This document shows, piece after piece, positions 1 to 43,863 of a DNA stretch of 43,863 bases. The position numbers and the translations under genes were made by a program. This DNA is from Candidatus Eiseniibacteriota bacterium (lineage in GTDB: Bacteria; Joyebacterota; Joyebacteria; Joyebacterales; Joyebacteraceae): the NCBI GenBank assembly GCA_030613615.1, contig JAUWLR010000006.1, forward strand, positions 1 through 43,863. Reading direction: 5' to 3'. The notes below the pieces were generated by a model. The model saw only the letters and a list, made by a program, of their open reading frames with translations. It searched no databases and had not been told where the DNA came from. Each line of letters begins with the position of its first letter. The stretch's first letter is position 1.

Positions 1-1
1 C

Positions 2-673
2 GTGCGCCGCATTCCGGGGCTGAACGCCATCGAGGAGGCCGTCGGCCGTGCGACCGAGATGGGCCGCCCGGTCCTCTACGTGCCCGGTATCGGCGAGATC
101 GACAACATCATGACCATCGCCAGCCTCACCATTCTCTCGCACGTGGCCAAGATAACGGCCAGGTACGAGACGCCTCTCATCGTGCCGACGGCGCGCGCGG
201 TAGTGATGTCGGCCGCCGAGGAGGTTGTCAAGGAGGCGTACGCGGCGGTAGGGAAGCCCGACGGCTACAACCCCGACAACATCCGCTACCTCTCCGACGC
301 GCAGTTCGCATTCGCGGGCGCGGTCAACGGCATCATGTTGCGGGAGAAGCCCGCGGCGAACCTGTACATGGGGGCGTTCTGGGCGGAGTCGCTGCTTCTG
401 GCCGAGACCGGTTTCGAGGCAGGAGCCATTCAGGTTGCCGGGACCGCGATGGTCTCACAGCTGCCGTTCTTCGTGACGGCGTGTGACTTCACCCTGATGG
501 GGGAGGAGCTCTATGCGGCCAGCGCGTATCTCTCGCGTGAGCCGAAGCTCCTGGGCGGCCTCAAGGGCTCCGACTGGATGAAGGTCCTGAGTATCACCCT
601 CATGACGGCGGGCGTCGTTCTATACCTGTTGAACCCGGACAGCGCCTTCGTGGCCTGGTTCGCTTCGCAGTAG
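2..673 (+). CDS. DUF6754-type membrane protein, 5' end outside the window
   Basis: I recognise this as the C-terminal part of a DUF6754-type protein; its function is unknown. The frame is open to the window edge and begins inside the domain (RRIPGLNAIEEAVGRATEMG), so the GTG at base 2 is probably not the true start. The visible part is an alternating alpha/beta region with VLYVPGI near residue 25, a hydrophobic AMVSQLPFFVTACDF stretch, the motif LLGGLKG near residue 190, and one C-terminal transmembrane helix (VLSITLMTAGVVLYLL) ending in a short tail. It is the first visible gene of a co-directional membrane-protein cassette, with 49 bases to the next start. The LLGGLKG-then-helix arrangement recurs in the gene at 1371. 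The family name comes from memory of its characteristic N-terminal motif and should be confirmed by HMM search. Confidence 0.75.
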   Translation: MRRIPGLNAIEEAVGRATEMGRPVLYVPGIGEIDNIMTIASLTILSHVAKITARYETPLIVPTARAVVMSAAEEVVKEAYAAVGKPDGYNPDNIRYLSDAQFAFAGAVNGIMLREKPAANLYMGAFWAESLLLAETGFEAGAIQVAGTAMVSQLPFFVTACDFTLMGEELYAASAYLSREPKLLGGLKGSDWMKVLSITLMTAGVVLYLLNPDSAFVAWFASQ

Positions 674-722
674 GACGGGGCGCGCCCGGACAACGGGAGC
701 GTAGCACAGCAGAGGTCATCGG

Positions 723-1367
723 ATGAGAAGAGAGATCCCACTGGCAATCACCTTCCTGATCGGCATCTTCATGCTGGTCGATTTCTTCGTGCCCCACCAC
801 GTGGTCTCTTCGTCCGCGGAGGAGATGAAGCAGTGGGGGACGATCATCATCGCCGCGTCGATTCTGCTGGGCGTCGGGAATCTCATCCGCGTTCACTTCC
901 ACAAGATACGCAGGAGGCGCGAGGGCTGGGGCTACAGCATCACGACCCTGGCCATCATGGGTATCATGTTCGCCTTCGGCGGACCCTGGGGGACCATCGA
1001 GGAGGGCTCCGCCTTCAACTGGATGTTCCTGAACGTGCAGGTGCCCCTCCAGAGTACCATGTTCTCGCTCCTGGCCTTCTTCATCGCGTCGGCCGCCTAC
1101 AGGGCGTTCCGCCTGAGGTCGGCCGAGGCGAGCCTGCTCCTCATAGCGGCCATCATCGTCATGCTCGGGCGCGTGCCGCTCGGGCAGCTGATGACCAGAT
1201 CCTGGCCCGAGGCCATACAGCTGCCGAACATGACCGAGGTGATCATGGCCTATCCGAACATGGCCGCGTTCCGGGGCATCCTGATGGGCGCGGCGCTGGG
1301 GGTCATGGCGATGGGGCTCAGGATCATTCTGGGCATCGAGCGTTCGTACCTTGGCGGGGAGAAGTAG
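723..1367 (+). CDS. polytopic membrane protein of unknown function
   Basis: A 214-residue integral membrane protein that I cannot assign to a named family. About six hydrophobic helices are visible, starting near residues 5, 38, 74, 110, 136 and 185. Helices two and three are separated by a basic stretch (HKIRRRREGWG), which suggests a cytoplasmic loop under the positive-inside rule. There is no signal peptide and no catalytic motif. The ATG is preceded by a modest GCAGAGG ribosome-binding site. It lies between the DUF6754-type gene and the gene at 1371, only 3 bases from the latter, so the set is almost certainly co-transcribed and probably forms one membrane complex. That last point is inference from spacing. 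Confidence 0.8.
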   Translation: MRREIPLAITFLIGIFMLVDFFVPHHVVSSSAEEMKQWGTIIIAASILLGVGNLIRVHFHKIRRRREGWGYSITTLAIMGIMFAFGGPWGTIEEGSAFNWMFLNVQVPLQSTMFSLLAFFIASAAYRAFRLRSAEASLLLIAAIIVMLGRVPLGQLMTRSWPEAIQLPNMTEVIMAYPNMAAFRGILMGAALGVMAMGLRIILGIERSYLGGEK

Positions 1368-1370
1368 TCG

Positions 1371-2216
1371 ATGGCCGGTAAGCCCTTCGACATACGCAAT
1401 ATCGACCGGCGGATCATCTTCACGCTGATCTTCGTCGCGGTCGTATGGCCGCTGATACAGCCGATGCGCCTCCCGATCGACGTGTCCCCGCCGGTGCAGA
1501 CGCTCTATGACGCCATCGAGGCCATACCGCCCGGGTCCATCGTGATGCTTGGCGCTGACTACAGCCCCGACACGATGCCCGAACTCCAGCCGATGGTCGA
1601 TACGTTCATCCGTCATGCCTTCGAGCGTGATCTCAGGATCGTCGTCGCGTGTCTGTGGCCGGCGTCACCGCCGCTGGTCGAAACGGCGATGGGGCCTCTC
1701 GCCGAGGAGTACGGCAAAGAGTACGGAGTCGACTACGTCAACCTGGGCTACATGGCAGGCGGTATCGTCACGCTCCTGGGCATGGGGGCCAGCATTCCGA
1801 ACACGTACCCCAGCGACTACGGGGGAACGCCGGTGGGAGAGATCCCGCTGATGCAGGAAGTCCAGAACTTCGACGACATCGCTTTCGTAATGGAAATCTC
1901 GGCCGGCACACCCGGTACGCGCGAGTGGGTGCAGCAGGTTCAGGGTCGCTACAGGGTTGCGTTGGGCTCGGGCACGACCGCGGTCGGCGCGCCGAACTTC
2001 TATCCATACATCCAAAGTGGCCAGCTGACCGGGCTCCTGGGCGGTCTCAAGGGCGCCGCGGAGTACGAGACGCTCATCGGGCACCCCGGCGATGCGACCA
2101 AAGGTATGGACGCGCAGTCGATCGTCCACGCGCTCGTCGTGGCATTCATCCTGCTCGGCAATGTGGTCTACCTGCTGTCGCTGCGGTCGAAGAGGCGGGC
2201 AGACGTAGAAGCGTAG
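1371..2216 (+). CDS. two-helix membrane-anchored alpha/beta protein, unknown function
   Basis: A 281-residue protein with an N-terminal transmembrane helix (IIFTLIFVAVVWPLI, residues 15-29) and a C-terminal one (IVHALVVAFILLGNVVYLL, about residues 250-268). Between them is a soluble domain of roughly 215 residues with alternating beta/alpha segments (GSIVMLGADYS, DLRIVVACLWP, DDIAFVMEISAG, RYRVALGSGTT). A soluble domain between two helices would place most of the protein on one face of the membrane. The sequence YIQSGQLTGLLGGLKGAAEYE just before the last helix matches the LLGGLKG motif in the same position of the gene at 2-673, so the two may be distant paralogues. Start ATG with GGGGAGA upstream. 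The fold and role are not recognised. Confidence 0.8.
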   Translation: MAGKPFDIRNIDRRIIFTLIFVAVVWPLIQPMRLPIDVSPPVQTLYDAIEAIPPGSIVMLGADYSPDTMPELQPMVDTFIRHAFERDLRIVVACLWPASPPLVETAMGPLAEEYGKEYGVDYVNLGYMAGGIVTLLGMGASIPNTYPSDYGGTPVGEIPLMQEVQNFDDIAFVMEISAGTPGTREWVQQVQGRYRVALGSGTTAVGAPNFYPYIQSGQLTGLLGGLKGAAEYETLIGHPGDATKGMDAQSIVHALVVAFILLGNVVYLLSLRSKRRADVEA

Positions 2217-2246
2217 CCGTCCCGGCGGCGAGGTGAGGAACAGGCA

Positions 2247-2930
2247 ATGAACTGGCTCCACATGCTCTTCAACGGACCTCCCGGAACACCGGCATCGGTG
2301 GTCTGGGGCTATTGGGTCGCCGCCCTCCTTACCATCAGTATCTACAGCTTCCTCTACAAGGACAACCCGCTCTACAAGTTTGTGGAGAGCCTCTTCGTCG
2401 GCATCGGCGCCGCGTACTGGATGTGCCTGCTCTACCACGAGACGCTGGTGCCCAAGCTGATACAGCCGCTGTTCTTCCCGTTGGAGGGCGATCCGGTCAA
2501 GTGGATCCGGATCTTCCCGGGTATCCTGGCCATCTTCATGCTGCTCAGGTTCTACCCCAAGCTGTCGTGGTTGTCGAGGTGGTCCCTCGGCTTCATAGTG
2601 GGCATGTACTCCGCCGTCAATATCACCGGGTTCGGCCAGGGCGACTTCGTCACGCAGATATACGCGACGATGACCACGCCGCTCAGCGGCACGGGCACGG
2701 GCGAGATCATTCTCAATATCATCGCAATCCTCGGCGTGTTCGCCGTGCTCATCTACTTCTTCTTCTCGAAGGAACACAAGGGTGCCCTGGGCGGAGTGGC
2801 GAAGCTGGGCATCTGGTTCCTGATGGTGGCGTTCGGGGCGTCCTTCGGTTACACGGTGATGGGCCGGGTATCTCTCCTGATCGGCAGGATGACCTTCATG
2901 TTGAGAGACTGGCTCCATCTGATAGACTGA
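2247..2930 (+). CDS. polytopic membrane protein of unknown function
   Basis: A 227-residue membrane protein with about six or seven hydrophobic helices, for example WVAALLTISIYSFLY, IFPGILAIFMLLRF, IILNIIAILGVFAVLIYFFF and LGIWFLMVAFGASFGYTVMG. No signal peptide, catalytic motif or transporter signature is visible. The ATG has a good upstream GAGGTGAGGA. It is the last gene of the cassette. A hairpin follows about 85 bases downstream and the next gene is an unrelated cofactor enzyme. Its consistent partnership with the DUF6754-type gene would be the best clue to function, but that partnership can only be suspected from this one locus. Confidence 0.78.
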   Translation: MNWLHMLFNGPPGTPASVVWGYWVAALLTISIYSFLYKDNPLYKFVESLFVGIGAAYWMCLLYHETLVPKLIQPLFFPLEGDPVKWIRIFPGILAIFMLLRFYPKLSWLSRWSLGFIVGMYSAVNITGFGQGDFVTQIYATMTTPLSGTGTGEIILNIIAILGVFAVLIYFFFSKEHKGALGGVAKLGIWFLMVAFGASFGYTVMGRVSLLIGRMTFMLRDWLHLID

Positions 2931-3015
2931 CCCCGACGAGTATCCAACCGGACCGACCGCGGCCTTCCGACCTCCCTGCGACGCACGAACCATCTGTTCG
3001 CGAACGGACTTAAGC

Positions 3016-3035
3016 CTCGCGCGGTTGCGCGCGAG
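3016..3035 (+). terminator. hairpin after the membrane cassette
   Basis: A perfect 8-bp inverted repeat, CTCGCGCG-GTTG-CGCGCGAG, followed by TCGGTCGTTCGCTTG. The GC-rich stem and tetraloop fit an intrinsic terminator, but the tail is only moderately T-rich. It lies in the 133-base gap between the cassette and the lipoyl transferase gene. I see no clear promoter in the rest of that gap. Confidence 0.5.
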
Positions 3036-3063
3036 TCGGTCGTTCGCTTGAACCGGAGTTGCG

Positions 3064-3867
3064 ATGAGCTCCTGGCGCTTCCTGAATTCAGGGCGCTCTG
3101 ACGGCGCGACCAACATGGCCGTGGACGAGGCCATCCTCGAGGGAGTGGACCGCGGTTCCTCGCCCCCGACCCTCAGGGTCTATGCGTGGGAACCCCCGAC
3201 GGTATCCACCGGCTACTCGCAGAAGGTCTCGGTCGAGCTGGATTGGGAAGCGTGCAGGAGTCGGGGTTTCGGCGTTGTCAGGAGACCCACGGGAGGCAGG
3301 GCCGTTCTTCACGCCGGCGAGCTCACGTATTCGGTGGTGGGGCGCTCCGGCGAGCCGCCGCGCGGCGGGACCATCGCCGAATCCTACCAGGCGATCGCCA
3401 ACGGTCTTCTGCTGGGATTGGAGCAACTGGGAGTGTGCGCGGAGCTCGCGGCTGTCCCCGCCGCTCCCAGGGGCAGGGGAGAGGTGGCGCCGCCGTGCTT
3501 CGTCAGCGCGGGGCGATTCGAGGTAGTGGTCGCGGGCAGGAAGCTCATAGGGAGCGCGCAGAGACGCCTGGGCGCTGCCGTGCTCCAGCACGGTTCGCTC
3601 CTCACGGACGGGACGCACGTGCAGCTGGCGGACGTTCTGCGCGTTCGCAAGGAAGTGGACCGCGCGGCGATCAGGCGGACATTGGTCTCGAAGACGACGA
3701 ATCTGGCCGCGATTCTGTCGAGGTCGCTGGAATTCGAGGAACTCGCGTGCGCAATGAGGGCGGGGTTCGAGAGGGCGTGGGGGATCACGTTCGGGGACGG
3801 CGCTCTCAGTGAGCGCGAGTCGGAGGCCGCCGGGAGGCTCACAACTGAATACGACGCGGGCCCTTAG
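3064..3867 (+). CDS. lipoate-protein ligase / octanoyltransferase family protein (LipM-like)
   Basis: A 267-residue protein of the BPL/LplA/LipB catalytic-domain family, which attaches octanoate or lipoate to lipoyl domains of 2-oxoacid dehydrogenases or glycine cleavage H protein. Visible motifs are NMAVDEAIL near residue 18, VVRRPTGGRAVLH (71-83) followed by ELTYS, GRKLIGSAQRR (158-168, with the family lysine K160) and LQHGSLL (174-180). C145 in APPCFVSAGRFEV sits where LipM-type octanoyltransferases carry their catalytic cysteine. This favours LipM activity over an ATP-dependent ligase. The C-terminal accessory domain is short. The start is ATG with only a weak GGAG upstream. Its likely downstream beneficiary, an E3 component, lies separately at 30570. 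Family assignment is firm; choosing between LipM and LplA is inference. Confidence 0.85.
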   Translation: MSSWRFLNSGRSDGATNMAVDEAILEGVDRGSSPPTLRVYAWEPPTVSTGYSQKVSVELDWEACRSRGFGVVRRPTGGRAVLHAGELTYSVVGRSGEPPRGGTIAESYQAIANGLLLGLEQLGVCAELAAVPAAPRGRGEVAPPCFVSAGRFEVVVAGRKLIGSAQRRLGAAVLQHGSLLTDGTHVQLADVLRVRKEVDRAAIRRTLVSKTTNLAAILSRSLEFEELACAMRAGFERAWGITFGDGALSERESEAAGRLTTEYDAGP

Positions 3868-3883
3868 GCGCCGCAGAAAGCAT

Positions 3884-3912
3884 TTGACAATGCGTCTGTA
3901 CTTGTGGTTAAT
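3884..3912 (+). promoter_or_regulatory. sigma70-type promoter of the TonB-receptor operon
   Basis: TTGACA at 3884-3889, a 17-base spacer, then GTTAAT at 3907-3912. The -35 box is perfect and the -10 box matches the consensus at four positions. Transcription would begin near 3919, giving a leader of about 90 bases before the chosen ATG at 4009. Confidence 0.6.
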
Positions 3913-4008
3913 TCATAGGTGTGGATGACGAGCGACCGGCCCTCGTCCGACCCGGACGAAGAGGCGGATATTTATATGTCGGAGGACCCCCGAGGAGATG
4001 GAGATACC

Positions 4009-6786
4009 ATGAGACTACCGAGACGGCTGTCCCGGGAGAGCGGATTCGCGTGCCTCTTCCTGCTGGTCGCGCTCGTCGTGGTCCTGGTCGCCACGCCCGC
4101 GTTCGGGCAGACGACAGGGCGCATCACGGGTACGGTGACCGATGCCAAGAACGGCGCTCCGCTGCCCTTTGCGAACGTGTCCATCATCGGCACGGCCTAC
4201 GGGAACATCACGAATCAGCTTGGCGAGTACGTCATCGACTATCTGCCCGTGGGTACCTACGTCGTCCAGGTCTCGTACATGGGGTATGACACCAGCCGCG
4301 TGTCGGACGTGGTGGTGGAGCCCGATCGTTCCACCATGGTGAACGTCTCACTCGATCAGGCTGCTCTGCTGGCGGACGAGATCGTCGTCGAGGCCGAGCG
4401 GCCCCTCGTTGACGTCGAGAAGACGACCACGACTCGTCGAATGGACGATGAGGAAGTGAAGGTCCGTCCCATCAGCACGGTGGCGGAGGCCGTGGCCACA
4501 CAGCCCGGTGTCGTCCTCGTCGATGGCGAGCTGCACGTCCGCGGCGGTCGCGCGAGCGAGGTCAAGTACTACGTGGACGGCATTGCCATCACGGACGCCG
4601 CCAGCGGCACCGGAGGGCTCGAGGTCAGTCTGTCCTCGCTGTCCGGTTTCGACCTCCTGTCGGGCGGATTCGACGCCGAGTACGGGAACGTTCAGTCCGG
4701 TGTCGTCAACCTCCAGACGCGAGAGGGTGGGCGGCAGTTCTCGGGTGAGATCAAGTACATGACGGACGACTACGGGGCCCCCGAGCGGACGTACGACAAT
4801 TACGACAACATCCTGTTTGGGTTGGGCGGACCGCTATTCACCGAGAAGATTCGATACTACGTGTCCGGCGAGGGACGCTTCAGCGACACCTATCTCCGGA
4901 CGAGCAAGGAGAGAGAGAGGGAAGATGTCTGGGGCAATCTCTTCAACCTCAAGGTGCCCAACAGGCAGTCTGTGCTGGGCTCGGCTCAGGCCAAGCTCTC
5001 TTTCATTGTGACCCCGACCCGGAAGCTGACGGCCGAGTACCTGACCTCGAGGACGGTACGCGACTACTACTTCCACAACTACTCCAGAACGGGCTACTGG
5101 TCGCCGAGGCTGCGTAAGAACGATGCGGGGGAGTACATCCCAGGGCACGAGGACTGGTCCCACGTGCCTCTCGACTCGACGTACATGTACTACAACGCTG
5201 CGGAGCACACTCCCGGATCCGATGACCGGTTTTCGACGCAGAAACTGGTCTGGCGCGACAACGTCAGCCCGACGATGTTCTACACCGTGAAGGTGGCGCA
5301 CTTCAAGTCGGACGAGAAGTACTGGCTCCACGAGGATCCGAATGACTACTGGTGGCAGGCGTACGTAGCAGGAGCCAAGACACTGGACGAGGACTCGGAC
5401 AACGACCTGAATCCCGAGCCCGGGTACTACAGGACCTGGGGCGACCAACTCGGCTGGACGCACAACGAGACGAGCGCCACGACGTTCAAAGCCGACCTGA
5501 CGAACCAGCCTAACGAGACTCACCAGATGAAGAGCGGCTTCGAGGTCATCTATAACACGCTAAGTGTCACGAGGCTCAGCCTTGGCACGCTGATCCCGAG
5601 CGCCGGTGACACACTGGATCCGCACTTCGAGTACTTCAACTGGGAACGAGCGCTGAACACGGGGGAGCGCAACCAGCACAACATCTTCGAGGGGTTCCCG
5701 ACGCACGGTGCGATGTATCTTCAGGATAAGATGACGCACGAGGGCATGATCGTCCGCGCCGGTCTCAGGCTGGACTGGTCGGACCCCGGTGCCTCGTCTG
5801 ACGTAGGCCAGACCCAGATATGGCGCGAGAGGGTCAACGCGGTGCTCTCGCCCCGCCTCGGGATCGCCCATCCCATATCCGACAGGGACGCTCTGCACTT
5901 CCATTACGGCCGATTCTACCAGATGCCCCACCTGACAGCCCTCTACGAGTCGGATGAGAACATAGACTCGGCGCCCGCCGGCAGGGTCATCGGTTACTCG
6001 GGTCTCGAGCCTGAGGTGACCACGTCGTATCAGTTCGGTGCCGAGCACCAGTTCTCCCAGAACCTCGCGATGGACGTCACGGGGTTCTACAAGGACATCT
6101 TCGGCCTCCTGGCCACCGAGGAGTACTCCCGAGGTCCGACGGAGGGGTCGGTCTACCCCTACGTCAACAAGGACTACGCTTCCGTCAAGGGCGTCGAGCT
6201 CAAGGTGACGAAGCGCTTCGCCAACTTCTTCATGGGCAACTTCAGCTACACGTGGCTGCAGGCCACCGGCGTGTCGTCCGACGAGAACCAGGGCGCTCAG
6301 GCCGAGGACATCGGGCTGCCCAGACAGCCCCTCAAGGAGATTCCCCTCGACTGGGACGAGCGGCACTCGCTCTCGGGGTTCATCTTCATCAGTGACCCGG
6401 GCAACTGGGAGGTGACGTTCGACTACAACTACGGCAGCGGGACGCCGTACACCCCCAGCGTTCTCGGGCAGAAGGAGATCGACCCCGAGTCGGTGAACTC
6501 TGGAAGCCGTCCGTCGCACCAGAATCTCGACATCAGAGGTACGAAGAAGTACAAGCTCTATGGGCAGGAGTTCAGCCTCTTCTTCGAGGCGCACAACGTG
6601 TTCGACAAGAAGAACCTGCGTGGACTCGGAGCCTACGGGGCCGAGTACTACACGATGACGGGCAATCTCGGCGGCGCGTTTGTGGAGACCGGCCCGGACG
6701 GTCGCGAGCGCCTCAAGCCCCTGAACGATCCTTCGGTCTTTACCGAAGGCCGGTGGATCAGTGTCGGGATCGCCGTCGACTGGTAG
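4009..6786 (+). CDS. TonB-dependent outer-membrane receptor with carboxypeptidase regulatory domain
   Basis: A 925-residue outer-membrane receptor for TonB-energised uptake; the substrate cannot be told from sequence. The ATG at 4009 is preferred because GGAG lies 5 bases upstream and it opens a classical signal peptide (MRLPRRLSRESGF then a leucine/valine core ending PAFGQ). The ORF-track start at GTG 3919 coincides with the predicted transcript start and adds 30 unlikely residues. After the signal comes a carboxypeptidase-regulatory-like domain (GRITGTVTDAKNGAPLPFANV through VSYMGYDT), then a plug with HVRGGRASEVKYYVDGI and FDAEYGNVQSGVVNL. A long aromatic-rich beta-barrel follows and ends in WISVGIAVDW. 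The matching energiser is probably the ExbB/ExbD/TonB operon at 16223-19542. Downstream neighbours are secreted and PorV-like proteins in the same operon. Confidence 0.92.
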   Translation: MRLPRRLSRESGFACLFLLVALVVVLVATPAFGQTTGRITGTVTDAKNGAPLPFANVSIIGTAYGNITNQLGEYVIDYLPVGTYVVQVSYMGYDTSRVSDVVVEPDRSTMVNVSLDQAALLADEIVVEAERPLVDVEKTTTTRRMDDEEVKVRPISTVAEAVATQPGVVLVDGELHVRGGRASEVKYYVDGIAITDAASGTGGLEVSLSSLSGFDLLSGGFDAEYGNVQSGVVNLQTREGGRQFSGEIKYMTDDYGAPERTYDNYDNILFGLGGPLFTEKIRYYVSGEGRFSDTYLRTSKEREREDVWGNLFNLKVPNRQSVLGSAQAKLSFIVTPTRKLTAEYLTSRTVRDYYFHNYSRTGYWSPRLRKNDAGEYIPGHEDWSHVPLDSTYMYYNAAEHTPGSDDRFSTQKLVWRDNVSPTMFYTVKVAHFKSDEKYWLHEDPNDYWWQAYVAGAKTLDEDSDNDLNPEPGYYRTWGDQLGWTHNETSATTFKADLTNQPNETHQMKSGFEVIYNTLSVTRLSLGTLIPSAGDTLDPHFEYFNWERALNTGERNQHNIFEGFPTHGAMYLQDKMTHEGMIVRAGLRLDWSDPGASSDVGQTQIWRERVNAVLSPRLGIAHPISDRDALHFHYGRFYQMPHLTALYESDENIDSAPAGRVIGYSGLEPEVTTSYQFGAEHQFSQNLAMDVTGFYKDIFGLLATEEYSRGPTEGSVYPYVNKDYASVKGVELKVTKRFANFFMGNFSYTWLQATGVSSDENQGAQAEDIGLPRQPLKEIPLDWDERHSLSGFIFISDPGNWEVTFDYNYGSGTPYTPSVLGQKEIDPESVNSGSRPSHQNLDIRGTKKYKLYGQEFSLFFEAHNVFDKKNLRGLGAYGAEYYTMTGNLGGAFVETGPDGRERLKPLNDPSVFTEGRWISVGIAVDW

Positions 6787-6882
6787 GTCGGCGGCGCGCC
6801 TGGAAGCGGACCAAGCCGGTCATGCGGGAGATATCAGGTCTCTCAATGGCGGTGGGCGGAAGCACCCGTACGGAGGTGGTGG

Positions 6883-9129
6883 ATGATTCGTTTCAGAAGG
6901 ATGACGCACAGAACACCTGGCGCACCCCCCGGACGGGCGGAGAGCCTTGTAGCTACGGTCGCTGTATGCACGCTCGTGGCCGCGCTCGTGGTCTCGGTCG
7001 CGGGGGTGGCGACCGCCCGTATGGAGACCTCGAACAGGAAGGACAAGGGCGAGGTAACGCTGCCTCCGACCCGCGCGATCAGCTACTACGGCTGGTACCA
7101 CAACGTCGGGCAGCTTCTGCTTCACGTGTCGAACCTTGGCTACTTCGGTGACTGGCCCGGTTCCAGAATCGACGACATCACGGCCCCCTCCGCCGAGTGG
7201 CCGGCCGGCAGCGCGCACAATTACCTTTACGCAGCCGGCCTCTGGGTGGGGGGCTCTGTCATCAACAGAGCGACGGGCGAGATGGACACGCTGGTCACCG
7301 CGGGTGTGTATCAGCGGGAGTACCGCCCCATTCTGGAAGATCCGCTCAAGGTCATATACGAGTCGTGGGAGGGCGCGGCGAACAGCGGGCGCTGGCTTGA
7401 CGACGATGATGACTGCCGTCCGGACCTCGACGTCGGTTTCGAGTTCTTCGACGAGGACTGGCTCGACGGTATCGACAACGACGGCGACGGCCTTGTGGAC
7501 GAGGATTACGCCGCGATCTCCCAGCAGATGTTCCGGTGTGAGTACGAGGACACGAACGAAGAAGACGTCAACGAGGGGCTCTCGTCCGACTTCCACCACA
7601 GCCTGGGGCTCAACATCATCCAGGAGAGTTATCAGTGGACCAGCGAGCAGACCGATGACTTCGTCGGCATCGACTTCACCGTTGTGAACATCGGTCAGGA
7701 CACCATCCGGATGGCCTACGTCGGGTTCATGGTGGACGCCGATGCGGGGCCCGAGCGGGTGGACCAGTACTACAGCGACGACCGCGGCGGGTTCATCGAC
7801 ACGCTCATCATCAATGCCAATCCCAACGATCCGACCGAGCTGGACACGCTCGACATCGCCGTGGCGTACATGTACGATGACCCGTACGGGGCGGATGGCA
7901 ACGAGGCGAAGGGCTACTTCGGCTGCATGTTCCTCGGGCACCCCACCAGCGACCCGGACACGCTAACGCCGGGGCTTATGCCGAGCGAACCCGTGAGGCT
8001 CAGAGTCCACGCCTTCCGTATCTGGTCGAGCGCGGGAGAGGATCCCAGAAACGATCTGGAGCGCTACCAGTTCCTCAGGGGTGTTGCCGACTACCCGCTG
8101 CTGGACGGAATAGACAACAACAACAACGGCCTGATAGACGAACCGGAGGAGTGGCGGGTCAACATCGACAGGGATGCGGACGCCCCGCTCGACTGGCGCT
8201 TCATGTTGTCGGCCGGCCCGTTCGCGCAGATCGTCCCGGGCGACAGTCTATCGTTCCAGTACGCCTTCGTGATGGGCCTCGGGCTGGACGGCATGCTTCA
8301 GAACGCCGCGACGGCACAGCAGATCTACAACGGTGTCACTCAGGAGGTCCCCAATTGCATTGGTGAGCCCGAGAGCGTGCGGATTCACTGGGTGGCCGAT
8401 ACGCCTCCGCCTCCTCCGAATCAGGAGATCACCGCGGGCGACGGCTTCGTCAGGATCGAGTGGGACGATTTCTCCGAGAACGTGGAGGACCCGCTCACTC
8501 GCATCAAGGATTTCTACGGTTATCAGGTCTGGAAGGCGGTAGGTTGGACGAGAGAGTCGAGCCAGCCCAGGGATCAGGACTGGCAGCTCATTCTCGACGC
8601 CGACCGTGGTGACGGTGGAGCGGAGCTCGACACGCTCGACACCGGCCTCCAGGGTATCGGGAAGTACAACTTCGTGGACAGCCACGTGAAGAACGGCTTC
8701 ACGTACTGGTACTCCGTCACGGCCTACGACAGCACGCCAGAGGGTTTCCACTTCGGGAAGTACAGCCAGAACAAAACGCTGGTCGTTCCCAACTCCGGCG
8801 TGCGTGGCTCGCTCGACGATATCCGGGTGGTGCCCAACCCGTACGTCGACCACGAGTACATGGCGCGGTGGAACCTCGAACCGGACGAGGCGGACCCCAC
8901 CGGTGAGAAACTCTGTTTCCAGAACCTTCCGAGGGACGCTGAGGTCAGGATCTTCTCGCTGGGCGGCGAGCTTGTTCAGACGCTCTATCCTGATGCGGAC
9001 ACGGACGGCGGCGACGCCTGCTGGAACATGATCTCCAGAAACAACCAGATCGTAGTGAGCGGCGTGTATCTCTACCACGTAGACTCGCCGATTGGAGAGC
9101 AGGTCGGCAAGTTCGTCATCATCAAGTAG
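6883..9129 (+). CDS. large secreted protein with fibronectin-like region and Por/FlgD-type C-terminal sorting domain
   Basis: A 748-residue exported protein of unknown function. The N-terminus has a basic stretch and a hydrophobic segment (VATVAVCTLVAALVVSVAGVATA, about residues 24-46), consistent with a long signal peptide. Two acidic loop motifs stand out: DGIDNDGDGLVDED near residue 195 and DGIDNNNNGLIDEPEE near residue 408. They resemble calcium-binding loops of thrombospondin type 3 repeats. A fibronectin-III-like stretch follows a proline run (TPPPPPNQEITAGDGFVRIEWDD). The end carries IRVVPNPYVD, an EVRIFSLGGELVQTL strand and GVYLYHV...GKFVIIK, the hallmark of C-terminal modules of type IX-like cargo. 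ACGGAGGTGG precedes the ATG. It is followed by two PorV-like barrels, which in type IX systems handle such cargo. Confidence 0.85.
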   Translation: MIRFRRMTHRTPGAPPGRAESLVATVAVCTLVAALVVSVAGVATARMETSNRKDKGEVTLPPTRAISYYGWYHNVGQLLLHVSNLGYFGDWPGSRIDDITAPSAEWPAGSAHNYLYAAGLWVGGSVINRATGEMDTLVTAGVYQREYRPILEDPLKVIYESWEGAANSGRWLDDDDDCRPDLDVGFEFFDEDWLDGIDNDGDGLVDEDYAAISQQMFRCEYEDTNEEDVNEGLSSDFHHSLGLNIIQESYQWTSEQTDDFVGIDFTVVNIGQDTIRMAYVGFMVDADAGPERVDQYYSDDRGGFIDTLIINANPNDPTELDTLDIAVAYMYDDPYGADGNEAKGYFGCMFLGHPTSDPDTLTPGLMPSEPVRLRVHAFRIWSSAGEDPRNDLERYQFLRGVADYPLLDGIDNNNNGLIDEPEEWRVNIDRDADAPLDWRFMLSAGPFAQIVPGDSLSFQYAFVMGLGLDGMLQNAATAQQIYNGVTQEVPNCIGEPESVRIHWVADTPPPPPNQEITAGDGFVRIEWDDFSENVEDPLTRIKDFYGYQVWKAVGWTRESSQPRDQDWQLILDADRGDGGAELDTLDTGLQGIGKYNFVDSHVKNGFTYWYSVTAYDSTPEGFHFGKYSQNKTLVVPNSGVRGSLDDIRVVPNPYVDHEYMARWNLEPDEADPTGEKLCFQNLPRDAEVRIFSLGGELVQTLYPDADTDGGDACWNMISRNNQIVVSGVYLYHVDSPIGEQVGKFVIIK

Positions 9130-9193
9130 TGTGGAGCTCCCGCCGTCGGCGGTGCGAGGGTTCGCTCCGCGACCGGTGGAAGGAGGACGGTCA

Positions 9194-10165
9194 TTGACTA
9201 GGAAGCTGCTACTGGGCCTGCTTGTTGTTCTCGTTCTGACGTCTCAGGCTCTGGCTACGGACGTGTTCGAGAAAGTCGGTACCGTGGGGTGCCAGTTCCT
9301 GGAGATAGGCGCCGGTCCGCGCGGTGTGGGGATGGGTGAGGCGATGGTGGCCGCGACGGAGGGCGTGGAGTCGATCTACTGGAATCCGGCGGGTCTCCGG
9401 TCCATCGTGAGACCGACGGTGGTCTTCACGTACGGCACGTGGCCCGCGGACATCTCCCACCAGTTCGCGGCCTTCGCGATGAGGGATCCTGTCATCGGTG
9501 GCGTCGCGGCACTGAGCATCACGTCGCTTGGGATGGCCCCCATGCTGGTCAGAACGGCGGATTCTCCGGCGGGCGTGGGGGTGGAGTTCGACCCCGGCGA
9601 CATCGCCATCGGCGTGTCGTACGCCCGTGAGTTCACGGACAAGTTCGCCGCGGGTGGAACACTCAAGTGGGTCCACTCCAGTCTGGCCGACCTCTCCGCC
9701 CTCGGCGTTGACGGGCTGGAGGACTACTCGGCGCGGGGTTTCGTGGGCGATTTCGGGACGCTCTACAACACGGGCTTTCGCTCGCTCAAGATCGGGCTGA
9801 TGATCCAGAACATGGGACCCGAGATGACCTACATCGAGGAGCCCGTGCCGATGCCGGCCACGTTCAAGTTCGGCGTCTCAATGAACGTTATCGAGACGCC
9901 TGGACAGATCGTGAAGGTCGCGGCGGAGTTCAGGCATCCCTCGGACACGTCCGAAAAGGTCAACGTCGGTGCTGAGTACGTGCTGAATGACATGTACTTC
10001 CTTCGCGCCGGCTACAAGATAGGTTACGACGAGGAGTCGTTTACGGCGGGCTGCGGAGCCCGGCTGACCGTGGGAGGTTTCGGCCGCCTGGGAGTCGACT
10101 ACAGCTACGCCGCTTTCGGCTACTTCCCTGGAGTCCATCGCGGCGGAGTGACAGTTGAGTTCTAG
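9194..10165 (+). CDS. PorV/UPF0164-family outer-membrane beta-barrel protein
   Basis: A 323-residue exported protein of the PorV/UPF0164 family, members of the FadL-like barrel group. In type IX secretion PorV is the outer-membrane shuttle for cargo. I chose TTG 9194 because AGGAGG lies 7 bases upstream and a clean signal peptide follows (LTRKLLLGLLVVLVLTSQALATD). The longer ORF-track start at 9092 would overlap the previous gene and add low-complexity serine residues. Family signature: FLEIGAGPRGVGMGEAMVA followed by YWNPAGL near residue 63. Repeated beta segments follow and the protein ends VHRGGVTVEF, with a terminal aromatic typical of barrels. Its partner at 10257 is a paralogue. Confidence 0.88.
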   Translation: MTRKLLLGLLVVLVLTSQALATDVFEKVGTVGCQFLEIGAGPRGVGMGEAMVAATEGVESIYWNPAGLRSIVRPTVVFTYGTWPADISHQFAAFAMRDPVIGGVAALSITSLGMAPMLVRTADSPAGVGVEFDPGDIAIGVSYAREFTDKFAAGGTLKWVHSSLADLSALGVDGLEDYSARGFVGDFGTLYNTGFRSLKIGLMIQNMGPEMTYIEEPVPMPATFKFGVSMNVIETPGQIVKVAAEFRHPSDTSEKVNVGAEYVLNDMYFLRAGYKIGYDEESFTAGCGARLTVGGFGRLGVDYSYAAFGYFPGVHRGGVTVEF

Positions 10166-10256
10166 AGCAGCTCAGACAAGCGTGTTTCCCCTGCAGGGAG
10201 AAGGTCAGAGCCGGCAGTCGCGGGGGCGGGTCGGGGAAGGTGAAAGGAGAACCCAC

Positions 10257-11240
10257 TTGCGAAGGTACCTGTTGATCGTGGGCGTGCTCGCGATGCTTCT
10301 CTCTGTCCCTCAGCCAGTCGTCGCCGACGGAGTGGGGACCTACCTTGCGGCGTTCCTCGAGGTTGACGGGGGAACCAGGCAGATGGGAATGGGTGGGGCG
10401 TTCACGGGGATGGGCGACGACGCGATGACGATCTACTACAATCCCGCGGGACTGCGCTTCCTCAAGGGAAGTGAGGTCCACTTCAGCGGCTCCTCGTGGC
10501 CGGCGGGGTTGTCGTATCAGCACATGGCCTACGGATTTCGCCACAGTGTCGTTCCCGGCTACTTCGGGATCAGCTGGACCATCATGCAGATGGGTCCGTA
10601 CTCCGAGAAGACCGAGTACTTCGATCCGGAGAGCGAGTTCAACATCGGGAGCCTCGATAACGTTGATGCCGGTGACATGGCTTTCGGCGGCTCGTACGCG
10701 TGGGAGTTCTTCGACGGGTTCTCGGTCGGCGGCACGTTCAAGTGGTATCACCTGGCGATGGCCGACGCGTTCTGTGAGGGTGTCTGCGGCGATGTCGGTG
10801 TCCTCTATGACACTCCGTTCCGGAACCTGAGAGTCGGTGCCGCCGTTCAGAACGTCGGTCCGTCGAGCCGTTGGTCGGGCACCGGTGTCGGCACCGGCTT
10901 CGGTGATGAGTACCCCATGCCGACCGTCTACCGCGCTGGAGCGTCCATCAGGGTCTTCGATGTCGTTACGCACCGTCTTTCGGTGGCCGCGGATTACAAA
11001 CGGCCGCGGAGCGGAGACAATCAGCTGCATTTCGGCGGGGAGTATACGTTCAACAGGGGGAGGATGTTCGCGTACGGGCGAGCCGGCTACAGGTACGGCT
11101 ACGACGAAGAAGGAATTACGTACGGACTCGGCTTCAAGTTTCCGAACAGCTCGGAGTCCGACATGCGTCTCGACTACGCCTTTGTCGACATGAAGAACCT
11201 GGATGACGTCAACAGGTTCTCCCTGGCCTTCTTGTTCTAG
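10257..11240 (+). CDS. PorV/UPF0164-family outer-membrane beta-barrel protein, second copy
   Basis: A 327-residue paralogue of the preceding gene. The TTG at 10257 is preferred: AAAGGAG is 7 bases upstream and the signal peptide LRRYLLIVGVLAMLLSVPQPVVADG follows. The upstream start at 10155 overlaps the previous stop and adds a non-hydrophobic leader. The family motif is present as GTRQMGMGGAFTGMGDDA then IYYNPAGLRFL. Both copies share the middle stretch around FSVGGTFKWYH / FAAGGTLKWVH and end in a barrel-type strand (FSLAFLF). As last gene of the envelope operon it is followed by a strong hairpin terminator. The duplication may provide different cargo specificities or a heteromeric complex, which is inference. 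Confidence 0.87.
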   Translation: MRRYLLIVGVLAMLLSVPQPVVADGVGTYLAAFLEVDGGTRQMGMGGAFTGMGDDAMTIYYNPAGLRFLKGSEVHFSGSSWPAGLSYQHMAYGFRHSVVPGYFGISWTIMQMGPYSEKTEYFDPESEFNIGSLDNVDAGDMAFGGSYAWEFFDGFSVGGTFKWYHLAMADAFCEGVCGDVGVLYDTPFRNLRVGAAVQNVGPSSRWSGTGVGTGFGDEYPMPTVYRAGASIRVFDVVTHRLSVAADYKRPRSGDNQLHFGGEYTFNRGRMFAYGRAGYRYGYDEEGITYGLGFKFPNSSESDMRLDYAFVDMKNLDDVNRFSLAFLF

Positions 11241-11304
11241 AGGAGCTGCCGGACAGACGTGCTGTTCTGCTTCGGAAGAGAAAGTGACAGATCAACAGAT
11301 CGCG

Positions 11305-11337
11305 CCGCCCGGTGGCCACGGCCGCCGGGCGGTTTCT
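11305..11337 (+). terminator. intrinsic terminator of the receptor/PorV operon
   Basis: CCGCCCGGTGGCC pairs with GGCCGCCGGGCGG, thirteen pairs including one G-U, although the innermost pairs must open to form a loop. It is followed directly by TTTCTCGTT. It lies 65 bases after the last PorV stop codon. Confidence 0.75.
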
Positions 11338-11359
11338 CGTTGGGCGCCGGTGGGGGCCC

Positions 11360-11389
11360 GAGAGGCGGCTTGCGGAGAGGCGGCTTGCC
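11360..11389. repeat. 15-bp tandem duplication
   Basis: GAGAGGCGGCTTGCG at 11360-11374 is directly followed by GAGAGGCGGCTTGCC at 11375-11389, two copies differing at the last base. It is in the spacer between a terminator and the cold-shock promoter. No function is apparent, and I see no gene in 11241-11468. Confidence 0.7.
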
Positions 11390-11468
11390 TGGGGCCGTGG
11401 GAGGGCCTCCGTTGGCCTTGCAGAGCGACGGCGGGCCATGTGCTCGGGGCACCCGGTTGCATATTCGC

Positions 11469-11497
11469 TTGACATCTTTCTGGGGAAAAGCTATATT
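11469..11497 (+). promoter_or_regulatory. near-consensus sigma70 promoter of the cold-shock gene
   Basis: TTGACA at 11469-11474, a 17-base spacer, and TATATT at 11492-11497. Eleven of twelve bases match the consensus with ideal spacing, one of the strongest promoters in the window. Transcription would start near 11504. Confidence 0.8.
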
Positions 11498-11503
11498 CGC
11501 TTG

Positions 11504-11774
11504 GAGCAGGTATGCCACGTTGGGATGGTGACACATCCTCAAGACCCTGGTGAGGGGCTTGGCGCGCGAGCCGGTCCCTTTCTGCGACCTGAGGGTCGCG
11601 GAGGGCGTCGGGCGGCCAAGCTAAGCCGCTTCGGGGGTCAGGGCGGGCCGGGCCTGCGGGGCCGGAGGCGGCCTCAGTGTGCAGAAGTCGGGGGTGGCAG
11701 TGGGGCCTCCGACGAGACCAAAGTCGGGCGGAGCGCCGATGCGCTCTCCGACGGAACGAGAGGGGTAGAAGTAA
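11504..11774 (+). promoter_or_regulatory. long 5' leader of the cold-shock mRNA
   Basis: About 270 untranslated bases separate the predicted transcript start from the GTG of the cold-shock gene. The last part folds into a strong hairpin: GTCGG (11723-11727) with CCGAC (11748-11752), enclosing GAGCGC-CGAT-GCGCTC (11731-11746). This ends about 8 bases before the AGGGG ribosome-binding site. Long leaders that refold with temperature are known for cspA of enterobacteria; that this one behaves likewise is inference. Confidence 0.5.
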
Positions 11775-11987
11775 GTGAGTACGACCGGAGTAGTGAAGTG
11801 GTTCAACGACGGCAAGGGCTTCGGCTTCATCACGCCAGACGACGGATCCAAGGACGTGTTCGTGCATTTCTCGGCTATCAGCGGCGACGGTTTCAAGACG
11901 CTGAACGAGGGCGACCACGTACAGTTCGACATCGTTGACGGAGATAAGGGTCCGGCCGCGGAGAACGTAGCGAAGATCGACACCTAG
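11775..11987 (+). CDS. cold-shock domain protein (CspA family)
   Basis: A 70-residue single cold-shock domain, the usual length for the family, which binds single-stranded RNA/DNA and melts mRNA structure. Both RNP motifs are visible: GKGFGFI (RNP1, about residues 14-20) and VFVHF (RNP2, about residues 28-32). The start [17 protein letters not shown] is nearly canonical. It begins with GTG, AGGGG lying about 9 bases upstream. The gene is a single-gene transcription unit with its own strong promoter, a very long leader and a hairpin terminator, an arrangement common for abundant cold-shock proteins. Confidence 0.96.
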
Positions 11988-12033
11988 CGGCGAGAGACGC
12001 GAGAGTCTCCAGTCGGAAGTGTGAGGAAGAAGG

Positions 12034-12082
12034 CAGCAGGGTCGCACCGGTGTCACGGGGGCGGCCCTGCTGTTGTCTTGTG
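12034..12082 (+). terminator. terminator hairpin of the cold-shock gene
   Basis: CAGCAGGGTCGC (12034-12045) pairs with GCGGCCCTGCTG (12061-12072), twelve pairs with one G-U, followed by TTGTCTTGTG. The opposite side (CCTTCTTCC on the - strand) is also T-rich, so the hairpin could stop transcription from both directions between the converging genes. Confidence 0.75.
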
Positions 12083-12122
12083 CGATTGTGGTGCAGCGCT
12101 CTCACCGCGCACGCAATAGAGT

Positions 12123-12151
12123 CGCGCCCGGGACGTGGAGTCCCGGGCGCG
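12123..12151. terminator. second perfect hairpin between convergent genes
   Basis: CGCGCCCGGGAC-GTGGA-GTCCCGGGCGCG, a perfect 12-bp stem with a 5-base loop, followed on the + strand by CTCTCGTGTTCC. It lies between the cold-shock gene and the end of the - strand lipoprotein operon. It probably backs up the first terminator or serves the - strand operon, although its - strand tail is not strongly T-rich. I see no gene in 11988-12239. Confidence 0.6.
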
Positions 12152-12239
12152 CTCTCGTGTTCCGTGCGGATGTCCGGCACCGCCCCCCGCTCTGGCGAGG
12201 GCAGGAGCCGCTGCCAAGCCGGCCTGCTCGGCTGGCCCG

Positions 12240-14186
12240 CTACCGGACCTTCTCTTCGCCGAACAGGGCCATGACCTTGTCGATCATGTCCTTGACGTCA
12301 TCCTCCTGGCAGTAGTAGAGCATGAAGCCGATGTAGCAGGCGTTGCCGCGGTTGTCGCCAGAGAGATAGAGCACGACGCTGGGCTCTCCGTCGAATCTGT
12401 AGTTGAGGAAGTGGTCCGTTCCGTAGATCTCCAGGCCCGTGCCCTGGAAGTTGACGAGCTTCTCAACGCTGAGGCCGCAGTGATAGTAGCCGCCACCCAT
12501 GCAATAGAGGGGCCACTTGCCGGGCTCCACGGCGCAGTCTCCCGTGTCGACGTAGACGGGCTCGAACCCCAGCGCTTCTCCGGCGGGGGTCGGGACGGCC
12601 CCGTGCATGCAGTAGCCGTAGTTCCATGGCGCGTTCGGGTTGGCACCGGAGCCGCTGTGGTCGGCCCCCCCGATGTGCAGATAATCCCTGACGAAGACGG
12701 CCGCGGTCGTGGTATCTGACTCGTCGATGGACAGCGGGTAGGGGTCTCCCGTGACCTGCGTCAGGACCCCCGACCCGCACAGGATGATGTTCCCGCCCAC
12801 TCGCAGGTAACCCGCGAGCGCGTTGTACGAGGGCTGGAAGGGGTCGAACAGATCCCTGATGGTCGCGGTGTTGTCGCAGTACCAGATGACCGTGGACGCT
12901 CCTCGCAGCGCATCGACGTCCGGCGCCATCGGGCGGCCGTCCTCTATGTGGTCGCCCGGCTCCCACTCGGACCTGTCGCGGACGTATCCGGACAGGACCC
13001 TGTTGTAGAAATCGTTGCGCTCCTCGTCAGAGCCCCACCGCTCAGGGAACTCGACCTCCCACTCGGTGTAGTCGTCGACCACGAGGATGTAGTCGTTGAG
13101 ACTTGCCTCCACAACGTCGAAGTAGATGCGGGACCGTGTCATCACGTTGGCGTTGTCGAGCGCGCTGACGTAGAGAGAGTGCCGGCCGACCGTCGGGGTC
13201 ACCCGGAAGCGTCTTTCGAAGATCGACCAGGCCGGCCATGTGGACGTATCGTCATAGGCGTATCGGTATCCTGTGACCTCTCCGCCGTAATCCGCCGCGG
13301 TGGCGCCCCAGCCGAACCCGAGCCGCTCGCCCGCGAAGACGGGCTCCGGGATGTTGTACCTGTCGGGCCAGCCCGGGCCTCTGAACGTGTGGGTGCCGAA
13401 CACGTTCGTAAACACGTAGAGCTTCGGTCCTGCGAGTTCCGGATTCACCGTGAACTGGCTCACGGCGGGCGTCTGGTCGGCGGCGCCGGCGTCGTCGGTC
13501 GCCCAGACCTCGAACCTGTGCAGGCCGGCCAGCGGGCCGAAGAGAACGGACGTCACGTCCGGGCCGACGGTTATGCTCTCAGCTACGCTGGGGTCGGGCG
13601 CCACCTGCACCCACTCGTTGTCCTGTCTGGCAAACAGACGGTAGTCATAGGCCACTATCACACCGTCGCGGTCCCTGGCTGTCCACTCGAATGTCACCAT
13701 GGGACCGGTGACCGAGGCAGGGCCACGGGTGATCTCGGTCTCAGGGAGCGCCGTGACTGCCGTGAACACCAGCGACTCGGGCGACGCGTCACAAGCGCCC
13801 TCGTTGTCGACTGCCCTTACCGCGAAGGAGTGTACGGCGTAGGCATTCGCTTCGTCGAATTCGTCCGCGGCCTGCAGTATGAAGGTGCTGTCGGTGCCCA
13901 CCACCGTGCGCCCCTCCAGGTCTATCCACGTGCTCCAGTCGACGTCGTCCGGCTTGTCCCAGGCGGTCTGGAAGGAGACGACCTCTCCGTCCACATCCCA
14001 GCCGAACCAGTTCATTCGCACGCGGTAGTTCGCTTCGCTCGAATCGGCCGGGGAGAAGGAGAGCGTGGTCTCAGGCTCGATGTTCGGCACGCGCGTCCCC
14101 GGGTCCTTGCTGCAGCCGAGCACGAAGCCGGAAGCCAGGACAGCAGCGAACATCATCAGCACCAGTAGTTTCTTGAACCTGGTCAT
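12240..14186 (-). CDS. lipoprotein with Ig/Fn3-like modules and a C-terminal ThuA/glutamine-amidotransferase-like domain
   Basis: A 648-residue lipoprotein of unknown function. The signal peptide MTRFKKLLVLMMFAAVLASGFVLGC ends in a lipobox with cysteine 25. Residues about 40-350 contain several repeats built around W-G-D-DG-V and AVDNEG, resembling the immunoglobulin-like modules of the neighbouring paralogue (NYRVRMNWFGWDVDGEVVSF here, NYRIHMYWDGTDPDGFVVAY there). From about residue 370 an alpha/beta domain begins (DYILVVDDYTEWEVEFPERW, STVIWYCDN, LAGYLRVGGNIILCGSG) and ends with a regular helix (VKDMIDKVMALFGEE). This resembles class I glutamine-amidotransferase/ThuA-like or DUF4350 folds, but no Cys-His-Glu triad is certain. 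A GAGGAGG site precedes the ATG, just after an intercistronic hairpin. Confidence 0.8.
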   Translation of the reverse strand: MTRFKKLLVLMMFAAVLASGFVLGCSKDPGTRVPNIEPETTLSFSPADSSEANYRVRMNWFGWDVDGEVVSFQTAWDKPDDVDWSTWIDLEGRTVVGTDSTFILQAADEFDEANAYAVHSFAVRAVDNEGACDASPESLVFTAVTALPETEITRGPASVTGPMVTFEWTARDRDGVIVAYDYRLFARQDNEWVQVAPDPSVAESITVGPDVTSVLFGPLAGLHRFEVWATDDAGAADQTPAVSQFTVNPELAGPKLYVFTNVFGTHTFRGPGWPDRYNIPEPVFAGERLGFGWGATAADYGGEVTGYRYAYDDTSTWPAWSIFERRFRVTPTVGRHSLYVSALDNANVMTRSRIYFDVVEASLNDYILVVDDYTEWEVEFPERWGSDEERNDFYNRVLSGYVRDRSEWEPGDHIEDGRPMAPDVDALRGASTVIWYCDNTATIRDLFDPFQPSYNALAGYLRVGGNIILCGSGVLTQVTGDPYPLSIDESDTTTAAVFVRDYLHIGGADHSGSGANPNAPWNYGYCMHGAVPTPAGEALGFEPVYVDTGDCAVEPGKWPLYCMGGGYYHCGLSVEKLVNFQGTGLEIYGTDHFLNYRFDGEPSVVLYLSGDNRGNACYIGFMLYYCQEDDVKDMIDKVMALFGEEKVR

Positions 14187-14206
14187 CGTCTCGTGTTCCT
14201 CCTCAA

Positions 14207-14232
14207 GAAGCGTCCTCTACGGAGGACGCTTC
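14207..14232 (-). promoter_or_regulatory. intercistronic hairpin next to a ribosome-binding site
   Basis: A perfect 11-bp stem, GAAGCGTCCTC with GAGGACGCTTC and a 4-base loop (CGTA on the - strand). It lies in the gap between the two lipoprotein genes and is followed almost at once by the GAGGAGG ribosome-binding site of the downstream gene. It has no T-run, so it is more likely to stabilise or process mRNA, or tune translation, than to terminate. Confidence 0.6.
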
Positions 14233-14253
14233 CTCCGGTTGGCTGTCCGGTGC

Positions 14254-15708
14254 TTACGGGCATTCCTCGACGTAGAAGTGGATTATGTTCCAGGACTCCT
14301 CCCAGCATCCAGCGTTGTCCTGGGCCCTGACCCTGAATTCATGGATGCCCGTCTCGACGTTCTCGTAGGTCCAGCTCGTGCAGGGCTGCCCGGGAAGATC
14401 CACCTGGCAGACCCTGTATGCATTCATCGAGGGGTCGAGCACGAACTGATATGCCGCGACGTCGCCGTCGGCGTCGGAGCCGTCCCACACTACCTCGAAA
14501 TCGGGACAAACTGTGTCGCCGTCCGCGGGGAAGGTGATCCACGATTCGGGCGGCAGGTTGTACCAGAAGTCGAACTTCTCTCTGTCAGCGGCGACATCGC
14601 TCGATCTCTCGAACGTTCCTTGGAGATCCCTGGAGTTGATCTCGAACCTGTGTTGTGCGTTCCCGCCCTGCGGCGAGTTGCGACTCTCGATGTAGTGCGA
14701 GTCCGAGATCGCGACGTTGGACGTGAAGTACCACTCGCTGACGTACGTCTGAGCCAGCGTGTCGACGTGGAACTCCTTGCGGAAGTCATTGTCGAGAGTG
14801 ATCCAGATCGAGGCCACGCCCACCCGTGTGTCCTCGGGCGCCAGGACCCTCTCCTTGTCACGCACGCTCCAGCGGAACCAGATCGTGTCGCCGTCCGAGA
14901 CAGTAAGCGTGCCCGTGTCTTCAGTGGGCTCGAGGATCTCGCTGTCGGGTTCGAAGTTCATCACGAACTTGTAGTTCTCCGGGAAGTTCTCCGCGCCCGT
15001 CTCGTCCCTGGCCTTGACGTAGAAGAAGTGCGTGCCGGCGGAGACGGTCGGGTACGTCGTGCTCATGCTGTCCCCGTATGCGGAGAACGGGTTGCTGTCC
15101 AGCCTGTAGCTGTAGTGAATCGGAGCTCCCAGACCGTCGGGGTCCCAGCCGCCCCAGATGAACCGGACGGGAGTGAACATCAGCACGGTGTCCTTCCTGT
15201 CCGGGTTGTAGCCTGGCGAGCTCGGGTCGAGCGGCCCGTCGACGCGATAGAGCGAGTCTATCTCCGGGACGACGGTCCAGGCGTCGAACCTGACCCTGGC
15301 CGCAAGGGGGTCGAGCTTGCCCTCGTTGTCGACCGCCCGGACGTAGAATGTGTGCCGCCTCGTCTCGCCGGCCGAATCGATCAGGGCCTTGAACAAGCTG
15401 TCACTTCTCGGCGTGAACTGCCACGGGGAGTTCTCCGCGCCGTACGGTGGCACGGTGTCGTCCCACGCGAAATGGTACGCGACCACGAAGCCGTCCGGAT
15501 CTGTGCCGTCCCAGTACATGTGTATTCTGTAGTTCGCCTGAGTATAGGGGCCTGGCGCACTGGTCAGCCGCGTGTCGGGAGCGAGGTTCGTGTCGATGAA
15601 CAGCTTCTCCTGCTTCCGGCATCCGGTCAGGAAGAGCGTCGCGGCGAGTGGAACTGCCAAGAGGGCAACCGCGAACGCACCTGCTGCTAGTCTCCTGAAC
15701 GACATCAT
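14254..15708 (-). CDS. multi-module Ig/Fn3-like lipoprotein, paralogue of the downstream gene
   Basis: A 484-residue lipoprotein of unknown function. The start at 15708 (two consecutive ATG codons) is preferred over the ORF-track start because GGAGGAAG precedes it and it opens a signal peptide (MMSFRRLAAGAFAVALLAVPLAATLFLTGC) with lipobox cysteine 30. The rest is beta-rich, with at least three modules containing W-D-G-x-D-x-DG-x-V-x-Y: MYWDGTDPDGFVVAYHF, IWGGWDPDGLGAPIHY and VVWDGSDADGDVAAYQF. Phrases such as HTFYVRAVDNEG and HEFRVRAQDNAG close each module. No enzyme domain is visible, unlike the downstream paralogue. It is the first gene of a - strand pair with its own consensus promoter. 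A surface-binding or scaffold role is inference. Confidence 0.82.
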   Translation of the reverse strand: MMSFRRLAAGAFAVALLAVPLAATLFLTGCRKQEKLFIDTNLAPDTRLTSAPGPYTQANYRIHMYWDGTDPDGFVVAYHFAWDDTVPPYGAENSPWQFTPRSDSLFKALIDSAGETRRHTFYVRAVDNEGKLDPLAARVRFDAWTVVPEIDSLYRVDGPLDPSSPGYNPDRKDTVLMFTPVRFIWGGWDPDGLGAPIHYSYRLDSNPFSAYGDSMSTTYPTVSAGTHFFYVKARDETGAENFPENYKFVMNFEPDSEILEPTEDTGTLTVSDGDTIWFRWSVRDKERVLAPEDTRVGVASIWITLDNDFRKEFHVDTLAQTYVSEWYFTSNVAISDSHYIESRNSPQGGNAQHRFEINSRDLQGTFERSSDVAADREKFDFWYNLPPESWITFPADGDTVCPDFEVVWDGSDADGDVAAYQFVLDPSMNAYRVCQVDLPGQPCTSWTYENVETGIHEFRVRAQDNAGCWEESWNIIHFYVEECP

Positions 15709-15795
15709 GGTTGTGCTTCCTCCAGGTTCAGGGTATGGAAAACCAGTCACAGGCAGGGCCCGCGACGGGCGCGACCCTTCCGATGCCGGATGGCC

Positions 15796-15840
15796 GTGCC
15801 CCCCCACGAAGGGTTGACCTTTTGATGGGGGGGGTTCCAC
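15796..15840 (-). promoter_or_regulatory. hairpin with C/G homopolymer stem at the 5' end of the lipoprotein mRNA
   Basis: On the - strand the transcript would begin near 15839 with GTGGAACCCCCCCC and fold back on GGGGGGGCAC. C8 (15834-15827) pairs with G7 (15805-15799), GTG with CAC outside it, and AAGG-TCAAC-CCTT inside it. The stem therefore covers the first 45 or so bases of the leader. Homopolymers of 7 and 8 bases are also slippage-prone. Confidence 0.5.
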
Positions 15841-15845
15841 TAACG

Positions 15846-15873
15846 ATTATACCGCCCGTCCATATCATGTCAA
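15846..15873 (-). promoter_or_regulatory. perfect-consensus sigma70 promoter of the lipoprotein operon
   Basis: On the - strand TTGACA (15873-15868) and TATAAT (15851-15846) are separated by 16 bases. All twelve consensus bases match. Predicted start of transcription near 15839, giving a leader of about 130 bases before the ATG at 15708. Confidence 0.85.
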
Positions 15874-15900
15874 CACAAAAAGGCCCCTTGGAACGGGGTA

Positions 15901-15914
15901 TTGCGCACGCGCAA
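15901..15914. promoter_or_regulatory. candidate operator between divergent promoters
   Basis: TTGCGC-AC-GCGCAA, a 6-bp inverted repeat with a 2-base spacer, lies between the divergent -35 boxes at 15873 and 15949. Its position suits a regulator acting on both operons. No regulator gene is nearby, so this rests on symmetry and position only. Confidence 0.35.
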
Positions 15915-15948
15915 CACATGTGCTAGTCTGGAGTTGGAACAAAACCGG

Positions 15949-15977
15949 TTGACAGCGGCGTCACCGGTCTGTAAACT
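15949..15977 (+). promoter_or_regulatory. sigma70 promoter of the ExbB/ExbD/TonB operon
   Basis: TTGACA at 15949-15954, a 17-base spacer, and TAAACT at 15972-15977. Predicted transcript start near 15984, with a leader of about 240 bases before the ExbB ATG. The leader includes a run of eight C (CCCCCCCC near 16066) but no feature I can name. Confidence 0.75.
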
Positions 15978-16222
15978 CCCTGCGACATAACTTGAACAGG
16001 CGCGGCCGGGCCGGGCGCACGCCTCAAGGGTGTGCGGAACGCGGGGTTGGGTTCATGACTCCGTTCCCCCCCCAGGCTCAGGGAAACAGCAAGCGTGGGA
16101 GGTGGCCAGAGGAGGCAGAGCAGTCCGAAGTGTGTTTGAGCAGTGAGACGGGAAGTGCCACAGAGGACCGCGATCTGCCCGTGGTGGGACGTGTCGCGGC
16201 AAGGGGGAGGAGAAGCAAAGTA

Positions 16223-17080
16223 ATGAGAAGAGTCTTCTTGACTGTTTCGGCGGGACTCATGGTGCTGATGCTGACAGGCACGATTAGCCCGCTGGCAGCG
16301 CAGACTGAAACGGCGGCGGAGATCGAGGGCATGGTCGCCACGGCCGAGAGTACGGTCGTCGATACGGGACTCGTCGACACTACGGCCGTCGACTCGCTCG
16401 CGGCCGCGATGGAGGAAGAACCCGTCGAGCCGGAGCCCGTGCCTCAGGCGCGCGGCTTCGCGCAGAGCGGCCTTGTTGAGTTCTTCAACAAGGGCGGGAA
16501 GTTCATGTGGGGCCTCCTGTTCCTGTCCATCGTCGGTGTCGCGGTCATCATCGAACGGGCCATCACGTTGCACAAAGCCCGCTCGGATGTCCGGAAGCTG
16601 ATGGAGCGGGTCGTGGGCGCGCTCAAGAAAGGGCGTCTGGACGAGGCGATCGAGGTCTGCGCGACCGTGCGTGGTCCGATTCCGCAGATCCTGCACGCGG
16701 GGCTCATGCGGGCGAAGAAAGGGACCGAGGCCGTCCAGAAGGCCATCGAGACAGCGGGCATCATTGAGATGTCGTTCCTCGAGAGAGGACTCATCATCCT
16801 TGCTACCGTCGCGAACGTCGCACCTCTGCTCGGGTTCCTCGGGACGGTCTCAGGCATGGTCGGGGCGTTCGAGGCGATAGCTCAGGCGGAGCAGGTCAGC
16901 GCCAAGCTCGTCGCGAGCGGTATCTCAGAAGCGCTGATCACCACGATGACGGGTCTTATGATCGCCATCCCGACGCAGGTTGCGCACAACCTGTTCGTTC
17001 AGCGGATCGACCGGTTCGTGGTCGAGATGGAAGACAGCGCGGCGGAGCTGGTTGACGTGCTCACCGAGATGGATACGTAG
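16223..17080 (+). CDS. exbB: MotA/TolQ/ExbB proton-channel family protein
   Basis: A 285-residue inner-membrane subunit of the proton-driven motor that energises TonB-dependent transport. The ATG at 16223 has GGGGAGGAG about 10 bases upstream; the longer ORF-track start adds 77 polar residues. The protein starts with a signal-like hydrophobic segment (RRVFLTVSAGLMVLMLTGTISPLAAQ) and an acidic linker of about 50 residues. It then has the family core: TM helix KFMWGLLFLSIVGVAVIIERA and, after a cytoplasmic domain, TM helices in LATVANVAPLLGFLGTVSGM and EALITTMTGLMIAIPTQVAHN. An N-terminal exported extension is seen in ExbB proteins of several non-proteobacterial groups. The next genes are two ExbD and two TonB. 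Confidence 0.9.
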   Translation: MRRVFLTVSAGLMVLMLTGTISPLAAQTETAAEIEGMVATAESTVVDTGLVDTTAVDSLAAAMEEEPVEPEPVPQARGFAQSGLVEFFNKGGKFMWGLLFLSIVGVAVIIERAITLHKARSDVRKLMERVVGALKKGRLDEAIEVCATVRGPIPQILHAGLMRAKKGTEAVQKAIETAGIIEMSFLERGLIILATVANVAPLLGFLGTVSGMVGAFEAIAQAEQVSAKLVASGISEALITTMTGLMIAIPTQVAHNLFVQRIDRFVVEMEDSAAELVDVLTEMDT

Positions 17081-17142
17081 GGAAGACTGCGAGTAGGCGG
17101 AGCGGGATCTCGATATTCCCGCACCGCAGGGAAGGCACTGGA

Positions 17143-17589
17143 ATGGCGAGATTCAGGAAAAGAACGAGGATATCGGCCGACATGGTCGGCGAGTCATCGA
17201 TGTCGGACGTCGCCTTTCTGCTCCTCATCTTCTTCATTGTGAGCACGACGTTCCCCGAGGTAGGCCTGCCCATGATCCTGCCGAGCAAGGCAGGAGACGT
17301 GAAGCAGGTCAAGCGGGACAACGTCATGCAGATCGTAACGGCGAGGAGTGGCGCGTACTTCATAGATATCGACACTGAACCAACGCCGCTCTACGAGCTC
17401 AGGGGTATCGTGAGACAGCGCCTCACGGACAACAAGAACCTGATTCTGTCCCTGGAGACGCATCCCGATGCTCCCTACGGGAGTATGATCAACGCACTCG
17501 ACGAGGTGACGCTCGCCTACAACGAACTGGCGGCGGCGAACATCAAGCGAGAGCACAGGATCTCCCTGAAGATGCTCGACATAGAGTAG
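17143..17589 (+). CDS. exbD: ExbD/TolR-family biopolymer transport protein, copy 1
   Basis: A 148-residue protein with the ExbD layout: a short basic cytoplasmic tail, a single TM helix SMSDVAFLLLIFFIVSTTF and a periplasmic domain. The helix carries the proton-handling aspartate (D22 in MSDVAF). The domain ends NIKREHRISLKMLDIE. It pairs with ExbB in the motor. A 6-bp hairpin (GCGGGA with TCCCGC near 17122-17142) lies in the gap before it. The start is ATG with AGGGAAGG upstream. The presence of a second, divergent ExbD directly after it suggests a heteromeric ExbD pair in one motor, a known arrangement in some Bacteroidetes-like operons. Use in this organism is inferred. Confidence 0.92.
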   Translation: MARFRKRTRISADMVGESSMSDVAFLLLIFFIVSTTFPEVGLPMILPSKAGDVKQVKRDNVMQIVTARSGAYFIDIDTEPTPLYELRGIVRQRLTDNKNLILSLETHPDAPYGSMINALDEVTLAYNELAAANIKREHRISLKMLDIE

Positions 17590-17608
17590 GCAGGCTGGAG
17601 GTAGTCAA

Positions 17609-18019
17609 TTGGAGCTGAGGAGGAAAGCGGGGAGCGGGGCCAGAATCCCGACGTCCTCGATGGCAGACATCGCGTTCCTGCTGATCGTCTTCTTCATGGT
17701 CACGACGATCTTCAAGATGGAACAGGGTCTGGCCATCACGCTTCCCAGGTCGACGGCCGGTGAGAAGATCCCGAAGGAGAACGTCGCCCACATCTGGATC
17801 GATCGGACCGGGATCATCTCCATCGACGACCTGGTGGTCAGCGTGCCTGACATCGATTATATGATCAGCGCGAAGCTTCGTGAGAACCGGGGTCTCATCG
17901 TCTCTTTCAACACGGACGAGAACGCTCCGTACCGAGTCGTCAACGAGGCGATGGAGAGGCTCAAGCTGGCCAACGCACTGAGGGTTACATTCACCACGGT
18001 GCCAGTGGAGGAGCAGTAG
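17609..18019 (+). CDS. exbD: ExbD/TolR-family biopolymer transport protein, copy 2
   Basis: A 136-residue second ExbD. Its TM helix is SMADIAFLLIVFFMVTTIF with the conserved aspartate, preceded by a basic cytoplasmic tail (LELRRKAGSGARIPTS). The periplasmic part differs clearly from copy 1 (for example ENVAHIWIDRTGIISIDD), so this is not a recent duplication. It starts with TTG, GGAGG lying 8 bases upstream, and is 19 bases after copy 1, so the two are translated from one message. The copies may occupy different positions around the ExbB ring. Confidence 0.9.
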   Translation: MELRRKAGSGARIPTSSMADIAFLLIVFFMVTTIFKMEQGLAITLPRSTAGEKIPKENVAHIWIDRTGIISIDDLVVSVPDIDYMISAKLRENRGLIVSFNTDENAPYRVVNEAMERLKLANALRVTFTTVPVEEQ

Positions 18020-18075
18020 ACGAGATTGCCATCGGCAAGTGACCGACGCGATTCGCTGATTCGAGGCGAGGGATA

Positions 18076-18708
18076 ATGAGTCCATACACCGCGGTACACA
18101 TGACAGCGGAGCAGGAGCTCAAGAACCAGTACCCGAAGGCATTCAGGTATGCGGTCCTGGCTGCCATCGGCATACACCTTCTCGCGTTTCTGCTCACGCC
18201 GGATTGGAAGCCGAAGCCGTACCAGCTCCGCGAGAGGCAGGTGCTGGAGGCCATCAACATTCCGGACCAGATCTCAATACCACCGCCCCCGAAGGAGGAG
18301 GCCAAGCCGATCGTCCCGACGGAGATCGAGCCGAGCGAGGACGCGGACGCGGCTGAGACCATCGCGTCCACGGAGCTGGACGTTGAGGCTCCGCCTGAGC
18401 TCCCGCCGGCGCCCCAGCGGGCCGAGTTCTTCACGGCGTTCGACGAGCCTCCACAGGTCATCACGCAGATCTCGCCGGTGTATCCGGACATGGCGAGGCA
18501 GGCCGAACTGGAGGGCGTGGTGATGGTCCAGATCGGCGTCAACGAGTTCGGCGATGTCGTGGAAGCGACCATCGTCAAGGGGGTCGAGGGACTCAACCAG
18601 GCGGCGATCGAGGCGGTCTACAAGTGGAAGTTCAGGCCGGCGAAGCAGCGGGACATCCCCGTTCCGGTTCGCATCGTTGTGCCGATTCGGTTCGTGCTCA
18701 GGGGCTGA
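18076..18708 (+). CDS. tonB: TonB-family energy transducer, copy 1
   Basis: A 210-residue TonB protein that spans the periplasm and links the ExbB/ExbD motor to outer-membrane receptors. One N-terminal TM helix (FRYAVLAAIGIHLLAFLLTP) is followed by a proline/acid-rich linker (ISIPPPPKEEAKPIV). The C-terminal TonB domain is ITQISPVYPDMARQAELEGVVMVQIGV through AVYKWKFRPAKQRDIPVPV. This domain is the canonical receptor-contacting fold. The start ATG 18076 has GAGGCGAGGG upstream; an internal ATG at 18100 is possible. It follows ExbD copy 2 by 56 bases. Confidence 0.93.
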   Translation: MSPYTAVHMTAEQELKNQYPKAFRYAVLAAIGIHLLAFLLTPDWKPKPYQLRERQVLEAINIPDQISIPPPPKEEAKPIVPTEIEPSEDADAAETIASTELDVEAPPELPPAPQRAEFFTAFDEPPQVITQISPVYPDMARQAELEGVVMVQIGVNEFGDVVEATIVKGVEGLNQAAIEAVYKWKFRPAKQRDIPVPVRIVVPIRFVLRG

Positions 18709-18853
18709 CAAAGAACGACCACGCGCCTGCATTCGTGGCAGGCGTCGAGCCGTCGGAGGTCGAACAGCTCTATATCGGTGGCGCCGCGATCGTACCGTCG
18801 TGGTGCCAAAGGGATCGTGCAGCGCAACACCGGTGCCCCCCCAGCGGGACCGC

Positions 18854-18869
18854 CCCGAACATGTTCGGG
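18854..18869. promoter_or_regulatory. perfect 16-bp palindrome between the two tonB genes
   Basis: CCCGAACATGTTCGGG reads identically on both strands. It lies 49 bases before the second tonB start, in a 210-base gap that is unusually long for this operon. I found no convincing promoter boxes beside it. It could be a regulator-binding site or a short stem; the role is open. Confidence 0.45.
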
Positions 18870-18918
18870 CGCCATACCTGCGTAGGTCGATTGTCTACCG
18901 GGAGTGGGGGGACACGAG

Positions 18919-19542
18919 ATGAGTACCTGGCCGACCGCCGAGCAGATACTCAAGGACGAGCACCCGCGGATCCTGAGAGTTGCGGTTCTCCTGGCCCTGT
19001 TGATTCACGCCGTTGCGTTTGTGGCGACGCCGTCGTTCACCGTTGAGCCCTACAGGCTCAGAGAGGATGGGCCGCCTCCCATCACGCCAGTTGTGGTGTC
19101 CTGGGAGCGCAGCGAGCCCCTGCGGCCTGCGCCGAAGCCGCCGGCAGTGCGGGAGTTCGCGCCCTCGATGGATGCGAACGCGGACGCGACGATCGACGGC
19201 ACGTCGTATGACCCTCTGAGCGCGGCTCCGGTGGAGCCGGTGCCCCTGGGCACTCCCAGGGTGCTGGACGTCTTCGAGGTGCCGCCCAAGCTGGTCCTGC
19301 GGATTCGGCCCGTCTACCCCGAACTGGCACAGCAGGCCGAACTCGAGGGGGTCGTGGGGCTTCTGATCGTGGTCGATGAGGCCGGGAACGTCGTCAGCGC
19401 GGACGTCGTGCGATCCGTTCCCGGGCTCGACAGGGCTGCGATCGACGCAATCCTGCAATGGAAGTACGAACCGGCTCTACAGAGGGACGTTCCCGTTCGG
19501 GTGCGCATCTTCCAGTCGGTCCGTTTCCGGCTTCGCGACTGA
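18919..19542 (+). CDS. tonB: TonB-family energy transducer, copy 2
   Basis: A 207-residue paralogue of the preceding TonB. The ATG at 18919 is preferred because GGGGGG lies just upstream; the ORF-track GTG at 18904 is inside that site. Both copies share the N-terminal pattern TAEQ-L-K-E/Q-P...LIHAVAF (here VAVLLALLIHAVAFVATP) and PYRLRE, then a proline-rich linker. They also share the C-terminal domain (LRIRPVYPELAQQAELEGVVGLLI, ILQWKYEPALQRDVPVRV). The linker is different and shorter in charge. Two transducers behind one motor could serve different receptors. It ends the energiser operon and is followed by hairpins. Confidence 0.93.
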   Translation: MSTWPTAEQILKDEHPRILRVAVLLALLIHAVAFVATPSFTVEPYRLREDGPPPITPVVVSWERSEPLRPAPKPPAVREFAPSMDANADATIDGTSYDPLSAAPVEPVPLGTPRVLDVFEVPPKLVLRIRPVYPELAQQAELEGVVGLLIVVDEAGNVVSADVVRSVPGLDRAAIDAILQWKYEPALQRDVPVRVRIFQSVRFRLRD

Positions 19543-19545
19543 GTT

Positions 19546-19566
19546 CCCCCGGAGTGGTTTCGGGGG
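19546..19566 (+). terminator. hairpin directly after tonB copy 2
   Basis: CCCCCG-GAGTGGTTT-CGGGGG, a 6-bp GC stem starting 4 bases after the stop codon. There is no T-run after it, so by itself it is a weak terminator. Confidence 0.4.
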
Positions 19567-19574
19567 CAGGTGGC

Positions 19575-19599
19575 CGGGTTCAGATTATGCTCGAACCCG
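19575..19599. promoter_or_regulatory. 7-bp inverted repeat downstream of tonB
   Basis: CGGGTTC and GAACCCG flank 11 bases (AGATTATGCTC). It could be a hairpin or an operator for the next operon. I found no clear promoter in 19543-19751 to decide between these. Confidence 0.3.
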
Positions 19600-19627
19600 C
19601 TAAACATGATGACGGAGAGTGGTGTCT

Positions 19628-19661
19628 CAAAGGGCAGCGCGGGCCTTAGCGTTGCCCTTTG
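19628..19661 (+). terminator. terminator-like hairpin ending the energiser operon
   Basis: CAAAGGGCA (19628-19636) pairs perfectly with TGCCCTTTG (19653-19661), and four further inner pairs (GCGC with GCGT, one G-U) extend the stem to 13 bp with an 8-base loop. The tail ATTGTGAATAG is only partly T-rich. Confidence 0.55.
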
Positions 19662-19751
19662 ATTGTGAATAGCGCGGGCGCTGCCGCGTATTAGGAGGAA
19701 AGGGACCCGCGGGCTGTAGGGAACGGGATCCACAGGAAAGGGGATGCGACA

Positions 19752-20549
19752 ATGGCGGAGCTAAACGAGAGCCGGGACGCAGCAACCCCCGCGCCGGCGC
19801 AGCCTGAGGGCGCGAGGAGCGGGATCGTAGGCTGGATAACGGGCGTCTTCATGGACCCCGGGGCCACCTTCCAGGGCATCGCGGACAGTGTGGAACGAAC
19901 CTCTCCGACCGACCCGAACAAGACGAAGGACATGTCCAAGTGGTGGCTCCCCGTTCTCATCACTATCGTCGTGGGCATCGGGATCGCCCTCTACACGGTC
20001 CCCACTTTCATCGCCCCGATGCAGGCAGACGTCATCCGTGAAGCCGTGATGGAGCGCGGCGGAGCGGCGGCCGACGCCGAGCAGGCGATCAAGATGTCGG
20101 GTGCGATGATGGTGCCGATGTCGCTCGTAGGGGTGATTGTCGCCACGTTCCTCATCGTCTTCGCAGCTGCCGGTATCGTTCACCTGGTGATGAAGATGGT
20201 TGGCGCGAAGGGCAGATTCAGACACGCCAGAGCCGTCGTGGCGTGGAGCATGTTGATCACGACCCTCGGGAGCCTCATCAAGCTGCCCATAATGATCGCG
20301 AAGAGCTCGATGATAGTGGAGACGGGGCCGTCGCTCTTCTTCAAGGACCTCGAGCCCTCCGATCGTCTCTTCAAGTTTCTCAGCGGCTTCGACATCTTCA
20401 CCATCTGGTGGATGGTGGTGATGATTGTCGCGCTGGCCGTCGCCTACCGGGCCTCAAGGGGCAAGGCGGTCGTGGCCGTCGCGGTTCTCTGGATACTGTT
20501 GATACTGATCTCGACCTTTACACCAGGAGGCATGGGTGCGGGTATGTAG
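19752..20549 (+). CDS. Yip1-family integral membrane protein
   Basis: A 265-residue membrane protein with the look of the YIP1 domain family. It has a short soluble N-terminus with GWITGVFMDPGATFQGIAD, a typical lead-in of bacterial YIP1 proteins. About five hydrophobic helices follow (WLPVLITIVVGIGIALY, VPMSLVGVIVATFLIVFAAAGIVHLVM, AVVAWSMLITTLGSLIKLP, IWWMVVMIVALAVAY and VVAVAVLWILLILIS). Bacterial members have no established biochemical role and often sit beside ABC exporters. Here its end overlaps the start of the TolC gene, placing it at the head of the export operon. Start ATG with AGGAAAGGGGATGCGACA upstream. Confidence 0.8.
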   Translation: MAELNESRDAATPAPAQPEGARSGIVGWITGVFMDPGATFQGIADSVERTSPTDPNKTKDMSKWWLPVLITIVVGIGIALYTVPTFIAPMQADVIREAVMERGGAAADAEQAIKMSGAMMVPMSLVGVIVATFLIVFAAAGIVHLVMKMVGAKGRFRHARAVVAWSMLITTLGSLIKLPIMIAKSSMIVETGPSLFFKDLEPSDRLFKFLSGFDIFTIWWMVVMIVALAVAYRASRGKAVVAVAVLWILLILISTFTPGGMGAGM

Positions 20550-21846
20550 GAGGAAGGGCAAGCACATGGGCGCGGCGCTGGTCTGTGCCACGCTCGTGTG
20601 CACGGTCCTCACGGTTTCCGTCCTCCCCGCGCGGGCCAGGGTCTACACGCTCGAGGAGTGCATAGAGGTCGCACTCGTGGAGAACACGACCTTGGCACGG
20701 GCCAGAGAGGACCTGAGGGGCGCCGACGCGAGCGTGATGTCCGGCTGGTCCGGCGTGCTGCCGCACGTGTCCGCGGGTGCAACCGCCAGCGATAACCTGG
20801 CGGTCTTAGAAGGAGTGGACATCAAGTCCGAGGGCCTGACGGGGAGCATCAGCCTCTCGCAGACTCTCTTCGACGGTTCCACGTTCGCCAGAATCGCAGG
20901 CACTCACCGGGGCAGGACGGCCGCGGAGCTCTCGCTTGAGTTCACCCGGCGTGAGATCGTGTTCGAGACCAAGCGGGCCTACTACAGCCTGCTGAGAGCC
21001 GTCCAGCTGCGAGACGTGCAGGAAGAGGCCGTCGATCTGGTTCGCGAGCAGCTGAGGAAGACGCAGAGTCTGTTCGACCTCGGATCGGCTTCGAAGTCGG
21101 ATCTCCTGAAGGCTCAGGTCCAGATCGGCGAGGCCGAGCTGGCCTTCATCGCGACCGACAAGGCGGCCGAGATCGCTCGGGCGGGGCTCGCGCTCACGCT
21201 CGGGATCGACGTGACGACCGAGATAGAGGCCGTCGATCCGCCGGAAGACAGGCTGGAGGAGGAGATCACGGACTTCGACATCGAGGCTGCGATCTCGTCC
21301 AGGCTGGACATCAAGGCGTGGGAGGAGTTGCTCGTGGCGGCCCGCCGCTCCCTGCTTTCATCCCAGGCGGGCTGGTGGCCGGAACTCAACCTCTCGATGT
21401 CCTACTCGAGGGGAGTGGGCTCGCACTGGCTCGGAGATCTCTTCGAGGACGCGAGCGAGAACTACACGCGGTCGACCAGCGTCAGGCTGTCTCTTCCCAT
21501 CTTCAACGGGCTGGCGACGAAGGCAAGCGTCGACGGCAGCAGGTCGTCGCTGCGCTCGTACGAGATCTCCCTGCGAAGCGCCAGGCTTTCGGCCGCATAT
21601 GAGATCGAGAGCGCAAGACTCTCCGCAGAAGAAGGAAGACGCAGTGTCGAGGTCGCGCGGCAGTCTGTCCTCCAGGCCGAAGAGGACCTCAGAGTTTCGG
21701 AGGAGCGGTTCCGCCTGAGGGCGGCGAGCATGCTCGAACTGATAGACGCAAGAGTTGCGTACTCACGTGCCCGCGCGGGGCTGGTGGATGCGCGCTTCAA
21801 CTACGAGATAGCGAAGGCGGAACTCAAGCTCGCGCTTGGGCTGTAG
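20536..21846 (+). CDS. TolC-family outer-membrane efflux protein
   Basis: A 436-residue outer-membrane channel of a tripartite exporter. Two OEP repeats are visible as long amphipathic helices: LEECIEVALVENTTLARAREDL near residue 36, LDIKAWEELLVAARRSLLSSQAGWWPELNLSMSYSRG in the second half and SVLQAEEDLRVSEERFRLRAASMLELIDA near the end. The GTG at 20536 is favoured: AGGAGG lies 5 bases upstream and it gives the signal peptide a basic n-region (MRVCRRKGKHMGAAL). ATG 20566 would start it without positive charge. The overlap with the Yip1 gene indicates translational coupling. The periplasmic adaptor follows 31 bases later. Confidence 0.92.
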   Translation: MRVCRRKGKHMGAALVCATLVCTVLTVSVLPARARVYTLEECIEVALVENTTLARAREDLRGADASVMSGWSGVLPHVSAGATASDNLAVLEGVDIKSEGLTGSISLSQTLFDGSTFARIAGTHRGRTAAELSLEFTRREIVFETKRAYYSLLRAVQLRDVQEEAVDLVREQLRKTQSLFDLGSASKSDLLKAQVQIGEAELAFIATDKAAEIARAGLALTLGIDVTTEIEAVDPPEDRLEEEITDFDIEAAISSRLDIKAWEELLVAARRSLLSSQAGWWPELNLSMSYSRGVGSHWLGDLFEDASENYTRSTSVRLSLPIFNGLATKASVDGSRSSLRSYEISLRSARLSAAYEIESARLSAEEGRRSVEVARQSVLQAEEDLRVSEERFRLRAASMLELIDARVAYSRARAGLVDARFNYEIAKAELKLALGL

Positions 21847-21877
21847 GCTCAACGGGGCGACGGAGGGGGTAGCTCTC

Positions 21878-23125
21878 GTGCTCAAGAAGAGGAGGAACAT
21901 CCTCATCGTGGCCGGTGTGGTCGTGGTCATCGCCGCGGCCGTCATCGGTAACCTCGGATTGGACAGGAAGGACAGAACCGAGGTCAGCGTCGACGAGGTC
22001 GAGCGCGGGACGCTCGTCGCCACGGTCTCCGGCCCCGGCAGAGTGCGGGCTGAGACCACCGTGCAGATAAGCGCCAGTCTGATGGGGCGCGTCGTCGACC
22101 TGGGCGTCGACGAGGGAGACGTCGTCGAGCGCGGACAGTTCCTGCTCAGGCTGGAGGACGTCTACTACCGTTCGCACGTGGAGCAGGCCAGGGCGCGGCT
22201 CGAGCGAAGCGAGGCCGAGTGCGCGACGGCGGAACGGAATCTGTCGGACGCCCTGGAGCAGTTCGCACTGTCGCACATCTCTGAGAAGGAGCGCGACGAC
22301 TTCGAAACGCGCGCGATCGCGTACAGACAGAGCTGCGCCGAGGCCGCCGCCTCGCTCAGAGCTGCAGTGGATCAGCTGGACAAGACCGTCTTCCACTCGC
22401 CGATCGACGGCATCGTTACCCGACTGAACGTCGAGGAGGGCGAGAACGTCGTCAGCGGGCTGATGAACCAGCCGGGCACGGTCATCTTGACCATCTCGGA
22501 CCTGTCGCACATGGAAGTGGAGGTCGAGATCGACGAGACCGACATAGTCGACATCGAGATGGGGCAGCTCGCCGAGATCGACGTCGAGGCCCTCATCGAC
22601 ACCCTCCTTCCCGGGAGGGTCACGGAGGTCGGCAACTCAGGGCTGACCAGCATGGCCGGGACCCAGGAGGAAGTCACCAGCTTTCTCGTGACGGTCCTGC
22701 TGGACGAGACTCACCCTGGCTTAAGGCCCGGTATGACTGCCACCGTCGAGATCGTTACCGCGGAACACGAAGATGTTCTCAACGTGCCGATCCAGGCCGT
22801 GGCGTCACGCACCGAGTCTGAGCTCGAAGAAGAGGCAGACGGCGACAAGAACGGCGATCAGGACAAGCCGAAGCGCAAGCGCAGCGAGCGCGAGGAGGAG
22901 AAAGAGATCGAGGGCGTCTTCATCATCGACGACGAAGATCAGGCGAGGTTCGTTCCCGTCGAGACCGGCATTGCCGACGAGCTCTCGATCGAAGTGACGG
23001 GCGATCTCGAGGAGGGCCAGAAGGTGGTCTCGGGGCCCTACAAGGTCCTCAGGAAGCTGAAGAACGGTGAGGACCTGAAGGTCGAAGAGGAAGAGGAGAA
23101 GTCGTCCAAAGAGACGGAGGAGTAG
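21878..23125 (+). CDS. HlyD/MacA-family periplasmic adaptor subunit
   Basis: A 415-residue membrane-fusion protein linking a MacB-type pump to TolC. GTG 21878 is chosen for its GGAGGGGG site; it gives a short basic tail and one TM helix (KKRRNILIVAGVVVVIAAAVIG). Next come a lipoyl-like barrel half (LVATVSGPGRVRAETTVQISASLMGRV), a coiled-coil hairpin of about 100 residues, the second half (VFHSPIDGIVTRLNVEEGENV) and beta-barrel regions (LRPGMTATVEIVT). Unusual are a highly charged insert (ELEEEADGDKNGDQDKPKRK, then RSEREEEKEIEG) in the membrane-proximal part and an acidic C-terminal tail (EEEEEKSSKETEE). The stop is 3 bases before the ATPase gene. Confidence 0.92.
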   Translation: MLKKRRNILIVAGVVVVIAAAVIGNLGLDRKDRTEVSVDEVERGTLVATVSGPGRVRAETTVQISASLMGRVVDLGVDEGDVVERGQFLLRLEDVYYRSHVEQARARLERSEAECATAERNLSDALEQFALSHISEKERDDFETRAIAYRQSCAEAAASLRAAVDQLDKTVFHSPIDGIVTRLNVEEGENVVSGLMNQPGTVILTISDLSHMEVEVEIDETDIVDIEMGQLAEIDVEALIDTLLPGRVTEVGNSGLTSMAGTQEEVTSFLVTVLLDETHPGLRPGMTATVEIVTAEHEDVLNVPIQAVASRTESELEEEADGDKNGDQDKPKRKRSEREEEKEIEGVFIIDDEDQARFVPVETGIADELSIEVTGDLEEGQKVVSGPYKVLRKLKNGEDLKVEEEEEKSSKETEE

Positions 23126-23128
23126 CGG

Positions 23129-23806
23129 GTGCTGATCGAACTCCGTGACATGTTCAAGACGTACGAGGTCGGCACCCAGCAGGTCCACGCGCTGCGCGAC
23201 ATATCGTTGTCGATCGAGGAGAACGAATACGTGGCCATCATGGGTCCGTCGGGCTCCGGGAAGTCGACTCTGATGAATATCGTGGGGTGTCTCGACACGC
23301 CCACCGAAGGTTCGTATCTACTGAAGGGCACGGAGGTCGCCGCGCTCGATGACGATGAGCTGGCGGAGATCAGAAGCGCCGAGATCGGCTTCGTGTTCCA
23401 GACTTTCAACCTCTTGCCCCGAATGACCGCGTTCCAGAACGTGGAGCTCCCGCTGATATACGGCAGGGCCGCGAGGCACACGCGCGCCGAGCGCGTCTGG
23501 GAGACGATGGATGCCGTCGGCCTGAGAGATCGGGCGCATCACCGCCCCAACGAGCTCTCCGGCGGGCAGCGGCAGCGTGTGGCCATCGCCAGGGCGCTCA
23601 TCAACCGGCCCTCCATCATCCTGGCCGATGAGCCGACCGGGAACCTGGACTCGGTGACGGGCGAGGAGATCATGCAGATCTTCCGTGCGCTGAGCGATGC
23701 GGGCAACACCATCATCCTGGTGACGCACGAGCAGTACATCGCCGAGCACGCCACCCGCATCGTGGAGCTCCTCGACGGACGGATCGCGAGCGACACGACG
23801 ACCTGA
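23129..23806 (+). CDS. MacB/LolD-type ABC transporter ATP-binding protein
   Basis: A 225-residue nucleotide-binding subunit of a type VII (MacB-like) ABC transporter. All motifs are intact: Walker [10 protein letters not shown] (about 39-47), Q-loop [21 protein letters not shown], signature [15 protein letters not shown], Walker [14 protein letters not shown] and the switch histidine in ILVTHE. Residues FNLLPRMT and the length match the MacB/LolD/FtsE subgroup. It starts with GTG, GGAGGAG lying upstream in the end of the adaptor gene. In canonical MacB the ATPase and permease are fused; here they are separate genes, followed by two permeases. Confidence 0.95.
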
Positions 23807-23886
23807 GCATCCCGCTCGGCGGTCGGCCGTGGGACGCTCGAGTGAGCGTCCCCGGGACGGGGATCCGCCAAGGTATCGCCAAAGCC

Positions 23887-25098
23887 ATGGAATTCCGCGA
23901 GACATTGCTGAGCTCCATCCGAACGCTCCGGTCGCACAAGATGCGGTCGTTGCTCACCATGCTCGGCATCGTGATCGGCACCGGCTCGCTCGTGTCGGTC
24001 ATGTCGCTCATCGCAGGGCTCAACAGCAGCGTCTCCGCCCAGTTTCAGTCGGTCGGGACCGACATCATCTCGGTCAGCCGCTACCCCTGGGTGCAGATGG
24101 GGAACTCGGAGGATTACAAGGACCGCAAGCACATCACGCTCGAGGACGCGGCGGCCGTCGGGCGTCTTCGCTCCGTGGGGCTGGTGGCGGCGAACATCCA
24201 CACGCGGCGGCACATCGCGCACGACGGGCGAGTCATGAAGTACACGCTCGTCTCGGGCAGCACGGCCGAGTACGAGATCATAGACAACTACCTCGTGGAG
24301 GAGGGGCGCTTCATCACGGACCTCGATGTCGGGCGCCGCAGACAATCCGTGGTCATCGGCGCGGACGTCGCGGGCGAGCTCTTCCCGGTCCGAGACCCGC
24401 TCGGCAAGGAGATTCGCGTGGGCGGGAGGCGTTTCACTGTTGTCGGGGTCCTCAAGTCGAAGGGCGACATCTTCGGGGAGAGCCTGGACGACCTGGTCAT
24501 CATACCGATCACCACCTTCCAGAAGGCATACGGCTCGCGCCGCTCCGTCGTCATCGACTGTTCTCCGGCCGAGGGCGTTTCCATCGAACGGACGATGGAC
24601 GACATCAGGCAGGTGATGCGCACGAGAAGAGGGGTTCCCAGGGGCGAGCCCGACGACTTCGCCATCAACACGCAGGAAGATCTGATGTCGGCATACAACA
24701 CCCTCACCGGAGTTCTCTACTTCGCCATGACGGGCATCGTGGGACTGGCTCTCCTGGTCGGCGGCATCGGCGTGATGAACGTCATGCTGGTCTCCGTCGC
24801 GGAGAGGACCCGTGAGATCGGTGTCCGGAAAGCGATAGGTGCGCGGAGGGGCGACATCACCTCGCAGTTTCTGATCGAGTCGATCATCCTGACCGGGATC
24901 GGCGGCGCGATGGGCATAGCGGGAGGGGCGGGGATAGCGCTCCTGGTCAAGGCTGTGACTCCGCTGCCTGCCGAGGTGACGGTCGGGGCGGTCGCGCTGG
25001 CCGCGGCGTTCGCCGGCATTACCGGCGTCGCCTTCGGTGTCTACCCGGCTCTCCGAGCGGGCAGGCTCAGGCCCATAGAGGCGCTGAGGTACGAATGA
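23887..25098 (+). CDS. MacB/FtsX-family ABC permease, subunit 1
   Basis: A 403-residue permease with the MacB topology: an N-terminal TM helix (MRSLLTMLGIVIGTGSLVSVMSL), a large periplasmic domain of about 220 residues and three C-terminal TM helices. The C-terminal part shows the family stretch GGIGVMNVMLVSVAERTREIGVRKAIGARRGDI and ends PALRAGRLRPIEALRYE. The ATG at 23887 starts the conserved sequence (EFRETLLSSIRTLRSHKMR) but has a poor ribosome-binding site. GTG 23842 is an alternative adding 15 residues. Its stop overlaps the next ATG (ATGA). The periplasmic domain contains GRFITDLDVGRRRQSVVIG and GDIFGESLDDLVIIPITTFQ, typical of MacB periplasmic cores. Confidence 0.93.
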   Translation: MEFRETLLSSIRTLRSHKMRSLLTMLGIVIGTGSLVSVMSLIAGLNSSVSAQFQSVGTDIISVSRYPWVQMGNSEDYKDRKHITLEDAAAVGRLRSVGLVAANIHTRRHIAHDGRVMKYTLVSGSTAEYEIIDNYLVEEGRFITDLDVGRRRQSVVIGADVAGELFPVRDPLGKEIRVGGRRFTVVGVLKSKGDIFGESLDDLVIIPITTFQKAYGSRRSVVIDCSPAEGVSIERTMDDIRQVMRTRRGVPRGEPDDFAINTQEDLMSAYNTLTGVLYFAMTGIVGLALLVGGIGVMNVMLVSVAERTREIGVRKAIGARRGDITSQFLIESIILTGIGGAMGIAGGAGIALLVKAVTPLPAEVTVGAVALAAAFAGITGVAFGVYPALRAGRLRPIEALRYE

Positions 25099-26396
25099 CG
25101 AGACCAGGCAACATGAGCGCGCTGTCGCCCGGCGCCGCGGGACGTGCAGCTCCCCGCGCGGCCCACGTTCCTGCGAACCGCTTCCTCGAGAGCGTGCTCG
25201 CCGCTTTCAAGGCGATCCGCGCGAACAAGATGCGTGCGATCCTGACCGCGCTCGGCATCATGATCGGCGTCATGAACGTCGTTGCGATGGTCGCTCTGAT
25301 CTCGGGTATCAACACGAGCGTCATGGACCTCTTCCGAACGATGGGAACCAACACCTTCACCGTGATGAAGATGCCGGCGGGGAATGTCAACTACGAGCAG
25401 TACCTGGAGTACATCAAACGGCCGGACTTCACCTACGGGGACGCGGAGGCGGTCGAGGAGATCTGCCCGGCCGTCGAGGCCATTTCTCCCCAGACGTTCG
25501 TTCTGAGGAAGGTCAGGCGCGGCTCCGAGTCGACCAAGAACATCGCCATCATGGGCGTGACACCGGAGTACCAGTACGTGTCCGACAGCGCCGTCGGAGA
25601 CGGCCGCTTCTTCGCCTGGCCGGAGTCGGACCGGCGGAGACAGGTCGCCGTGCTGGGGCACCCCGTGGCCGAGCATCTCTTCCCGGGGGAGGACCCGCTC
25701 GGGAAGCACGTCTTGATCGGCAACCGCCGCTTCACCGTCGTCGGCGTGATGACTCCTCTTGGCCAGATGTTCGGCCAGAGTCTCGACGACTACGTCATAG
25801 TCCCCTACAAGACGATCAACAAGGTCTTCGGTGAGCGGTTGACAACCCGGCTCTCCGTGAAGGCGGCGGGGTCGGAGGAGATGGATGAGGCAATGGAGCA
25901 GGTGACCCGCGTTCTCCGGTCGCGTCGACGGCTCAAGGCGGGAGACGAGAACAACTTCGAGATACTCACGCAGTCCCAGCTGGTGGAGATGTACGAGAAC
26001 CTGACGAAGGTCACGTGGATCGTCATGATAGGTATCTCCGCCATCGCGCTCATCGTCGGCGGCGTGGGCATAATGAACATCATGATGGTCTCGGTCACGG
26101 AGCGCACGCGGGAGATAGGCATCAGGAAGGCCGTGGGCGCCCGGTCGCGAGACGTTCTCACGCAGTTCCTGGTCGAGGCCGCGGTGCTGTCGGGGTTGGG
26201 AGGTCTTCTGGGGCTTGCGGCCGCGGTCGGTCTCGCCAAGCTCATCGACTCGGCCACACCGATGCCGGCCAGCGTGGAGCCGTGGTCGGTCTTTCTTGCG
26301 CTCGGGGTTTCGATCGCGGTAGGCGTGTTCTTTGGGTTCTACCCGGCCTCCAAGGCCGCGAAGATGGACCCCATAGTGGCACTGAGGCACGAGTAG
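25095..26396 (+). CDS. MacB/FtsX-family ABC permease, subunit 2
   Basis: A 433-residue second permease, clearly paralogous to subunit 1. It has NKMRAILTALGIMIGVMNVVAMVAL at the first TM helix, and a periplasmic domain with GRFFAWPESDRRRQVAVLG and FGQSLDDYVIVPYKT. The C-terminal helices include VGGVGIMNIMMVSVTERTREIG, and the end is FGFYPASKAAKMDPIVALRHE. It has a longer N-terminus (about 30 polar residues) than subunit 1. Translation is coupled to subunit 1 by a 4-base ATGA overlap, and its stop touches the next start. Two permeases with one ATPase suggest a heterodimeric pump. The substrate is not evident. Confidence 0.93.
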   Translation: MTRPGNMSALSPGAAGRAAPRAAHVPANRFLESVLAAFKAIRANKMRAILTALGIMIGVMNVVAMVALISGINTSVMDLFRTMGTNTFTVMKMPAGNVNYEQYLEYIKRPDFTYGDAEAVEEICPAVEAISPQTFVLRKVRRGSESTKNIAIMGVTPEYQYVSDSAVGDGRFFAWPESDRRRQVAVLGHPVAEHLFPGEDPLGKHVLIGNRRFTVVGVMTPLGQMFGQSLDDYVIVPYKTINKVFGERLTTRLSVKAAGSEEMDEAMEQVTRVLRSRRRLKAGDENNFEILTQSQLVEMYENLTKVTWIVMIGISAIALIVGGVGIMNIMMVSVTERTREIGIRKAVGARSRDVLTQFLVEAAVLSGLGGLLGLAAAVGLAKLIDSATPMPASVEPWSVFLALGVSIAVGVFFGFYPASKAAKMDPIVALRHE

Positions 26397-27662
26397 ATGC
26401 GAACTTCTACCTCCAGAACACTGATGACCGTCGCTCTGGTCCTTGCGGCGTCTCTCGCCGCTCGTGGAGCCCGGATGGACGCCGGCACACCGGCGAGCAT
26501 CGGGGGCGTCAGGTTCGCCGCCGACGTCGCCGTTGTTCCCTCGGCGGACGGCGAGGGCACGGTGAGAATCAGCTACGCCGTGATGTACGACGCGCTGCAC
26601 TTCCTGCGGCACGGGGACGGCTACCGCGCGCGGTACGAGATCACGGCCATCCTCTATGACAGGGAAGACCATCAGGTCACCGGCGACTCGTGGTGCGAGA
26701 TGGTCACGGTGGCGACCTACGACGAGACCAACGAGCGCAGCACAGCCAGAGCTGACGAGCTCCTGTTCTCCGTTCCGCCGGGGCGGTACAGCCTCAAGCT
26801 CGAGTTGACCAGTCTGGACACGAGGGCGGTGGGTACGATCGAGCGGGAGGTCACGGTTCCCCGGATGGTCCCCGGCGAGCTGAGTCTGGGTACCGTGCTC
26901 TTCGAGACCGGTGAAGCCGGTGGGGGTGAAGACGCCGCGGAGCCGGCCCTCAACCCCTCGCGGGCGTACGGTGAGGACCGCCCGGATGTCAGGGCCCGGA
27001 TCCCCGTCTACGGCACTCCGGATTCGCGCTACGCGATCGGGATCACGGTCAGAGACGCGCGCGGGCTTCTCAAAAAGAGCCACGAGGACACGCTGGTCCA
27101 GACGCACTTTCTGCGGGAGTACGTGTACGAGTTCACCGTCCTCGATCTCGAGGTGGGCGCGCACGTTCTCGAGGTGGAGGTGACCCCTCTGCCCGAGGGG
27201 GAGGAGGTCAGGGCCAGGTCGCGGTTCCGTGTCGTCACGTCACCCCTGAGCTGGGGTGAGGATGAGGAGAAGATGCTCGCACAGATCAGCTACGTGGCGA
27301 CACGAGACGAGATGGACTATCTCTCCAGTGTTCCTCCTGAGGAGAGAGGTCCGTTCTGGGACGAATTCTGGGCCGGGCGCGACCCGGACCCCGCTACGGA
27401 GTTCAACGAGTTCAAGGCGGAGTTCCTGAGGAGGCTCGGCTACGCGAACGCGCAGTTCAGGTCCATCGTCGAGGGCTGGCAGACCGACATGGGCCGCATC
27501 TACATCCAGTACGGTGAGCCCGACGACATCGATTCGCAGCCGATCGGGCAGATGCTGAACGCCTGGGAGATCTGGTACTATTACGGCCATCACGCGAAGT
27601 ACATCTTCGTTGACAAGGAGGGTTTCGGTGAGTTCGTTCTGCACGAGATCGCCCAGATCTGA
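26397..27662 (+). CDS. GWxTD-domain exported protein
   Basis: A 421-residue protein carrying the GWxTD domain, whose name comes from the motif seen here as GWQTDMGRIYIQYGEPDDI near residue 362. Function of the domain is unknown; it is frequent in FCB-group and related candidate phyla. The N-terminus has a signal-type segment (RTLMTVALVLAASLAARGA). The middle is beta-rich, with two Ig-like regions. Before the motif is a helical stretch (MDYLSSVPPEERGPFWDEFWAGRDP). After it come aromatic-rich residues (WEIWYYYGHHAKYIFVDKEGFGEFVL). The ATG directly abuts the permease stop codon, so it belongs to the exporter operon. It may be a periplasmic partner or a substrate of the pump. Confidence 0.9.
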   Translation: MRTSTSRTLMTVALVLAASLAARGARMDAGTPASIGGVRFAADVAVVPSADGEGTVRISYAVMYDALHFLRHGDGYRARYEITAILYDREDHQVTGDSWCEMVTVATYDETNERSTARADELLFSVPPGRYSLKLELTSLDTRAVGTIEREVTVPRMVPGELSLGTVLFETGEAGGGEDAAEPALNPSRAYGEDRPDVRARIPVYGTPDSRYAIGITVRDARGLLKKSHEDTLVQTHFLREYVYEFTVLDLEVGAHVLEVEVTPLPEGEEVRARSRFRVVTSPLSWGEDEEKMLAQISYVATRDEMDYLSSVPPEERGPFWDEFWAGRDPDPATEFNEFKAEFLRRLGYANAQFRSIVEGWQTDMGRIYIQYGEPDDIDSQPIGQMLNAWEIWYYYGHHAKYIFVDKEGFGEFVLHEIAQI

Positions 27663-27671
27663 GGAGACAGC

Positions 27672-29195
27672 ATGAGCGGCGGGCCTGTTCTCGTCAGGGG
27701 GCGGACGCATCCGATGGACCGTCCCGGGCGCGTGCTGGACTGGATGCTGATCGACTCCGGGCGCATCGCGGCGGTCGGTTGTGGCGAGCCCCCGGACGAC
27801 CTGCCCGGTTCGCAGGCCCCGCGCGACCTGCGCCCGAAGACCATCATCCCGGCGCTCCACGACTGCCACGTGCACTTCCTGCAGACCGGCCTCATGGACC
27901 TCGACGTCGACCTCGGTTCCACCTCACGCTTCGACGACATGCTGTCGCTCCTTGCGGATGCGGCGTCGCGTCACGACGGGAGCATCCTGCGGGCCCACTC
28001 GTTCGACCCCGACCTCATGTCGGACGGGCGGTATCCGACCATGGCCGAGCTGGACGCCATCTCGTCGACCGTGCCGATACTCGTCAAGCGGCGCGACGGC
28101 CACTCCGGAGTGGTCAACTCCCCGGCCTGGAAACTCCTGTCGCTCCCCGAGGATACGAGCGGTGTGGAGGTGGACGAGGCTGGGCTTCCCACGGGCACGC
28201 TGCGGGCCCAGGCCTACACCTTCGCCATTCGCAGGGTGGAGAGCTTCCTGACGCGCGACGAGCGTGTGGAGTGTTTCCAGCGCGCGGCGGCGCTGGCGGT
28301 CACGCGGGGCATCGGCGTGGTGCACGCACTGGCCGGCAGCAAGGACCCCTCGAACACGGACGTCGAGCTGCTGCTGGAGGTCCAGAACGAGCTTCCCATC
28401 GACACGGTGGTCTACTCTCAGATGGAGGACGTCGACAGAGTGGTCGCGCTGGGACTACCGAGAATCGGCGGTTGCCTGCTTCTCGACGGCTCCTTCAGTT
28501 CGGGGACCGCCGCTCTCGCCGAGCCGTACGCTGACAGAGAGGGCACCGGTGTTCTCTACTACGAGGACGAGCATCTCACGGCGTTCTTCCGCGGGGCCCA
28601 CGAACGGGGGCTGCAGCTCTCGGTCCACGCTCTGGGCGAGCGCGCGATCGGCCAGGCCATACGCTGCTATCGCGCGGCAGCAGGCTCGGAGACGCGCGAG
28701 GCGAGGCACAGGATCGAACACTGCGAGCTGCCAAGCGACGCCCACATCGCGGCGATCGCCGGGTCGGGTATCCTCCCGTGCGTGCAGCCGACGTTCGAGT
28801 TTCTGTGGGGCGGGCCCGGCGGGATGATCGAGAAGCGGCTGGGGGCAGCCAGGGCTGCCCGGACCAACCCTCACAGGACCATGCTTGCGGCCGGGATCCC
28901 CCTCGCCGGGGGCTCCGATTCGTACGTCACCCCGATGGACTCGCTGCTGGGCATCCACTCGGCCGTCAACCGGCCGAACGAGTCGGAGCGGGTGTCCGTC
29001 TTCGACGCCGTGGGGCTCTTCACGAGCGGGGCGGCGAGGGCTTCGTTCGATGAGTCGAAACGGGGGACGCTGGAGGTGGGGAAGGAAGCCAGCTTCACCG
29101 TTCTCGATGATGACCCGTTCGATGTTCGTCCCGAGACCATCAAGGACATCGGTGTCGCGGCTCTCTATATCAGGGGAGAGAAGGTGGGGGTCTAG
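27672..29195 (+). CDS. amidohydrolase family 3 protein (YtcJ-like)
   Basis: A 507-residue metal-dependent hydrolase of the amidohydrolase-3 group. Visible landmarks are the metal-binding DCHVHF near residue 64, [15 protein letters not shown] (about 140), HALGERAI near residue 319, [10 protein letters not shown] near 343 and [21 protein letters not shown] near 415, with the late metal aspartate in GGSDS. The C-terminus has the typical tail ([21 protein letters not shown]) forming the second beta-sandwich. Substrates of this group are diverse and cannot be predicted. ATG with GAGGAGACAGC upstream, 9 bases after the GWxTD gene, so it reads as the end of the export operon. Its stop codon overlaps the stop of the converging aspartate kinase within the shared CTAG. 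Confidence 0.9.
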
Positions 29196-30352
29196 CGTTC
29201 CGTCCGGGCCGGCGGGAAGAAGACGTCGTGGAGCGCCCCGAGGACCCTTCTTGCGCCATCTGGCCTGACAGCCACCACCGTCGACCGCCCTCTCGAGACC
29301 ATCGCCAGCAGATCCTCGTCGGCGCTCGTTACGGCCGCTGAGACGGCTGCCGCGGAGACGGCTGATCCCGCACTGCTGCCAACCGCGCAGATAAGGTCCG
29401 CCCGGCGGGCCGACATGCTCCCGTCGCTCCGCTCGAGGAGTTCCTCCATGGCCACTCTCTCGACAGCGACCAAAGTCTGATCCCCGAGTGTCAGGACGAA
29501 CTTCACACGGTCCGACAGCTCCCCGATCTCTGCCGCGGCGGTGGCCGGCATGCGTTCCCACGTCAAGAGCTCGACATCCTCGAGCAGAGAGAGCCCGGTG
29601 ATCGGGGGACACGGAGGTGTGGGCTCATCGAGAACTATCGTGCCCGCGGTGTCGGACACGCTCTTGCGGACGTGGAGCGTGATGCCGTTCTCCTCCGCGA
29701 GCCGCACGGCATCCTCCTTGAGGACGGTCGCACCGTACCGCGCCAGTTCGCTCATGTCCTCGAACGAGATCTCGGTGATCTTCCTGGCTGCCGGGACGGT
29801 GTTCGGGTCCGCCGTGTATACGCCGTCGACGTCCGTCAGGATCTCGCAGCGTTCGGCGCCCAGCGCCGCGGCCAGCGCGACGGCGGTCGTATCGGACCCA
29901 CCTCTGCCCAGGGTTGTCACGTCCTTCGCCGTGCTCACGCCCTGGAACCCACCGACTACAACGACGTTGCCGGACGCAAGCTCGCGAACCACTCTGTCGG
30001 GACGCACCTCCAGGATACGAGCGTCCGTGTGCTTCGTGTCCGTGATGATGCCTACCTGAGAGCCGGTGAAGGAGATCGCGGGGCAGCCGATCGAGTTGAG
30101 TGCTATAGCGAGAAGCGACATCGATATCCGCTCGCCCGCCGTCATCAGCATGTCCAGCTCGCGCTGGTTCGGCTCGGCCGCCAGTGCCGTGGCGTCTCTG
30201 AGCAGTGAGTCGGTCGTGCCTCCCGGGGCCGAGACGACCACGACCACATCGTGACCGCTCCCTCTGAGCGCGGCGAGCCTTTCGGCGATCGCGACGATCT
30301 TCTCGCGACCGTCGATCGATGTGCCGCCGTACTTCTGAACGATGGTGGACAC
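29192..30352 (-). CDS. lysC: aspartate kinase
   Basis: A 386-residue aspartate kinase, which phosphorylates aspartate in the first step toward lysine, threonine and methionine. The catalytic amino-acid-kinase domain is intact: KYGGTSI (7-13), [53 protein letters not shown] and [15 protein letters not shown]. The C-terminal part, where two ACT domains normally bind the feedback amino acid, is short and low in familiar motifs, with an alanine/serine-rich run ([19 protein letters not shown]). Typical monofunctional enzymes are about 400-450 residues. The start is GTG with GGGAG upstream. It is the only - strand gene between two + strand operons and converges with the amidohydrolase without an intervening terminator. 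Confidence 0.94.
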
Positions 30353-30397
30353 GAGGCTCCCGCTTCTCTGTTCGGGCCGTTGGTGGTTGTTGCTATT

Positions 30398-30426
30398 CCT
30401 CTACCACATCGCGTCTGACGGGTCAA
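30398..30426 (-). promoter_or_regulatory. possible promoter of aspartate kinase
   Basis: On the - strand TTGACC (30426-30421), a 17-base spacer and TAGAGG (30403-30398), about 46 bases upstream of the GTG start. The -35 box is good, but the -10 box matches at only three of six positions. In the rest of 30353-30569 I see no clear promoter for the divergent dihydrolipoyl dehydrogenase gene. Confidence 0.3.
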
Positions 30427-30569
30427 CGGGCGCGTTGCTTCGGTCCGGGGAGCTTCTCCCTGGCGCCTGCTCGCGGCGTGACAGCCGCCGACCCGCGCGG
30501 GTACGCTCGTGGTGGAGGATCCCACGAGATGGACACATCACTGATTCCTTAGAACGGCGGAGGCGTGAG

Positions 30570-31952
30570 ATGGCAGAGCGATTCGACCTGGCCGTGATCG
30601 GCGGCGGCCCCGGCGGGTACGTGGCGGCGATACGAGCAGCGCAGCTGGGCCTCAGAGTCGCCCTCGTGGAGAAGGAACAGTTGGGCGGTGTCTGCCTCAA
30701 TCGGGGCTGCATTCCCACGAAGGCGCTCCTGGCGAGTGCCGGGGTGTTCTCGGCGCTCGGGCGTGCCGGTGAATTCGGTGTGAAGGTCGAGGGCGTTAAG
30801 GCGGACGTTCCCGCGATGTTCAGGCGCAAGGACGAAGTGGTCGCGCGCCTCCGCGGTGGCGTTGAGACGCTTCTCAGGAAGCGGAAGGTCACGGTCTACG
30901 ATGGGGTAGGGTCGATCGCGGAGCCCGGTATCATCGGCGTCGAAGGGCCCGACGGCACCGTCGCCGTCGAGTGCGAGCGGATCATCCTCGCGACGGGATC
31001 GACGCCGCTCGTGCCGGAGACGTTTCCCTGCGACGGCAGGGTCGTCGTCACAACGCGCGAGGCGCTGGAGTCTCCTCACATGCCGGACGACGTGCTCATC
31101 ATCGGTGCGGGAGCGGTCGGCTGCGAATTCGCGGGCTTCTACTCGTCGCTGGGTCTCTCCGTAACGCTGGTCGAGATGCTTCCCGATATGCTTCCCGGTG
31201 AGGACCGGTCCGCTGTCAGGCTGCTTCTGGCAGCGATGAGAAAGCGGGGCGTGGATGTCCGCACGGCCACGAAGGTGGAGTCGATCGAGGTCACGGGGGA
31301 CACCGCCCTGACGACGCTGTCGGACGGGACGGCCGTCGAGACCGGGCGCGTGCTCCTGGCCATGGGGCGCCGTCCCAGCTCCGGCGGCTCCGGCATCCCC
31401 GAGGCCGGTATCGAGGTCGAGCGCCGTGCGGTCGTCGTCAACGAGAAGATGGAGACCTCGCGGCCGGGCGTCTACGCGATCGGTGACCTGGTGGGAGGGT
31501 GGCTGCTGGCACACGTTGCCTCCCGTGAGGGCATCGTGGCCGCGACCAACGCCGCGGGGCGGGACCTCGCGATGAGCTACCGCGCCGTGCCCAGATGCAC
31601 CTTCACCAGGCCTGAGATCGCCAGCGTCGGGATCACCGAGGCGGTAGCTTCGAGCCAAGACCTCGAGCTCTCCTCCGGGAGGTTCCCGTTCGCCGCCTCG
31701 GGTAGGGCGCTGGCCAAGGGCGAGGCCCAGGGGTTCGTGAAGATCCTCTGCGACGCGGCGAGCGGACGCGTGGTCGGGGGGGTGGTCGTCGGTCCCCACG
31801 CGTCGGACCTGATCCACGAGGTTGCGCTTGCCGTCGAGGCGGAACTCTCGTTCGACAAGTTGGCGGGTATGATACACGCACACCCCACGCTCGCGGAATT
31901 GGTCATGGAAGCCGCCGAGGCCGTCGAGGGTCTGAGCATTCACTCCGGTTAG
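30570..31952 (+). CDS. lpdA: dihydrolipoyl dehydrogenase (E3)
   Basis: A 460-residue flavoprotein that reoxidises dihydrolipoyl groups of 2-oxoacid dehydrogenase or glycine cleavage complexes with NAD+. ATG 30570 is chosen (GGAGG 5 bases upstream, directly before the FAD fold); the ORF-track start adds 76 unlikely residues. Motifs: FAD-binding VIGGGPGGYVAAIRAAQLG, redox disulfide GGVCLNRGCIPTK (about 40-52), NAD-binding IIGAGAVGCEFAGFYSSLG, second FAD motif YAIGDLVGGWLLAHVA, and the catalytic His-Glu in HAHPTLAE near the C-terminus. No E1/E2 genes are adjacent. The lipoyl transferase-like gene at 3064 is a plausible functional partner elsewhere in the window. Confidence 0.95.
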   Translation: MAERFDLAVIGGGPGGYVAAIRAAQLGLRVALVEKEQLGGVCLNRGCIPTKALLASAGVFSALGRAGEFGVKVEGVKADVPAMFRRKDEVVARLRGGVETLLRKRKVTVYDGVGSIAEPGIIGVEGPDGTVAVECERIILATGSTPLVPETFPCDGRVVVTTREALESPHMPDDVLIIGAGAVGCEFAGFYSSLGLSVTLVEMLPDMLPGEDRSAVRLLLAAMRKRGVDVRTATKVESIEVTGDTALTTLSDGTAVETGRVLLAMGRRPSSGGSGIPEAGIEVERRAVVVNEKMETSRPGVYAIGDLVGGWLLAHVASREGIVAATNAAGRDLAMSYRAVPRCTFTRPEIASVGITEAVASSQDLELSSGRFPFAASGRALAKGEAQGFVKILCDAASGRVVGGVVVGPHASDLIHEVALAVEAELSFDKLAGMIHAHPTLAELVMEAAEAVEGLSIHSG

Positions 31953-32019
31953 CCGCCTGAAGTCGCGGGGGTGGGGAGGAACTGAAGCGCTCCCCCGGCG
32001 CCCCGCCCGCGGACGTGCG

Positions 32020-32047
32020 AACGCCGGGACCATCGTCCCGGCGTTCA
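32020..32047. terminator. perfect hairpin between convergent genes
   Basis: GAACGCCGGGAC-CATC-GTCCCGGCGTTC, a 12-bp perfect stem with a tetraloop between lpdA (+) and the small secreted-protein gene (-). Neither side has a clear T-run. Position and stability still suggest it ends transcription from both sides. Confidence 0.6.
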
Positions 32048-32078
32048 CATATCTGGAAGAATCGATCTGTCGCTGTTC

Positions 32079-32588
32079 CTACTCTATGCAGCCCTTGCGC
32101 TTGAGCATTGCTATGCGCGACTCGAGATCGTAGAGCTTGACGATAACGTCGGTGATCGGGTCCAGTCTGGTTCTCGGCACGCACTTGCTGTAGATGGCGT
32201 GCTGAAGGGCGGCCGTGCTCTCCTTGAGGAGCACGTTCTCCATCACCAGTTCGTCGGTAGGCGGAACGAACCACAGGTCTATCGTGATGTCGTTGCCGTA
32301 GTCGATGAGCTCTGTGAACTCGAAACCGCCGTCCGACGACGTCAGCTGCTCCGTCGCCAGAAGCCCGCCCATGTACAGCTTGACGTTCACATCCAGTAGC
32401 GGTCGGCCCTTCTCGTCGACCACCAGTCCCGTGATGGTCGTCTCACTCTTCCCGGCGAATCCGCTGCGGACGGCCGCCGGCATGCCGGTCGACGGCGTGG
32501 CCGGGATGGTGTCGGTAGGACCCACGGCCAGCGCGGGAAGCGACATCACCACGAGCACCGCAAGGACCAAAGCAAGAATCCTCTTCAT
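32079..32588 (-). CDS. small secreted protein with carboxypeptidase-regulatory-like domain
   Basis: A 169-residue exported protein. The ATG at 32588 is preferred over the ORF-track GTG: AAAGGTGG lies 8-9 bases upstream and a clean signal peptide follows (MKRILALVLAVLVVMSLPALAV). The mature part begins with a low-complexity proline/threonine stretch. It continues into a carboxypeptidase-regulatory-like beta-sandwich (TTITGLVVDEKGRPLLDVNVKLYMGGLL, SSDGGFEFTEL), the same fold as the N-terminal domain of the TonB receptor at 4009. The C-terminus is helical (DPITDVIVKLYDLESRIAMLKRKGCIE) with two cysteines. Function unknown; a small periplasmic or surface binding protein is possible. It is transcribed divergently from the PorV-like gene at 32727. 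Confidence 0.8.
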   Translation of the reverse strand: MKRILALVLAVLVVMSLPALAVGPTDTIPATPSTGMPAAVRSGFAGKSETTITGLVVDEKGRPLLDVNVKLYMGGLLATEQLTSSDGGFEFTELIDYGNDITIDLWFVPPTDELVMENVLLKESTAALQHAIYSKCVPRTRLDPITDVIVKLYDLESRIAMLKRKGCIE

Positions 32589-32637
32589 ATGCCGTGCCAC
32601 CTTTCCCTTTTCCGGAGTCCGTTGCTCTCAGGGAGGA

Positions 32638-32667
32638 ACCGTAGCAGGCGCGTGGTGCCCCTGTCAA
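32638..32667 (-). promoter_or_regulatory. promoter of the small secreted-protein gene
   Basis: On the - strand TTGACA (32667-32662), an 18-base spacer and TACGGT (32643-32638). The -35 box is perfect and the -10 box is weak. The predicted start near 32631 gives a leader of about 43 bases. Confidence 0.5.
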
Positions 32668-32689
32668 CGTCTAAAGGTTCCAACACGGC

Positions 32690-32718
32690 TTGTTGAAGGC
32701 CCTGAGCGATGATATACT
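32690..32718 (+). promoter_or_regulatory. promoter of the PorV-like gene, probably giving a leaderless mRNA
   Basis: TTGTTG at 32690-32695, a 17-base spacer and TATACT at 32713-32718. The expected transcription start is at about 32724-32727, coinciding with the ATG at 32727. No ribosome-binding site is present between. Confidence 0.55.
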
Positions 32719-32726
32719 GCGGTCTC

Positions 32727-33785
32727 ATGAGACAGGTCACGCGCAGAAGCTGCACGGCCGGGAGAGCGCCGGCCCTCACGCTGGCCCTCGCCTTCGTGCT
32801 CGTGCTTCCCGTGCCGGCGTTCCCGGTCGGGAGCGTCAGCACGGTTTCGCCTCGCCCGATGGCCATGGGCGGGGCCTTCATGGCCGTCGACGACGAGCTT
32901 GCCGCGATGGCCTGGAATCCGGCCGGCTTCATCCCGCCGCACTGCGGAAGCGGGGCCGACTTCCGCGTCCACGTCAACATCCTCGGAGCGCCCGCCATTC
33001 TGGGTGAGACCGGGCTCCTGACCGGCGCGGAGTCCGAGCCCTTCGCCTCGCTGTCTGCCATCGAGAAGCTGTCGGTCGCCGTCGGTGCCATCGCGAAGGG
33101 TGTGACCGTTCGGATGGGCGGTGTGGCCGTGGGCGTTCTTCTTCTCGAGGAGCACCTGGACCCCGATGGGCTGGCCGACGCGAAGGGGCTCGCCGACGCA
33201 AGCGATCTCCTGAGCGCGTACTACACAACGTTCGCGGTTGCGTTCCAGCTGGCCCCCAGCGTGGTCATAGGAGGAAGCGAGATCATCCTCTCCGGGTGGG
33301 ACGTTCCGGGCGAGCGAAAGAACGGGTCCGGCCGCGCCTACGGAGCGCTCCTTCGCCCCAATGCGAGGGTGACCCTCGGACTGACGTACCTGGATCTGCC
33401 GGGCGATTTCGATCACTACCGGCTTGCGGTCGAGGGCCTTGGGTCACGCACGATGAACGCGGGACTTGCCTATCGCCCGCTGGACGAGCTGCTCCTGACG
33501 TTCGATCTTCGCGACCTCTCCGAGAGGCACCCCGAGACCTCACTTGAGCCTCGCATCGGTCTGGAGTGGAATCTCTGGGGCAAGGGCGCCGTGAGAGCCG
33601 GGGCCTTCCGTGAAGACAGCGGCGAAAGCAACGTCCTATCACTGGGCATGGGTTCGATCCCGGCGGCCGCGTGCCCGCGGAGCGGCCGGACGCCCGGGGG
33701 AGACCCCTTCGTTCTGAACTACACGATTCTTCTCAAGGAGGATGCCTCGCCGAGACACCTGCTCTCTGTGCTTCTGCACTTCTGA
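32727..33785 (+). CDS. PorV/UPF0164-like outer-membrane beta-barrel protein, third copy
   Basis: A 352-residue exported protein of the PorV-like barrel group. ATG 32727 is preferred to 32709: the latter lies upstream of the -10 box (TATACT). The 32727 start gives a signal peptide (MRQVTRRSCTAGRAPALTLALAFVLVLPVPAFPVG). The family signature appears as RPMAMGGAFMAVDDELAAMAWNPAGFI near residues 43-69. The rest is beta-rich, with DPDGLADAKGLADASDLLSAYYTTF as an internal linker, and ends in the barrel-like strand HLLSVLLHF. It differs clearly from the tandem pair at 9194/10257. No ribosome-binding site is visible, consistent with leaderless translation. It is a single-gene unit. Confidence 0.75.
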   Translation: MRQVTRRSCTAGRAPALTLALAFVLVLPVPAFPVGSVSTVSPRPMAMGGAFMAVDDELAAMAWNPAGFIPPHCGSGADFRVHVNILGAPAILGETGLLTGAESEPFASLSAIEKLSVAVGAIAKGVTVRMGGVAVGVLLLEEHLDPDGLADAKGLADASDLLSAYYTTFAVAFQLAPSVVIGGSEIILSGWDVPGERKNGSGRAYGALLRPNARVTLGLTYLDLPGDFDHYRLAVEGLGSRTMNAGLAYRPLDELLLTFDLRDLSERHPETSLEPRIGLEWNLWGKGAVRAGAFREDSGESNVLSLGMGSIPAAACPRSGRTPGGDPFVLNYTILLKEDASPRHLLSVLLHF

Positions 33786-33885
33786 GGCTGGAACGCGTGC
33801 GATGGCGCGGCGGGCGACCAACGGCGCGCGGAGCAGCTCGGCCTTCGCGGTCGCGACGACGGCCCGCGGAGCGGCCGGATTCCGC

Positions 33886-33914
33886 TTGACACCACGACAC
33901 TGGAGCGTTGTATC
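33886..33914 (+). promoter_or_regulatory. promoter of the FlgD-module protein / PorV / BamD operon
   Basis: TTGACA at 33886-33891, a 17-base spacer and TGTATC at 33909-33914. The -35 box is perfect and the -10 box is weak. The predicted start near 33921 gives a leader of about 53 bases. The 33786-33885 stretch has no other feature I can name. Confidence 0.5.
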
Positions 33915-33973
33915 CTCGGGCGAAATATGCAGATTAGGTGCCCGCTCTCGTAACGGAACAAAGGGGAGCCTGG

Positions 33974-35629
33974 ATGTATAGAACGAACCCGGCACGGCCG
34001 GCCGCGGCGGTCCTGGTGCTTGTATGGGCGCTGGCCGTTCCGGCCGCGGGCGGGCTCATCTCAGACGTCGGGGCTATCCCGAATCCGTTCTCACCGAACG
34101 CCGACGGGGTTTTCGACTCGACCGCGATCTACTACTCGCTCTCGGATACGGCCGCCGTCGTTCTCTCTGTGGCCGACTCCGCCGGAGCCGGGCTCTGGAC
34201 TCTCTGGTCGGGCTGGGAGGACGAGGGCACGCACAGCCACTGGTGGGATGGATGGTTCGGAGACAGCCTGGCCGCAGACGGCGAATACCAGTTCCTGATC
34301 AAGGCCATACCGGAGTTCGGTCCTATCGAAGAGGCCGCCTTCTCCTTCGTCGTTGATACTGTAGCGCCGCCGCTTCACGATGTGGAGGTCGCGCCGAGCC
34401 GCTTCTCGCCGAACGGCGACGGTGTGGGGGACAGCCTGATGATCCGGTTCGAGGCCGGTATCTCCGAGCCCTCGGACCAGGTCCTGGTTACGGTTCTTGA
34501 CGAGGATGTCGAGCCCGTGCGGCTGGTCTACTCAGCCACCGGGGTCGCCTCCGCCGTCCTCTTCTGGAACGGCGCCGACGAGGCGGGCGCGGTCGCGTCT
34601 GACGGTTTCTTCTTCGTCAAGGTCGAGACCAGGGACGCGGCCGGGAACGGGGAGTGGTCGGGGGCACTGGTCGATCTCGACACGTCGCCGCCCGTACTCG
34701 GTGTTGACTACGCCGACACGACCACCATGGAGATCAGAGTGGACTCATCGGTCGCCGAGCTGACCGGATGGGCCTACGATCGAGCCGGCGTGGTGTCGGT
34801 CGAGCTGTCCGTCGACCAGGAGGAGTGGACCGAGGTCGCCGTGGGGCGCCCGGATACCGTCACCTGGGCGGGCAGCGTGGCGTGCACGTCCTGCGCTTCA
34901 GATTCGCTCGACGAAGTGCTCCAGGTCTTCGTGCGGGCCTACGACGGCACGCCGACCGCCGACGGCAGGGGCCACGTCAACGGTCCGTCAACGTCCGTCC
35001 CGATACTCTCGTTCGACGTGATCTTCGACGTGGCGCCGCCCGAGCACGTGTCCTCGACGGTGAGCGGTGGAGGCGACACCTTCGAGTCGGGTGAGACTAT
35101 CACGATCACCACCATGTGGGACGACACCGGCTACGACGTCACCGCGGACTTCAGTCAGGTGGACAGCGAATTCGACCCGGCCGACGTCAGCGTCTCGGAG
35201 ACCACGGGCGGGCGCTACACCGTCACATACGAGACCTCGGAAGCGAACTCGTTCGTGCCGGTGACAGACGCCCCGGTCGTCATTACCGCGACCGACTACT
35301 TCCTGAGAGCGGTCGCCGTCGAGGCGGTCACGGTGACCGTTCTTCCGGCCACCTCCGACGGTCCGACCGGCGCAATTGCCGTCGACGTCAACTCCTTCGA
35401 GCCTCTCGCCGGAGAGAGTGCCGTCATCACACTGGGGTCGTACGAGGGAACGGCCATGGTGCGCATCTACAACATGGCTGGAACGCATGTGAGGACGCTC
35501 GAGGGTGGTTCCCCCATCAACTGGGACGGGGACAACGATGCGGGCGATTCCGTCGCCAGCGGTGTGTACTTCCTTAGAGTTCAGGCTGGTGAGAGCGAAT
35601 CGGTCAAGAAGGTCGCCGTCATCAGGTAG
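33974..35629 (+). CDS. secreted protein with FlgD-Ig-like modules and C-terminal sorting-type domain
   Basis: A 551-residue exported protein. ATG 33974 is chosen for its AAGGGGAG site 6 bases upstream and the signal peptide MYRTNPARPAAAVLVLVWALAVPAAGG. Two consecutive modules start with PNPFSPNADGVFDS and SRFSPNGDGVGDS, a motif typical of FlgD-Ig-like and gliding-motility/CHU C-terminal modules. The middle is Ig-like (WAYDRAGVVSVELSVDQEEW) with a paired cysteine motif ACTSCASD. The C-terminus is a Por-type sorting module (MVRIYNMAGTHVRTLEGG, NWDGDNDAGDSVASGVYFLRV, SVKKVAVIR). Such ends direct export by type IX-like systems. A PorV-type barrel follows 23 bases later. Confidence 0.85.
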   Translation: MYRTNPARPAAAVLVLVWALAVPAAGGLISDVGAIPNPFSPNADGVFDSTAIYYSLSDTAAVVLSVADSAGAGLWTLWSGWEDEGTHSHWWDGWFGDSLAADGEYQFLIKAIPEFGPIEEAAFSFVVDTVAPPLHDVEVAPSRFSPNGDGVGDSLMIRFEAGISEPSDQVLVTVLDEDVEPVRLVYSATGVASAVLFWNGADEAGAVASDGFFFVKVETRDAAGNGEWSGALVDLDTSPPVLGVDYADTTTMEIRVDSSVAELTGWAYDRAGVVSVELSVDQEEWTEVAVGRPDTVTWAGSVACTSCASDSLDEVLQVFVRAYDGTPTADGRGHVNGPSTSVPILSFDVIFDVAPPEHVSSTVSGGGDTFESGETITITTMWDDTGYDVTADFSQVDSEFDPADVSVSETTGGRYTVTYETSEANSFVPVTDAPVVITATDYFLRAVAVEAVTVTVLPATSDGPTGAIAVDVNSFEPLAGESAVITLGSYEGTAMVRIYNMAGTHVRTLEGGSPINWDGDNDAGDSVASGVYFLRVQAGESESVKKVAVIR

Positions 35630-35652
35630 CGTGTAATCCGGGAGGGTACGGC

Positions 35653-37170
35653 ATGACGTCCAACAAACTCGCGATTCTCGTGGCTGTTCTTGTGGCGGTT
35701 CTGCCGCCGGCCTCTCTGGCGCAAGGGACGTCCGGGGCGCAGTTTCTCGGTGTGGGCATCGGGGCTCGCGCCGCGGCGATGGGTGGTGCATACACCTCCA
35801 TCGCTGACGACGGGACGGCGTTGCACTGGAATCCGGCGGGTCTCGCGCGCGTCGACGGACACCGGCTGACGCTTTCGCACGTCTCCTGGCTTCAAGGCGT
35901 GAAGTACAACTACGCGAGCTACGCCGCGCCGGCAGGGAGCGACGCGGGCATCGGGGGCGCGCTCGAGCAGGGTGGGGCCAAGTCCTGGGATAACACGGGC
36001 GAGGGTTCGTTCGAATCGGGCGACTTCGCCGGCATTGTGGGCTACGGCAGGCGCATGTCCGCCGACGTCGGCGTGGGAGCGGATCTCAAGTTCCTTTCGA
36101 GTTCGCTGGGTGACCATGGGGCATCGTCCTACGCCGTTGATCTGGGCGTGCTCTACAGCGTGAACGACAACACGAGTGTCGGAGCGGCCGTCCGGAACCT
36201 GGGTCCGGGACTGACCTTCGAAAGCGGCACCGATCCTCTGCCTGTGACGATGACGGTGGGGGGATCGTACCTGTGGCACGGTGTTCTGATGTCGATGGAC
36301 CTGGAGAAGGTCAATGACCTCGGTGCCACGACTCGTATCGGCGCCGAGTACGCGCCCGTCCGGTACCTGGCCTTGAGGGGAGGCTGGATCGGAGGCGAAG
36401 AAACGGCGTTGTCCGGCCTGACCGGCGGTGTCGGTCTCAACTGGAACGAGCGGTGGGCGGTCGACTACGCGTACAGATCCTCCGATCTCGGCGGGACGCA
36501 CCAGTTCGCGTTGTCCGCCGGGTTCGGCGGCGCCTCCGGCAGCGGCCTCGCGGTTCCGGCGTCCGTGAGCGGCGAAGAGGACCCTCCCGTCATCGGGGTC
36601 CCGAAGTCGAACCTCGCCGTCATCGGGGAGCTGACCGAGGAAGTGATGGTGGAGGCCGTCGCGAAGATGGGGCTGCCCGACGGCTCGCGGCTGCATCTCA
36701 GGCAGGTCGACACCCACGACGCCAACTGGCTCGTCAAGTCGATCCTGCTCGAACAGCTGACCTCTCGCGGGCATGCGGTCAGGGCCGGACAGATGACGGC
36801 ATCAGAGGACCCGGACGACGCGGATGTGTACGAAATCGCATACCGGATCGTCTACTGCCAGACGTCGCTGCCGCGGTCATGGCGCGAGTGGGTGGTCGGC
36901 GCGCGCAAGTTCGAGCGCAGGACCGCCGTCGACATCCGATTTGAGCTCTCCGACTGGACAAAGACTATCGTCTGGGCAGGAGGCGTTCAGCGCGAGCGCC
37001 GCGAGATCATCTCGGGCGGACGCCTCGACGACCTCAAGGCGCCCGGGCAGGCGTTCGCTTCGCCCGAGTCGGAACAGAGCGGATGGGAGAAGATCTTTGA
37101 GCCCGTCATCGTGGCGGGCATCGTCGGCGGGCTCATCTACCTCTTCTACACGAGCAGGTCGACCGACTAG
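35653..37170 (+). CDS. PorV-type barrel fused to an extra domain and a C-terminal membrane anchor
   Basis: A 505-residue protein with a signal peptide (MTSNKLAILVAVLVAVLPPASLAQG) and a PorV/UPF0164 barrel of about residues 25-300: GAQFLGVGIGARAAAMGGAYTSIADDG, HWNPAGLARV, ending THQFALSAGFGG. The second part is unusual. After a linker comes an alpha/beta domain of about 160 residues (SNLAVIGELTEEVMVEAV, DANWLVKSILLEQLTSRGHAV, DVYEIAYRIVYCQTSLPRSW). The protein ends in one transmembrane helix (IFEPVIVAGIVGGLIYLFY) and a short polar tail. Other PorV-like proteins here end at the barrel. ATG with GGGAGGG upstream. It lies between a secreted FlgD-module protein and a BamD-like lipoprotein. Confidence 0.85.
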   Translation: MTSNKLAILVAVLVAVLPPASLAQGTSGAQFLGVGIGARAAAMGGAYTSIADDGTALHWNPAGLARVDGHRLTLSHVSWLQGVKYNYASYAAPAGSDAGIGGALEQGGAKSWDNTGEGSFESGDFAGIVGYGRRMSADVGVGADLKFLSSSLGDHGASSYAVDLGVLYSVNDNTSVGAAVRNLGPGLTFESGTDPLPVTMTVGGSYLWHGVLMSMDLEKVNDLGATTRIGAEYAPVRYLALRGGWIGGEETALSGLTGGVGLNWNERWAVDYAYRSSDLGGTHQFALSAGFGGASGSGLAVPASVSGEEDPPVIGVPKSNLAVIGELTEEVMVEAVAKMGLPDGSRLHLRQVDTHDANWLVKSILLEQLTSRGHAVRAGQMTASEDPDDADVYEIAYRIVYCQTSLPRSWREWVVGARKFERRTAVDIRFELSDWTKTIVWAGGVQRERREIISGGRLDDLKAPGQAFASPESEQSGWEKIFEPVIVAGIVGGLIYLFYTSRSTD

Positions 37171-37208
37171 CTTACGCTGGAGCTCGTTCGCGAGCGGAGG
37201 GTGTTCAC

Positions 37209-37985
37209 GTGGTTCACAACAGCATGCCCCGGTTTGCGGGCGCCCTTCTTGTCGTCGCGCTGCTCGCTGCCGCACTTCTGGTGGCGGCAGGTTGCTCCTC
37301 GATGCCGGAACTCGGCGAGGCGACGGCCGAGGACACATACGCCTTCGGTGTGGCGGCGGCCGAACGCGGTGACTACACGCTGGCCATCGAGGTCTTCAAG
37401 CGCATCACTCTGGACACGCCGCTTCACGAGACGGCCGACGATGCGCTCCTCGCGCTCGCGGACGCTCACCGCGCGATCTCCGACTACGCGTCCGCCGAGG
37501 AGGCGTATCGAAGGCTCCTGTCGGACTACCCCCACTCATCGCTGGTGCCCGAGGCCGAGTACAAACTGGGTATGACGTTCTTGGATCAGGTGCTGCCCGC
37601 CGCGCTCGACCAGAGCATGACCGAGCAGGCCATCAGCCAGTTCGAGTACTTCCTTGCAGCGTTTCCTTCAAGCGGCTTCGTCGATGAGGCCGCCGAGAGG
37701 GTCCTCGAGCTAAGGACGAGGCTCGCGGCCAAGCGCTACGACAGCGCGACGCTGTACTTCAGCCTCCGCCAGCCGAAGGCGGCGCGCGTCTACCTCGAGT
37801 CCGTCATCGTGGAGTACCCCGATACCGTATGGGCGCGCGTGGCCCTGCTGGACAAGGCGAGGAGCTTCGCGGCCGAGGGGTCACGAGCGCTCGCGGAGGG
37901 TGAGTACCAGCGGCTCATGGAGTTGTATCCTGAGACGGAGGAGGCCCGCACGGCGGCCACTGAAAAAGCTGCCCTCTCGGGCTAG
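37209..37985 (+). CDS. bamD: BamD-like outer-membrane assembly lipoprotein
   Basis: A 258-residue lipoprotein of tetratricopeptide repeats matching BamD, the lipoprotein of the Bam machine that inserts outer-membrane barrels. The signal ends in the lipobox VAAGCSSM with cysteine about 30. TPR helices follow: AFGVAAAERGDYTLAIEVFKRI, ALADAHRAISDYASAEEAYRRLLSDYPHSSLVPEAEYKLGMTF, and later AISQFEYFLAAFPSSGFVDEA and LYFSLRQPKAARVYLESVIVEYPDT. Length and order fit BamD (about 245 residues in E. coli). The GTG 37209 follows GCGGAGGGTG; ATG 37224 is possible. It stands between a barrel gene and nadD, 29 bases from the latter. Confidence 0.85.
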   Translation: MVHNSMPRFAGALLVVALLAAALLVAAGCSSMPELGEATAEDTYAFGVAAAERGDYTLAIEVFKRITLDTPLHETADDALLALADAHRAISDYASAEEAYRRLLSDYPHSSLVPEAEYKLGMTFLDQVLPAALDQSMTEQAISQFEYFLAAFPSSGFVDEAAERVLELRTRLAAKRYDSATLYFSLRQPKAARVYLESVIVEYPDTVWARVALLDKARSFAAEGSRALAEGEYQRLMELYPETEEARTAATEKAALSG

Positions 37986-38014
37986 CCGATTTCCTCCGGG
38001 GAGGAACGAACCAC

Positions 38015-38596
38015 TTGGCCACCGGTCTCATGGGCGGAACCTTCGACCCGATCCACATTGCCCACCTGATAATCGCCGAGGAGGCGCTGGACCTGCTGGG
38101 GCTTTCCCGGGTCATCTTCGTTCCGTCCGCCCGTCCGCCCCACAAGTCCGGCGACGACGTCACCTCAGTGGAGCATCGCCTCGAGATGGTGAGGCTGGCC
38201 ATCGATGGGAACCCCAGACTCGCTCTCTCCGACCTCGAGGTCAGACGGCCCGAACCCTCCTATACCGTGGAGACGGTCCGCGAGTTCAGACGAGAATTCG
38301 GAGAGCAGGAGAAGCTCTACTTCATCATGGGCGCCGACAGCCTGGCCCAGTTCTTCACGTGGAAGGACCCGCTCGAGCTCATCAGCTCCTGCGAGTTCGT
38401 CGTGGTTCCGCGGCCGGGTGTCGGCCCCGGCGATGGGGATCCGCGCATCAGGGAGAAAGCACGCATGCTGGACACGCCGCTCATCGGCGTCTCGTCCAGT
38501 GACATCCGCGAGAGGGTCCGGACGGGACGGTCCATCCGGTACCTCGTTTCCCCGGCAGTCAGCGCCTACATACGAGAGAAGAACCTCTACTCATGA
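38015..38596 (+). CDS. nadD: nicotinate-nucleotide adenylyltransferase
   Basis: A 193-residue enzyme that adenylates nicotinate mononucleotide in NAD synthesis. The nucleotidyltransferase signature GGTFDPIHIAHL lies at about residues 7-18, the FVPSARPPHKS loop at 36-46, and the second motif ISSxDIR appears as SSSDIRERVRTG near residue 162. The substrate-binding region FIMGADSLAQFFTWKDPLEL is typical. It begins with TTG behind GGGGAGG. Its stop codon overlaps the polA ATG (ATGA), so translation is coupled. NadD usually lies near obgE/proA; here it is between bamD and polA. Confidence 0.95.
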   Translation: MATGLMGGTFDPIHIAHLIIAEEALDLLGLSRVIFVPSARPPHKSGDDVTSVEHRLEMVRLAIDGNPRLALSDLEVRRPEPSYTVETVREFRREFGEQEKLYFIMGADSLAQFFTWKDPLELISSCEFVVVPRPGVGPGDGDPRIREKARMLDTPLIGVSSSDIRERVRTGRSIRYLVSPAVSAYIREKNLYS

Positions 38597-41292
38597 CCAC
38601 CAGACGCTCGCGCGGCCCGGGCGAACCCGTTCTCTGTCTCGTGGACGGCACCGCCCTGGTCTACAGATCGTACTACGCCTTCATTCGACGTCCGCTCGTC
38701 AACTCGAGCGGGAAGAACGTGAGCGCCGTGTACGGCTTCGCGTCGAGTCTCATCAAGCTCCTCGACGAGCTCGCCCCGTCTCACATGGTCGTCGCGTTCG
38801 ACCGACCGGAGCCCACGTTTCGTCACGAGGCGTACGAGGACTACAAGGCCACGCGCGAGCCGATGCCGGACGAACTGGCGGACCAGCTGTCGGCGATTCA
38901 CGAGTTGGTCGAGGCCTTCGGAATACCGATAGTCGAGGAGCCAGGCTACGAGGCCGACGATCTCATCGGCACGCTCGCGGTCGCTGCGAGGGAGGAGGGG
39001 CTGAGGTCAGTCATCGTGTCGGGGGACAAGGACTTCTTCCAGCTGGTTGATGACACGATCACGGTCCTCGATCCGGGGAAGAACGTCGAGTACACCGCCC
39101 TGGGAGTGGAGGAGAAGTTTGGAGTGCCACCGTCGCAGGTCATCGAGGTGCTGGGGCTCATGGGCGATGCGTCCGACAACGTTCCCGGAGTCCCCGGCGT
39201 GGGCAAGAAGACGGCCACGGATCTCATCGCGCGATTCGGGTCGGTCGAGGGCGTCCTCGAACACATAGATGAGATCAGTGGCGCCAAGCGCAAGCAAAAT
39301 CTAAGGCAGAATCGCGAGCAGGCGATGATGAGCCGCGACCTGGTCACGATAGACCTCGCGGCGCCGGTGGTGTTCGACGAAGAAGAACTGGCGAGACGGC
39401 CGATCGACGGCGAGCGTGTCGGGGCGTTTCTCCGCGAGCACGAGTTCCCGTCTCTACTGAAGCTTGTGGTAACTGAGCAGTCGCCCGACACGTCCGGGTA
39501 CTCCGTTGTGACGAGCAAGAAGCGGCTCGCGGGCCTGGTCGCGGCGCTCGAGAGGTCCCGTGGTTTTGCCATCGACCTCGAGACGACCTCTCTGGACCCG
39601 CACTCGGCCGAAATAGTGGGTGTGTCCGTGGCACTGGAGGAGGGGGAGGCCTTCTACATCCCCGTCGGTCACACGGCCGGTCGGTCGCTTCCGCGTGACT
39701 TTGTGATGGACAGTCTCACACCTGCTCTCACGAACGAGGACGTTCCGAAGTACGGGCAGAACATCAAGTTCGACTACAAGGTACTGCTGACGCACGGGAT
39801 CGAGCTTGCGCCGCTCGCCTTCGACACGATGATAGCGTCGTACCTGTTGGACCCCGGGCGACGCCAGCACGGTCTGACGGCGCTGGCCCTGGAGCACCTC
39901 GGCCTCCACATGACGCCCATAGAGAGCCTGATAGGGAAGGGCGGCGAGCAGCTGTCGTTCGCGGACGTGGGCGTCAACGATGCTTCCGACTACTCGTGCG
40001 CGGACGCGGACGCTACCATCAGGCTGACTCACCTTCTGAGCGAGAGCATTCGGGAGGAGGGGCTCGAGGCTCTCTTGACCGACGTCGAGATGCCGCTCGT
40101 GCGGGTGTTGGCCGGAATGGAGCTCGCCGGCGTGGAACTCGATGTCTCTTTTCTCTCGAGCCTGGCCGCGGACTTCGGACGAGAGATAGAAGGGTTGAGA
40201 GAACGTGTCTGCGATCTGGCCGGCGTCGAGTTCAATCTCGACTCCCCGAAGCAGGTCGGCTCCGTGCTCTTCGAGAGGCTGGAGCTCCCGCGTGGCCGGC
40301 GTACGAAGACCGGGTACTCGACCGACATCAGCGTTCTCGAGAGGCTGAGAGACGACCACGAGGTCCCCGCGCTCATCCTTGAGTATCGACAGCTCAGGAA
40401 GCTCCAGACGGGGTACTTAGAAGCGCTCCCGAAGCTCGTGAACCCGGTGACGGGGCGAGTGCACACGTCGTTCAACCAGACGGTCGCGGCCACGGGCAGG
40501 CTCTCCAGCAGCAATCCAAACTTACAGAACATACCCATAAGGACCGAGTTGGGCAGGCAGATTCGCAGGGCCTTCGTGGCGGGCGAGGGTAAGCTCCTGC
40601 TCTCGGCCGACTACTCGCAGGTCGAGCTCCGGATAATGGCGCACCTGTCGGGGGATGCGACCCTGGTCGAGGCGTTCAAGAACGGGAAGGACGTTCACCG
40701 TTCCACGGCCTCGCTCATTTTCGGAGTGTCGGAGGACGACGTCTCGTCGGCGCAGCGCGAATCGGCGAAGACGGTCAACTTCGGTATCATGTACGGCATG
40801 GGGCGGTTCGGGCTGGCGCGGCGTCTGGGGGTGGGGAACGATGAGGCGGCCGGCTTCATCGAACGGTACTTCCAGACCTATCCCGGCGTCCGGGAGTACA
40901 CCGAGCGCGTGATCGCCGAGGCGGAGGATTCGGGGTACGCCTCGACGATGCTCGGGCGCAGGCGCCCCGTCACGGGGCTTGCGTCCGACAACGCGCGTGT
41001 TCGGGGCATGGCGGAGCGCGTCGCCGTGAACACGCCGATCCAGGGCAGCGCGGCCGACCTCATCAAGCTGGCGATGCTCGGCGTCGACAGGAGGATTCGC
41101 TCGGACGGCCTGCCGTGCCGCATGGTGCTGCAGGTCCACGACGAGCTTGTCTTCGAGCTTCCCGAGGACGGGCTCGAGGACGTCTCGGCGGCAGTTCGTG
41201 AGGAGATGGAGAACCCGGAGGGGATTGAGCTCGACGTGCCGGTCCTCACGAACCTGGCGAGCGGTCCGGATTGGTTCGAGGCGCACCCGTAG
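38593..41292 (+). CDS. polA: DNA polymerase I
   Basis: An 899-residue family A DNA polymerase for Okazaki fragment processing and repair. The 5' nuclease domain is at 1-290 (LVDGTALVYRSYYAF, EADDLIGTLA, GDKDFFQLV, GVPGVGKKTA). The 3'-5' proofreading domain is at about 310-500. All three exonuclease motifs are intact: DLET in AIDLETTSLD, GQNIKFDYKVL, and YSCADADATIRL. The polymerase domain contains motif A ADYSQVELRIMAHLSGD, motif B RESAKTVNFGIMYGMG and motif C LQVHDELVFELP. Length is near the family norm of about 900-930. It shares ATGA with nadD, and its stop lies inside a 12-bp tandem repeat. Confidence 0.97.
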   Translation: MTTRRSRGPGEPVLCLVDGTALVYRSYYAFIRRPLVNSSGKNVSAVYGFASSLIKLLDELAPSHMVVAFDRPEPTFRHEAYEDYKATREPMPDELADQLSAIHELVEAFGIPIVEEPGYEADDLIGTLAVAAREEGLRSVIVSGDKDFFQLVDDTITVLDPGKNVEYTALGVEEKFGVPPSQVIEVLGLMGDASDNVPGVPGVGKKTATDLIARFGSVEGVLEHIDEISGAKRKQNLRQNREQAMMSRDLVTIDLAAPVVFDEEELARRPIDGERVGAFLREHEFPSLLKLVVTEQSPDTSGYSVVTSKKRLAGLVAALERSRGFAIDLETTSLDPHSAEIVGVSVALEEGEAFYIPVGHTAGRSLPRDFVMDSLTPALTNEDVPKYGQNIKFDYKVLLTHGIELAPLAFDTMIASYLLDPGRRQHGLTALALEHLGLHMTPIESLIGKGGEQLSFADVGVNDASDYSCADADATIRLTHLLSESIREEGLEALLTDVEMPLVRVLAGMELAGVELDVSFLSSLAADFGREIEGLRERVCDLAGVEFNLDSPKQVGSVLFERLELPRGRRTKTGYSTDISVLERLRDDHEVPALILEYRQLRKLQTGYLEALPKLVNPVTGRVHTSFNQTVAATGRLSSSNPNLQNIPIRTELGRQIRRAFVAGEGKLLLSADYSQVELRIMAHLSGDATLVEAFKNGKDVHRSTASLIFGVSEDDVSSAQRESAKTVNFGIMYGMGRFGLARRLGVGNDEAAGFIERYFQTYPGVREYTERVIAEAEDSGYASTMLGRRRPVTGLASDNARVRGMAERVAVNTPIQGSAADLIKLAMLGVDRRIRSDGLPCRMVLQVHDELVFELPEDGLEDVSAAVREEMENPEGIELDVPVLTNLASGPDWFEAHP

Positions 41293-41316
41293 GCGCACCC
41301 GCAGGCGCACCCGTAG
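41281..41316 (+). repeat. 12-bp tandem repeat over the polA stop codon
   Basis: Three head-to-tail units, GCGCACCCGTAG, GCGCACCCGCAG and GCGCACCCGTAG, followed by a partial GCGC. The first unit contains the last codons of polA and its TAG stop. The second has CAG in the stop position. Unit length is a multiple of three, so copy-number change would keep frame. Confidence 0.85.
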
Positions 41317-41360
41317 GCGCGAATCCCGGGCACGCTCCGGGCACTGGGGAGGGACTCACG

Positions 41361-41957
41361 ATGTTCAGGATCGGACTCTCCGGAGGCATGGGCAGCGGGA
41401 AGAGCGAAGTCGCGGCCAGACTGAGCGAACTCGGCGCCCTGGTGATAGAGGCGGACGCGGTGGCCAGGGACGTCGTCGCCGCGGGGACTGAGGTCCTGGC
41501 CGCGATCGTCGGTGCGTTCGGTGAGTCCGTGCTCGCCGACGACGGCGGCCTGGACAGGGGAGCGCTGGCGGCCGCCGCCTTCTCGTCCGAGGAGGCGACC
41601 AGCGTCCTCAATGCGATCACGCACCCGGCGCTCATACGTGAGATCATGCGCAGGTCCGAGGGGCTGGAGAGACAGAGCCCCTCCGGCGTCCTCGTGGTCG
41701 ATGCGGCGCTTCTCGTGCGGTGGGACGTGCTGGACCTGTTCGACATCGTGCTGATCGTCCACGCGCCGAGAGAGCTCCGGGTCAGCAGGCTCGTGGAGGC
41801 GGGCTTCGGAGAGGAGGACGTGAGAAGGAGGATGCGTTCGCAGCTGTCGGACGACGTGATGCTCGCGGCGGCCGATGTGGTTATCGAGAACGGGGGTTCC
41901 ATCGAGGAGCTCCGTGCCGCGGTGGACGATTTCTGGGAGTCACTGCCAGGGAACTAG
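41361..41957 (+). CDS. coaE: dephospho-CoA kinase
   Basis: A 198-residue P-loop kinase catalysing the last step of coenzyme A synthesis. The ATG at 41361 has GGGAGGG 8 bases upstream and starts the conserved fold directly. The ORF-track start at 41271 would translate the 12-bp repeats as GAPVGAPAGAPVGA and is rejected. Motifs: GLSGGMGSGKSEV (P-loop), VIEADAVARDVVAAG, the conserved ITHPALIREIM, VVDAALLVRWDVLDLFDIVLIV and the lid-region arginines in VRRRMRSQLSDD. Family length is about 200 residues. It lies between polA and prfB, with 14 bases before the latter. Confidence 0.95.
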   Translation: MFRIGLSGGMGSGKSEVAARLSELGALVIEADAVARDVVAAGTEVLAAIVGAFGESVLADDGGLDRGALAAAAFSSEEATSVLNAITHPALIREIMRRSEGLERQSPSGVLVVDAALLVRWDVLDLFDIVLIVHAPRELRVSRLVEAGFGEEDVRRRMRSQLSDDVMLAAADVVIENGGSIEELRAAVDDFWESLPGN

Positions 41958-41971
41958 CAGGAGGACTGGAG

Positions 41972-43061
41972 ATGAGCGAGATGAGAAAGACGCTGGAAAA
42001 GCTGGCCAGGAGGATCGGAGAGCTCGAGGAGTATCTTTGACGTTGCCACAAAGAGCAGGCGTCAGGTAGAGCTCGAGACCGCCACGTCGTCGCCGGATTT
42101 CTGGTCCGACGCCGGCACCGCGCAGAAGGTGTTCGACGAGCTGAATGCGATCAAGGCGTGGACGCAGCCCTTGGCCGAGTTCCGTTCCGAGTGCGACGAC
42201 CTCTCGGCCCTCATCGAACTCGCTGAGGAAGAAGGTGGGGAGGCGCTCGATGAGACCGCGTCCGGCCTGGATGCGCTGGAGGAGCGGCTCAGGGAGCTCG
42301 AACTCAGGAAGATGCTCTCCGGTGGTGACGACGAGCGGAATGCGATCCTCGCCATCCATCCTGGAGCCGGCGGGACGGATTCGGCGGACTGGGCGCAGAT
42401 GCTCCTCCGCATGTACCTCGCGTGGGCCGAGAGGCGTGGTCTCGAGACGCAGACCATCGACGTCCAGCCCGGCGACGGGGCCGGCGTCAAGAGCGCGACG
42501 ATCCTCGTGAAGGGACCGTTCGCCTACGGCTACCTGCGGGCCGAGGTGGGCGTGCACAGGCTCGTGAGGCTGTCGCCCTTCGACGCGGCGCACCGGCGGC
42601 ACACGTCGTTCGCATCGGTCGCCGCGTACCCTGAGGTTAACGATGACATCGAGGTCGAGATCGACGAGTCAGAGATCCGAGTCGACTTCTACAAGGCGAG
42701 CGGTCCTGGAGGACAACACGTCAACAAGAGCTCGACGGCCGTGCGCCTGACGCACGAGCCGACCGGGATCGTCGTCACCTGCCAGAACGAGCGCTCGCAG
42801 TACCGGAATCGCTTGAACGCCATGAAGGTCCTCCGGTCCAGGCTCTACGCGCTCCGCGAGGAGGAGCGGCGCAAGGAACAGGCGGAGGCTGCGGGGGAGA
42901 AGATGGAGATAGCCTGGGGGAGCCAGATACGGTCGTACGTCATGCACCCGTACCAGCTGGTCAAGGACAACAGGACGGGCGAGGAGACCTCCGACGTGAA
43001 CGGCGTGCTCGACGGGGATCTCGACCGGTTCATCGAGGCCTATCTCAAGTCCACGGAGTAG
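41972..43061 (+). CDS. prfB: peptide chain release factor 2, with programmed +1 frameshift
   Basis: Release factor 2 recognises UGA and UAA and releases finished proteins. The gene is in two frames: 22 codons from ATG 41972 (GGAGGACTGGAG upstream) end in CTT at 42035-42037, followed by an in-frame TGA at 42038. Slipping one base gives GAC at 42039 and continues to 43061, a 362-residue protein (E. coli RF2 has 365). The joined sequence starts MSEMRKTLEKLARRIGELEEYL-DVATKSRR. Downstream are the tripeptide that reads stop codons, SPF in RLVRLSPFDAAHRRHTSF, and the catalytic GGQ in ASGPGGQHVNKSSTAVRLTH. The ORF track shows only the second piece from 42129. The break is functional, not a pseudogene. 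Confidence 0.96.
42026..42041 (+). promoter_or_regulatory. prfB programmed +1 frameshift signal
   Basis: GAGGAG-TAT-CTT-TGA-C: an internal Shine-Dalgarno-like stretch three bases before the slippery CTT, followed by UGA and C. This is the same arrangement as the classical RF2 site (AGGGGG-TAT-CTT-TGA-C in E. coli). Low RF2 makes ribosomes pause at UGA and shift, so the protein controls its own synthesis. Confidence 0.95.
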
Positions 43062-43078
43062 CCGCGAGAGCCGTTCGC

Positions 43079-43106
43079 TTGACTGACGCCGTCAACGTGG
43101 TATAAG
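43079..43106 (+). promoter_or_regulatory. sigma70 promoter of lysS
   Basis: TTGACT at 43079-43084, a 16-base spacer and TATAAG at 43101-43106. The predicted start near 43113 gives a leader of about 52 bases. TTGAC and GTCAA (43091-43095) form an inverted repeat over the -35 region. Confidence 0.75.
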
Positions 43107-43164
43107 GGACTTCTGGAAGAAGACCCACACTGCTGAACAGGGCTACACCTTTGGGGGTAAGGCG

Positions 43165-43863
43165 TTGGAGAACAACGAGAAAGGCCTGCCGGCGCAGATG
43201 CGCGAGAACCTGGCGCGTCTGAGGGAACTTGGCGTCGAACCATACCCGCGCCGCTCTGCGCGCACACACACGGCCGAGGCGGTTGTGGCCGACTTCGAGG
43301 CGCTCGAGGGAGCGGAGGTCACGGTCGCCGGGCGCCTGATGGCGATCCGAGGTCACGGCAAGGCGGGCTTCGCGGATCTGGTCGACGGGACGGGGAAGAT
43401 CCAGCTCTACGTGAAGAAGGACGATGTCGGCGAAGAGCTGTTCGAGATCTGGCAGCTCCTGGACCTGGGCGACATAGTGGGGGCGAAGGGGGAGGTCTTC
43501 CGGACGAGAAGTGGCGAAGCGAGCGTCAAGGTCAGAGGGTTAGCGGTTCTGGCGAAGGCCCTGCTTCCTCTGCCCGAGAAGTGGCACGGTCTCAAGGACA
43601 AGGAACTCAGGTACCGCCAGCGGTATCTGGACCTCATTGCCAACGCCGACTCGCGCCGCACCTTCGAGGTGAGAAGTGAGCTGCTGAAGGTAGCGAGGGA
43701 CTTCCTGCACGAGCGGGACTTCGTCGAGGTGGAGACCCCCGTGCTCCAGCCGACATACGGCGGCGCCTTTGCGCGGCCGTTCGAGACGCACCACCACGCG
43801 CTCGACGTGCCGCTCTACCTCCGCATCGCGGACGAGCTGTACCTCAAGCGGCTGATAGTCGGC
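43165..43863 (+). CDS. lysS: lysyl-tRNA synthetase (class II), 3' end outside the window
   Basis: The first 233 residues of class II lysyl-tRNA synthetase, which charges tRNA-Lys. The frame has no stop before the window end, which is why the ORF track omits it. The TTG at 43165 follows GGGGGTAAG; an in-frame ATG at 43198 is less well placed. Visible are the N-terminal tRNA-binding OB domain (VTVAGRLMAIRGHGKAGFADLVDGTGKIQLYV), the linker LPEKWHGLKDKELRYRQRYLDLI, motif 1 region FLHERDFVEVETPVLQPTYGGAFARPF, and LYLRIADELYLKRLIVG leading to motif 2. The usual proline in PELYLKR is aspartate here. It has its own promoter, separate from prfB; prfB-lysS order is common in bacteria. Confidence 0.95.
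   Translation, partial: MENNEKGLPAQMRENLARLRELGVEPYPRRSARTHTAEAVVADFEALEGAEVTVAGRLMAIRGHGKAGFADLVDGTGKIQLYVKKDDVGEELFEIWQLLDLGDIVGAKGEVFRTRSGEASVKVRGLAVLAKALLPLPEKWHGLKDKELRYRQRYLDLIANADSRRTFEVRSELLKVARDFLHERDFVEVETPVLQPTYGGAFARPFETHHHALDVPLYLRIADELYLKRLIVG

Follow-up and report, generated by a model that had tools for sequence, protein, structure and literature searches.

Do the four genes that open this stretch of DNA (43,863 nucleotides, here called the window) encode a membrane complex that has not been described before, and what might such a complex do? A preliminary description had singled them out as a candidate for an undescribed membrane complex: four adjacent, co-directional genes for membrane proteins, spaced by 3 to 49 bases and led by a DUF6754-type protein. 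The four open reading frames were confirmed, all on the plus strand, with gaps of 49 (g1–g2), 3 (g2–g3) and 30 bases (g3–g4), and they are likely to form one transcript. The beginning of the window is organized as follows.

2–673, plus strand: g1, DUF6754 protein (copy B), C-terminal half approximately; PF20539, 348.7 bits against a cut-off of 27
723–1367, plus strand: g2, polytopic membrane protein with about six transmembrane (TM) segments and without known family; conserved alignment
1371–2216, plus strand: g3, TM segment, alpha/beta domain (predicted periplasmic), TM segment; without known family
2247–2930, plus strand: g4, polytopic membrane protein with five to seven hydrophobic segments and without known family; conserved alignment
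3016–3035, plus strand: GC hairpin in the g4–lplA spacer, atypical for an intrinsic terminator
3064–3867, plus strand: lplA, lipoate-protein ligase (LplA-B_cat, 128 bits); the conserved next gene in the phylum

The proteins read from the window comprise 223 (g1), 214 (g2), 281 (g3) and 227 amino acids (g4). Membership of g1 in DUF6754 is clear, its score being far above the cut-off. Its reading frame lacks a start codon as the 5' end is cut by the contig edge, and the match spans profile positions 39–249 of 257, such that the protein is shortened only by the contig end. Based on an AF2 model of an orthologue (locus L066; pLDDT 87.9), intact g1 has about 430 amino acids and consists of a signal peptide, an FN3 domain, a TM segment, an alpha/beta domain and a second TM segment. 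Foldseek matches of this model are essentially to the FN3 domain, which was also the sole match when the PDB was searched with the sequences of the quartet proteins. The g3 model (pLDDT 91.7) retrieved nothing from the PDB with Foldseek at E ≤ 1e-3. No Pfam or NCBIfam family was found above cut-off for g2, g3 or g4 of the window, nor did any family match consistently when 37 members of each were scanned. Weak matches of g2 to TMD0_ABC (14 of 37, best E-value 1e-5) were read as generic hydrophobicity, and this assignment was rejected. Thus, Pfam and NCBIfam lack an entry for three of the families, and the remaining one (g1) is a DUF, a name with no tie to a four-gene, ATPase-linked system. The open-access literature searched did not mention DUF6754 and held nothing useful on PF20539 or PF13941. 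The initial statement that no enzyme or transporter motif can be recognized agrees with these searches of Pfam, NCBIfam and the PDB, in which none of the four proteins matched a family of known unrelated function.

Two of the initial proposals needed correction. Two polytopic proteins are indeed present; however, the other two do not carry merely a C-terminal helix, because g1 and g3 both have a TM segment on either side of the alpha/beta domain. Counts of lysine and arginine according to the positive-inside rule (117 g3 and 120 g1 sequences) indicate a periplasmic g3 domain and a cytoplasmic g1 domain. In the two alpha/beta models, helices and strands follow one another in the same order, and an LLGGLKG-like motif precedes the last TM segment; despite this likeness, detectable homology between g1 and g3 was rejected because profile comparison lent it no support. 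The only invariant cysteine reported is C348 of g1. The hairpin that was thought to close the cassette exists as a perfect 8-bp GC stem, yet it lacks a U-tract and terminator prediction did not call it. The spacer of 133 nt between g4 and lplA is no more stably folded than shuffled sequence (z 0.10).

A scan of GTDB genome contigs yielded more than 551 related stretches, from which 79 loci of about ten phyla were retained. In these loci, 114 of the 135 DUF6754 genes are followed by g2, g3 and g4 on the same strand and in the same order, and most of the other 21 are located at contig edges or affected by ORF merges. A doubled g1 was found in L138 and in L196, the latter fetched after the 79-locus set. 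The order recurs in Zixibacteria, WOR-3/Stahlbacteria, Fermentibacteria, Coatesbacteria, Edwardsbacteria, Latescibacteria, Planctomycetota and one deltaproteobacterial lineage, in whose phylum 4 of 193 sampled genomes carry g1. Quartets occur as tandem arrays of one to three. Because the same gene order is found in so many phyla, the cassette is not a chance arrangement; the genes stay together in unrelated genomes instead of being scattered. Judged by this conserved order and by the lack of known-family matches, the proposal of an undescribed membrane complex is well supported at the level of sequence. Viral contigs contained no relative of the quartet, and a viral origin was rejected on these grounds. 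Likewise, a fusion of g2 with g3 that ORF extension had indicated in L051 and L055 was rejected in view of a stop codon in between. Two single loci deviate from the common form. In L133 (11973–13697), g3 and g4 lie in one open frame of 575 amino acids, possibly a fusion or a lost stop codon in this single genome. L180 (7452–10652; genome G226) contains a divergent quartet whose g1 is part of a 1067-amino-acid open frame with a long N-terminal part; an sml-like gene (see below) is present there, with MutL and KOW not nearby.

In many loci of several phyla the quartet is preceded by a core of four genes. These encode m0, a small membrane protein with two TM segments and, by our own reading of the sequence, a PH-like tail; sml, a small membrane-associated protein; a MutL-family protein; and a KOW protein. 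A neighbour labelled gcvPB in Planctomycetota and in the deltaproteobacterial locus was rejected as GcvPB, being in fact the small gene m0. The linked MutL matches PF13941 over the full domain (423 bits), carries the ASKHA-type motifs DCGSTTTK, DIGGATTD and GSGG, and has no solved relative by sequence. The KOW protein (374 amino acids) consists of an N-terminal barrel-sandwich domain, a conserved middle part and a C-terminal KOW-like end. Genomes contain up to seven g1 genes (one to seven quartets) versus usually one canonical MutL and one canonical KOW; of those checked, G006 has two copies of each. The comparative data make it highly probable that the fixed-order quartet belongs to a larger system with m0, sml, MutL and KOW, in which usually a single core stands against one to seven quartets.

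A second, diverged MutL-KOW is present as a single fused ORF of 882 to 988 amino acids in the window's phylum, in a Fermentibacterium and in the deltaproteobacterial genome, and this fusion supports a physical MutL-KOW unit. The fused ORFs, which come from at least three phyla and have no quartet nearby, are located at the following positions.

L189, 4251–7031: fused MutL-KOW ORF
L190, 3946–6657: fused MutL-KOW ORF
L191, 3514–6159: fused MutL-KOW ORF
L192, 708–3527: fused MutL-KOW ORF
L193, 5806–8769: fused MutL-KOW ORF

The genome from which the window stems (a MAG of 288 contigs and 2.87 Mb, with the window being contig C114) contains an array of quartets. Over its first 141 bases the window agrees at 100% with the terminal part of contig C151, and we read this as an assembly overlap. 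On C151 lie the N-terminal half of the window's g1 and, upstream of it, a second, diverged g1-g2-g3-g4, and a third quartet is located on C194 behind a lysine-aminotransferase-like gene. Genomes of this phylum usually have three quartets: A and B stand in tandem with lplA after them, and copy C lies separately, behind the aminotransferase gene; DUF6754 is present in all 20 genomes sampled. Contig C191 stops inside the MutL gene, which is preceded by gcv genes, m0 and sml. The kow gene was not found in the contigs of this genome, and we infer that it would lie in the gap between C191 and C151. The phylum groups with Candidatus Effluviviacota, described in PMC11323493, a genome paper whose text, within the terms searched, mentions neither TonB nor glycine nor the quartet system.

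In a tree of g1, tandem copies that hold the same array position in different species group together: positions one, two and three of Zixibacteria form separate groups, and copies A and B of Effluviviacota fall into different major groups. By this clustering, the array positions are ancient paralogues which are conserved across species and probably non-redundant. Paralogous quartets of a shared locus resemble each other no more than quartets of different loci do. Identity between paralogous quartets is highest in the cytoplasmic domain of g1 (64.5%), followed by g4 (50.6%), g2 (49.8%), the g3 domain (43.6%) and FN3 (37.6%), and the g1 domain exceeded the g3 domain in 53 of 53 pairs.

The patchy presence of the system in Planctomycetota allowed a phyletic test over 149 genomes, in which g1 occurs in 41, g3 in 42, KOW in 37 and MutL in 42. 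The number of shared genomes was 41 for g1 and g3 (Fisher p 5e-36), 36 for g1 and KOW (p 6e-28) and 36 for g1 and MutL (p 7e-23), with all p values uncorrected for kinship. In G145 and G127, mutL-kow-g1 is found at one site and g2-g3-g4 at another (about 2 Mb apart in G145), and in other Planctomycetota the core is apart from a whole quartet. Since both parts were kept after the operon had split, their linkage is more than operon inertia, and the joint retention of mutL, kow and g1 suggests that g1 links the core to the membrane unit. The system is present in some Planctomycetota whose large genomes are assembled as a single contig, and gene deletion may thus test its function now.

These data also bear on what the MutL-family protein does. 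PF13941 includes GlmL, a chaperone that reactivates glutamate mutase according to PMC4682846, and MutL could likewise be a reactivase of a B12-dependent mutase, with the membrane genes next to it by chance or as unrelated members of the operon. We give this hardly any credence because MutL and the quartet co-occur even when unlinked, MutL-KOW fusions exist, and matches to GlmE (PF06368), the glutamate mutase subunit E, were found in 0 of 40 genomes in a search that lacked a positive control. The linked MutL further differs from GlmL in a C-terminal extension of about 110 amino acids and in its coupling to KOW and to membrane quartets.

Taken together, a dedicated ATPase, co-retention of unlinked parts and ancient tandem paralogues argue for a real machine, which probably moves or energizes something across the cell envelope. 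We propose that a conserved inner-membrane machine has the quartet as its membrane part and that MutL and KOW form a single cytosolic ATPase unit. The dock of this unit would be the alpha/beta domain that g1 exposes to the cytoplasm, chosen because it is the most conserved part of the quartet and because g1 remains with kow where the operon is split; with co-localization and conservation as its basis, we give the docking model an even chance. Binding and hydrolysis of ATP by MutL would gate or drive the membrane unit g2-g3-g4, the alpha/beta domain of g3 and the FN3 domain of g1 would face the periplasm, and different quartets would be specialized modules served by the common ATPase. If true, this would be a widespread and ancient machine and a new class of envelope complex powered by ATP, different from ABC, ECF and Ton systems: an ASKHA ATPase, normally present once per cell, would drive several interchangeable, anciently diverged four-subunit modules. 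We consider this a plausible proposal with slightly less than an even chance of being correct. No described system with these parts was found in open-access literature, and nobody appears to have described the four-gene module, which occurs with its ATPase in many phyla that are little known.

The arrangement resembles ECF transporters in logic only, with one common energizing unit and several membrane modules. It is not a member of that class as the ATPase is of the ASKHA (MutL) rather than the ABC type, the EcfT and S families are absent, and all four membrane subunits are repeated here, rather than one being shared. No ABC_tran domain occurs in the conserved cluster; the ABC gene of the window (23129 onwards) is part of a MacB-type cluster. 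A redox- or ion-translocating complex with Rnf/Nqr-like logic, in which KOW would be an RnfC-like hub and g2 and g4 the ion path, would accommodate the two polytopic subunits and the resemblance of the KOW N-terminus to barrel-sandwich proteins, visible in weak matches to Biotin_lipoyl (17 of 19), RnfC_N (12 of 19) and NqrA_N (5 of 19). The RnfC_N match is, however, sub-threshold in the member shown in full (16.6 bits against a cut-off of 25.6), and the conserved middle and KOW end set the protein apart from RnfC and NqrA. Moreover, the family alignments contain neither conserved cysteine clusters nor a flavin motif, and no homologue of RnfB/D/G or NqrB/D/E/F was found among the parts, including g2 to g4; an ATPase is present instead. 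We therefore regard such a complex as very improbable.

Relatives of the quartet have lplA close behind, and in the window a TonB-dependent receptor gene adjoins lplA, with further Ton genes about 13 kb further on.

3919–6786, plus strand: TonB-dependent receptor (CarboxypepD_reg and Plug), with orthologues near the quartet in three phyla
15992–17080, plus strand: ExbB/TolQ-type proton channel, belonging to the linked Ton system
17143–17589, plus strand: ExbD
17609–18019, plus strand: ExbD
18076–18708, plus strand: TonB_C protein
18904–19542, plus strand: TonB_C protein

A homologous receptor is encoded downstream of the quartet in Effluviviacota, Fermentibacteria and Stahlbacteria, and ExbB-ExbD-TonB in the latter two. 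Effluviviacota and Fermentibacteria have glycine cleavage genes (gcvT-H-PA-PB) before the core, which together with lplA and lysine aminotransferase represent the catabolic neighbours of the system. ExbB, ExbD and TonB are separate proteins encoded near the quartet in the window as well as in three phyla, and g1 to g4 are not their homologues: the quartet proteins of the window have no MotA_ExbB or ExbD domain, and ExbD matched 2 of 37 g2 proteins with a best E-value of 0.36. In Stahlbacteria/WOR-3, a DUF4388 gene lies directly downstream of the quartet (L070, L072, L074, L078, L081, L084) and is followed by genes for two conserved 218-amino-acid proteins, two small membrane proteins, ExbB, ExbD, ExbD and TonB. 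The 218-amino-acid proteins look roadblock-like by eye only, without a Pfam match.

The neighbours, the shared ATPase and the variable periplasmic parts make import or energized transfer of TonB-delivered nutrients, with a substrate that differs per quartet, our first choice for the role. This is the weakest step of the proposal: the Ton link is clear in only three of about ten phyla, some members have no Ton genes nearby, the link could be inherited synteny, and neither g2 nor g4 matches a transporter family. The whole chain including this role is put forward as tentative. A membrane-anchored complex for sensing or spatial organization, in which the ASKHA ATPase and the PH-like, FN3 and alpha/beta domains position or signal without any transport, would account for alpha/beta domains on both sides of the membrane, and many paralogues per genome would suit receptors. 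The Stahlbacteria order of quartet, DUF4388, the two roadblock-like proteins and Ton genes also fits. Two large polytopic proteins per module are many for a sensor, however, and the neighbours seen include no recurrent histidine kinase, receiver or c-di-GMP partner, which leaves this reading unlikely.

Assembly or export of cell-surface or outer-membrane proteins is less probable still. The FN3 domain of g1 would be in keeping with it, as would PorV-like proteins and a CHU_C/Por_Secre_tail protein in the window, but beyond the window's phylum such genes are not regular neighbours of the quartet, and g1 to g4 have no match to a secretion family.

Besides the quartet, the window encodes a PorV-like protein (9092–10165) and a protein matching FlgD_ig, CHU_C and Por_Secre_tail (33938–35629); the sorting tail of the latter is of the type IX secretion type, here present beyond Bacteroidota. 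A tripartite efflux cluster (20536–26396) consists of OEP, an HlyD-type fusion protein, an ABC ATPase and two MacB/FtsX permeases. In Zixibacteria, a PPDK-like protein of about 967 amino acids with a basic N-terminal extension adjoins the quartets in many loci (L092, L101, L105, L111, L125, L126, L131, L133).
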